Assembly: GCA_030626845.1 (NCBI GenBank)
Contig: DAOUTG010000014.1
Location: forward strand, 1-44,085
Reading direction: 5' to 3'
Origin: Methylococcaceae bacterium
GTDB taxonomy: Bacteria > Pseudomonadota > Gammaproteobacteria > Methylococcales > Methylomonadaceae
Length of the DNA: 44,085 bases
The notes under the pieces were generated by a model. It saw only the letters and a list, made by a program, of their open reading frames with translations, made no database searches and was not told where the DNA came from. The translations under genes and the position numbers were made by a program. Every line of letters starts with the position of its first letter. Positions within the stretch are counted from its first letter, which is position 1. This document shows, one piece after another, positions 1-44,085 of the stretch.

Positions 1-147
1 CGCATCAATAGCTTCTTCTACCGCATATTGAATTAAGGGTTTATCAACAATAGAAAGCATTTCTTTCGGATTTGCTTTTGTTGCAGGTAAAAAACGCGTC
101 CCTAGCCCTGCGACAGGAAAAACAGCTTTAGTTATTTTTTGTTGCAT
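1..147 (-). CDS. galU: UTP--glucose-1-phosphate uridylyltransferase, N-terminal part (cut by window edge)
   Basis: Only the first 49 codons are present, starting at the ATG on the minus strand at 147; the rest lies before base 1. The product would make UDP-glucose from UTP and glucose-1-phosphate for cell-surface polysaccharides. The visible N-terminus carries the nucleotidyltransferase signature [18 protein letters not shown] followed by [20 protein letters not shown], which is characteristic of GalU/GtaB. It lies 34 bp downstream of ftsK on the same strand and may be co-transcribed with it. Family assignment is firm; completeness cannot be judged. Confidence 0.93.
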
Positions 148-181
148 TTAGTTTCCTTTTAAATTTTGGATTTTTTTAAAC

Positions 182-2395
182 TTATTCTTCTAGTGCAGGG
201 GCTAATACAGTACGTTTACCATTATGCTCAGGTGGACTAATTACACCAGTAGTTTCCATAGCCTCTATCATTTTTGCTGCGCGTTTATAACCTACTTTTA
301 AATACTTTTGAACACTAGAAATAGATGCTTTACGACTCTCAGTGACAAAAGCGACGGCTTCATCATATAAAATATCAGTTTCTGAATCCGATGCCCCAAG
401 ATTTATTTTATCTAAACCAGGAATAGGCACTTTAGATTCTTCTAAAATATTGGTTAAATAATCAGGGGGCGCGGTTGTTTTTAAAAAGTTAACTACCTTA
501 TGGACTTCATCATCATCAACAAACGCACCATGTGCGCGCGTAGGCATACTGGATCCAGGTGGTAAATAAAGCATATCACCATTACCGAGTAAACTTTCAG
601 CTCCCCCTTGGTCAAGAATAATACGTGAATCTATACGTGATGACACTTGAAATGAAATTCGACTAGGAATATTGGCTTTAATTAAACCTGTTAACACATC
701 AACAGAGGGACGTTGTGTTGCTAAAATTAAATGAATCCCTGCCGCTCGTGCCTTTTGAGCAAGGCGTGCGATAAGCTCTTCAACTTTTTTACCTACAATC
801 ATCATCATGTCGGCTAATTCATCAATAACAATAACGATATTTGGCAAGGTTTCTAATTCAGAGGCTATTTGTTGTCCTTCAATCATTGAGTTAGGTTGAA
901 ATAAAGGATCAAGAATTGGATGACCTAGTTCTATTGCTTTTTCAATTTGATGATTAAAGCCTTGTAAATTTCTAACCCCTAATTTAGACATCAATTGATA
1001 ACGGCGTTCCATTTCGCCTACTGCCCAACGTAAGGCATTACTAGCCTCTTTCATATCGGTAACCACAGGGGTTAATAAATGCGGAATATCTTCATAAACC
1101 GAGAGTTCAAGCATTTTAGGATCAATCATAATCAGCCGTACTTTTTTCGGACTTGATTTGAATAATAAACTTAAAATCATGGTATTAATAGCCACAGACT
1201 TTCCTGACCCTGTTGTGCCTGCGACCAATAAATGCGGCATTTTTCCTAAATCCGCCATGATAGGTTTACCCGCAATATCTTTGCCTAGAATTAATGTCAA
1301 AGGTGATTTTTCCTTTGCAAAATCCTTTGAATTAACTAAATCATTAAAAGAAACCATCTCGCGTTCTTTATTAGGAATTTCTAAACCAATCACTGATTTT
1401 CCTTCAATAATATCAACTATTCGAACACTGGATACAGAAAGCCCCCGTGCTAAGTCTTTAGTTAAACTATTAACCCGACTTACTTTTGTTCCAGGGGCAA
1501 GTAATAATTCAAATCGCGTAATAACAGGTCCTGGAAAATTTTCACCCATAGTGACCGAGACATTAAAATCATTTAAGACCTTTTCAACTAAATCAGCTTT
1601 GTCCTCTAATTCGGATTTTGAATAACCTTTAACTCTTTTTTTACGTTTAACCAATAATCTGCTATCAGGGAGTGCAGGATAATAGCTAGGGGCTGGTTTT
1701 GAAGGCGGGCTAATAACTTCTTTAATATTAGCTTGAGTCTCTAATGGGTTGTTTGGCTGTTTATTGACTTGCTTAGACAGCACAGAAGCTTGCTTTTTAA
1801 CCTGTAATTTATTAGATAAATAGTTAAATAATTGAAGATAAGCTTCACAGGTATATTTACCAATATATTCCATAACTGAAAACCAAGAAGACCCACTAAA
1901 AATAGTAATGCCTAAAATAAAGATTCCTAGAATTAACCTCAAGCCATAACCATCACCAAAAATAACGATAACCCCATCACCAATAATACTCCCTAAGATT
2001 CCACCGCGACCATGCTGTCCTAATTCAATAAATAAGGGGGGAATGTATAAATAAAAAATTGCAGAACCTGCAATAATTGTGAGACATTGAGCAAAACCTG
2101 AAAGAAACTTATTTAATTGATTATGGGGTTGTTTGCGTTTATAAACGAGATAACCATGCCATGCCAACATAAAAGGAAAAAAAAACCCTATAAACCCAAA
2201 TAAATTTAAGATAATATCAGCAATCCATGCACCTATGACACCTAAAATATTATGAATATCCCCTTTACCTCCACTTGAAAAGTAACCGCCATCATCCTTA
2301 TCATAACTAAATAAAATAATAGCGAATAGCAAAGCTAAAGTAAAAAATAAACCCGATAAAACAAGGATTTTAATTTTTGTTTTCTCTTCTGCCAT
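182..2395 (-). CDS. ftsK: DNA translocase FtsK
   Basis: Septal DNA pump that clears chromosome dimers and activates XerCD recombination at dif. The 737-aa protein has about four hydrophobic membrane segments in its first 190 residues. A short Lys/Gln/Pro-rich linker follows, then the RecA-like motor with Walker A GTTGSGKS near residue 391 and Walker [13 protein letters not shown] near 520. A winged-helix gamma domain closes the C-terminus (about 670-737; [20 protein letters not shown]), the part that reads KOPS sequences and contacts XerD. The linker is far shorter than in E. coli FtsK (1329 aa), as in many other gammaproteobacteria. The gene is divergent from the phosphofructokinase gene, with galU downstream. 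Intact. Confidence 0.97.
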
Positions 2396-2580
2396 AAAAT
2401 ATTCTCAACATAGTCAAATTAAGCTAATTTATTTTATATTATAAACGATATTATTGGATTTTATATAGAAGGTCTATTTAGGTAAATCGTCACCTAGAGG
2501 AAGTCTCTCATAATGTGTTAAAATTTTACTGATGTTTTTTTACACATCTTAGTCTTTAACTTTATATTTTGATAAATATT

Positions 2581-3810
2581 ATGAATAAACCTAAAAAAGT
2601 TGCACTCTTAACAGCGGGTGGATTAGCCCCTTGTCTTAATTCAGCGGTAGGAAGTTTAATTGAACGCTATTCTGAAATTGACCCAACTATTGAGATTATT
2701 TGTTACCGCAGTGGTTATAAAGGTCTATTACTGGGTGATTATTATTCTGTCACACCTGAAATTCGTGCTAATGCGGGGAGATTACAAAAAATAGGGGGAT
2801 CGAGTATCGGTAACAGTCGCGTTAAATTAACGAATATTAAAGATTGCATAAAACGTGGATTAGTTAAAGAAGGTCAAGATCCTCAAAAAGTTGCCGCAGA
2901 TCAGTTGATTAAAGATGGGGTTGATGTTTTACATACCATTGGTGGTGATGATACTAATACGGCCGCTGCCGATTTAGCCGCTTATTTGGCTGAAAATGAT
3001 TATGGCTTAACGGTTATTGGTTTACCTAAAACCGTTGATAATGATGTTTATCCGATTAAACAATCATTAGGGGCATGGACAGCCGCAGAGCAAGGAGCAA
3101 AGTATTTTCAAAATGTGGTTGATGAGAATAATTCTAATCCTAGAATGTTGATTATTCATGAAGTGATGGGGCGTAATTGTGGTTGGTTGACTGCTGCAAC
3201 GGCACAAGCCTATCGTAAATTATTAGATCAATCTGCTTGGTTGCCTGAATTAGGTTTAAGTCGTGAAGCATTTGAAGTTCACGCCGTTTTTATTCCTGAA
3301 ATGGCACTAGATCTTGCCGCAGAAGCAGAACGCTTGCGTAAAGTGATGGATGAAGTTGATTGCGTTAATATTTTTGTCTCAGAAGGGGCGGGGGTTGATG
3401 CAATTGTTGCTGAAATGGAAGCACAAAATCAAGAAGTTCCTCGTGATGCTTTTGGTCATATTAAGTTAGATGCGGTTAATCCTGGGAAATGGTTTGGTGA
3501 GCAATTTGCTAAAATGATTGGCGCGGAAAAAACGTTAATTCAAAAATCAGGCTATTTTGCCCGTGCGGCTGCAGCTAACACGGAGGATATGCGTTTAATT
3601 AAATCTTGTGCCGATTTAGCAGTTGAATGTGCAATGCGTCGTGAAGCTGGGGTTATTGGTCATGATGATGAGCAAGGGGATGTGCTACGTGCTATTGAGT
3701 TTCCACGAATCAAAGGGGGTAAACCTTTTGATATAAATAGCGATTGGTTCACACAAACTTTAGAGGAAATAGGGCAAACTAAAGGGGCTGTGGTTGAAGT
3801 GGTTCATTAA
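2581..3810 (+). CDS. pfp: Pyrophosphate-dependent 6-phosphofructokinase
   Basis: Interconverts fructose-6-phosphate and fructose-1,6-bisphosphate using PPi instead of ATP, so the step is reversible. The 409-aa protein has the family layout: LTAGGLAPCLNS at the N-terminus, GGDDTN at 121-126, PKTVDND at 149-155 and a MGRNCGWL stretch. The second Asp of GGDD and the Lys of PKTVDND mark the PPi-using type; ATP enzymes have Gly and a non-Lys residue there. I start it at ATG 2581; an upstream in-frame TTG at 2569 would add four residues, but neither start has a clear ribosome binding site. A strong hairpin terminator follows. PPi-PFK is typical of methanotrophs and several other chemolithotrophs (known); the use here is inferred. 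Confidence 0.92.
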   Translation: MNKPKKVALLTAGGLAPCLNSAVGSLIERYSEIDPTIEIICYRSGYKGLLLGDYYSVTPEIRANAGRLQKIGGSSIGNSRVKLTNIKDCIKRGLVKEGQDPQKVAADQLIKDGVDVLHTIGGDDTNTAAADLAAYLAENDYGLTVIGLPKTVDNDVYPIKQSLGAWTAAEQGAKYFQNVVDENNSNPRMLIIHEVMGRNCGWLTAATAQAYRKLLDQSAWLPELGLSREAFEVHAVFIPEMALDLAAEAERLRKVMDEVDCVNIFVSEGAGVDAIVAEMEAQNQEVPRDAFGHIKLDAVNPGKWFGEQFAKMIGAEKTLIQKSGYFARAAAANTEDMRLIKSCADLAVECAMRREAGVIGHDDEQGDVLRAIEFPRIKGGKPFDINSDWFTQTLEEIGQTKGAVVEVVH

Positions 3811-3833
3811 CTTCTAAAGCTTTTGGTTTTATT

Positions 3834-3870
3834 GGAGTCCAAAACCTGTTTTGGACTCCTCAGCTTTTTT
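3834..3870 (+). terminator. Rho-independent terminator after phosphofructokinase gene
   Basis: A perfect 11-bp inverted repeat (GGAGTCCAAAA at 3834-3844 and TTTTGGACTCC at 3849-3859) closes on a 4-base loop CCTG. Six Ts follow at 3865-3870. It starts 23 bases after the phosphofructokinase stop codon and ends 20 bases before the next start, so the two plus-strand genes are probably separate transcripts. Confidence 0.9.
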
Positions 3871-3889
3871 AAATGACAAGGTACATTTT

Positions 3890-4801
3890 ATGAATAAATC
3901 TTTCTTAAGACACTTTCTTTGCTTATTTTTCATCTTTCCCTCTTTACTTATTGCAAGTCCTTTTGTTGATGTTGAGACTAATCACGGAACGTTTACCCTT
4001 GAATTAAAACCTAATGAAGCCCCTATTACTGTTGCTAATTTTCTAACTTATGTTGATAATGACTTTTATGATGATACATTATTTCATCGTGTTATTGATG
4101 GCTTTATGGTTCAAGGGGGGGGATTTGATACTGATTTGGTTATGAAACAAACCCTTGACCCTATTGTCCTAGAATCAAACAATGGATTGCTTAATCAACG
4201 TGGCACAGTGGCAATGGCAAGAACCAATGATCCCAATTCTGCCACCTCCCAATTTTTTGTTAATAGTGTTGATAATAGTTTCTTAAATTATACTGAAACT
4301 AATCCAGGTTATGCTGTTTTCGGCGCAGTTGTCGCAGGTTTAGAGGTTATTGATAGTATCAGTGCAACGGAAACAGCCGCACAAGATGTCCCCGCTAATC
4401 CTGTCATCATTAATACCATTCGCCGTAGAGAAGCCCAAGTAGAAATCAAAGGATTAAATGCAAGCTATGCAGTAGGAGAAACTATTAATGTTTTTGTTGA
4501 AGAGTTTGGTATTATTCGTGAAAATGCCTTAGATTTATGGGCAGCTATTTTATTACCTAATGGACAATTTCTTTATTTGACTTCAGAAAGCGATAATTTC
4601 ACTTCAACACCCACAGCTTTTAAACAAGCGGTTAGCACCGATATTATCAGCCATCCTATTTTAAATTTTACTGTTCCTGCGGGACTTGCGGGTAATTATG
4701 CGTTTTTTGTCGCCTTCAATGAAGCGGATAAAGGCGTTGATGATTTATTACATACGGTGCGTTCAAATATAAGTAAAGCAGAAACAACCTTAGCTGAGTA
4801 G
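3890..4801 (+). CDS. Exported cyclophilin-type peptidyl-prolyl isomerase with extra C-terminal domain
   Basis: Predicted periplasmic foldase. The ATG at 3890 is preferred because an upstream in-frame TTG (3851) lies inside the terminator hairpin, and 3890 opens directly on a signal peptide (MNKSFLRHFLCLFFIFPSLLIAS, cut written here as its first 20 residues MNKSFLRHFLCLFFIFPSLL then IAS). The cyclophilin domain spans about 24-180 with FHRVIDGFMVQGGGF and the SATSQFFVN stretch, as in PpiA-type enzymes. About 115 residues follow that are not part of the fold, including DLWAAILLPNGQFLYLT and a NFTVPAGLAGNYAFFVAF segment resembling a small beta-sandwich. I do not know this domain's function. It converges closely on the caspase-like gene, 25 bp apart. 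Confidence 0.9.
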   Translation: MNKSFLRHFLCLFFIFPSLLIASPFVDVETNHGTFTLELKPNEAPITVANFLTYVDNDFYDDTLFHRVIDGFMVQGGGFDTDLVMKQTLDPIVLESNNGLLNQRGTVAMARTNDPNSATSQFFVNSVDNSFLNYTETNPGYAVFGAVVAGLEVIDSISATETAAQDVPANPVIINTIRRREAQVEIKGLNASYAVGETINVFVEEFGIIRENALDLWAAILLPNGQFLYLTSESDNFTSTPTAFKQAVSTDIISHPILNFTVPAGLAGNYAFFVAFNEADKGVDDLLHTVRSNISKAETTLAE

Positions 4802-4826
4802 TTAATATGAGTGGGCAGGGAGCAGC

Positions 4827-6041
4827 TCATAATCTGATAGATTGAATAAGCTGTTGTTTAATTTTAGCCACGGCTTTTTCTGCGGCTATTTTTTTACCTC
4901 GACCCTCATCAGTATCAAGCTCTACACCTGAACTACTGGCGGAAAAAAGGATTTCATTTGTTTTCAAAGAATTAATAGTCAGATTCATATTCACATAACG
5001 TGAAACTAACTCTAGCCCTTCTACTTGCATAACAGGTTTATCTTCTGAACGTACATTAATTTCTACTTCTAAAACATAATCAGCAGATTTTAAATTATTA
5101 ACGACTTTAAAGCCCATTGGTTTAAAAACAGCTTGAAAATCACCAAATGAAAGACGACTTTTATTATTATTTTCTTTAATATCAAAAAAAATAGTACGGT
5201 TAAGTGAGGTAGGTATTTGTGAGCTACTCATAGCAACTGCTTTAAGCGTATCGTTGCAGCCTTTTTCAACAAAACAAAAACGCTCTAAGTTTACTAATAA
5301 TGTTTCTTCTCGTGTTAGCTGTGGTTGTTTGTAACTTTGAGTGTCTTGTTTAACATTTCGACGAACTTCTTTAAAAACATCTTCAATTGCTAAATGAGGT
5401 TTTACCATCGCTTTAAGTAAATGTCCTGTATAAATTCCATTCCTTTGACCCCTACCATCATAAGCAACTGAACCTGGCTCAGCAGAAAAAGCAAGTATAC
5501 TTCCCATAGGAGGATTCATTTTAGCAAGTCCTCGACTTATATTTATTTCATTTCTCCCAACTGAACGTGGTGTATTATCAAAAGGATTATTTCTACAGGC
5601 ATCTAAAATAATAATATTCATGTTATTATTAGCTGACTTCATTATATCTAGAATATTCTGAGCATTAACAGAGTGGTTAATTATTTCATCCTCAGAATTT
5701 AATTGGTTATCACTAGGAATTAAATAATTAATATTATTGATTTGTAAACCATGTCCTGCAAAAAAAAATAATCCTGTTGCACCATTACTAATTTTTTTTG
5801 AAAAATTTCTAATGGCTTTTTCCATTTTTGAATGACTGGCATTTTTAATTTTTATGACCTTAAAATTTAATTCTTCCAACGTAGTTGCTATATCCATTGC
5901 ATCATTTACAGCATTTTTTAAAGGTTCTTTTACATAACTATTATTACCAATCACTAAAGCAACTCTATTTTGACTAGCAAAACTTGCCGTAGTTATAAAA
6001 AATAAAAAAAGACTGAATCTATAGATAATATTTTTAAACAT
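4827..6041 (-). CDS. Secreted caspase-like (peptidase C14) protein
   Basis: 404-aa protein with an N-terminal signal sequence ending near ASFASQ, so probably periplasmic or lipid-surface associated. The caspase p20-like fold begins at RVALVIGNNSY. The catalytic dyad is visible as His97 in FFFAGHGLQ and Cys149 in IIILDACRNNPF, so proteolysis is possible. Such bacterial proteins usually cut after basic residues or act in signalling (family knowledge). The last 140 residues contain ADYVLEVEINVRSED and GKKIAAEKAVAKIKQQL, resembling the small alpha/beta modules of LPP20/FlgT/CsgG-type envelope proteins (inference). It is the last gene of a minus-strand trio with two lipoproteins, so an envelope function is more likely than cell death. 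Confidence 0.85.
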   Translation of the reverse strand: MFKNIIYRFSLFLFFITTASFASQNRVALVIGNNSYVKEPLKNAVNDAMDIATTLEELNFKVIKIKNASHSKMEKAIRNFSKKISNGATGLFFFAGHGLQINNINYLIPSDNQLNSEDEIINHSVNAQNILDIMKSANNNMNIIILDACRNNPFDNTPRSVGRNEINISRGLAKMNPPMGSILAFSAEPGSVAYDGRGQRNGIYTGHLLKAMVKPHLAIEDVFKEVRRNVKQDTQSYKQPQLTREETLLVNLERFCFVEKGCNDTLKAVAMSSSQIPTSLNRTIFFDIKENNNKSRLSFGDFQAVFKPMGFKVVNNLKSADYVLEVEINVRSEDKPVMQVEGLELVSRYVNMNLTINSLKTNEILFSASSSGVELDTDEGRGKKIAAEKAVAKIKQQLIQSIRL

Positions 6042-6077
6042 TTTTATCCTTATAAAAACCTGATAAGAATTAAATTA

Positions 6078-6098
6078 TTAAGTTAGCTACTAACTTAA
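6078..6098 (-). promoter_or_regulatory. Hairpin in the lipoprotein-caspase intergenic gap
   Basis: A perfect inverted repeat, TTAAGTTAG and CTAACTTAA, with a 3-base loop lies in the 94-bp gap between the CsgG/OmpA gene and the caspase-like gene. On the minus strand it is followed by AT-rich sequence without a clean T-run. It could be a weak terminator or attenuator that lowers caspase expression, or an RNA-processing site. Structure seen; role inferred. Confidence 0.45.
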
Positions 6099-6135
6099 AA
6101 CAGGAAAAAATTGGTAGCCATTAGGTTTGGGGTAG

Positions 6136-8073
6136 TTATTTTCTAAATAAAAGCTCAACACGACGATTTTTAGAATGCGCTTTATCTGTATTCGCTATAT
6201 CTATAGGATTTTTTTCACCCTCACCTGCCATCGTTAATCTATTAAGATTGACACCATAGTCAATAAATTTATTGAATACACTTTTAGCGCGTTTTTCAGA
6301 CAATTTTTGATTACTTTCATCTGTTCCAATATTATCTGTATGCCCCAAAATATAAATTCTATAATTAGCGTGTTTATTTAAAATACCTGCAATTTCTTTT
6401 AAAACTGGAAAACTTTTATTTGTTAAGGTTGCTTTTGCAAATTTAAAGCTTACAATAGATTCTGATAAAACAAAACTGGCTTCTTTTTTTCCTTCTTCGA
6501 GTGCTTTTTCTATCTTATCGGCAAGGGTCGTTGGTTTACTCATATCTATGGGGTTATTGTTAACAATAACACTTGCTAAACTCGCTATAATTTTATCTGA
6601 GATTATAGTTTCTATTTCATTAATGGTATCAATATCACCTGTTTTTGAATAACCAATAATATTTCTTCCAGTTTCTGTATCCATTAATCTTGCATGGATA
6701 GTTATTTCATTATTTTCAACACTAAATGAACCTGAAATAATTTGAGATGCTCCTGTTACTTTTCCTAGTTTAGGCGCGTATTTAGGATCAACGACCCCTT
6801 TTTTTGATAGCTGCATTTCTATTAAAGCGGCATCTAATCTTAAGCGTTCTATAAAAGGAAGCCCTGTCTTATGAATCATTTTAGATGTTAACGACTCAGG
6901 AATACTTTTTGAAAAAATATCATACTGAGGATCATTATTATTATTTTTAAATTCAACGACAGCAATAGCTTTTAAGCTAACATCAATACCTTTAAGTATA
7001 TTTTTAATACTTTGATTATCTTTATCATTCCTTAAAGCTTCTGCATAATATTTTTTTGCAGCATCAATATTACCAGCATATAAAGATAACTCTCCTTTAC
7101 TCAGAGCTTCTATTTTTTTCATCATGTCATTGCCTTGACGCGCAATAGAATTTCTTTCCTCTTCAGTTAGCGCATTACCTATAGCACCAGATAACCGAAG
7201 AACTAAGCCTTTAATAACTTCATTAACATCACCAAGTTCTCCTGTTACATTTTCAGCACGAAGTAAAGCCCCTGTTTCTGTTGCAATCATTCTTGCATTA
7301 ATGATAATGTTATCACCATTGATTTGATAGCTACCTGTAATAAGATGCGATGCACCCGTGATATTTCCCGTCTTAGTGATAGTAGTTTCAGAAAAAATAC
7401 CTTCTTTTCCTCTTTGTTGTTCTTTTAATATTTGGGATAAATTATTTCGTTCAATAATTTTGATACCTTTTGCATTTGATAAAAAAGAAGTTATTGACTC
7501 TGAAATACCTATTTTTAACCAGTCGTATTGTTTAATTTTTGAAAGATTTTTAAATTCAGAAATAACTAGGTTAAGTTTAAATATATCATTTTTTATAGAG
7601 CCTTCATTAGAATCTACAATCAATTTATGAGATGAAAATACATAGTCTTTCTCACCTTTTAGTATGATTTGATCTTTAATTTTTTTAATAGGCGATATTA
7701 ATTCTATCTCAAATATGTTTTCTTTATAATTATTTGTTTTCTGTAAATTTGTTTCAGTATCAATAGGAATAAGAGCAAAAGGAATATAAGTACCAAAGGA
7801 AATAATACTTAAAAATATAGAAAAAGCAGGATTACTTTGAAAAAGATTAACCTTTCTTGATAATTTATTTATTTTCTGATTATATTTTAATGCTAATGTT
7901 ACAGGTGATTTTCCCCTTAATTTATTATTAATATAAACATTAGTTCCTTGATAATTTTCATTAAGAATTAAATTTGTTTCTATTTCTCTAAAATAAGAAC
8001 CATTTTGCTCCCAATTTGTAGCGCAACCAACCAATGATAAAGTATAAATAGCTATAAATAAAAAATTACGCAT
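6136..8073 (-). CDS. OmpA-family lipoprotein with PEGA and two CsgG-like domains
   Basis: 645-aa predicted outer-membrane lipoprotein with lipobox LVGC (Cys17). Domains in order: a PEGA-like segment (about 35-70; NVYINNKLRGKSPVTLAL); a first CsgG/curli-assembly-like domain (about 165-300; ISESITSFLSNAKGIKIIER, ASHLITGSYQI); a linker with TPR-like helices (about 300-365); a second CsgG-like domain (about 370-500; IPESLTSKMIHKTG, ASQIISGSFSV); and an OmpA peptidoglycan-binding domain (about 535-645; GHTDNIGTDESNQKLSEKRA, NRRVEL). CsgG-like modules form oligomeric envelope assemblies in known systems. The gene lies 16 bp after the small lipoprotein gene and before the caspase gene. Function of the complex is unknown. 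Confidence 0.87.
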   Translation of the reverse strand: MRNFLFIAIYTLSLVGCATNWEQNGSYFREIETNLILNENYQGTNVYINNKLRGKSPVTLALKYNQKINKLSRKVNLFQSNPAFSIFLSIISFGTYIPFALIPIDTETNLQKTNNYKENIFEIELISPIKKIKDQIILKGEKDYVFSSHKLIVDSNEGSIKNDIFKLNLVISEFKNLSKIKQYDWLKIGISESITSFLSNAKGIKIIERNNLSQILKEQQRGKEGIFSETTITKTGNITGASHLITGSYQINGDNIIINARMIATETGALLRAENVTGELGDVNEVIKGLVLRLSGAIGNALTEEERNSIARQGNDMMKKIEALSKGELSLYAGNIDAAKKYYAEALRNDKDNQSIKNILKGIDVSLKAIAVVEFKNNNNDPQYDIFSKSIPESLTSKMIHKTGLPFIERLRLDAALIEMQLSKKGVVDPKYAPKLGKVTGASQIISGSFSVENNEITIHARLMDTETGRNIIGYSKTGDIDTINEIETIISDKIIASLASVIVNNNPIDMSKPTTLADKIEKALEEGKKEASFVLSESIVSFKFAKATLTNKSFPVLKEIAGILNKHANYRIYILGHTDNIGTDESNQKLSEKRAKSVFNKFIDYGVNLNRLTMAGEGEKNPIDIANTDKAHSKNRRVELLFRK

Positions 8074-8089
8074 TTATTTTCCGAAAGAG

Positions 8090-8602
8090 TTATTTAAGAA
8101 TTAGTTTGTCTTCTATTTCATCTACAATATCTTCTGCAATATCAAAAAATATAGTTCTCCATCCACCAATTGTATAAAGACCTCCCGCTGAAATAGTATA
8201 TCTTTCTACAACTGTTCCAATTTGCTTATCTTCTTCTTTAAAATTACAATCAATGGATAATATTGTTTCTCCCCATCCAGGAAATAACCACCGTTTAAAT
8301 GCATTACCAGGCTCGTATTCTACAACTTGACATTTTAATAATATTTTATTTATTTTTTCACCTGTCCAAAGTAAATCTTCCTCTCTTAACGCTTCCGCTA
8401 AAGCATTAGTTAGTAGTTCTTCTACATTTATGTCATCATAACTTCTTCCAGTTGCATTTAATGTTTTGTCTACTTCAATTAATGTACCTAAAATGGGCTT
8501 ATAATTTGTATCTATTTTTAGATTGTTAGTGCTACAAGCCATTATCAACAAGGTTATTAACAAAATAAAAATTCTTTTAAAAAGAAAGGTTGATTTTTTC
8601 AT
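8090..8602 (-). CDS. Small lipoprotein, unknown function
   Basis: 170-aa protein whose N-terminus is a lipoprotein signal (KRIFILLITLLIMAC; lipidated Cys23). The rest includes ILLKCQVVEYEPGNAFKRWLFPGWGETILSIDC and a C-terminal Gly-rich GLYTIGGW region followed by an acidic helix. This resembles the DUF4410-like group of envelope lipoproteins that are often paired with CsgG-type genes, but I cannot name it firmly. It is first in the minus-strand trio (16 bp before the CsgG/OmpA gene), so it is probably a partner of that lipoprotein. Confidence 0.75.
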   Translation of the reverse strand: MKKSTFLFKRIFILLITLLIMACSTNNLKIDTNYKPILGTLIEVDKTLNATGRSYDDINVEELLTNALAEALREEDLLWTGEKINKILLKCQVVEYEPGNAFKRWLFPGWGETILSIDCNFKEEDKQIGTVVERYTISAGGLYTIGGWRTIFFDIAEDIVDEIEDKLILK

Positions 8603-8651
8603 GATTTTTCTAGAATTAGATTAGATCGTAGGTTGGGTTGAAGCTTATTGA

Positions 8652-8680
8652 GCGTAGGGTAGGTTAAATCTACCCTACGC
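8652..8680. repeat. REP-like inverted repeat
   Basis: A perfect 11-bp inverted repeat (GCGTAGGGTAG / CTACCCTACGC) with a 7-base spacer sits just downstream of the mepK-like stop codon. It is preceded at 8631-8647 by GTAGGTTGGGTTGAAGC, a related motif. The GTAGG-ended palindrome is of the REP type that is often scattered between genes. It may also terminate transcription of the mepK-like gene, although there is no clear T-run. Confidence 0.65.
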
Positions 8681-8688
8681 AGAACAAC

Positions 8689-9285
8689 TTACCAATGTCT
8701 GAAATTACCCGTATCAAGATGAACAAAATTAGATTTTGAATAATAACCTACGCCCCCCTGACGTAGAGAAATAGCCGCATCACGAATAGTCTTTGAAGCC
8801 ACTTTTTCCATCCGAATATCAATCGCTCTACCTAACATATGTTTACTTTTTCTAGCCACGCCCCCGCTTTTAGAACGCAAAGCATGATTAGTTGCAGGTG
8901 AACGATAGCCAGAAATAATATCAATCGGCTTCTTCGTCTCCAGCGTTGATTGTAATTTATACAAAAAATTTAATAAATTAGGATCAATAGTACGGATGTC
9001 ATCCGTTCTATGATCTCGTAAAAGATAATCTATTTCCTTTAGTGCCTCGGTTACATAGCGTCCCTTCTCAAAATAAGTTAAAGAAAGTTTTTCACCTGTG
9101 TTTAAATTATTAAAATTTAACTCACGAGGCAATAAATAGTTACGTTTACTTGCTGCTGAAGCTATTTTTGGAAAGCCCATTGTTGCAACAGAACTCATTG
9201 CAAAAAGTTGTAAAAAACGCCGCCTAGGCATTTGTTTTTGTGTCTTAGTTGTTATTAAATCTAAACTACCTTCAACCATTTTCAT
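8689..9285 (-). CDS. Tat-exported DUF882 / YcbK-MepK-like murein peptidase
   Basis: Predicted periplasmic zinc peptidase of the M15-like DUF882 family; E. coli MepK cleaves peptidoglycan 3-3 crosslinks (family knowledge). I start at ATG 9285, preceded by AAGG; a longer form would need TTG 9321. The N-terminus has a twin-arginine signal, MPRRRFLQLF, then a hydrophobic stretch ending PKIASAAS. Likely zinc ligands are the His and Asp of SKHMLGRAIDIR and the His of FVHLDTG; SGYRSPATNHALR is the conserved loop. The 198-aa length is normal. It is separate from the upstream porin operon, which runs the other way, and followed by a REP-like hairpin. Confidence 0.9.
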   Translation of the reverse strand: MKMVEGSLDLITTKTQKQMPRRRFLQLFAMSSVATMGFPKIASAASKRNYLLPRELNFNNLNTGEKLSLTYFEKGRYVTEALKEIDYLLRDHRTDDIRTIDPNLLNFLYKLQSTLETKKPIDIISGYRSPATNHALRSKSGGVARKSKHMLGRAIDIRMEKVASKTIRDAAISLRQGGVGYYSKSNFVHLDTGNFRHW

Positions 9286-9421
9286 TTGATACCTTAAGTA
9301 AAAAAAATCATAAACACCCAAACATCCTATTAAGCTGTGTTTTAAAAAAAAGGCTTTTATTATAACAAAATATTTTAGTGCTTGTAAAATCGCAAGAGGA
9401 GTAGGAAATATTCATACAAAC

Positions 9422-9440
9422 ACTATTGCGAATCATTGTT
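9422..9440. promoter_or_regulatory. Candidate Fur box upstream of porin operon
   Basis: The 19-bp stretch ACTATTGCGAATCATTGTT matches the Fur consensus GATAATGATAATCATTATC at 12 of 19 positions, including the ATCATT core. It lies 43 bp before the porin start, where a promoter would be expected. The operon content (porin, FMN-binding protein, PepSY protein) suits metal-related control. One imperfect site in an AT-rich region is modest evidence. Confidence 0.4.
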
Positions 9441-9482
9441 ATTTAGATTAATATAGGTAGTCACTTTGTTAAAGGCTTACTT

Positions 9483-10778
9483 ATGCGCCCTTTTAAAAAT
9501 TACTTAGCTATTACTATTTCTTCACTTTTATTAACACCCACAGTGCAAGCCATTACGGCAGATGAATTAGCCATTCAATTTGAAGCCTACAAAAAACAAC
9601 AAGCTGAAGTATTGGAAAAAATTACTCAAGAAAATAGCGGGTTAAAACAACAAAATAAAACTTTAAAAACTAAACTCGAGCAAACTGAAAAACAAGTTAA
9701 AAATAATACAACAGCGGTAGAAACCGTAGCAGATAATGTCACTGTTACATCGGGTGTAGATCAATGGCTTAATAAAACGACGATAAGAGGTTATGGGGAG
9801 CTACATTACACCAACAAAAGCCGTGAAAATGCGAAACATAAAGAAGAAGCCGATTTTCATCGTTTTGTTATATTTTTTGGTCATGAATTTTCTGATAACT
9901 TACACTTTTTCTCTGAGTTAGAACTTGAACATTCAATTGCAGGAGACGGTAAAAATGGCGAAATTGAATTAGAACAGGCTTGGTTAGAATATACTTTTAA
10001 CGACCAACTTTCTGCAAAAGCAGGTTTATTCTTAATGCCTGTCGGGATTATAAATGAAAACCATGATCCTTATACTTTTTACGGCGTAGATCGTAATGAA
10101 GTTGAAAAATATATTATTCCAACAACGTGGTGGGAAGCAGGTATCGGTGCAAGCTATAAGCTGGATAATGGCTTAAGTTTTGATGCAGCAATCACAACAG
10201 GGTTAGAAATGAGTGATAAATATTCCATTCGTTCAGGTCGTGGTAAAGTATCTAAACAACAGGCAAATGAACCGATTATTGTTGCGCGTGTTAAATATAC
10301 GGGGACTCCAGGGCTAGAAGTCGCAGCGACTGTTCTACATCAAACAGATATGGGACAAGGTGATAACCCAAGTGCAGCACTGACAGGTATTGGTTCAGGC
10401 ACTTTATTTGAAACCCATGCTATTTATAGTCATAGCTTGGGCCCGGGTACATTTACCGCTAAAGCCCTTTATAGTCGTTGGGATATTAATGTAGATGACA
10501 AAGCAGATCAAGCGGCAGAAGATCAATATGGCTGGTATTTAGAACCGAGTTATCGCCTACCGACGACTTATGGCGATGTCGGCATTTATGGACGTTTTCA
10601 AAAACTGAACTATTATGATGGCGATGATAAAAACTATAATACATGGGAAGCGGGTGCAAATTGGTGGATACATGACAATGTAGTTTTGAAAGCAAATTAT
10701 ATTTATAAACAGGATACTTTAAATGAAAATAGAGATGAGCGTGGCTTTGATTTGGGTATTGGTTACAGTTTTTTCTAA
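9483..10778 (+). CDS. Outer-membrane porin with N-terminal coiled coil
   Basis: 431-aa beta-barrel protein. A signal peptide (ending PTVQA, near residue 23) is followed by a coiled coil (about 30-85; KKQQAEVLEKITQENSGLKQ and TKLEQTEKQVK), as in trimeric phosphate-selective-type and related porins. The rest alternates short aromatic-rich strands and ends in GYSFF, the C-terminal Phe needed for BAM-dependent insertion. Substrate cannot be read from sequence. It is followed 12 bp later by an FMN-binding protein gene and then a PepSY gene, and a possible Fur box precedes it, so a role in metal uptake or surface redox chemistry is possible. Confidence 0.85.
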   Translation: MRPFKNYLAITISSLLLTPTVQAITADELAIQFEAYKKQQAEVLEKITQENSGLKQQNKTLKTKLEQTEKQVKNNTTAVETVADNVTVTSGVDQWLNKTTIRGYGELHYTNKSRENAKHKEEADFHRFVIFFGHEFSDNLHFFSELELEHSIAGDGKNGEIELEQAWLEYTFNDQLSAKAGLFLMPVGIINENHDPYTFYGVDRNEVEKYIIPTTWWEAGIGASYKLDNGLSFDAAITTGLEMSDKYSIRSGRGKVSKQQANEPIIVARVKYTGTPGLEVAATVLHQTDMGQGDNPSAALTGIGSGTLFETHAIYSHSLGPGTFTAKALYSRWDINVDDKADQAAEDQYGWYLEPSYRLPTTYGDVGIYGRFQKLNYYDGDDKNYNTWEAGANWWIHDNVVLKANYIYKQDTLNENRDERGFDLGIGYSFF

Positions 10779-10790
10779 GGTCTAAAAAAC

Positions 10791-11303
10791 ATGTTTAAAA
10801 AAATAGTCTTATTATTCTTTATGAATTGCGCTGTTATTTACGCAGAAACCTATCAAAGCAAAGAAGATTTTTTAAATTATACTTTTGCCAATAATATTCC
10901 AGAACCTCAGTTATTATGGGTTAGTAAAGAAATAAGACCTAGTGTTGAAAAAATTCTTCAACATAAAGCAGGATTCTTACGCACTCGCTATTGGCAAGAT
11001 AAAACAAAAACCGTCTGGATTTTAGATGAAATAGGCAAAACAAAATTAATCACCGTGGCTGTGATTATTGAACAACAACAAATCGTACAATTAAAAGTAT
11101 TAGCCTTTAGAGAAAGCCGGGGCTGGGAAGTTAAGCATGAATTTTTCACCCAACAATTTGAGAAAATTGGTTTAGATAATGATTTACGGCTTACTCAAGC
11201 AATAGACGGTATTTCAGGCGCAACCCTTTCCGTTCGTGCATTGACTAAAACTGCACAACTTGCCTTATTGTTTGATAAAAAAATTAATGAAGAAGAAAAA
11301 TAA
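10791..11303 (+). CDS. Exported FMN-binding domain flavoprotein
   Basis: 170-aa periplasmic protein with signal peptide MFKKIVLLFFMNCAVIYAE. The C-terminal FMN-binding domain contains D139-G-I-S-G-A-T145-L-S. This matches the Dxx(S/T)GAT motif whose Thr is covalently flavinylated by ApbE (known for NqrC, RnfG and similar proteins). The preceding part (residues 45-130) fits the same fold. It probably carries electrons in the periplasm, paired with the overlapping PepSY membrane protein gene (17 bp overlap). No ApbE gene is in the window. The electron acceptor is unknown; ferric or cupric iron-type reduction is a reasonable guess from the context. Confidence 0.85.
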   Translation: MFKKIVLLFFMNCAVIYAETYQSKEDFLNYTFANNIPEPQLLWVSKEIRPSVEKILQHKAGFLRTRYWQDKTKTVWILDEIGKTKLITVAVIIEQQQIVQLKVLAFRESRGWEVKHEFFTQQFEKIGLDNDLRLTQAIDGISGATLSVRALTKTAQLALLFDKKINEEEK

Positions 11304-12024
11304 CGCTTTATTGTGGCGAATATTGCGTAAATCCCATTCTTATATTGGTTTAAGTTCTGGATTAGTTTTATTAATGCTTGCCCTAACAGGTATTACCTTA
11401 AACCACACAGAAACCTTAAAACTAGATAGTCATTTTGTTCAGAATAAGCACTTATTAGATTGGTACGGCATTGTTGCCCCTAAACCTAAGCGTGTTTTTA
11501 AAACCCCTACGCATTATTTAAGTCAATTGAATAACCAACTTTTTTTAAATGAAAAACTTATTTTAAACCTCCCTGATTTATTGCAAGGAGCTATTGAAAC
11601 AAAAAACTTTATAGCGGTTGCATTCACGGATTCAATTTTATTAGTCTCCTTAGAGGGAGAGGTTATTGAACAAATTGAACGACCTAATTTAACGCAAATT
11701 GGTATTAACAATTTGCAACATATTTTTATTAAGCAATCTGAAGTTTTTTATAGAAGTGATGATGCCTTATTAACTTGGACAACAACAGACACTAAAAAAA
11801 TTCAATGGTCAAAAATAGAACAATTACCCGTAGCAATCGAAAATAGTATACGACAACAATATCGGAGTCGCATTATACCTTTAGAACGTATTTTTCTTGA
11901 TTTGCATAGTGGACGTTTTTTTGGAAATATTGGGGTAATAATTGTTGATATTTGCGGTGTTTTATTAATTTTACTTGTTTTGTCAGGTTTGAGTCTTTGG
12001 TTAAAATATAATTTTAAGAAATAA
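11287..12024 (+). CDS. PepSY-associated transmembrane protein
   Basis: 245-aa inner-membrane protein. I start at ATG 11287 (MKKKNNALLWRILRKSHSY), which overlaps the FMN-binding gene by 17 bp; an earlier in-frame ATG at 11260 is less likely because it sits deeper inside that gene. A first membrane helix (about 20-38, GLSSGLVLLMLALTGITLNH) and a last one (about 213-238, IIVDICGVLLILLVLSGLSL) enclose a periplasmic domain. RKSHSYIGL and the RIFLDLHSGRFFG stretch before TM2 are the PepSY-TM signature, found in ferric-reductase-like systems. It probably relays electrons across the membrane to the FMN protein (inference). Confidence 0.82.
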   Translation: MKKKNNALLWRILRKSHSYIGLSSGLVLLMLALTGITLNHTETLKLDSHFVQNKHLLDWYGIVAPKPKRVFKTPTHYLSQLNNQLFLNEKLILNLPDLLQGAIETKNFIAVAFTDSILLVSLEGEVIEQIERPNLTQIGINNLQHIFIKQSEVFYRSDDALLTWTTTDTKKIQWSKIEQLPVAIENSIRQQYRSRIIPLERIFLDLHSGRFFGNIGVIIVDICGVLLILLVLSGLSLWLKYNFKK

Positions 12025-12051
12025 TTGTTTACATTAGCAAAACTGTTTAAA

Positions 12052-12082
12052 CCCCCTATAAAAAACTTTTTCTAATAGGGGG
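12052..12082. terminator. Bidirectional terminator between PepSY gene and lpoA
   Basis: An 8-bp GC-rich inverted repeat (CCCCCTAT at 12052-12059 and ATAGGGGG at 12075-12082) lies between convergent genes. Its loop contains complementary A and T runs that can extend the stem. On the minus strand the stem is followed by TTTAAACAGTTTT; the plus-strand side lacks a T-run, so it serves lpoA better. Confidence 0.65.
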
Positions 12083-12120
12083 AGATAACGGATTACGTTT
12101 AAAAATAAACCTTTGTAAAA

Positions 12121-13938
12121 TTATTCATTAACCGTTGTTGTGTTTTCTGGTTCTACAATAGGTGTTGGAGGTTGTGTGTTTTCTGTAGAAAACCCTAATA
12201 AGTGAGGTTTCCCACTCACAAATTGAGCGCAATATAATTCACGATTAATTCGATTATCAGATCCTAAAGTTAATTTTCCCGTCGCGCCTGGATAAGGTGT
12301 TATATTTAATTTATCTAAATGAGCAATCAAATTATAAGCATCTATCCCTAAGGGTAATAAACGTAAATAAGCAGAAGATAGTTCACCCCAAAGCGTATAT
12401 AATGCCGTTTTGCTTAAACTTCCCGTATAAACTTCGTCAAATACCCATGGAATATCACAAAATGTAATGCCATTAAGATTTTCATCACGAAATTTACTTT
12501 CTGAACCTTCATAAACATGAGAGGTTGTATAAATAGGTAAATTTGCTGTTTCTTGTTGATAACGTAATAACGGGTTTAAAACAGCGGCAGATTTTGTATA
12601 AGCATTCATAAAAATCATATCAACACCCCCACTATTAAGTGTTTTACTCGCTATCTTGTCAACAAGAGGGTTAAAATTTTCAGTCGTATTATAACTTTGT
12701 ATATCGGCAATATTTGCGCCTAAATGCTGCCAATGCTTTGTAAAATAATGACCAATACGTTCTCCTCTTTTTGAGCGAGGAATTAATAACAAGGCATTTT
12801 TATAACCATCTTGATAAGCTTTATAAGCCACTTGTTCGGCATCATCAATTGGGCTTAAGCCAAATTGATAAAGTTTTGGATGACTTAGCCCTTCGACATG
12901 ATTAAGTGCAAGAACAGGAACATTAAGATCAGTTCCCTTAACTAATGCACTCAGATATTGTTTATCCAAAGGCCCTATAATTAATTGCGCCCCTTCATTG
13001 ATTGCTTTTTGATATAAATTAACAATTCTTGTTTTTTTAGTATCATAAAAAATAATCTTTGCTTGATTAGGGTTTTGTTGAACAGCTAAATTGTAAGCCG
13101 CCATAAAACCTTTTTTAATCACACGAGCCGCTTTTGCATAAGCCCCTGAACGAGGTAAAAATACGGCAATTGTTGCAGGGGGTGAAAATCGGTGCTGATA
13201 TTTTTTTTCATATTCCAGTAAAATATCAGAGGTCACAGGGTGTTTAGGATACAGTTTTCGCCATCTAGCAAGACTACTGGCAAGATCAGTTTGGTTTGAG
13301 CGGAATAATGCGGCTAAAGCCACCCAGCCACCCAATGTTTTTGCTGTAGATATTTTTTGAGACTTGAGTGTATTTTCAGACGTGTTAATTAAGGTTTCTA
13401 AAATTCTATCATAGTACTGTAAACGCTTATTAGTGGAGGTAACCAAAGGATTTAAAGCAATGAGAGCTTGCACACTTTTTATTGGCTGACCTAATAAAGA
13501 ATAGGCTAAAGCTGACGAATCATAATAAGCATATTTAGAACGATTATCTAAAGAGGTAACTTGCATAGATTGGAATAACAGGGAAGCTTTTTTAAAATTC
13601 CCTGTTCCTAATAAAACCTGTGCTTGTAATAATTTCAGATGATTAACTTGTTTGGGCGTTAATTGGGCGGAATTAATCGCATTAATATATTTGTTACCTT
13701 GTTTAATATCACCCGATCCTATTAAAGCATCGGCAGCTAATAATTGAAATTGGCTGCGCTGATTCGTATTAAGTGTAGCTAAATCTATATAAATAGCCGC
13801 AGCCTCTTTATTTTTTCCTTGTTGAAGTAAAGATTCTGCTTGATTAATTTCAGAACGATGCATTAACTGTGTCGTTAAGGAACAGCCATACAAAAGAGGT
13901 AAGCTAAGAATTAATAATATTAAATAACGGTGTATCAT
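12121..13938 (-). CDS. lpoA: Penicillin-binding protein activator LpoA
   Basis: Outer-membrane lipoprotein that reaches through the periplasm to activate PBP1A (mrcA is also in this window at 31.9-34.5 kb). The 605-aa protein has lipobox LLYGC (Cys19), an N-terminal TPR-like helical domain (about 25-245) and a C-terminal periplasmic-binding-protein fold (about 255-575). Landmarks of the second are ATIAVFLPRSGAYAKAAR, IIGPLDKQYLSALV and DAYNLIAHLD. Length is normal (E. coli 678). The C-terminus ends in a short Pro/Thr/Glu tail. It is divergent from rsmI with only 34 bp between starts, the same arrangement as in E. coli yraM/yraL. Confidence 0.93.
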   Translation of the reverse strand: MIHRYLILLILSLPLLYGCSLTTQLMHRSEINQAESLLQQGKNKEAAAIYIDLATLNTNQRSQFQLLAADALIGSGDIKQGNKYINAINSAQLTPKQVNHLKLLQAQVLLGTGNFKKASLLFQSMQVTSLDNRSKYAYYDSSALAYSLLGQPIKSVQALIALNPLVTSTNKRLQYYDRILETLINTSENTLKSQKISTAKTLGGWVALAALFRSNQTDLASSLARWRKLYPKHPVTSDILLEYEKKYQHRFSPPATIAVFLPRSGAYAKAARVIKKGFMAAYNLAVQQNPNQAKIIFYDTKKTRIVNLYQKAINEGAQLIIGPLDKQYLSALVKGTDLNVPVLALNHVEGLSHPKLYQFGLSPIDDAEQVAYKAYQDGYKNALLLIPRSKRGERIGHYFTKHWQHLGANIADIQSYNTTENFNPLVDKIASKTLNSGGVDMIFMNAYTKSAAVLNPLLRYQQETANLPIYTTSHVYEGSESKFRDENLNGITFCDIPWVFDEVYTGSLSKTALYTLWGELSSAYLRLLPLGIDAYNLIAHLDKLNITPYPGATGKLTLGSDNRINRELYCAQFVSGKPHLLGFSTENTQPPTPIVEPENTTTVNE

Positions 13939-13972
13939 AAGAGTCTGTTGTATTTTATATAAAGGAGACTAA

Positions 13973-14830
13973 ATGTCAGATAGATATGGTAAATTATACG
14001 TTGTTGCAACCCCAATAGGCAATTTAGCAGATTTTAGTTATAGAGCAATTGAGACTTTACGGCAAGTTGATTTAATTGCCGCAGAAGATACTCGACATAT
14101 AAAAATTTTATTACACCATTATGGTATCACTGCAAAAACAATATCGCTACACCAACATAACGAAGACTATATTGCCCCACAATTAATAGAAAAGATGCAG
14201 CAAGGGTTGTCTATTGCTTTAGTTTCTGATGCAGGAACACCGTTGCTAAGTGATCCTGGAATGCCTTTAGTTAAATTGGCAAAAGGAAAAGGCATAGAAG
14301 TTTCACCTATTCCAGGGGCATGTGCATTAATCGCTGCTTTATCAGCGGCAGGACTTCCCACTCATCGTTTTTGTTTTGAAGGTTTTTTACCCAGAACCTC
14401 AACAGCGCGACAACAATTTTTTTCACAACGACTTGATTGGTCAATGACATGGATATTTTATGAGTCTAGCCATCGGATTTTAGCCTGCCTTGAAGATATG
14501 GCGACGATTTTACCCCTAGATAGATCCTTAGTCATCGCAAGAGAAATAACTAAACTTCATGAAACTATTGTCAAACAAAGCTTAGGCGAAATGCTAACGC
14601 AGGTTCAAACTGACCCTAATATGCAAAAAGGTGAGTTTGTCGTTATTGTCGAAGGCATTAAAGTTGATAAGAAAGCCCAACTTATTAGTTCAGAACATAC
14701 CGAACTTCTACAAATTTTATTAGAAGAGTGCTCTACAAAAACTACAGCCTCTATCGCCTCAAAAATAACAGGTATTCGTAAAAAATTACTGTACCAAGCC
14801 GCATTAGAATTAATCTCAGAATCTAAATAA
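13973..14830 (+). CDS. rsmI: 16S rRNA (cytidine1402-2'-O)-methyltransferase
   Basis: Methylates the ribose of C1402 in the ribosomal P site, using SAM. The 285-aa protein shows the family landmarks in order: YVVATPIGNLADFSYRAIETL at the N-terminus (here written in two parts: YVVATPIGNLAD, FSYRAIETL), AAEDTRHIKILL, SDAGTPLLSDPGMPLV, IPGACALIAALSAAGLPT and CFEGFLPR. The start has a strong AAAGGAG eight bases upstream. lpoA is on the opposite strand 34 bp away. A TATATAA-like -10 lies just upstream, implying a very short leader. Confidence 0.96.
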   Translation: MSDRYGKLYVVATPIGNLADFSYRAIETLRQVDLIAAEDTRHIKILLHHYGITAKTISLHQHNEDYIAPQLIEKMQQGLSIALVSDAGTPLLSDPGMPLVKLAKGKGIEVSPIPGACALIAALSAAGLPTHRFCFEGFLPRTSTARQQFFSQRLDWSMTWIFYESSHRILACLEDMATILPLDRSLVIAREITKLHETIVKQSLGEMLTQVQTDPNMQKGEFVVIVEGIKVDKKAQLISSEHTELLQILLEECSTKTTASIASKITGIRKKLLYQAALELISESK

Positions 14831-14910
14831 CTATTTCTATATAATGTTTTTTTCGATTCAGCATAATATATAAGCTATTTTCTTAACTTGATTAAAGCAG
14901 GAATGAATAA

Positions 14911-16350
14911 ATGAATTCACAATGGGAAACCGTCATAGGTTTAGAAATCCACACCCAACTCGCCACCAAAACAAAAATTTTTTCAGGGGCGGTAACCGCT
15001 TATGGTGCAGAGCCTAATACCCAAGCCTGTGCGGTTGATTTAGCGATGCCAGGGGTATTACCTGTTTTAAATCAAGAAGTCGTTAGTTTAGCGATAAAAT
15101 TTGGTTTAAGCATTGATGCTGAAATTGCCCCTTATTCTGTTTTTGCCCGAAAAAATTATTTTTATCCTGATTTACCTAAAGGTTATCAAATTAGTCAGAT
15201 GGATGATCCTATTGTTGGCAAAGGACATATTGACATTGATATTGAGGGTAAAAGTAAACGTATTGGTATAACACGCGCTCATTTAGAAGAAGATGCAGGA
15301 AAATCCCTACATGAAGATTTTCAAGGGTTATCAGGCATTGATTTAAACCGCGCAGGAACGCCTTTATTAGAGATCGTCTCAGAACCTGAAATGAGTTCGG
15401 CCAAAGAAGCCGTTGCTTATATGCGTAAAATTCATGAATTAGTCCGTTATTTAGAAATTTCTGATGGCAATATGCAAGAAGGCTCATTTCGCTGTGATGC
15501 TAATGTTTCAGTTCGTCCAGTCGGTCAAAAAGAATTAGGGACACGGGCTGAATTAAAAAATATCAACTCCTTTAAGTTTGTTGAAAAAGCGATTAATATT
15601 GAAATTGAACGTCAAATTGATGTCATTGAAGCGGGCGGGAAAGTTGTACAAGAAACGCGTCTTTATGATTCAGTAAAAAATGAAACTCGCTCAATGCGAA
15701 GTAAAGAAGAGGCAAATGATTACCGTTACTTCCCTGATCCTGATTTATTACCCGTTGAAATTGACGAAACCTTAAAAGCCGAGATTAAAGCGAATTTACC
15801 CGAACTACCGACGGCGAAAAAGCAGCGTTTTCAAGAAATATACGGTTTAGATAGTGAAACGGCTAATAATTTAACCAGCTCACGACAGTTTGCTGATTTT
15901 TATGAAACCATCATTAAAGAATCAGGCGGTGACATTAAATTATGTACCAATTGGGTAACAGGTGATTTAGCAGGTGCATTGAACAAATCAGGACTAGATA
16001 TTAGTCAATCTCCCATTGATGCAATGCGTTTAGCAGGGTTATTAAAACGTATTGGCGATAAAACCATTTCAGGAAAAATTGCCAAACAAGTTTTTGAAAT
16101 TTTATGGCAAGGACAAGCGACTGCCGATGAAATTATTGAAAAAGAAGGTTTAAAACAAATCACCGATACAGGGGCAATTGAAGCGATTATTGATAAAATT
16201 ATTGCCGATAATACCGCGCAGGTTGAGCAATATCAAAGTGGTAAAGAAAAAGTCTTTGGTTTTTTTGTCGGTCAAGTGATGAAACAAACTCAAGGCAAAG
16301 CGAATCCTGCTGATGTTAATAAAATGCTCAAGAAAAAATTAAGCGTCTAA
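14911..16350 (+). CDS. gatB: Aspartyl/glutamyl-tRNA(Asn/Gln) amidotransferase subunit B
   Basis: Subunit of GatCAB, which turns Glu-tRNA(Gln) or Asp-tRNA(Asn) into Gln- or Asn-tRNA. The 479-aa protein starts with [20 protein letters not shown] and includes [46 protein letters not shown] and a C-terminal YqeY-like tail ([17 protein letters not shown]). Length and motifs are complete. It stands alone here after rsmI; gatC and gatA, often directly upstream, are not in the window, so the operon is split or located elsewhere. Confidence 0.97.
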
Positions 16351-16366
16351 TTTTAATCTTATTTAT

Positions 16367-16402
16367 TGAGGATTATGAATTTTCAAAAAACAATAATCCT
16401 CA
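16367..16402. terminator. Terminator hairpin between gatB and the anti-sigma gene
   Basis: A perfect 10-bp inverted repeat (TGAGGATTAT at 16367-16376, ATAATCCTCA at 16393-16402) with a 16-base loop lies between two convergent genes. A TTTTT run follows nine bases later on the plus strand. It probably stops gatB transcription and possibly also the minus-strand sigma/anti-sigma operon. Confidence 0.6.
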
Positions 16403-16414
16403 TAACCTTGATTT

Positions 16415-16663
16415 TTAATTCCCTTTTTGCAAGGACTTAAGCTTATCTTGAATTCGTTTTTTTGCTTCAGTTGATAAAGTAATGGATTGCTGATGTTTAT
16501 CAATATTTTTTGCAAAATTTTGAATTACCCCTAACTGTTTTGCATAATATCGACAGGTTTTGCACATCCATAAATGTACGGTCATCTCTACACGCTCCCA
16601 TTTTAAAAGCCTTGTATCTTGTTGTTTTGATGTTAACTCAATAATTTGATTACACTTTAACAT
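16415..16663 (-). CDS. Soluble ZAS-type zinc anti-sigma factor
   Basis: 82-aa cytoplasmic protein with the zinc anti-sigma arrangement Cys4...His30-x3-Cys34-x2-Cys37 (HLWMCKTC). There is no membrane segment, as in RsrA- or ChrR-like soluble anti-sigmas. In such proteins the zinc/thiol centre is often redox- or ligand-responsive (family knowledge). It overlaps the 3' end of the sigma factor gene by 7 bp, the normal arrangement for an anti-sigma with its cognate sigma. Oxidant sensing here is inference, favoured by the peroxiredoxin-kinase gene 1 kb away. Confidence 0.85.
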   Translation of the reverse strand: MLKCNQIIELTSKQQDTRLLKWERVEMTVHLWMCKTCRYYAKQLGVIQNFAKNIDKHQQSITLSTEAKKRIQDKLKSLQKGN

Positions 16664-17241
16664 AAGTCTTTTCCTTGATTAAACCAGTGTGTTTCTAAAC
16701 ATTGCCTTAATTTCATTCGTGTTCTTGATAAGGCAACCCATAATTGATTATCGGTTTTAAACCCTAATAATTGACGACATTCTTCAGTAGATACACCATC
16801 TACGACCCGTAAAATAAATAATTGAGCCATCGTATCGGATAAACGCGATTGACAGTGATAAAAAGTTTGCCAAAATTCCTTTGATTCCAATTCTTTTTCA
16901 GGTATTGCCCAATCCACTAAATCAATCCGCCAGTTTCCTTGGGGATCAAATTGATAACTCATCAAATCCTCACCTAAATCTGTTTCGGTTAATAAAGGTT
17001 GTTCTCGTTTAGATTTTCGATAAAAATCTATAATTTTATGCTTTAAAATTCCAACTAGCCATGAGCTTACCGATGAATTGTAGTTAAAATTTTCAACCGC
17101 TTGAATTGCCGCTAACAAAGTTTCTTGTAATAAATCTTCTGCCATCATTTCACAACGAACCCGTATAAGAGCATAGCGATAAAGCATATCGCCATAATCA
17201 TTTAACCAGTTTTCAGGATTTACAGTCACTGTCTCTTTCAT
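16657..17241 (-). CDS. ECF-type RNA polymerase sigma factor
   Basis: 194-aa sigma-70 family factor. Region 2 is at about 15-85 (ALIRVRCEMMAEDLLQETLL; NYNSSVSSWLVGILKHKIID), with a divergent acidic linker (residues 95-130). Region 4 is at about 130-190 (LSDTMAQLFILRVVDGVSTEECRQLLGF, given in parts: LSDTMAQLFILRVVDGVSTE, ECRQLLGF, then WVALSRTRMKLRQCLE). Regions 1.1 and 3 are absent, so it is an extracytoplasmic-function type. It is co-transcribed with the overlapping zinc anti-sigma gene and is divergent from doxX, with a shared 199-bp promoter region. Confidence 0.92.
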   Translation of the reverse strand: MKETVTVNPENWLNDYGDMLYRYALIRVRCEMMAEDLLQETLLAAIQAVENFNYNSSVSSWLVGILKHKIIDFYRKSKREQPLLTETDLGEDLMSYQFDPQGNWRIDLVDWAIPEKELESKEFWQTFYHCQSRLSDTMAQLFILRVVDGVSTEECRQLLGFKTDNQLWVALSRTRMKLRQCLETHWFNQGKDLC

Positions 17242-17316
17242 AAATTCAAGTTAAGATTAATTTTCAAAGTAGCCAGTATATCTGATAACTGTCTGAATTA
17301 ATCACAGCGATATTTC

Positions 17317-17399
17317 TATAAGTCGTTTGAATAATTATTTTCTTACAAAAAAATAAAAATTTATTTCGCGTAAGTTCTGGTTTTATCAAACGACTTATA
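17317..17399. promoter_or_regulatory. Perfect 14-bp inverted repeat in the sigma/doxX promoter region
   Basis: TATAAGTCGTTTGA at 17317-17330 and its exact reverse complement TCAAACGACTTATA at 17386-17399 are separated by 55 bp of AT-rich sequence. Read outward, each divergent gene sees the same element: the right copy ends 41 bp before the doxX ATG, the left copy 75 bp before the sigma ATG. A perfect TATAAT (17412-17417) lies 12 bp past the right copy. This fits a shared operator or activator site, or the ECF sigma's own promoter element. The structure is certain; its use is inferred. Confidence 0.7.
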
Positions 17400-17440
17400 A
17401 GCCCAAGCTTATATAATGAACAATTTTGGAGAATGTAACC

Positions 17441-18034
17441 ATGTTAGATTTTTTTAATAAAGCACAACGAATACTTAATCTAAGTACCAAGGCTGATTTT
17501 ATTGCCCCCTTAGTTTTGAGACTTTATTTAGCCCCCATTATGTGGATGGCAGGCACTAAAAAACAAGCCGATTTTGACAATACTGTTCAGTGGTTTGGAA
17601 ATAGTGAATGGGGCTTAGGATTACCATTCCCCAGTGTTCTCGCATCATTAGTAACCAGTGTTGAAATAATAGGGGCTATTTTTTTATTACTAGGCTTTGC
17701 TGTACGTTGGATTTCTATTCCACTTTTTTTCACTATGATAGGGGCTGCATTAAGTGTTCATTGGAAAAATGGCTGGTTAGCTATTGCTGAATCGAGTGGT
17801 TTTTTTGCCAATGAACGAACGATTGAGGCGGGAGTACGATTAGCAAAAGCAAAAGAAATTTTACATACTCACGGTGATTATGAATGGCTGACGGAAAACG
17901 GTAGTTTTGTTATTCTTAATAATGGCATCGAATTTGCTGTAACTTATAGCCTTATGTTGTTAATTTTATTTTTTATGGGGGCAGGGCGTTATTTAAGTAT
18001 TGATTATTGGCTGGCTCAAAGATTTATAAAATAA
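17441..18034 (+). CDS. DoxX-family membrane protein
   Basis: 197-aa integral membrane protein of the DoxX/quinol-oxidase-associated family. The start at ATG 17441 is set by GGAGAATG upstream (an earlier in-frame TTG at 17426 overlaps this ribosome binding site). It begins LVLRLYLAPIMWMAGTKK and has about four hydrophobic helices, including SLVTSVEIIGAIFLLLGFAV, FFTMIGAALSVHW and SLMLLILFFMGAGR, with a longer soluble loop around 120-165. DoxX homologues affect redox or quinone metabolism in other bacteria. It opens a likely operon with the peroxiredoxin-kinase gene, 56 bp downstream. Confidence 0.85.
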   Translation: MLDFFNKAQRILNLSTKADFIAPLVLRLYLAPIMWMAGTKKQADFDNTVQWFGNSEWGLGLPFPSVLASLVTSVEIIGAIFLLLGFAVRWISIPLFFTMIGAALSVHWKNGWLAIAESSGFFANERTIEAGVRLAKAKEILHTHGDYEWLTENGSFVILNNGIEFAVTYSLMLLILFFMGAGRYLSIDYWLAQRFIK

Positions 18035-18090
18035 TATAATTATATGTTGGTTTTCATCAGGTTAATATAAATTTAAAAATAGGAAAAAAA

Positions 18091-19482
18091 ATGGTTAATA
18101 ATAAAATTGCCGCATCAATTACAGAATTAGATTTATCTAAAGATTATATTTTACTTGTTGATAGTATGAGCCAGCAGCTTGGTGAGAAAGGGATTGCAAC
18201 GGGGATTTCTTTAGGGGAAACAGCCCCCGATTTTTGTTTAAAAAACCATCAAGGAGAGGATGTCTATTTAAACGAAATTTTGCAAACTGCCCCTGTTATT
18301 TTATCTTTTTATCGGGGTGATTGGTGTCCTATTTGTCAAATTGAGTTGAAAGCACAACAAGAAGCTTTAGAAGAAATAACCGCTATGGGAGGACGTTTAT
18401 TAGCTATTGCGCCACAAACTTCTGAAAAAGCCCTTCGATTGTATCAAGACATGGGCTTAGATTTTGAGTTATTAAGTGATCCAGAACAAAAAGTGATCAA
18501 AAACTATCAATTGCAATTTGAAGTGCCTGAAAGTTTACGGCAATTTCATAGAAATTTAATAAAGAAAGATGATATTAATGGCTCATGGGATTTACCTGTT
18601 CCTGCAACTTTTGTGTTAGACCAGCAAGGTGTTGTTTGTGGGCGATATGTTTCTGCTGATTTTTTGACTCGCATGGAACCTATTGAAATAATTGGAACTT
18701 TAGAGCGGTTATTAGGAAAAGATGAAGCACTTTCGGCTTATTTACATAGCAAAAATGAAATATTGCGTAATACATTAAAAGAATTAACTCAAACGCAAGC
18801 GCAATTGCTACAAAAAGAAAAGAAAGCGGTTATTGGTGATTTAACCTCAGGTTTAGTTCATGAAATTAAAAACTTATTAAATCCTATTAGCTTTCTTGAT
18901 TTAATGATGAATGATCTTTCTGTTAAACATCAGCAATATGCAGAATATATTTATGATAGTCGCACGCGTATTTTAGAACTTATTGATGAAGTTAGATTAT
19001 TGTCAAAGGAGGAAGAAGTTCATTACAAAACAAGTTCTTACTCATTAAGTTTATTGATAAAAGAAGTTGTTAATTTATCACTTTTAGATGAAGATGTTAA
19101 AAATCAAACGATTTATTTTGAATTAAATTATCAAGGTAACGTACAGATTGATAAAAATAAAATTATTCAGGTATTACTGAATTTAATTCGTAACGCGGCT
19201 CACGCACTTACTAATATGCCTGAAAAAGGGATAATCACTATTAAAACACAAGAGGAAAATGGTTTTGTGACAATTTCTATTATTGATAATGGTATTGGAA
19301 TGGGGAAAGAGGTATTAGATAAAATTTGGCAACCTTTTTTTACCACTAAAGGTGATAACGGTACAGGATTAGGATTGGATATTTGCCGTAACATTATTGA
19401 GAATCATGGGGGGGAAATTGGCTGTGAAAGCCAAATAAATAAAGAAACTCGGTTTTATTTTTCTTTGGGTAAGGGCGAATAA
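18091..19482 (+). CDS. Peroxiredoxin-like domain fused to a histidine kinase
   Basis: 463-aa predicted cytoplasmic protein. Residues about 40-205 form an AhpC/TSA-type thioredoxin fold of the PRX-like group (FYRGDWCPICQIEL; Cys79 and Cys82, VPATFVLD with the likely cis-Pro), with another Cys at 183. A coiled-coil linker follows (about 215-245). Residues 246-310 hold the phospho-acceptor box with His257 (GLVHEIKNLLNPI). Residues 320-460 form the kinase ATPase domain: N-box NLIRNAAHAL, DNGIGM, FFTTK, GTGLGL. No membrane segment and no adjacent response regulator. The redox state of CPIC probably controls kinase activity (inference). A decayed paralogue lies at 25.9-26.6 kb. Confidence 0.88.
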   Translation: MVNNKIAASITELDLSKDYILLVDSMSQQLGEKGIATGISLGETAPDFCLKNHQGEDVYLNEILQTAPVILSFYRGDWCPICQIELKAQQEALEEITAMGGRLLAIAPQTSEKALRLYQDMGLDFELLSDPEQKVIKNYQLQFEVPESLRQFHRNLIKKDDINGSWDLPVPATFVLDQQGVVCGRYVSADFLTRMEPIEIIGTLERLLGKDEALSAYLHSKNEILRNTLKELTQTQAQLLQKEKKAVIGDLTSGLVHEIKNLLNPISFLDLMMNDLSVKHQQYAEYIYDSRTRILELIDEVRLLSKEEEVHYKTSSYSLSLLIKEVVNLSLLDEDVKNQTIYFELNYQGNVQIDKNKIIQVLLNLIRNAAHALTNMPEKGIITIKTQEENGFVTISIIDNGIGMGKEVLDKIWQPFFTTKGDNGTGLGLDICRNIIENHGGEIGCESQINKETRFYFSLGKGE

Positions 19483-19531
19483 TGCACTTCTTCCCATTGA
19501 AATGCTATACAAGATAGCTCATGCGATTTAA

Positions 19532-21611
19532 AAGCAAGAAAGACAAGGAACGTTTATAAGAAGACTTGATGTTTTATTAGAACCCACTAAAGAACAAGTG
19601 CTTAAAACGAAGCAATTTTTAGATGAAAAGGGAATTGAGGGGCAAAGCCGTTTAAAAAAAGATTCTGGTTATGTTTTTTTTAATACTTCACGATTCACTT
19701 TTAAAAGCTTACTTGATGAACCCAGCAAGATTAAAGAAAACTTTGAAGTTTATCTAAATGGTTATAGTGAGAATGTTCAAGAAATTATTAGTAAATTTAA
19801 GCTAAGAAACCAGCTTGAAACAATGGATGAAGCCAATATTTTATACGGAATAGTCGATAAATTTTGTTCTAAAGATATAAATCTAAGCCCTAAACCTGTT
19901 TTAAACCGCGAGGGCGATGTGGTGATGGCAAATTTAACTAATTTAGGAATGGGTTATGTTTTTGAAGAATTAATCAGGCGATTCAACGAAGAAAACAACG
20001 AAGAAGCAGGGGAACATTTCACCCCTAGAGAAGTTATTCAGTTAATGACTCACATGGTTTTCTTACCTGTTAAAGACAGTATTCAAGAGGGAACTCACCT
20101 TGTTTATGACCCTGCTTGTGGTTCAGGTGGAATGTTGACCGAAGCCGAGTATTTTATTCATGACTTAGAGGGTGAAATTCGGTCTAAAGCAATCTGTGGT
20201 TTGTATGGGCAGGAATTACAAGCAGAAACTTATGCTATTTGTAAGGCAGATATGATGCTTAAAGAAGATCATCCTGAACCTGATAATATCGCCTTTGGTT
20301 TTACTTTACAGATTGATAAGCATTCACCATTAAAATTTGATTTTATGCTTTCTAATCCGCCTTATGGTAAATCGTGGAAGTCGGACTATGACACTATTGT
20401 GGGCGAAAAAAAGGAAATTATAGACCCTCGTTTTACTGTGGAAGTGCCTAGAAGTAGTGACGGTCAATTACTATTTTTAGTTAATATGCTTTCTAAAATG
20501 AAACATGACACCAAACAAGGAAGCCGTATTGCAACCGTTCATAATGGTTCAGGTTTGTTTACTGGAGATGCGGGAAGCGGTGAAAGTAATATTAGGCAAT
20601 GGATTATTGAAAATGATTGGCTAGAGGCTATTGTCCAACTGCCTAAAAATCTGTTTTATAACACGGGTATCACTACTTATATTTGGGTATTAAGTAACCG
20701 TAAAGCAGAACATCGTAAAGGTAAAATTCAGCTTATTGATGCCAGTCAGCAGTTTGAAAAAAATGCGAAAGAGTTTAGGAAATAAAAATTGCCAGTTTTC
20801 ACCTGAACATATCAAAAATATTACTGATACTTACCTTGATTTTATAGAAAATGAAGATGCTAAGATTTTTGATAATGCGGATTTTGGTTTTAATAAAATC
20901 ATTGTAGATAGACCTTTAAGGCTTTCAGCTAAAATTACTGATGAAGCGATTGAAAGTTTACGATTTATCGACAAGCTAAGGGATTTGATGAGCTATTTTT
21001 ATGCGAAGCATCCGCAAGCGGTTTATGAAGATTTAGAAAGTTTAAAAAATCCGTTTGAAGCTTATGTGAAATTGGAAGAAATAAAAGTGAGTCCAGCGGA
21101 TAAAAAGAAATTTTTTAATGTTGAAACTTGGAAACATCAACTTGAAGTCATGGCGATTGCTAAAAAGTTACAAGCTAAGGTTGATAAAGAATTTAACGAT
21201 TTTAATGCTTTTAAAAAGGCAATTGATAAGGCTTTAAAAGATTTAGGTTTAAAGTTTGATAATGCTGATAAAAAGGTTTTCTTGTCTGCGGTAAGTTGGA
21301 AAGATGAGCAAGCTAAGGAAGTGATTAAAAAGAAGACCGCAAAGGGAGTTGAATTTGAAGCGGATAGTGATTTAAGGGACTCTGAAAGTGTGCCGTTAAA
21401 AGAGGATATTCAGGTTTATTTTGATAGGGAAGTATTGCCGTTTGTAGCGGATGCTTGGATTGACCATAGTAAAACGGTTAAGGGTTATGAGATTAATTTT
21501 AATCGTCATTTTTATAAACCTAAGCAATTAAGGACTCTTGATACCATTAGGGCGGATATTTTGGCTTTGGAAGATGAAACCGATGGTGTGCTTAACTCTA
21601 TTATTCACTAA
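19532..21611 (+). pseudogene. hsdM: Type I restriction-modification DNA methyltransferase subunit HsdM, 5'-truncated and frameshifted
   Basis: Adenine methyltransferase subunit of a type I R-M system. Open reading starts after a stop at 19529 and picks up the family in mid-domain (RRLDVLLEPTKEQVL), so roughly the first 50 residues, including the normal start, are missing. A GTG at 19598 is the only early in-frame start. The SAM motif DPACGSGGML and catalytic NPPYG are intact. At 20757-20763 seven As cause a shift after EFRK. With six As the reading continues as FEKMRKSLGNKNCQFSPE into the C-terminal part (ending in a D-rich HsdM tail at 21611). Could be a real pseudogene, slippage-controlled, or a base-call error. 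Confidence 0.85.
20757..20763 (+). other. hsdM: A7 tract at the hsdM frameshift
   Basis: Seven consecutive As between TTTG and TGCG put the downstream part of hsdM out of frame by +1; six As would restore FEKMRKSLG. Homopolymer indel, slippage or sequencing error are all possible. Confidence 0.8.
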
Positions 21612-21620
21612 GGACAGTTT

Positions 21621-22880
21621 ATGAAAACATACGAGAAATATAAAAATTCAGGGGTTGAATGGATAGGGGATATTCCTGAGAATTGGGAAGTTAGAAGGCT
21701 TAAATATATTGCAAAAATATATACAGGTACTACTCCAAAATCTAGTAACCCTAAATTTTATAAAGAAGAAATTAATTGGTTTACACCTTCTGATTTAAAG
21801 GTAAAGAATCTAAAATCCTCAAACAGGAAAATATCTAATTTAGCTATTAATCTTAGAGAATGTAAGTTGTTTAATGAAAATAGTGTCTTATTAGTTTCTA
21901 TAGGTGGAACTTTAGGGAAGGTATCTTACTCATTGAATAAATTTTGTTGTAATCAACAAATAAACGTGATTGGTGATTTTAGAGTTTGTGATTATAAATT
22001 TGTTTTTTATTATATTAGTATTTTTCCAGATGTATTAAACAATTTAGCTATTGTAATTACATTACCAATTTTAAACCAAAGCAGATTAAAAGATTTTTTT
22101 ATACCATTTGTACCACTTCAGGAACAACAAAAAATAGCTTCTTTCCTTGATGATAAAAGCCAAAAAATAGAGCAGTTTATAAAAAATAAACAAAGGCTTA
22201 TTGAATTACTGGAAGAGGAAAAGAAAACCCTAATTACTCAGGCGGTGACAAAAGGGATTAACCCTGATGTGAATTATAAAAATTCAGGAGTTGAGTGGAT
22301 AGGCGATATTCCTGAATATTGGGAGATTAGGAAGTTAAAATTTTGTGTAGACTTAGTAAATAATCAAAAGACTATAAATAATAGAAAATATATAGGCTTA
22401 GAAAATATAGAAAGTTGGACAGGTAAAATTATAAATTTAGATATTAATATAGAAGTTGAAGGAGTAAGCAAAAACTTTAAAAAAGGGAATGTTTTATTTT
22501 CTAAATTAAGACCTTATTTAGCAAAGGCTTTTATTGCTGATTTTTCAGGAATTTGTACAAGTGAGTTATTAGTTTTTAAAGCTAAGTTATTCAATAAATA
22601 TTTTTTATTAAATTTATTTCTAACAAGTAAGTTTATAAGTTTAATTGATAGCTCTACTTATGGTTCAAAAATGCCAAGAGCTAATTGGAATTTTATAGGA
22701 AATATATTAGTTTCAATTCCACCGCTTAATGAACAAAAACAAATCGTCAATTACATCGAAGAAAAAAGTCAACAGATAGACGAATTAAAAGCCAAATATC
22801 AACAAGAAATAGACCTGATAAACGAGTACAAAGAACGTCTGTGTTATGATGCCGTGACAGGAAAGATAAAAATACCGTAG
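21621..22880 (+). CDS. hsdS: Type I restriction-modification specificity subunit HsdS
   Basis: 419-aa DNA-recognition subunit. Two target-recognition domains (about 15-150 and 215-350) each begin with a near-identical segment: SGVEWIGDIPENWEVRRLK and SGVEWIGDIPEYWEIRKLK. Each is followed by a conserved helical spacer: QQKIASFLDDKSQKIEQFI and KQIVNYIEEKSQQIDELKA. This two-TRD circular layout predicts a split asymmetric target. The first spacer carries LIELLEEEKKTLITQAVTKG. The gene lies 9 bp after hsdM. Its stop codon TAG sits inside the left arm of an inverted-repeat element, so the original C-terminus may have been a little longer. No internal frameshift. Confidence 0.93.
   Translation: MKTYEKYKNSGVEWIGDIPENWEVRRLKYIAKIYTGTTPKSSNPKFYKEEINWFTPSDLKVKNLKSSNRKISNLAINLRECKLFNENSVLLVSIGGTLGKVSYSLNKFCCNQQINVIGDFRVCDYKFVFYYISIFPDVLNNLAIVITLPILNQSRLKDFFIPFVPLQEQQKIASFLDDKSQKIEQFIKNKQRLIELLEEEKKTLITQAVTKGINPDVNYKNSGVEWIGDIPEYWEIRKLKFCVDLVNNQKTINNRKYIGLENIESWTGKIINLDINIEVEGVSKNFKKGNVLFSKLRPYLAKAFIADFSGICTSELLVFKAKLFNKYFLLNLFLTSKFISLIDSSTYGSKMPRANWNFIGNILVSIPPLNEQKQIVNYIEEKSQQIDELKAKYQQEIDLINEYKERLCYDAVTGKIKIP
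21639..21690 (+). repeat. hsdS: hsdS internal repeat, copy 1
   Basis: Encodes YKNSGVEWIGDIPENW at the start of the first recognition domain and is highly similar to copy 2, 636 bp downstream. Such repeats in hsdS allow recombination that swaps or removes recognition domains. Confidence 0.8.
22275..22326 (+). repeat. hsdS: hsdS internal repeat, copy 2
   Basis: Encodes YKNSGVEWIGDIPEYW at the start of the second recognition domain; only a few bases differ from copy 1. Confidence 0.8.
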
Positions 22881-22947
22881 GTGCAGATTTATCTGCATCC
22901 GAATGATATTTTTTGGTTATTAAAAATGCAGATAAATCTGCACCTAC
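22877..22947. mobile_element. 71-bp palindromic MITE/REP-like element between hsdS and hsdR
   Basis: Perfect 22-bp terminal inverted repeats (22877-22898 and 22926-22947, beginning GTAGGTGCAGATTTATCTGC) enclose a 27-bp centre. Each arm contains its own small palindrome, GCAGAT-TT-ATCTGC. Flanks are AAAAATACC on the left and AAAAATCAC on the right (7 of 9 identical), compatible with an imperfect target duplication. The left arm supplies the TAG stop of hsdS, and the right arm ends 10 bp before the hsdR ATG. It carries no gene and probably moved in trans. Confidence 0.75.
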
Positions 22948-22957
22948 AAAAATCACT

Positions 22958-25857
22958 ATGCCAACAAAAACCAATGAAGAAAGCTTTGAAGCTTTAATCG
23001 AAAAAAGCTTAATACAAGAATCAGGCTACTTTCAAGGTGAGTCACAAGACTACAATAAAGATTATTGCCTTGATACTTTGCAACTTTTCAACTTCTTAGA
23101 AGAAACCCAAGCCGACACTTTAGCCGAATATAAAAAGAAACGAGGCGAAAATTACAAAGAGTTACTTTGTAAACGAATTTATCAACAAATTCAACAAAAG
23201 GGCATTGTAGAGCTACTAAGAAAAGGCATTAGTGACCAAGAGTTAAAATTTCAATTACTCTATAAACAACCCACCTCAGATAAAAATCCGCAAAGTATCA
23301 GCCGTTATCAACAAAATCGTTACTCAGTCACAAGACAACTCTATTACAGCGATAAAAACCGCAATTCCTTAGATATGGTGATTTTTATAAACGGTTTACC
23401 GCTTATCACTTTTGAGTTAAAAAACCACTGGACTAATCAAACCGTTGAAGAGGCTAAAAAACAGTATAAAAAAGACCGTGACCCTAAAGAGCCGCTCTTT
23501 CAACTTGCTCGCTGTTTAGTACATTTTGCGGTTGATACTAACGAAGTTTATATGACGACCTATTTAAACGGACAGAAAACCGTTTTTTTACCGTTTAATA
23601 AGGGACACGCTAACGGCAAAGGCAACCCTTTAAATCCTGATGGGATTAAAACGGATTACTTGTGGAAGTCGATTTTAACTAAAACTTCATTGAGTAACAT
23701 CATAGAAAATTATGCTCAATTCTTAAAAAAAGAAAAAAAGCTTATTTTTCCTAGATACCATCAATTGAATGCAGTTATAAAAATACTCGCCCATGCTAAA
23801 GCAAACGGTACAGGGCAAAAATATTTAATTCAGCATTCCGCAGGTTCAGGGAAAAGTAACTCTTTAACTTGGCTTGCTCATCAATTGGTAGAACTACATT
23901 CTAGCGATGATAAAGTGATCTTTAATTCCGTTATTGTTGTTACAGACCGTAGGGTTTTAGATAAACAAATAAGGGATAACATTAAGCAATTTGCTCAAGT
24001 TAATAATGTAGTTGAAGCAATTACACAAGGTAGCCAGCAGTTAAAAAGTGCTTTGGAAAATGGTAAAAAAATTATTATTACTACTATTCAAAAATTTCCC
24101 TTTGTAGTGGAGGAAATAGCCGAATTAAAAGGCAGTCGTTTTGCCATTATTATTGATGAAGCTCATTCTAGCCAAACAGGGGAGACAGCAGGAAAAATGA
24201 ATACGACCTTATCAAGTGAATTTGATAGCGAAGATGAGGTCATTAAGGCGATGGAGTCTAAAAAGTTACCTAAAAATATTAGTTATTTTGCTTTTACTGC
24301 GACCCCTAAAAATAAAACTTTAGAGCTGTTTGGGACTAAAACTAGTGAGGGAAAAAGAGAGCCATTTCATTTATATTCTATGAAACAAGCCATTCAAGAA
24401 GAATTTATTTTAGATGTTTTGAAAAATTACACCACCTATAAAAGTTATTATAAATTATTACAAACAGCAGAAAATAACCCTGTTTTTGATACCTCAAAAG
24501 CTAAGAAAAAAATTAAAGCTTATGTTGAGGGACATGAATTCACTATTGCTAAAAAAACGGCGGTGATGGTGGATGATTTTATGACCAAAACTAAAGACAT
24601 AAACGGCAAAGCTAAAGCAATGGTGGTTACCAGTAGCATTATTAATGCAATTAAGTACAAGCAAGCTTTTGATGAATATTTAAAAAAAATTCATTCGCCT
24701 TATAAATCCATTATCGCCTTTTCAGGGAAAAAAGAATTTAAAGGGGATGGTTACACCGAAACAGGAATAAACGGTTTTGATAGCGGTAAAATTCCTGAAA
24801 AACTCAAAGAAACAGAATACCGTTTTTTAATCGTGGCAGAAAAATTTCAAACGGGGTTTGATGAGCCATTATTGCACTCAATGTATGTTGATAAACCTTT
24901 AAAGGGTGTTCAAGCGGTGCAAACTTTATCAAGACTAAATAGAGCTTATAAACCCTATAAAAGTGATACTTTTGTTTTAGATTTTGTGAATACGACCAAA
25001 GAGATAAAAGAAGCTTTTGACCCTTATTATGAATGTATTTTATTAAGCGAAGATACCGACCCAAATAAATTAAATGACTTAGAAGAGGCATTGGCAGATT
25101 TTCAAGTTTACGAAAAGCAAGAAGCTCAAGATTTCACCGCAAATTATTTTGCAAAGAAAGATAGGGAAGAACTAGAAAAAATATTGATAGTCATGTGGCT
25201 CTTTTTAATGAGCTAGAAACTGATGAGCAAGTGGGCTTTAAAGTTAAAGCTAGTTCATTTGTAAAAACCTATGCTTTTTTAGCTTTGATTATTCCATTTA
25301 ATAAAAAATATTGGGAAGAATTGTATTGGTTCTTAAAATTCCTAATTCCTAAATTAAAACTAAAAGTCAACAATGAAAGTATAGAGGGCTTACTTGATAG
25401 CATTGATTTAGATAGCTATACCCAACACAGACAGGCTTTAAATCAAGATATTATCCTAGATAATGGAGTTACAGAAATAGACCCCATTACTCCGCAGATG
25501 AGAGGTTCTAAAGCCGAACCTGAAAAAGAATTTTTGCAAGAAATTATCGCTGAATTTAATAAAAAATGGGGCGAAACTGAGTTTGGTAAAAATGACCTTG
25601 TTACCAAGATATTATTTGAAGACTTAACCAGTAAAATTGCGATAAATGAAGAATATATCAGGGCAACAAAGTTTTCAGATGTACAAAATTCTAAAATTAC
25701 CTTTGATAAAATGATGGAAGATAAAATACAAGGTTTAGTCTTTGATTACACGGATTTATATAAGGAATTTGAGGAAAATAAGGCTTTTAAAAACGATATT
25801 TTAGGGATGATGTTTAAGGTTGTTATGGATAAGCAGAATATTGGGATAAGGGTTTAA
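22958..25857 (+). pseudogene. hsdR: Type I restriction endonuclease subunit HsdR, frameshifted near the C-terminal quarter
   Basis: Motor and nuclease subunit. ATG 22958 (MPTKTNEESFEALIEKSL) is the natural start; longer reading runs into the palindromic element. The nuclease core has SLDMVIFINGLPLITFELKN (D...E-x-K). The translocase has Walker A AGSGKS, DEAHSSQTGE and FTATPKNK. At 25176-25181 there are six As. With seven, the frame would continue as EKNIDSHVALFNELETDEQVG into the remaining 220 residues, which end at 25857. As written, the first frame stops at 25216, leaving a protein of 752 residues without the C-terminal HsdM/S-contact region. Probably inactive unless the A-tract slips or is misread. 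Confidence 0.87.
25176..25181 (+). other. hsdR: A6 tract at the hsdR frameshift
   Basis: Six As after CTAG place the following sequence out of frame; seven would rejoin the two hsdR parts without loss. This is the opposite one-base error to the A7 in hsdM. Confidence 0.8.
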
Positions 25858-25864
25858 CACTTTA

Positions 25865-25921
25865 ATTAACCTGAGTTCGGGATAAGCTATCCCATAACAG
25901 ATAATAAATTTATAGGTTAAT
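25865..25921. repeat. Nested inverted repeats at the right end of the R-M cassette
   Basis: An outer pair, ATTAACCT (25865-25872) and AGGTTAAT (25914-25921), encloses an inner hairpin GGGATA-AGC-TATCCC (25879-25893). It lies right after the hsdR stop and could act as a weak terminator or mark the cassette edge. No matching sequence was found at the left edge. Confidence 0.35.
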
Positions 25922-25926
25922 ATTTT

Positions 25927-26596
25927 TTAGTTGCAAATACGTTGGTAACATTTGAAGATATACTTGTAATTTAATTCGTTGATTCTTGAAAAATCATCTA
26001 CCATTAGATCAAAAAAGCTAATAGGGTTTAACAGATTTTTAATTTCATGTACCAAACCTGCAGTTAAATCTCCAATAACAGCCTTCTTTTCTTTACGTAA
26101 TAACTGTTCTTGCGTTCGAGTTAATTCTTTTAATGTACTCCGTAAAATTTCATTTTTACTGTGTAAATAAGAAGCAAGTGCCTGATCTTTACCCAATAAT
26201 CTTTCCAAAGTTCCAATAATTTCAATAGGTTCAATTCTAGTTAAAAAGTCAGATGAAACATGTCGCCCACATATTATTCCTTGTTGATCCAATACAAATG
26301 TAGCAGGCACGGGTAAATTCCATGAACCATTAATATTATCTTGTTGCGCTTTCAATTTGACAAACAGGACACCAATCGCCTCGATAAAAAGATAAGACAA
26401 CATGTAATACTTTATTTAAATAAATATCATCGCCATTATAATTTTTCAAACAAAAATCAGGGGCTTGATTTCCTAAAGAAATTCCTGTTGCAATCTTATC
26501 TTCACTAAGTTGCTGACTCATGCTGTCAATGAGTAAGGTGTATTCTTTAGATAAATCTAATTCAATAATTGTGTTGTAGTTTAATACCTAGATAAA
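25927..26596 (-). pseudogene. Decayed inverted paralogue of the peroxiredoxin-histidine kinase gene
   Basis: On the minus strand this matches the gene at 18091-19482 in order: LDLSK.YTLLIDSMSQQL, GISLGNQAPDFCLKNYNGDD, FYRGDWCPVCQIE, then NGSWNLPVPATFVLDQQG, RLLGKDQALASYLHSKNEIL and LVHEIKNLLNPISFFDLM. Damage: no ATG at the expected start and an in-frame TAG there; a 5-bp loss after CQIE; a 207-bp in-frame deletion of the segment matching residues 91-159, with AAGA at both ends in the intact gene; and loss of the whole kinase ATPase domain at the left end. Many differences are third-position changes, so the copies diverged long ago. Confidence 0.88.
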
Positions 26597-26698
26597 TAAT
26601 GTTTATGTGTTTAGACACATGGAGTATCTAGAAGTAAATATGTAACAGAAAAATTTGCTTGATCGAGACTTTAAAAACAATTATTACTAGATAAATAC

Positions 26699-26726
26699 TT
26701 GACAGATTAACAGAGTTAGATAAACT
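26699..26726 (+). promoter_or_regulatory. Candidate sigma-70 promoter of the ComEA-like gene
   Basis: TTGACA at 26699-26704 is a perfect -35. TAAACT at 26721-26726 (four of six matches) follows with a 16-bp spacer. The start codon is 34 bp downstream. Upstream, ATGTGT-TTAG-ACACAT (26605-26620) is a short palindrome of unknown use. Confidence 0.55.
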
Positions 26727-26759
26727 GTGGGATTCTTTTTAATGCATAGAGATTTTCAC

Positions 26760-27056
26760 ATGAAAAAAGTTTTATTTCTAGTATTTGTTTTTCTTTCAGC
26801 GCAAGTATTAGCAGAACCAGTTAATATTAATACTGCTGATGCTGAAATTATTGCGGAATCTTTGAATGGTATTGGTGTGAAAAAAGCTCAAGCCATTATT
26901 GAATATCGTACTGTTAATGGAGATTTTAAAACTGTAGCATCATTAATGGAAGTTTCTGGAATTGGCGAAAAAACTATTGAAAATAATAAAGATAATATTT
27001 TGTTAATTGATGTGATTGTTCCAAAAAAAGTTGTAACTAAGGTAATAAAAAAATGA
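26760..27056 (+). CDS. Exported ComEA-like helix-hairpin-helix protein
   Basis: 98-aa protein with signal peptide MKKVLFLVFVFLSAQVLAEP and then one ComEA helix-hairpin-helix domain (VNINTADAEIIAESLNGIG, KAQAIIEYRTVNGDFKTV, LMEVSGIGEKTIENNK). Periplasmic ComEA binds incoming DNA in naturally competent bacteria and works with type IV pili, whose pilMNOPQ genes are also in this window. I start at ATG 26760 because the longer form from 26727 would put 11 residues before a clean signal peptide. The Lys-rich tail may help DNA contact. The gene is convergent with aceF. Confidence 0.88.
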   Translation: MKKVLFLVFVFLSAQVLAEPVNINTADAEIIAESLNGIGVKKAQAIIEYRTVNGDFKTVASLMEVSGIGEKTIENNKDNILLIDVIVPKKVVTKVIKK

Positions 27057-27058
27057 AG

Positions 27059-27096
27059 ATAAGCCTGTAAAAATTTTTACGCTTTTACAGACTTAT
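27059..27096. terminator. Terminator between comEA-like gene and aceF
   Basis: ATAAGCCTGTAAAA (27059-27072) pairs with TTTTACAGACTTAT (27083-27096) in a 14-bp stem with one mismatch and a 10-base loop. On the minus strand it is followed within eight bases by TTTTTTTATT, giving a good intrinsic terminator for aceEF. It may also stop the comEA-like transcript. Confidence 0.72.
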
Positions 27097-27140
27097 TCAG
27101 GTAACTTAATCAGATTAAATTAAATTTTAGCTAGTGCAAA

Positions 27141-28427
27141 TTATAACAATAAGCGTCTAATATCAGCTAAATATTTGGCAATTGCAACTACAAACCGCAC
27201 GCCATCTGCACCATCTATTACTCTATGATCGTAAGTTAAATCTAGTGGTAACATTAATTTTGGAATGAATTCTGAGCCATTCCAAATTGGTTTCATACTG
27301 GCACGGGTTACACCTAAAATTGCTACTTCTGGCGCATTTACGATTGGAGTAAAAGCTGTGCCACCAATGCCACCTAAACTAGAAATTGTTAAGCATCCAC
27401 CTTGCATATCAGTTGGCATTAATTTACCTTTCCTAGCTTTTTCACTTAATACTCGCATGCTGTTATTTAATTCGAGTAAACTTTTTTGATCTGCATTTTT
27501 AATTACTGGAACTACCAAACCATTTGGAGTATCCACCGCAATACCAATATTAAAATATTGTTTATAAATTAAATTATTGCCATCAGCAGCTAATGAACTA
27601 TTAAATTGTGGATAATCTTTCATTGCAGCTAATAAAGCTTTAATAATAAAAACTAAAGGCGTGATTTTTAATTCTTTATTAGCACCTTGTTCGGCATTAT
27701 AAGATTTTCTAAATGCCTCCATCTCAGTAATATCAGCTTCTTCATGCTGCGTAACCATAGGCATATTCAACCAATTACAAGTTAAATTTTTACCTGTTAA
27801 GCGTTTAATTTTATTTAATGGTTCAGATTTAATTTCACCAAATTTGGAAAAATCTACCGCTGGAATTGCAGGAATACCTGTGCCAGAATTAGTCTCACTA
27901 GATTTTTTAGTTAATTCAGATTTAATAAAAGCTTTAACATCATCTTTAATAATCCGCCCTTTACGTCCAGAACCTAATGTTATTTGGGCAATATTTACGC
28001 CTAATTCGCGAGCAAAATATCGTACTCCTGGGCTGGCATGTACTACAGACCCAGAATTGCTAGGTTCTAAAATAATTTCAGGAGCAATTTCTACTGCTGG
28101 TTTTACTTCAGGATTAGGCTCTGCTGGTATTTCAATTTGTTCTTCAGGCTCTACAGCTGCTGGAATATCAGGAGTTGGTTCTGTATTTGTTTGAGATAAT
28201 AGTGTCGCAACTATCACACCTTCAGATACTTTATCTCCAACTTTAACTTTAATGTTTTCAATTTTTCCGGCGGCAGTAGCAGGCAATTCAATACTGGCTT
28301 TATCAGTTTCCAAAACCAATAAAGTTTGTTCAAGTTCGACCACATCCCCAATTTGAATTAATACCTCAATCACTTCTACTTCAGTATCAGTACCCACATC
28401 AGGGATTTTCAATTCAATTAAACTCAT
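27141..28427 (-). CDS. aceF: Pyruvate dehydrogenase E2, dihydrolipoamide acetyltransferase
   Basis: Core of the pyruvate dehydrogenase complex: transfers acetyl groups from E1 to CoA. The 428-aa protein has one lipoyl domain (1-75; Lys43 in ETDKASIELPA is the lipoylation site), a Pro/Glu-rich hinge (about 82-130), a peripheral-subunit-binding domain (about 131-170; SPGVRYFARELGVNIAQI) and the catalytic domain ending in DHRVIDGADGVRF. E. coli has three lipoyl domains; one is common elsewhere. It is 12 bp after aceE, with AGGAAC before its ATG. No lpd (E3) follows; the next gene is convergent. Confidence 0.96.
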   Translation of the reverse strand: MSLIELKIPDVGTDTEVEVIEVLIQIGDVVELEQTLLVLETDKASIELPATAAGKIENIKVKVGDKVSEGVIVATLLSQTNTEPTPDIPAAVEPEEQIEIPAEPNPEVKPAVEIAPEIILEPSNSGSVVHASPGVRYFARELGVNIAQITLGSGRKGRIIKDDVKAFIKSELTKKSSETNSGTGIPAIPAVDFSKFGEIKSEPLNKIKRLTGKNLTCNWLNMPMVTQHEEADITEMEAFRKSYNAEQGANKELKITPLVFIIKALLAAMKDYPQFNSSLAADGNNLIYKQYFNIGIAVDTPNGLVVPVIKNADQKSLLELNNSMRVLSEKARKGKLMPTDMQGGCLTISSLGGIGGTAFTPIVNAPEVAILGVTRASMKPIWNGSEFIPKLMLPLDLTYDHRVIDGADGVRFVVAIAKYLADIRRLLL

Positions 28428-28439
28428 GCTTGTATGTTC

Positions 28440-31112
28440 CTAAATTAACCAAGGGGCAATTATATCCGCATTCACTGCATATTTTTTAATTGCTGCTTCA
28501 ACCTTATCCGCTTCAAGCTCTCCGATGTCAGCCAAACTTTTTAAAGCTGCAATTACAATATGTTGTCGATTTACTTCAAAAAATCTGCGTAAATTTTCTC
28601 TAGTATCTGAGCGACCAAAACCATCAGTTCCTAATACTGTATATGGGGCATCAATATAAGCTCTAATTTGTTCAGGAAATGCACGCACATAATCACTAGC
28701 AGCAATTACAGGTGCTGAAAGTGCATTTAAACATTTATCTACATGTGCTTTTTTTGCAGTTGCAGTTGGATGTAAGCGATTCCAACGTTCACAGGTTTGA
28801 CCATCACGTGCTAGCTCAGTAAAACTTGGGCAACTCCAAATATTAGCTTCAATATCCCAATCTTCACGTAATAAAACTGCTGCTGCTACCACTTCATTAA
28901 AAATCGTGCCTGAACCCAATAATTGTAATTGAGGTTTTGAATTAGCTGCTTGAAATAAATACATGCCTTTTAGAATATCAGCGGCACTATCTGCTGGCAT
29001 TGCTGGTTGTGCATAATTTTCATTCATAACCGTGATGTAATAAAACACATCTTCTTGGTTAGCATACATTCTTTGTAAACCTTTTTGCACAATTACCGCT
29101 AATTCATAAGCGTAAGTAGGATCATAAGAAATGCAATTTGGCACCGTAGCAGACATTAAATGACTATGTCCATCTTCGTGTTGTAAACCTTCACCGTTTA
29201 AAGTAGTTCTACCAGCAGTTCCACCTAATAAAAATCCGCGAGTACGTTGATCTCCAGCTGCCCAAATTAAATCGCCAACCCTTTGAAAACCAAACATGGA
29301 ATAGTAAATAAAGAACGGAATCATTGCGACTCCATGTGTAGAATAAGCAGTTCCAGCAGCTATCCAATCACATAAACCACCGGCTTCATTAATACCTTCT
29401 TGCAAAACTTGACCATGTGTATCTTCTTTATAAGACATCAATTGTTCAGCATCTTGCGGCACATAAAGTTGCCCTACATGTGACCAAATACCTAACTGTC
29501 TAAACATGCCTTCAATACCAAAAGTACGCGATTCATCTGGCACAATAGGCACTATTCGACGACCAATATTTTTATCTTTAACTAAAATATTTAAAATTTT
29601 AACAAAAGCCATCGTAGTTGAAGTTTCATGTCCAGCACGGCTTTGTTCTAATAAGGGTTTGAATTTTTCTAATGGTGGAATAATTAAATCGTCAGTTTTT
29701 TGCTTTCTTGCAGGTAAATCACCTCCTAACTTAGCCCGTTGTTCCTGCATGTATAATAATTCTTTAGAATCTTCAGCAAATTTTAAATACGGTAATTTGT
29801 TTAAATCCTCATCTAATACTGGCAAGGTATATTTATCCCTTACTCTACGAATTGAATTTAAAGACATTTTCTTTTGTTGATGGGAAGTATTTCTAGCTTC
29901 GCCAGATTCACCCATGCCATAGCCTTTAATGGTTTTGGCTAAAATAACACTAGGTTGTCCTATGTGTGTAACAGCTTGTTTATAAGCAGCAAAGACTTTA
30001 ATTGGATCATGTCCGCCACGATTTAATTCCCAAATATCTCTATCGTTTAAATCTTCGACTAATTTTTGTAATTCTGGAGTATTAAAAAAATGTTTTCTAA
30101 CGTAAGCACCATCTTTAGATTTAAAATTTTGATATTCGCCATCCACACATTCCATCATGCGTTTAACTAAAATTCCATCTTTATCTTTGGCTAATAATGC
30201 ATCCCAACGTCTACCCCAAATAACTTTAATTACATTCCAGCCAGCACCGCGAAATTGACCTTCTAAGTCCTGAATAATTTTGCCATTTCCACGCACAGGG
30301 CCATCTAAGCGTTGTAAATTACAATTAACTACAAAAATTAAATTATCTAATTTTTCTCGCCCAGCCATACCAATTGCACCTAAAGTTTCAGGTTCATCAG
30401 TTTCACCATCGCCTAAAAATGCCCATACTTTACGTTGTTTAAGTTCAATAAATTCTCGGTCTTGCATATAGTGCATAAAACGAGCTTGATAAATAGCCAT
30501 TATGGGACCCAAGCCCATTGAAACAGTAGGAAATTGCCAAAAATCTGGCATTAACCATGGATGTGGATAAGAAGATAAACCACCACCATCAACTTCTTGT
30601 CTAAAATTATCCATCTGGGCTTCACTTAAACGCCCTAACAAAAATTCACGGGCATAATTTCCAGGAGCGCAATGACCTTGAAAGAAAATTAAATCTCCCC
30701 CGTGTTCTTTTGATGGAGCATGCCAAAAATGATTTTGCCCAATATCATACATAGTTGCAACTGAGGCAAAACTTGCAATATGTCCACCTACATTGGTATT
30801 TTTATTGGTTTTCAATACCATAACCATTGCATTCCAGCGAATATAAGAACGAATTTTACGTTCTATAGTTGTGTTTCCAGGAAAACGCGGTTGTAATTCA
30901 ACTGGAATAGTATTTATATAGGCCGTATTTGCACTGAATGGTATATCTGAACCTGATTTTCTAGCTAAATCTACCAATTTTTCGATTAAAAAATGCGCCC
31001 GTTCACGACCTTCAGTTTCTAAAACCGCTTGTAAAGACTCTAACCATTCTTGTGTTTCTGTCGCGTCAATATCATCTTGGATGGTATTAATCGATTTTAA
31101 ACTCTTATTCAT
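28440..31112 (-). CDS. aceE: Pyruvate dehydrogenase E1 component, homodimeric type
   Basis: Thiamine-diphosphate-dependent decarboxylase that feeds acetyl groups to AceF. The 890-aa length and the single-chain architecture match AceE, not the alpha/beta type. The ThDP site is visible as GDGETDEPETLGAIGMAGRE ... NLQRLDGPVRGN. Other landmarks are GGHIASFASVATMYDIGQNH, GQHEDG-like stretch LQHEDGHSHLM, and SRTFGIEGMFRQLG. It is first in the aceEF operon; two palindromes lie in the upstream 130 bp and could be operators. Confidence 0.97.
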   Translation of the reverse strand: MNKSLKSINTIQDDIDATETQEWLESLQAVLETEGRERAHFLIEKLVDLARKSGSDIPFSANTAYINTIPVELQPRFPGNTTIERKIRSYIRWNAMVMVLKTNKNTNVGGHIASFASVATMYDIGQNHFWHAPSKEHGGDLIFFQGHCAPGNYAREFLLGRLSEAQMDNFRQEVDGGGLSSYPHPWLMPDFWQFPTVSMGLGPIMAIYQARFMHYMQDREFIELKQRKVWAFLGDGETDEPETLGAIGMAGREKLDNLIFVVNCNLQRLDGPVRGNGKIIQDLEGQFRGAGWNVIKVIWGRRWDALLAKDKDGILVKRMMECVDGEYQNFKSKDGAYVRKHFFNTPELQKLVEDLNDRDIWELNRGGHDPIKVFAAYKQAVTHIGQPSVILAKTIKGYGMGESGEARNTSHQQKKMSLNSIRRVRDKYTLPVLDEDLNKLPYLKFAEDSKELLYMQEQRAKLGGDLPARKQKTDDLIIPPLEKFKPLLEQSRAGHETSTTMAFVKILNILVKDKNIGRRIVPIVPDESRTFGIEGMFRQLGIWSHVGQLYVPQDAEQLMSYKEDTHGQVLQEGINEAGGLCDWIAAGTAYSTHGVAMIPFFIYYSMFGFQRVGDLIWAAGDQRTRGFLLGGTAGRTTLNGEGLQHEDGHSHLMSATVPNCISYDPTYAYELAVIVQKGLQRMYANQEDVFYYITVMNENYAQPAMPADSAADILKGMYLFQAANSKPQLQLLGSGTIFNEVVAAAVLLREDWDIEANIWSCPSFTELARDGQTCERWNRLHPTATAKKAHVDKCLNALSAPVIAASDYVRAFPEQIRAYIDAPYTVLGTDGFGRSDTRENLRRFFEVNRQHIVIAALKSLADIGELEADKVEAAIKKYAVNADIIAPWLI

Positions 31113-31140
31113 TAATAACTCTTGTTGGTTGGAAAACTTA

Positions 31141-31156
31141 AAAATAACGTTATTTT
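31141..31156. promoter_or_regulatory. 16-bp perfect palindrome upstream of aceE
   Basis: AAAATAACGTTATTTT is self-complementary and lies 28 bp before the aceE start codon. It may bind a dimeric regulator or be chance in AT-rich DNA. Confidence 0.35.
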
Positions 31157-31215
31157 ATTCCAAAATTAAGTTTACAGAATATTTTTTGGAGAGAAAAAAT
31201 ACTATAAGTTTTTAA

Positions 31216-31237
31216 ATACAACATAATAATGTTGTAT
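31216..31237. promoter_or_regulatory. Candidate operator of the aceEF operon
   Basis: A perfect inverted repeat, ATACAACAT-AATA-ATGTTGTAT, stands 103 bp upstream of the aceE ATG. Size and symmetry suit a GntR-type dimer (PdhR controls aceEF in E. coli, though its site is different). There are no genes between it and aceE. Role inferred. Confidence 0.45.
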
Positions 31238-31361
31238 AAAATATGGGAGAGTAGATTGTAAGTGATTCATTGCAGTTACGCAAAAAGCTGATTATTTCTT
31301 AAGTAGATTGAGCCAATTATGTTCAATTATTGTTAATATCAGGCGATTATATTTTAGTTGG

Positions 31362-31793
31362 TTATAAATCATTTAATCCAGAAATACCGTTTACAGACCA
31401 ATTATCCAAGTTTGATAACTCAGTTAAATCTTCTTTGTTAGTATATTTAATCCTACAAACATAACGTTTACTGAAACTTTGAGCGTTATTTGGGATAATT
31501 TCAATTTCGGAATTAATTACATATTGATAATTACCAATTCCCCAAGCATTAATTGGTTGTTCTGCAAATAAAACATTAAATTCTTCATCCATATCATTTT
31601 TGATACTAGAATTACAATGTTCAAATGCCCATTGAGTCATATCATCTATAACTGGCGCGCCAGCATCCCCCACCCCATCATCTTTTTCAATAAATAAATC
31701 TGAAGAGATTACAGAATGTACCCATGGCATTACTGCTTTGCTTTGAAAAACCAATAAGGCAATTAAGGCGACAATAAAAAGAAAGATTTTCAT
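31362..31793 (-). CDS. Small exported or membrane-anchored protein, unknown function
   Basis: 143 aa. The first 20 residues form a signal peptide or anchor (MKIFLFIVALIALLVFQSKA). The mature part is acidic (DDGVGDAGAPVIDDMTQWAF) with three to four short strand-like segments (NYQYVINSEIEIIPNNA, RYVCRIKYTN) and two Cys (in HCNSS and YVCRI) that could form a disulfide. I recognise no family. It stands alone between mrcA and aceE on the minus strand, with 249 bp of non-coding DNA before aceE, so it is probably its own transcript. Confidence 0.65.
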   Translation of the reverse strand: MKIFLFIVALIALLVFQSKAVMPWVHSVISSDLFIEKDDGVGDAGAPVIDDMTQWAFEHCNSSIKNDMDEEFNVLFAEQPINAWGIGNYQYVINSEIEIIPNNAQSFSKRYVCRIKYTNKEDLTELSNLDNWSVNGISGLNDL

Positions 31794-31912
31794 GTTTGTA
31801 AGTGTTTGTATTTAAACAAATGATTTTAACAAAAAGTTAAGCAAAAATTTATTTATATTTGGTTTTGCTAGCCTCAACTAGATTTTATACTTCTAGTTGA
31901 GGTTAATACTAT

Positions 31913-34513
31913 TTAAAACAAGTCATCAATTGTTTTTCTAGCTTTCTTTTCTGTACGTTTACGAACTGCTTTAGTGGCCTTAGTTCTGGGTCTATATTTA
32001 GATTTAGATTTATATTTGGATTTATATTTGGATTTGGATTTATATTTAGATTTTTTAGTGGATATATAGCGACGTTTAGAAGTTATGCCTTCTATAAAAT
32101 ACTCTACCATGCCCCTGTTTTTTCTATTAATTGAACCAGTATTAGCATTAATATAACGTTTAATTACTCCAGCAGGTGGTTCAAATGGAGCTTCAGGAAC
32201 ATCTTTTAGAGCTGTTTGCATAAATTCTATCCACATTGGCAATGCAGATTTACCGCCAGTTTCTCCTCTACCTAAAGGTTTGGATGAATCCAAGCCAACC
32301 CAAGCTGTTGCAACAATATTAGGAGTAAAACCATTAAACCAAGCATCTCTTTGGTCATTAGTGGTGCCAGTTTTTCCAGCTAAATCCAAGCGTTTAAGAC
32401 TTTTAGCTCTTACTGCTGTGCCTCGTTGAACTACATCTCTAAGCATAGAATTCATAATAAAATTAACTTGAGGCGTAATAACACGTTTAGCATGATGTTC
32501 GTTAGGTGTTATTAGAGCAGGATTTATTCTTAAAAATTTATTATTTTTAATCGCTAGTGCTTGTTTACTAATTTTAGGCGAGAAATCTTGTAATCTAGGC
32601 GGCCCCTTACGTAACATAGTCGGTTCGGATATACTGGTATTAACAATTGTAGATAAATTAATATTAGGATCTGGATATACGCAGGTAGGACAGGCTATTT
32701 TTGAATTAGCTTGAAAAATAATTTTACCTTGGTGATCTTCAATTCTATCTATAAAGTAAGGTTCAACTAAATAACCCCCATTGGCAAAAGTAGCATAAAA
32801 ATTTGCCATCCGTAACGGTGAAGCATAGCCACTACCTAATGCTAGTGACAAACCATGTGGAAGTTGTTTGTCTTCAAAACCAAATCTATTCGCAGTTTCA
32901 ATAACTCTATCAATACTTAATTGTTGCATCAGGCGAATAGCTACAATATTTCTGGATTTTCTTAAAGCAGTTCTAATTCTGGTAGGACCATAAAATTTAT
33001 GACTATAGTTCTGTGGTCGCCATTTTCTATCATTTGCATTGCCAGAACGAATAATTATGGGTGAATCTCTAATCCAAGTTGCAGCAGTTAAACCTTCTTC
33101 TAATGCAGTAGTGTAAATTACTGGTTTGAATCCTGATCCTGGTTGGCGTTTAGATTGGGTGACCCGATTATATTCATTTCTACGAAAATCATAGCCACCA
33201 ACTAATGCTATTACTGCACCATCAATCGGGTTTAAAGCTACAAATGCGCCCTGAATTTTTGGAATTTGAGTTAATTCCCAAGTTTCATTAGTTAAATATC
33301 TAACTCGAATAATATCATCGACTTTAAACAAGCTACTAAAAGTTCTAGGTTGTCCGCCACGCCAATTGGTATTTTTATAACGTCTAGCCCAATATATATT
33401 TTTTTTAGGGATTTCTATTTTTCGATTATCTTGTAATCTAGCTACGGCGGTTTTATTGCTAATAGATAATATTTGCGCTGGATAAGTATCGCCAACAATT
33501 CTTAAAGCGGAAAAAGCTTTTTCAGTGGTATATACAGAGTTGCTTTTAACTCTATAGCCGTGTCTTTTATCATAGTTATGAAGGGCATTTTTTAGAGCTT
33601 TATTAGCAGTTTCCTGTAATTTTTTATCTAAAGTTGTATAAACTTGCATGCCGCTGGTATAAGCATCTTTACCGTATTCTTTAATGATTTTTTGGCGTAC
33701 CATCTCGGCTACATAAGGTGTAGACAACTCTATTTTTCTAGCATGAATTTTTGCAGATACCGGTTGTTTGATCGCCTTGTCAGCTTCTGTTTGCGATACA
33801 TAACCCAATGTTGACATGCGTTGTAAAATATAATTCCGCCGTGTTAAAGCCCTTTCAGGGTTAGTTACAGGATTATAAATTGAAGGTGCTTTAGGCAAAC
33901 CAGCAATCATAGCTTGTTGATCTAGACTTAATTCATTTAATTCTTTGCCATAATAAGTTTTCGCCGCCGCTACAATTCCATATGATCTATGACCCATATA
34001 AATTTTATTAAAATAAAGTTCTAATATTTGAGCTTTATTGAAGTTTTCATTAATTCTTAGCGATAAAATGATCTCTTTAAATTTACGAGTATAAGTTTTT
34101 TCACGATTCAGTAAAAAATTTCTAGTAACTTGCATGGTGATAGTACTACCACCTTGAGTTTTTTTACCGGTGAGGATTAATTCAACTGCAGCACGAGCTA
34201 GACCTTTATAGTCCACTCCAGGATGGCTGTAATATCTGTCATCTTCGGCAGCTAAAAAAGCATTAATTTGCCGTTTTGAGATGTTTTCAATTTTGATAGG
34301 TTTACGTTTCTTTTCACCATATTTGGCAATTAAGGCATTATCCTTACTATATATACTGAATGGGGTTTGATATTTTACATTACGCAGGGCATTAATATCA
34401 GGTAGATCACTAATTAAGTGTAAATAAAAAAAATAGGCGGCTATAGAGCTACATATGCCTAGGGTTACTGTGAAAATGGCGAACCATTTTAAAATCATTT
34501 TACATAGGTTCAT
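31913..34513 (-). CDS. mrcA: Penicillin-binding protein 1A (bifunctional transglycosylase/transpeptidase)
   Basis: Polymerises and crosslinks peptidoglycan. The 866-aa protein has an N-terminal membrane anchor, a GT51 domain (AAEDDRYYSHPGVDYKGLAR with the catalytic Glu near residue 90; GGSTITMQVTRNFLL), an OB-like insert (about 320-415) and a transpeptidase domain with SGFK near residue 459, SRN (in RKSRNIVAIR) and KTGTT near 713. After residue about 815 comes a basic tail of Lys/Ser/Tyr repeats. It is divergent from pilMNOPQ, the normal gammaproteobacterial order, and its activator LpoA is encoded at 12.1-13.9 kb. Confidence 0.96.
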   Translation of the reverse strand: MNLCKMILKWFAIFTVTLGICSSIAAYFFYLHLISDLPDINALRNVKYQTPFSIYSKDNALIAKYGEKKRKPIKIENISKRQINAFLAAEDDRYYSHPGVDYKGLARAAVELILTGKKTQGGSTITMQVTRNFLLNREKTYTRKFKEIILSLRINENFNKAQILELYFNKIYMGHRSYGIVAAAKTYYGKELNELSLDQQAMIAGLPKAPSIYNPVTNPERALTRRNYILQRMSTLGYVSQTEADKAIKQPVSAKIHARKIELSTPYVAEMVRQKIIKEYGKDAYTSGMQVYTTLDKKLQETANKALKNALHNYDKRHGYRVKSNSVYTTEKAFSALRIVGDTYPAQILSISNKTAVARLQDNRKIEIPKKNIYWARRYKNTNWRGGQPRTFSSLFKVDDIIRVRYLTNETWELTQIPKIQGAFVALNPIDGAVIALVGGYDFRRNEYNRVTQSKRQPGSGFKPVIYTTALEEGLTAATWIRDSPIIIRSGNANDRKWRPQNYSHKFYGPTRIRTALRKSRNIVAIRLMQQLSIDRVIETANRFGFEDKQLPHGLSLALGSGYASPLRMANFYATFANGGYLVEPYFIDRIEDHQGKIIFQANSKIACPTCVYPDPNINLSTIVNTSISEPTMLRKGPPRLQDFSPKISKQALAIKNNKFLRINPALITPNEHHAKRVITPQVNFIMNSMLRDVVQRGTAVRAKSLKRLDLAGKTGTTNDQRDAWFNGFTPNIVATAWVGLDSSKPLGRGETGGKSALPMWIEFMQTALKDVPEAPFEPPAGVIKRYINANTGSINRKNRGMVEYFIEGITSKRRYISTKKSKYKSKSKYKSKYKSKSKYRPRTKATKAVRKRTEKKARKTIDDLF
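31991..32053. repeat. mrcA: Tandem degenerate hexamer/18-mer repeat in mrcA 3' end
   Basis: A run of TATATTTAGATT / TATATTTGGATT-like units encodes the SKYKSKSKYKSKYKSKSKY tail. Copy number could vary by slippage without breaking the frame. Confidence 0.75.
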
Positions 34514-34601
34514 GTTTTAAACAAGCAGTTGCAAACTCAGGTTAGAAATATGGATAAAGAAATTTTCATGTCTAAAAGTAGCTTTTTTTTTACTTTAGAA
34601 C

Positions 34602-34637
34602 AATAGCTAAAGGAAAATAAAGTTGATTTTAGCTATT
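34602..34637. promoter_or_regulatory. 10-bp inverted repeat in the mrcA/pilM divergent region
   Basis: AATAGCTAAA (34602-34611) and TTTAGCTATT (34628-34637), perfect, 16-base loop, in the 243-bp gap between divergent mrcA and pilM. It could be an operator or a leader hairpin. The rest of the gap is AT-rich; a -10-like CATAATAT is at 34666-34673. Confidence 0.4.
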
Positions 34638-34756
34638 AAAATTAAAAAGGCTACTATACTTCAGCATAATATATTTTTTTGAAATAGTCTGACAAATAAA
34701 TCAATAAAGCATGTAAATAGTCAAATTTTAACGGTATTAAGATATGGAAATGTTCG

Positions 34757-35821
34757 ATGATAGGTTTATTTAAACGTAGAAATCCTGTGGTATTAGGGGT
34801 GGATATTAGTACTGCAGCGGTTAAATTATTGGAATTAAGTAAAACTGGAGAGCGTTACAGAGTTGAAAGTTATGCTGTAATTCCATTGCCACTAAATGCG
34901 GTTGTAGATAAGAATATTGCCGATATTGAGATTGTTACGAATGCGATAAAAATGGCAATTAAACAATCGGGTACTAAGGAAAAAAATGCTTGTATTGCCG
35001 TTGCTGGTTCTTCGGTGATGACTAAAACTATTCAAATTCCGGCTTCTTTGGGTGAAGATGAAGTTGAAGAGCAAATTTTAACGGTGGCAGATCAATATGT
35101 TCCTTATGCTTTGGATGAGGTTAATTTAGATTTTGAAGTGCAGGGGATTAATGAGAATAATGATGATCAATTGGATGTATTGTTAGCTGCATCTAGGAAG
35201 GAAAATGTTGATGATCGAGTGGAAACCTTATTGCAAGCTGGTTTAAAAACTAAGGTGGTGGATGTTGAAGCCTTTGCAATGGAAAATGCATTTTTATTGC
35301 TTGCGGAGCAAATGTCACAATCTATTGAAACTCAAACAGTTGCGATAGCTGATATAGGTGCAACTATGACCACATTAAATATTTTGCATAATTGTAAAAC
35401 TATATATGTGCGGGAACAAAGTTTTGGTGGTAAACAATTGACTGAGGAAATTCAGCGTCGTTATGGTTTGTCGTATGAAGAAGCTGGCTTGGCAAAAAGA
35501 CAGGGTGGCTTGCCAGATAATTATATTACTGATGTTTTAGAACCGTTTAAACATGCAATGGTGCAACAAATTTCTAGATCATTACAATTTTTTATGTCTT
35601 CAAGTGCTAATAGGCATGTTGATAGTATTATTTTAGCTGGTGGTTGCGCTTCAATTTCTGGTTTTGAAAAAATAGTTGAAAAAGAGTTGGATATGTCAGC
35701 TTACATAGCTAATCCATTTATTAATATGGCATTGTCTAGTCGCATAAAGCCGCAAAATTTAAGTGATGATGCGCCTGCAATGATGATAGCTTGTGGATTA
35801 GCGTTGAGGAGTTTTGATTAA
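34757..35821 (+). CDS. pilM: Type IV pilus assembly protein PilM
   Basis: Actin-like cytoplasmic ATPase that links the pilus platform to PilN. The 354-aa protein opens with the phosphate-1-like VVLGVDISTAAVKLLEL and has AIADIGATMTTLNIL (phosphate-2 region) and IILAGGCASISGFE (adenosine-binding region). First gene of pilMNOPQ; its TAA overlaps the pilN ATG. Complete. Confidence 0.96.
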   Translation: MIGLFKRRNPVVLGVDISTAAVKLLELSKTGERYRVESYAVIPLPLNAVVDKNIADIEIVTNAIKMAIKQSGTKEKNACIAVAGSSVMTKTIQIPASLGEDEVEEQILTVADQYVPYALDEVNLDFEVQGINENNDDQLDVLLAASRKENVDDRVETLLQAGLKTKVVDVEAFAMENAFLLLAEQMSQSIETQTVAIADIGATMTTLNILHNCKTIYVREQSFGGKQLTEEIQRRYGLSYEEAGLAKRQGGLPDNYITDVLEPFKHAMVQQISRSLQFFMSSSANRHVDSIILAGGCASISGFEKIVEKELDMSAYIANPFINMALSSRIKPQNLSDDAPAMMIACGLALRSFD

Positions 35822-36390
35822 TGGCAAAAATTAATCTATTACCATGGCGTGAGGAGATAAAGCAACAACGACAGCAAAAGTTTTTGATTATTTTAGGTGT
35901 TAGCGCGGTTGTTACTTGTATATTATTTGCTTTGATGTATTTGTATATTGAAGGTTTAAAAGATTATCAAACTCAGCGGAATAATTTATTAGTTAAAGAA
36001 ATCAAAAAAGTTGAGAAAAAAATTAAGGAAATTGAGGAAATTAAAGCTAAAAAAGATCGATTGATTGAAAAAATTTCTTTGATTGAAAATTTGCAACAAA
36101 GTAGACCTGAAATTGTACATTTGTTTGATGAATTACGCAGAACTACTCCAGAAGGAATTTATCTTGTTGATTTTAAACAAAAAAATAGAGATTTGATTAT
36201 TAAGGGTAAATCACAATCTAATTCCAGAATTTCTGAATATATGAATTTAATTGAAACTTCTATTTGGTTGGAAGCACCTAAATTGGAGGTAATTAAGGGG
36301 CAAGGTAATGCTGCTAAGGAAGCTTGGAGTGATTTCACTTTGAATGCTAAACAAACTGAACAAAATTTGAATGATGATGAGGATGAATAG
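35821..36390 (+). CDS. pilN: Type IV pilus assembly protein PilN
   Basis: Bitopic inner-membrane protein of the alignment subcomplex. The 189-aa chain begins AKINLLPWREE, the conserved peptide that binds the PilM groove. One membrane helix (about 22-40) and a coiled-coil/ferredoxin-like periplasmic part follow (GIYLVDFKQKNRDLIIKGK). It overlaps pilM and pilO by one base each. The last residues are acidic (NLNDDEDE). Confidence 0.95.
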   Translation: MAKINLLPWREEIKQQRQQKFLIILGVSAVVTCILFALMYLYIEGLKDYQTQRNNLLVKEIKKVEKKIKEIEEIKAKKDRLIEKISLIENLQQSRPEIVHLFDELRRTTPEGIYLVDFKQKNRDLIIKGKSQSNSRISEYMNLIETSIWLEAPKLEVIKGQGNAAKEAWSDFTLNAKQTEQNLNDDEDE

Positions 36391-37001
36391 TGAATTTATC
36401 AGAAGTTAATTGGGATTTTAATGAGGCTGGATCTTGGCCAATCCAAATTAAAATATCTGCTATTTCTCTAGTCTGTGCATTGATGTTGGGTGGCGGTATT
36501 TATCAATTTACTTTACCGCAACTGGCAGAAAAGGAAAAATTAGAAAAAAAGGAAGTGGAGTATAAAAAGGATTTTGCTGATAAACAACAAAAGGCGATTA
36601 ATTTGGAAGATTATCGCGCTCAGTTAAAAGATATTGAAACTTTATTGGATAAGATGATTAAGCAGATGCCAACTAAAGCTGAAGTGGCAGCATTGTTGGA
36701 TGAGATTTCTTTAACTGCTTTGGCTAGTGGTTTGGATAATGAATTGTTTAAACCTGAAGCCGAGGTTTCTAAAGATTTTTATGTTGAAGTTCCTTATAAA
36801 ATAAAAATGGTGGGTGAGTTTGAGGAGCATGCTTTGTTTGTTAGTGGCTTGGCTTCGTTACCAAGGATTGTAACCGTGCATAATGTTATTTTAACTGTGA
36901 AGTCTGATGGTTTGATGGAGATGACAGCGGATATTAAAACTTATAATGAGGCTGTTAATGAAGTTAAGGATGAGAAAGCTAAAAAACCAAAAAAAGGGTA
37001 A
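36390..37001 (+). CDS. pilO: Type IV pilus assembly protein PilO
   Basis: Partner of PilN in the inner-membrane alignment complex. The 203-aa protein begins with a GTG that overlaps the pilN stop (TAGTG). It has one membrane helix (about 20-42, KISAISLVCALMLGGGIYQF), a long coiled coil (about 45-95) and a ferredoxin-like fold (VPYKIKMVGEFEEHALFVSG). It ends in a Lys-rich tail. Confidence 0.94.
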   Translation: MNLSEVNWDFNEAGSWPIQIKISAISLVCALMLGGGIYQFTLPQLAEKEKLEKKEVEYKKDFADKQQKAINLEDYRAQLKDIETLLDKMIKQMPTKAEVAALLDEISLTALASGLDNELFKPEAEVSKDFYVEVPYKIKMVGEFEEHALFVSGLASLPRIVTVHNVILTVKSDGLMEMTADIKTYNEAVNEVKDEKAKKPKKG

Positions 37002-37007
37002 TGTTTT

Positions 37008-37556
37008 ATGCTTATAAGATCGTTGTGGTGGATATTGCTGGGGTTTAGTTTGGGTTTGCAAGGTTGCAATAATGATGACTTTTCTGATTTAAAAAAACAT
37101 ATTCGTAAGGTCAAGGCGAAACCTAAACAAGAAATTGCACCTTTACCTGAAAGTAAGCCGGTTGAACCTTTTTTGTTTAATTTGGATGGTTCACGAGATC
37201 CTTTTAAACCGACTGATATTCCTGAGGAAGAAGAGGAAATATTAGGGGATGATGATGTGCCATCTAATGGCATTAAACCTGATTTGAATCGTAGAAAGGA
37301 AGAGCTTGAATCTTATCCATTGGATACCTTAGAAATGGTTGGGACTGTAAAAACTGATGTTTTATGGGGTTTGGTGCGATCTAAAGATGGAGTTAGACGG
37401 GTGAGAGTTGGTAATTATGTTGGTGGAAATTATGGAAAAATTATGCAAATTACTGAAAAGAAAATTATTTTAGTAGAAATTGTTGCGGATAAAAAACCTA
37501 ATACATGGTATGAGAAAGATGCTTCATTACCATTGAAAATGGCCGCAGAAGAGTAA
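37008..37556 (+). CDS. pilP: Type IV pilus lipoprotein PilP
   Basis: Lipoprotein that links PilN/PilO to the secretin PilQ. The 182-aa chain has lipobox LQGC (Cys20). An unstructured Pro/Glu-rich stretch and the conserved SRDPFKP motif follow, then a beta-domain from about 95 (LEMVGTV, WGLVRSKDGVRRVRVGNYVG). The gene is 6 bp after pilO. Complete. Confidence 0.95.
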   Translation: MLIRSLWWILLGFSLGLQGCNNDDFSDLKKHIRKVKAKPKQEIAPLPESKPVEPFLFNLDGSRDPFKPTDIPEEEEEILGDDDVPSNGIKPDLNRRKEELESYPLDTLEMVGTVKTDVLWGLVRSKDGVRRVRVGNYVGGNYGKIMQITEKKIILVEIVADKKPNTWYEKDASLPLKMAAEE

Positions 37557-37577
37557 TAGTGGTCAAGGATTAAATGA

Positions 37578-39845
37578 ATGAATATTAAGCCGATTAATGC
37601 ATTATTGTTGAGTCGAAAAAAGAATTTAATGCATTGTGTTGTGATGGTGTTATTAGTCATGATTTCACATGTGAAATTTGTATTAGCTAATGAATTAGCT
37701 ATTCAATCATTGGATTTTACTGTGGTTTCTGGAAATAAAATTCAAGTCCAAATGGAAATGAATGGCATGGCAGTTAATCCTAAAGTTTTTCAAACTGATA
37801 ACCCTTCTAGAATTGCTTTAGATTTTTATGGGGTAAAAAACAATTTAGGTAAAAAAAGTTTTACAGTTAATAAGGGTGCTATTGGTAAGATTTATGTGGC
37901 TGAAGCTGTTGGTAGAACTAGAATTATTGTTAATTTGGTTGAGCATGTGCCATATGAAACCAAAATATCTGGCAATAAAGTTTTATTAACACTTAAGAAT
38001 TCTAATATATCTTTACAAACCCAATCACAACCACAATCGCAGACTATTAAGGTTGAATCTATACCTAAAACTACTATTCGTACTGAAAATTCTGTGGCTG
38101 AAGATCGTAATGTGTCGGTAGTTTCACGGTTAATTCCCAAGCAAATTATTAAGGACATTGATTTTAGAAGAGGTTCAAATGGTGAGGGTTTGTTAATAGT
38201 AGCTTTGACCAATCCTAATACAGTAGTTGATGTTAAAGAACAAGCTGGTAAAGTAGTATTGAAATTTTTGAATACTAAACTACCTGAAGTGTTTAGAAAA
38301 CGTTTTGATGTATCTGATTTTGCTACTCCAGTGCAAAAAATTGATGCGTTGAAAAAATTTGCTGATACTGAAATAACTATTACTACTGCCAATGCTAATT
38401 ACGATTATTCTTCTTATCAAGAAGATGGTTTGTTAACAGTAAGTTTTAGACCTATGAGTGCTTCTGAAAAAGAGGCAAAGGTTAAAGAAAAATTTCCTTT
38501 TTCAGGGGATAGATTATCCTTAAATTTTGAGTCAATTAGAATTACTTCAGTATTACAAATTCTAGCGGATTTTACGGAATTAAATATTATTGCTGCGGAT
38601 GATGTTGATGGAGAGGTTACTTTACGTTTAGATGATGTGCCTTGGGATCAAGCTTTGGATATGATTTTGAAATCTAAGGGTTTATCACAGCGTAAAACTG
38701 GTAATGTAGTTTTAGTAGCTCCCACTGAGAAAATAATTCTTTTGGAGGAGAAAGAACTTGAAGCTAAGAAGGTTGTGGAACAATTAGAACCATTAATCAC
38801 TGAATACATTCAAATTAATTATGCACGAGCTGAAGACATACGTGGAATGTTGCTTGGAAGTAAAAAAGCTTCTACTAGTACTACAAAAACAACTTTTAGT
38901 GTAGGTAGGCTGCTTTCCAAACGTGGAGTGGCTACAGTTGATGTGCGGACTAATATGTTGATTGTGAAAGATACGGCAGATAAAATGGAAGAAATGCGCC
39001 ATTTAATTAATTTGTTAGATATTCCGATTCGACAGGTTATGATTGAAGCCAGAATTGTAAATGCCGATAAAAATTTCGCTAAAGATATAGGCTTTAGATT
39101 TGGGATTGGAGGCTCTGCTAGAACTGGCAGCCGTGGACGTTTTGCTATAGGCCCTAGACCAACTATTGGTGGTTTAGAATCTGGTGATTTTGATGCAGAA
39201 AATGGAACTTTTGAGAGCGGAGGGGTGTTTGTACCTTCAATTACTGGAGAGGATGGGGAAAGTAATTATTTATTTGATTTAGCTTCTCAAGGTGCTAATG
39301 CATTTCCTCCAGCTGCTTTAGGTATGACTTTAGCTAGGGCGGCAGATTATGTGTTAAATCTAGAAATATCTGCTTTAGAAGGTGAGAATCGTGGAGAATT
39401 AATTTCTAATCCAAGGGTGTTAACTTCGGATAGAATAGAGGCTATTATTCGTCAAGGGGTACAGATTCCTTTTTCAACTGTGAGTGCAGATGGTACCGAA
39501 ACAGAATTTATTGATGCTGTGTTAGAATTAAAAGTTACCCCACAGATTACCCCTAATGGTAGTATTATCATGGAATTGGCAATAAAAAATGATGCTGCTA
39601 ATGATTCAGGTGGCATTAATAAAGAAGAAGTAATTACTACAGTACAGGTTAATGATGGCGAAACTATTGTTCTTGGAGGAATTTATGCGAATGATAGAGA
39701 TAAAAATGTTACTAAAGTTCCAGTGCTTGGTGATATTCCTATACTAGGGGCATTGTTTAGAAATAAACAGGAAACCGAGCGTAAAAAAGAATTATTGGTA
39801 TTTGTTACTCCAAAAATTGTAAAAAATTCATTGTCACTACGTTAA
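37578..39845 (+). CDS. pilQ: Type IV pilus outer-membrane secretin PilQ
   Basis: Forms the outer-membrane gate for pili and, in competent cells, for DNA entry. The 755-aa protein has a signal peptide ending near FVLANE, one AMIN domain (about 40-140) and a second AMIN-like segment (about 195-290), which bind peptidoglycan. A secretin/STN short domain follows (about 312-370; LSLNFESIRITSVLQILADF), then an N1-type domain and the secretin core (about 480-750; VMIEARIVNADKNFAKDIGF, ISNPRVLTSDR, VPVLGDIPILGALFRNK). Last of pilMNOPQ; 54 bp before aroK. Confidence 0.96.
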   Translation: MNIKPINALLLSRKKNLMHCVVMVLLVMISHVKFVLANELAIQSLDFTVVSGNKIQVQMEMNGMAVNPKVFQTDNPSRIALDFYGVKNNLGKKSFTVNKGAIGKIYVAEAVGRTRIIVNLVEHVPYETKISGNKVLLTLKNSNISLQTQSQPQSQTIKVESIPKTTIRTENSVAEDRNVSVVSRLIPKQIIKDIDFRRGSNGEGLLIVALTNPNTVVDVKEQAGKVVLKFLNTKLPEVFRKRFDVSDFATPVQKIDALKKFADTEITITTANANYDYSSYQEDGLLTVSFRPMSASEKEAKVKEKFPFSGDRLSLNFESIRITSVLQILADFTELNIIAADDVDGEVTLRLDDVPWDQALDMILKSKGLSQRKTGNVVLVAPTEKIILLEEKELEAKKVVEQLEPLITEYIQINYARAEDIRGMLLGSKKASTSTTKTTFSVGRLLSKRGVATVDVRTNMLIVKDTADKMEEMRHLINLLDIPIRQVMIEARIVNADKNFAKDIGFRFGIGGSARTGSRGRFAIGPRPTIGGLESGDFDAENGTFESGGVFVPSITGEDGESNYLFDLASQGANAFPPAALGMTLARAADYVLNLEISALEGENRGELISNPRVLTSDRIEAIIRQGVQIPFSTVSADGTETEFIDAVLELKVTPQITPNGSIIMELAIKNDAANDSGGINKEEVITTVQVNDGETIVLGGIYANDRDKNVTKVPVLGDIPILGALFRNKQETERKKELLVFVTPKIVKNSLSLR

Positions 39846-39899
39846 TAACATTTCAACTTAGGTGAAAAGGTGGTGTGAAACTATCCTTTTAATATAGCT

Positions 39900-40421
39900 A
39901 TGCAACAATCAGAAAATATTTATTTAATTGGTCTTATGGGAGTAGGTAAAACTACTATTGGTAGGCATTTAGCAGGTGCGTTAAAATTGCCTTTTTATGA
40001 TAGCGATAAAGCTATTGAAGAAAGTACTGGGGTGGATATCCCTACTATTTTCGAATATGAGGGTGAGGATGGTTTTCGGCAGCGAGAACAAAAAATTTTA
40101 ACTGAGCTGGTAGATATCAAAGGCATTGTTTTAGCTACAGGTGGCGGTGCTATTTTACAGGAAAAAAACCGGCAATTATTAATGCAAAATGGCTTTGTGG
40201 TGTATTTGCATTGTTCTATTGAGAAAATTTTGCAGCGTACTCGTAGGGATAATCAACGACCTTTATTGAATAAATCTAACCCGCAAGCAGAATTGGAAAA
40301 ATTATCTCAATATCGAGAAGCATTATATTTAGAGTGTGCGGATTTTGAAATAAATACTGATGAAATTCAAAGTAAAGTTTTAGTTAATAAAATTTTGGAA
40401 GCATATCAACAACATAATTAA
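39900..40421 (+). CDS. aroK: Shikimate kinase
   Basis: Phosphorylates shikimate in aromatic amino acid synthesis. The 173-aa enzyme has the P-loop GLMGVGKTTIGRHLA, the substrate Asp in FYDSDKAIEESTG, FRQREQKIL and GGGAI, plus the lid RRDNQRPLL. Length is normal. It follows pilQ and is 7 bp before aroB, the conserved gammaproteobacterial order. Confidence 0.96.
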   Translation: MQQSENIYLIGLMGVGKTTIGRHLAGALKLPFYDSDKAIEESTGVDIPTIFEYEGEDGFRQREQKILTELVDIKGIVLATGGGAILQEKNRQLLMQNGFVVYLHCSIEKILQRTRRDNQRPLLNKSNPQAELEKLSQYREALYLECADFEINTDEIQSKVLVNKILEAYQQHN

Positions 40422-40428
40422 ATGTGTT

Positions 40429-41508
40429 ATGAAACAATTACAAGTTGCTTTAGGTTCAAGAAGTTATCCTATATATATAGGTGAGAATTTATTCAAAGAT
40501 AATTTATTTGAACAACATATTAAGTCAAAACAAGTAGTTATTGTAACTAATACTACGATTGAACCGTTGTATTTAGCTTTAGTTATGCAACAATTAGAGG
40601 CTTATCAAGTTGAAACTATTGTTTTGCCAGATGGTGAAAATTATAAAACTTTAGCTTATGTAGAAACTATTTTCACATTTTTATTAGAAAAAAAATTTAG
40701 TCGCAATGCCACTTTATGTGCTTTAGGTGGTGGAGTTATTGGAGATATGGGAGGCTTTGCTGCGGCTTGTTATCAACGTGGAATTGCCTTCATTCAAATT
40801 CCTACAACTTTATTGGCGCAAGTTGATTCATCTGTAGGCGGTAAAACTGGAGTCAATCATATATTAGGTAAAAATATGATTGGAGCTTTTCATCAACCGC
40901 AAGCTGTAATTATAGACACTCAAGTATTAGCCAGTTTAGATGATCGTCAATTAGCAGCTGGGATTGCTGAAGTAATCAAATATGGATTAATTCGTGATAT
41001 AGAATTTTTTATTTGGTTAGAAAATAATATAGAAAAATTACTGTTGCGAGATTCAGCGGCATTAGCTTTTGCAATTGAAAGATCCTGTATTAATAAGGCG
41101 GAAATTGTTTCTCAAGATGAAATGGAAACTGGTATTCGTGCAATTTTAAATTTTGGGCATACTTTTGGACATGCAATTGAAACTGGCATGGGTTATGGAA
41201 AGTATTTACATGGAGAAGCTATAGCAATTGGCATGTGTCAAGCTGCATTATTGTCGCAACAATTAGGTTATTTAACTGCTGCAGATGTTTTGCGGATTAA
41301 AAATATATTTGAAAAAACTGGTTTATGTGTAACAGCACCTAAAGATATGTCTGCACAAACTTATGTTGAGTTAATGTCAGTAGATAAAAAAAATATCAAT
41401 GGGGATATTCGGGTGATTTGTTTACATGCAATTGGCACGGCTTGTTTGCCTATGGCAGTTGAAACTTCATTACTTATGCAAGTTCTTAATAGCTATAATG
41501 CTGATTAG
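40429..41508 (+). CDS. aroB: 3-dehydroquinate synthase
   Basis: Second step of the shikimate pathway, NAD- and metal-dependent. The 359-aa protein shows LPDGENYKTL, ALGGGVIGDMGGFAAACYQR, FIQIPTTLLAQVDSSVGGKT and the metal ligands Glu in GIAEVIKYG and His in LNFGHTFGHAIE and YLHGEAIAIGM. Its TAG overlaps the GTG start of the following DamX-like gene. Confidence 0.97.
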   Translation: MKQLQVALGSRSYPIYIGENLFKDNLFEQHIKSKQVVIVTNTTIEPLYLALVMQQLEAYQVETIVLPDGENYKTLAYVETIFTFLLEKKFSRNATLCALGGGVIGDMGGFAAACYQRGIAFIQIPTTLLAQVDSSVGGKTGVNHILGKNMIGAFHQPQAVIIDTQVLASLDDRQLAAGIAEVIKYGLIRDIEFFIWLENNIEKLLLRDSAALAFAIERSCINKAEIVSQDEMETGIRAILNFGHTFGHAIETGMGYGKYLHGEAIAIGMCQAALLSQQLGYLTAADVLRIKNIFEKTGLCVTAPKDMSAQTYVELMSVDKKNINGDIRVICLHAIGTACLPMAVETSLLMQVLNSYNAD

Positions 41509-42392
41509 TGGTTGTTGATATTGTGTATAAATCAACGGATGAATTATTAGATTTTATTTCTCAGGAACGGACTGAAAATTTTTCCTTATTAGAAAGAATA
41601 ATTTCTAACCAAACTGAACAGATTATTTTGTGTGGTAAAAAAGGTGTTGGTAAAACTACATTTCTACAATATCTACATGATAAATGTAATTATATTGGCT
41701 CAATTTGTTTGCTTAATGGGAATGACAAATTGAGTTTAGAAGCTATAAAAACTCAATTAATTCATACTTTAATCGCAGCTAGTCCTGAGTTACAAGACCA
41801 AGATTTATCTTCAATGATGAATTCTTATCAATCACACCAGCAAAAAATTATTTTAGCATTAGATAATGCGATGTTTTTAAATGATGGTTTGATTAATCAA
41901 CTGCTTGAATATGCAATTATGAATCCGGTACTTAGGTTAATATTTGTTTTAACCAAGCCGCAAGTATATCTTAAACATATAACTGATAATGGTTTGGATA
42001 ATTGTTATTTTATTGAAATACCGGTATTAAAAAAATCCCAAATAGGTGGCTATTTATATAGTTTAACCAAAACTTCAGAATTGGATTTATTAGCAGAAGA
42101 TATTAATTCTAGTTTGGTAAACAAATTATTTAAACAATCACGTGGAATACCTAGAAATATTTTACATGTTGTTGAACAAAGGTTATTAGCGCAAAAACGT
42201 CGTTTTAAAAAAATTCTCTATAGTTATTTATTGGTAGCAGGTATTTTGTTTATTATTGCATTCGATCAATTATATGTAAGTTATTCACTACTGGAATCAA
42301 TAACAAATCTGTTAACCGAAGAGCATAAAATTCAAGAATCTATATTGGAAACTTGGTTTTTGCAGCTCCAAAATTTTTTATACAATTTATAA
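41508..42392 (+). CDS. DamX/ExeA-like P-loop ATPase, without SPOR domain
   Basis: In this position E. coli and Pseudomonas carry damX, a division protein with an AAA-like ATPase part, a membrane helix and a C-terminal peptidoglycan-binding SPOR domain. The 294-aa protein has Walker A CGKKGVGKTTF (about 42-52), a Walker B-like KIILALDNAMF and one membrane helix near 237-255 (SYLLVAGILFIIAFDQL). After the helix only about 40 residues follow, with no SPOR. The start is GTG, overlapping aroB; a second GTG 15 bp on is possible and no clear ribosome binding site chooses between them. The frame ends naturally at 42392, so no obvious truncating mutation is visible. Confidence 0.75.
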   Translation: MVVDIVYKSTDELLDFISQERTENFSLLERIISNQTEQIILCGKKGVGKTTFLQYLHDKCNYIGSICLLNGNDKLSLEAIKTQLIHTLIAASPELQDQDLSSMMNSYQSHQQKIILALDNAMFLNDGLINQLLEYAIMNPVLRLIFVLTKPQVYLKHITDNGLDNCYFIEIPVLKKSQIGGYLYSLTKTSELDLLAEDINSSLVNKLFKQSRGIPRNILHVVEQRLLAQKRRFKKILYSYLLVAGILFIIAFDQLYVSYSLLESITNLLTEEHKIQESILETWFLQLQNFLYNL

Positions 42393-42480
42393 TAAATTCT
42401 GCATTGTAGTATCACAATTAAGCTGGAATATTTGCTAGGCTTGATTTTGTGTTTTTAATTCCTTCCTAAATATTCACATA

Positions 42481-43548
42481 ATGACTAATTTAATCAACGA
42501 TATTTTTCTTAAAGCTTTATTAAAACAACCTATTGATAGAACACCTATTTGGATGATGCGTCAAGCTGGACGTTATTTACCTGAATATCGTCAAATTCGT
42601 GAACAAGCTGGGAGTTTCTTAAATTTATGTACTAATCCTGAATTAGCTTGTGAAGTTACTTTACAGCCCTTAGCAAGATTTGATTTTGATGCAGCAATTT
42701 TATTTTCAGATATTTTAACTATTCCCGATGCTATGGGTTTAGGTTTGTATTTTGTTGAAGGTGAAGGTCCAAAATTTAAGCATCCGATTAAAACGGTTGC
42801 GGATATTAAAGCATTGCCAATTCCAGATCCTGAAATAGAATTAAAATATGTGACTGATGCGGTTAGATTAATTCGCAAAAATTTGCAAGGTCGAGTTCCA
42901 TTAATTGGTTTTGCGGGTAGTCCATGGACTTTAGCTACTTATATGGTTGAAGGTGGTAGTAGTAAAACTTTTCAAAAAACTAAGGCTTTGATGTATAACG
43001 AGCCAAAATTAATGCATCAAATGTTGGATAAATTAGCTCAGTCAGTAGCTAGTTATTTAAATGCGCAAATTGCTGCTGGCGCGCAAGCAGTGATGTTATT
43101 TGATACTTGGGGTGGAATTTTAGCAACTGAAGAATATAAACAATTTTCCTTGGCTTATGCACAGCAAGTTAGATCATTATTAAATACTGATATAGATGGC
43201 ACTAAAGTTCCCACAATATTTTTTACTAAAGGTGGCGGTCAATGGTTAGAATCCATTAGTAATGTTGGATTTGATGCTGTAGGTTTGGATTGGCAAACTG
43301 ATATTGCTATAGCTCGTGAGCGTGTTGGAAATAAAGTAGCTTTGCAAGGTAATTTAGATCCAATAGCATTGTATGCTCAGCCCGATATTATTGTAGAAAA
43401 AGTTAAAACTATTTTGGCTAAATATGGGTATGGTTCTGGACATGTATTTAATTTAGGACATGGAATTTTACCTGATGTAAATCCTGAACATGTTAAAGCT
43501 ATGGTGGGCGCGGTACATAAATATAGTGCGCAATATCATCTTACTTGA
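42481..43548 (+). CDS. hemE: Uroporphyrinogen decarboxylase
   Basis: Decarboxylates uroporphyrinogen III to coproporphyrinogen III. The 355-aa enzyme begins with [20 protein letters not shown] and RYLPEYR, and has [32 protein letters not shown] and [16 protein letters not shown]. Length and motifs are complete. In E. coli damX is followed by dam and rpe; here hemE follows, so the order is rearranged after damX. Confidence 0.97.
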
Positions 43549-43619
43549 GTTTGAATTCTTGCTTTAAGTGTATTAATTATGGTTTATTTATATATTTTAA
43601 GATTATATAAAGGATAATC

Positions 43620-44075
43620 ATGTCAAAATTATTTCTAATAATTGGTTTGTTAGGTGCAAGTTTTGGAATTAATGCAGAAGAGAAAATAACAGATCCTCTA
43701 GAAATAACAGTTCATAGAAGTCCTACTTGTAGTTGTTGTAGTAAATGGATTGCGCATTTAAAAGAGCATGATTTTAAAGTGAATGATGTTGTAACTACAG
43801 AAATTTTAGGGATTAAAGCTAAGTATGCAGTACCTAAAAATATGAATTCTTGCCATACAGCTATTATAGGTGGTTATGCAGTTGAGGGGCATGTGCCTGC
43901 GCAAGATATTAAAAAATTATTGAATTTAAAACCTAAGGTTTTGGGAATTTCTGTACCTGGAATGCCAGTTGGAACTCCAGGAATGGAAATGGGGAATAAA
44001 AAAGATGCTTTTCAAGTAATTAGTTTTGATAAAGATGCACAGTATAAAGTTTTTAATAGTTATGAGGCAAAATAA
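43620..44075 (+). CDS. Exported DUF411 metal-binding protein
   Basis: 151-aa periplasmic protein with signal peptide (MSKLFLIIGLLGASFGINAE). DUF411 features: a Cys cluster SPTCSCC (Cys37, Cys39, Cys40), SCHTAIIGGYAVEGHVPA and a Met-rich segment PGMPVGTPGMEMG. Members are associated with copper handling in other bacteria. AAGGAT precedes the ATG by six bases. Its TAA overlaps the ATG of the next gene (44075), which suggests an operon. Copper binding is inferred from residue content. Confidence 0.86.
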   Translation: MSKLFLIIGLLGASFGINAEEKITDPLEITVHRSPTCSCCSKWIAHLKEHDFKVNDVVTTEILGIKAKYAVPKNMNSCHTAIIGGYAVEGHVPAQDIKKLLNLKPKVLGISVPGMPVGTPGMEMGNKKDAFQVISFDKDAQYKVFNSYEAK

Positions 44076-44085
44076 TGATTTTAGC
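44075..44085 (+). CDS. Start of a further gene, cut by window edge
   Basis: An ATG overlapping the previous stop (TAATG) opens a frame M-I-L-A. Only the first 11 bases are inside, so it cannot be identified. The coupled stop/start makes a real gene likely. Confidence 0.4.

Follow-up and report, generated by a model that had tools for sequence, protein, structure and literature searches.

A soluble histidine kinase fused to a peroxiredoxin-fold CxxC domain, apparently confined to one genus, in a Methylomonadaceae genome

What does a soluble histidine kinase sense when its input domain resembles a peroxiredoxin, and is such a chain a working signalling protein? The question is raised by prxHK, a gene in a contig of a Methylococcaceae bacterium (genome G000; the window is the whole stretch of 44,085 nucleotides that we analysed). 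The protein, PrxHK, belongs to a known kind, the histidine kinases, and is marked out by its unusual input domain. To our knowledge, histidine kinases that read the thiol state of the cell are few, and little is understood of how a disulphide might drive the helical switch in a soluble enzyme of this kind. The reading that we favour, and hold to be slightly better than an even call, is that thiol redox state gates PrxHK and that its partner regulator is encoded at an unlinked site.

Architecture and distribution of the fused gene

The gene and its parts are as follows.

18091..19482, + strand: prxHK, PRX-like/histidine-kinase fusion, 463 aa (open reading frame, Pfam, orthologue in genome G008)
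18199..18720, + strand: PRX-fold sensor domain, residues 37-210 (AF2 model, VIA-align, profile alignment)
Landmarks of the sensor: CPIC at residues 79-82, Pro171 and the fusion-enriched Cys183 (profile alignment, column counts)
18724..18834, + strand: helical linker, residues 212-248, entering the DHp helix (AF2 helix 212-240)
18835..19020, + strand: HisKA/DHp, residues 249-310, with the phospho-acceptor His257 (Pfam, motif position)
19150..19467, + strand: HATPase_c, residues 354-459, with the N, G1, F and G2 boxes (Pfam, motif positions)

The frame runs from an ATG at 18091 to a stop ending at 19482, and three Pfam domains were detected above their curated cut-offs: AhpC-TSA at residues 42-182 (E 2.9e-27), HisKA at 249-309 (E 1.3e-6; 28.8 bits, cut-off 26.9) and HATPase_c at 354-459 (E 1.1e-22). 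These results agree with the coordinates and domains given by the first-pass annotation, which had been made from the sequence alone. The sensor carries C79-P-I-C82, H257 lies within HEIKN, and the kinase boxes NLIRN (364-368), DNGIGMG (399-405), FFTTKG (416-421) and GTGLGL (424-429) are intact. Six cysteines are present, at positions 49, 79, 82, 183, 432 and 445. No membrane helix was found in PrxHK, for which the highest 19-residue Kyte-Doolittle mean was 0.99; the threshold for a membrane helix is usually near 1.6. With His257 and all boxes intact and hydropathy at or below 0.99, the earlier description of a single chain with a complete, soluble kinase stands. PADLOC defence models gave 0 families for the protein at E 1e-5. 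PrxHK is a true fusion, apparently genus-specific, of a PRX-fold CxxC domain and a soluble histidine kinase.

With the full-length query, the fusion was found in 3/237 family genomes, and these three belong to a single one of the 29 genera, which does not bear out the idea of a widespread architecture. In the phylum sample 2/339 genomes passed, namely G000 itself and G783, the latter matching over residues 26-207 only. Six candidates were scored per genome in the family search and four in the phylum search, a depth that might overlook a weakly matching fusion. The N-terminal domain alone was detected in 61/369 genomes of the class at E 1e-12, standalone where checked, and in 14/201 genomes of the family at E 1e-8. 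None of the five places listed in the class outside the genus with frames longer than 400 aa had the kinase half; three of these five lay among the 30 loci retrieved by the class search and two were retrieved in addition, and the listed places that had no locus were judged by their shorter frame only. In a scan of 84,980 species genomes, through which phyla beyond the window's own were covered, no fusion was found among the best 80 of at least 583 matching stretches; a kinase-like stretch lay in the flank of 6 of these 80 standalone loci, a count that has no background rate beside it. Viral contigs gave 37 pattern matches to the fusion, none of them confirmed. On plasmids, 3257 records matched the PrxHK query, two of them covering at least 80% of it; among the ten matches listed, identity was 23.5-31.7%, several of these being to annotated kinases. 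As far as sampled, these searches make the prxHK fusion look genus-specific. No peroxiredoxin-histidine kinase fusion was named in the open-access literature searched, and within that literature the earlier remark that the pairing has no characterised example holds.

Fold and active site of the sensor domain

The AF2 model scored high over residues 31-210 (pLDDT 86-98 in ten-residue blocks, with one block at 77), lower over the linker helix 212-240 (about 57-74) and poorly over the kinase half (often below 60). By VIA-align, the sensor model matched AhpE and Bcp4 with a Z of 22.0 and an rmsd of 1.4-1.9 over 151-158 residues, and because of this match we call the modelled fold of the sensor a peroxiredoxin fold. 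Together with the AhpC-TSA Pfam match, this agrees with the redox-type fold proposed earlier.

The active site was read from profile alignments with the PrxQ-type structures 2ywn and 2cx3 and with ResA. Cys82 aligned with the peroxidatic Cys of both PrxQ-type structures, Cys79 fell on the Thr (2ywn) or Ser (2cx3), and the Pro of PxxxT/SxxC was matched by Arg75; in this alignment that active-site motif is absent from the PrxHK sensor. Only in a second, weak alignment segment (7.7 bits) did Pro171 face an Arg, presumably the catalytic one, of 2ywn. The W-C-P-x-C stretch of PrxHK aligned on the WCPHC of ResA, and its PVPATF on the PLPTTF of ResA, the latter again only in a weak second segment (4.9-6.5 bits). 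Among the NCBIfam families listed, none reached its cut-off with the sensor, and of the peroxidase models the best was thiol peroxidase, with 45.3 bits against the 140 needed. R75, G76, W78, C79, P80 and C82 were identical in 33/33 standalone relatives and in both fused proteins, and D130, P169, R194 and P197 were likewise invariant; P171 was kept in 32/33 standalone relatives. Cys183 was present in 1/33 standalone relatives versus both aligned fused proteins, the copy on contig C84 of genome G035 and the decayed copy described below.

One interpretation is that PrxHK senses peroxide directly, with Cys82 as a peroxidatic cysteine reacting fast with H2O2, Cys79 as the resolving cysteine and the kinase reading the result. 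The position of Cys82 on the peroxidatic Cys of PrxQ/Bcp-type proteins and the nearest folds, those of AhpE and Bcp proteins, are what such a sensor should have, but the Pro and Thr of PxxxTxxC are taken by R75 and C79, P171 apparently occupies the place of the catalytic Arg, and the best peroxidase model listed falls far below its cut-off; we consider direct peroxide sensing unlikely. Because R75 and C79 replace the Pro and Thr and leave a ResA-like CxxC, canonical peroxide catalysis is less likely than thiol-disulphide sensing, and the sensor is likelier a thiol-disulphide module in a peroxiredoxin fold, the cysteines of which would be redox active. Of the first-pass annotation, the PRX fold remains, and its proposal of peroxide sensing is weakened by the lack of PxxxTxxC and, apparently, of the catalytic Arg.

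The PRX-like domain could also be a docking module in the style of SasA and KaiC, which binds HvfX, thioredoxin or another protein and leaves its cysteines unused for sensing. The N-terminal KaiB-like domain of SasA serves a soluble kinase in this way (PMC3161067), and HvfX is encoded by the adjacent gene. However, the family-invariant residues around CPxC are retained in the fused proteins, and the sensor matches an AhpC-TSA model, not a KaiB model: in Pfam, no KaiB model was found on PrxHK at E up to 0.01, and AhpC-TSA and Redoxin were. Docking alone seems to us a rather doubtful account of the domain.

If the thiol-disulphide reading is right, PrxHK would be a cytoplasmic, presumably dimeric kinase whose input is a PRX-fold CxxC thiol module. 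A thiol partner or an oxidant would convert Cys79 and Cys82 into a disulphide, which might be relayed to Cys183. The oxidation would alter the shape or packing of the sensor domain, and this change would reach the DHp bundle by way of the helical linker, where it would switch His257 autophosphorylation versus phosphatase action on an unlinked response regulator.

Copies of the gene in a probably chimeric contig

In G008, a genome of the same genus assembled in five contigs, a 465-aa protein has the same architecture as PrxHK and is 79% identical to it over residues 2-459; because of this orthologue, prxHK is not an assembly accident of a single contig. The copy on contig C84 of G035, a genome of another species, is 83% identical over residues 2-459 with one stop at codon 56, and the second G035 copy is decayed. 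No prxHK match was found at E 1e-8 in 3/6 genomes of the genus, the completeness of which is 92%, 83% and 73%. A decayed copy had also been noticed in the window itself, and its position has to be read together with that of the neighbouring hsdM.

19598..20785, + strand: hsdM, type I methyltransferase (PADLOC MTase_I), with a probable join inside it near 20,750
25933..26572, - strand: decayed fusion copy in two frames, 68-72% identical, in the G035-matching part of the contig

From 20,750 rightward the window is 99.9-100% identical to G035: there are zero mismatches to G035 contig C52 over 20,750-27,714, 11 mismatches after 27,714 and up to 34,100, and 34,033-44,085 is 100% identical to G035. 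G035 had no other long match than C52 to this right stretch, with 40 candidates scored per genome. On the left, 72 mismatches to C52 were counted over 19,541-20,749, and the part tested (9,400-17,300) is 65-79% identical to G035 in larger pieces and 69-85% identical to other members of the genus. The window's hsdM encodes 395 aa versus 448 in G035 and is 53 residues shorter at the N-terminus. G000 carries further aceE/aceF-like genes on contig C38, 74-76% identical to those of the window, and a further PBP1A-like gene on C2, 68% identical to the window's (names by eye). From these sequence matches, we regard the contig as a probable chimera whose join lies near 20,750, within hsdM. Such a join, in a gene that both genomes seem to share, best explains the match pattern; the alternative, natural recombination between co-resident relatives at the join, is less favoured.

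The join separates the two copies, with the intact prxHK to its left and the decayed one to its right. The decayed copy noticed at first reading does exist, in two frames, but it sits in the G035-matching part of the contig; it would belong to the other species and is not good evidence of a paralogue in G000, and the earlier use of it as a sign of long retention in G000 fails because it lies right of the join. The case calls for caution, since what looked like a second copy lies on a contig in which two species are apparently mixed. Independent support for retention across species comes from the intact orthologue in G008 and from low dN/dS.

Values of dN/dS were calculated by NG86 with the N-terminal 39 residues left out. 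Between G000 and G008 they were 0.046 (linker), 0.073 (PRX domain), 0.077 (DHp) and 0.176 (ATPase domain), ratios that are rough given synonymous sites near saturation (dS 1.07-2.23 in this intact pair). Residues 209-250 gave 0.025-0.055 in three pairs, and such a conserved linker would fit what a working signal helix needs. Purifying selection on the gene does not by itself mean that its two domains communicate. Values against the G035 copy were also low (0.025-0.184), and because of this the stop in that copy may be either recent or an assembly error.

The gene seems dispensable, because G035 has a stop in one copy and decay in the other and three of the six genus genomes gave no match; possibly it is decaying in one species. 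Could PrxHK then be a recently formed fusion that is decaying and has no present function? Such an origin would accord with the stop, the decayed copy and the three genomes in which no match was found, and also with the restriction-modification genes next to three of the four prxHK copies and the seemingly rearranged stretch upstream of the one on G035 C84. Against this, the two full-length copies share 79% identity, their synonymous sites are almost saturated, and dN/dS over the linker and both domains stays at 0.05-0.18, the N-terminal 39 residues being left out. We therefore regard a functionless, decaying fusion as highly improbable.

Some further observations were made around the copies. 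Type I restriction-modification genes lie beside the copies in the window (19598-25857) and on G035 C52 (locus L139, 8277-14695), an Eco47II-type endonuclease and a C5 methylase lie beside the copy on G035 C84 (locus L138, 4967-6995), and the G008 copy has no restriction-modification neighbour. Upstream of the C84 copy, in L138 8490-9270, 78 bases are 99% identical to window 27138-27215, which is the 3' end of an aceF-like gene; the L138 counterpart is near the contig end, and the stretch may represent a rearrangement or an assembly break. Between the window gene and the C84 copy, synonymous differences per site were 0.36 in the PRX part versus 0.56-0.62 in the linker, DHp and ATPase parts, and the lower divergence (18091-18717 against L138) may reflect recombination within the gene.

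Neighbouring genes, partner regulator and known systems

Upstream of prxHK lie three genes that resemble part of an Hvf locus.

17426..18034, + strand: hvfX/doxX, directly upstream of prxHK with a 56-nt gap (NCBIfam NF050144, 226.7 bits, cut-off 80)
16657..17241, - strand: ECF sigma factor, divergent from hvfX (Pfam Sigma70_r2, NCBIfam sigma70-ECF above cut-off)
16415..16663, - strand: anti-sigma factor family protein (NCBIfam NF052368, 60.3 bits, cut-off 50)

The order hvfX-prxHK recurs in G008 (locus L137, 7555-8154 then 8213-9610, 58-nt gap), where the surrounding genes differ: upstream is a short protein bearing a CxxCH motif like that of cytochrome c (by eye, without a family match), and downstream a DUF4126 protein. 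hvfX is not beside the prxHK copy in G035, and it is present in 6/6 genus genomes versus 3 for prxHK. A promoter scan of the hvfX-prxHK stretches gave 7 promoter-like matches per genome, below the shuffled means of 10.6 and 8.2. No terminator-like site was found in the window stretch around the pair, and the one in the G008 stretch lies inside hvfX rather than between the genes; these counts speak neither for nor against an operon. Bufferin clusters include DoxX genes in their core (PMC12452194), and bufferins reportedly aid growth under copper stress. Because the intact prxHK follows hvfX in both species, a thiol- or copper-stress role is suggested for the pair on the strength of two genomes, and the signal would probably be a redox or copper-linked thiol stress.

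A more specific proposal is that the CxxC and Cys183 bind Cu(I), which would make PrxHK a cytoplasmic copper or thiol-metal sensor of the Hvf (oxazolone/thioamide RiPP) locus. The adjacent hvfX and the place of DoxX genes in bufferin clusters speak for it, as do the homologous hvfX loci with an hvfA-like gene in G035 and G077; in G035 the locus holds an hvfA-like RiPP gene, a sigma gene and an anti-sigma gene (the last by eye), and on its contig C22 the homologue of the window's ECF sigma gene adjoins the hvfA-like gene. In the window, however, no hvfA is present in the 184 nt that separate hvfX from the sigma gene, the aligned standalone proteins all have CPxC, hvfX occurs without prxHK in half of the genus genomes, and a DoxX-like stretch was found at E 1e-3 near only 3/80 standalone loci (the best 80 of at least 583), which indicates no general link. 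A copper sensor in this strict sense is very unlikely in our estimation.

As to the loci themselves, window 16415-18034 resembles a remnant of an Hvf locus, with anti-sigma gene, ECF sigma gene and hvfX but without hvfA, and hvfA-like matches elsewhere in G000 (C12, C18, C89) have scores below the cut-off. In G077 (locus L143, 1-955), a second DoxX-like membrane protein follows hvfX (by eye; no family match), together with an AhpC-TSA protein that is cut by the contig end and is nearest to SelL-related redox proteins, below the model cut-off; the homologous locus there thus has a further redox-fold gene.

No response regulator adjoins prxHK in the window or in the G008 and G035 flanks (names by eye; in G035 only some 520 bases of contig precede the gene), as had been said of the window at first reading. 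The G000 genome has 50 receiver-domain matches, none on the window contig and several apparently unpaired, and no partner could be assigned from 14 receiver regions by eye and 9 proteins by Pfam. A search with the kinase half alone at E 1e-32 found 1/321 class genomes, its own, and no parent kinase (at most 8 candidates scored per genome). By its kinase half, PrxHK comes nearest to AtoS and ZraS, and among structures to 9jfj of ZraS. Of the five closest G000 kinases outside the window contig, four (on C15, C54, C65 and C56) adjoin proteins with receiver and Sigma54_activat domains, and the fifth (C38) lies in a frame of 1141 aa that also encodes a receiver domain; because of these neighbours, a sigma-54-type regulator is, by analogy, a plausible partner of PrxHK.

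PrxHK is most likely a lineage-specific redox-gated kinase. The fuller picture, a genus-specific one-chain thiol-disulphide sensor kinase, soluble and NtrB/AtoS-like, that works with the membrane protein HvfX and an unlinked, possibly sigma-54-type regulator, is put forward tentatively as a possibility of modest weight; if true, thiol or copper stress would be linked directly to a two-component output. As PrxHK is one soluble chain, it should purify easily, and cysteine chemistry and kinase output would be measurable on the same protein.

Among known systems, cyanobacterial SasA likewise places an N-terminal KaiB-like input of thioredoxin-like fold before dimerisation and catalytic domains; its KaiB-like input binds KaiC, whereas that of PrxHK is an AhpC-TSA domain with CPIC. 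KaiB is without the catalytic cysteines of thioredoxins (PMC3161067). The standalone CPxC AhpC/TSA proteins of many phyla belong to the same domain family as the PrxHK sensor, with 34-43% identity, but are without the kinase half, both in the best 80 of at least 583 loci and in the 5 listed class places. The PRX-like 2 proteins (PAMM/adiporedoxin) are, we presume, tied to the PrxHK sensor by the motif. In adiporedoxin the CXXC is required for redox activity (PMC5150245). ResA, TlpA and DsbE share WCPxC and a P-x-P-x-T-F stretch with PrxHK, the ResA alignment of the latter being weak; in contrast to them, PrxHK has a peroxiredoxin as its best structural match, has no membrane helix and is fused to a kinase. 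NtrB/AtoS/ZraS-type kinases resemble PrxHK in its kinase half, but the closest of them in G000 have an adjacent regulator, which prxHK does not. Finally, an oxidative signal enters a histidine kinase pathway in HprS of E. coli and in Mak2/Mak3 of fission yeast with Tpx1 (PMC9302797, PMC3644883), and PrxHK may be likened to both; HprS, as described there, differs in being part of a reactive-chlorine-sensing pair.
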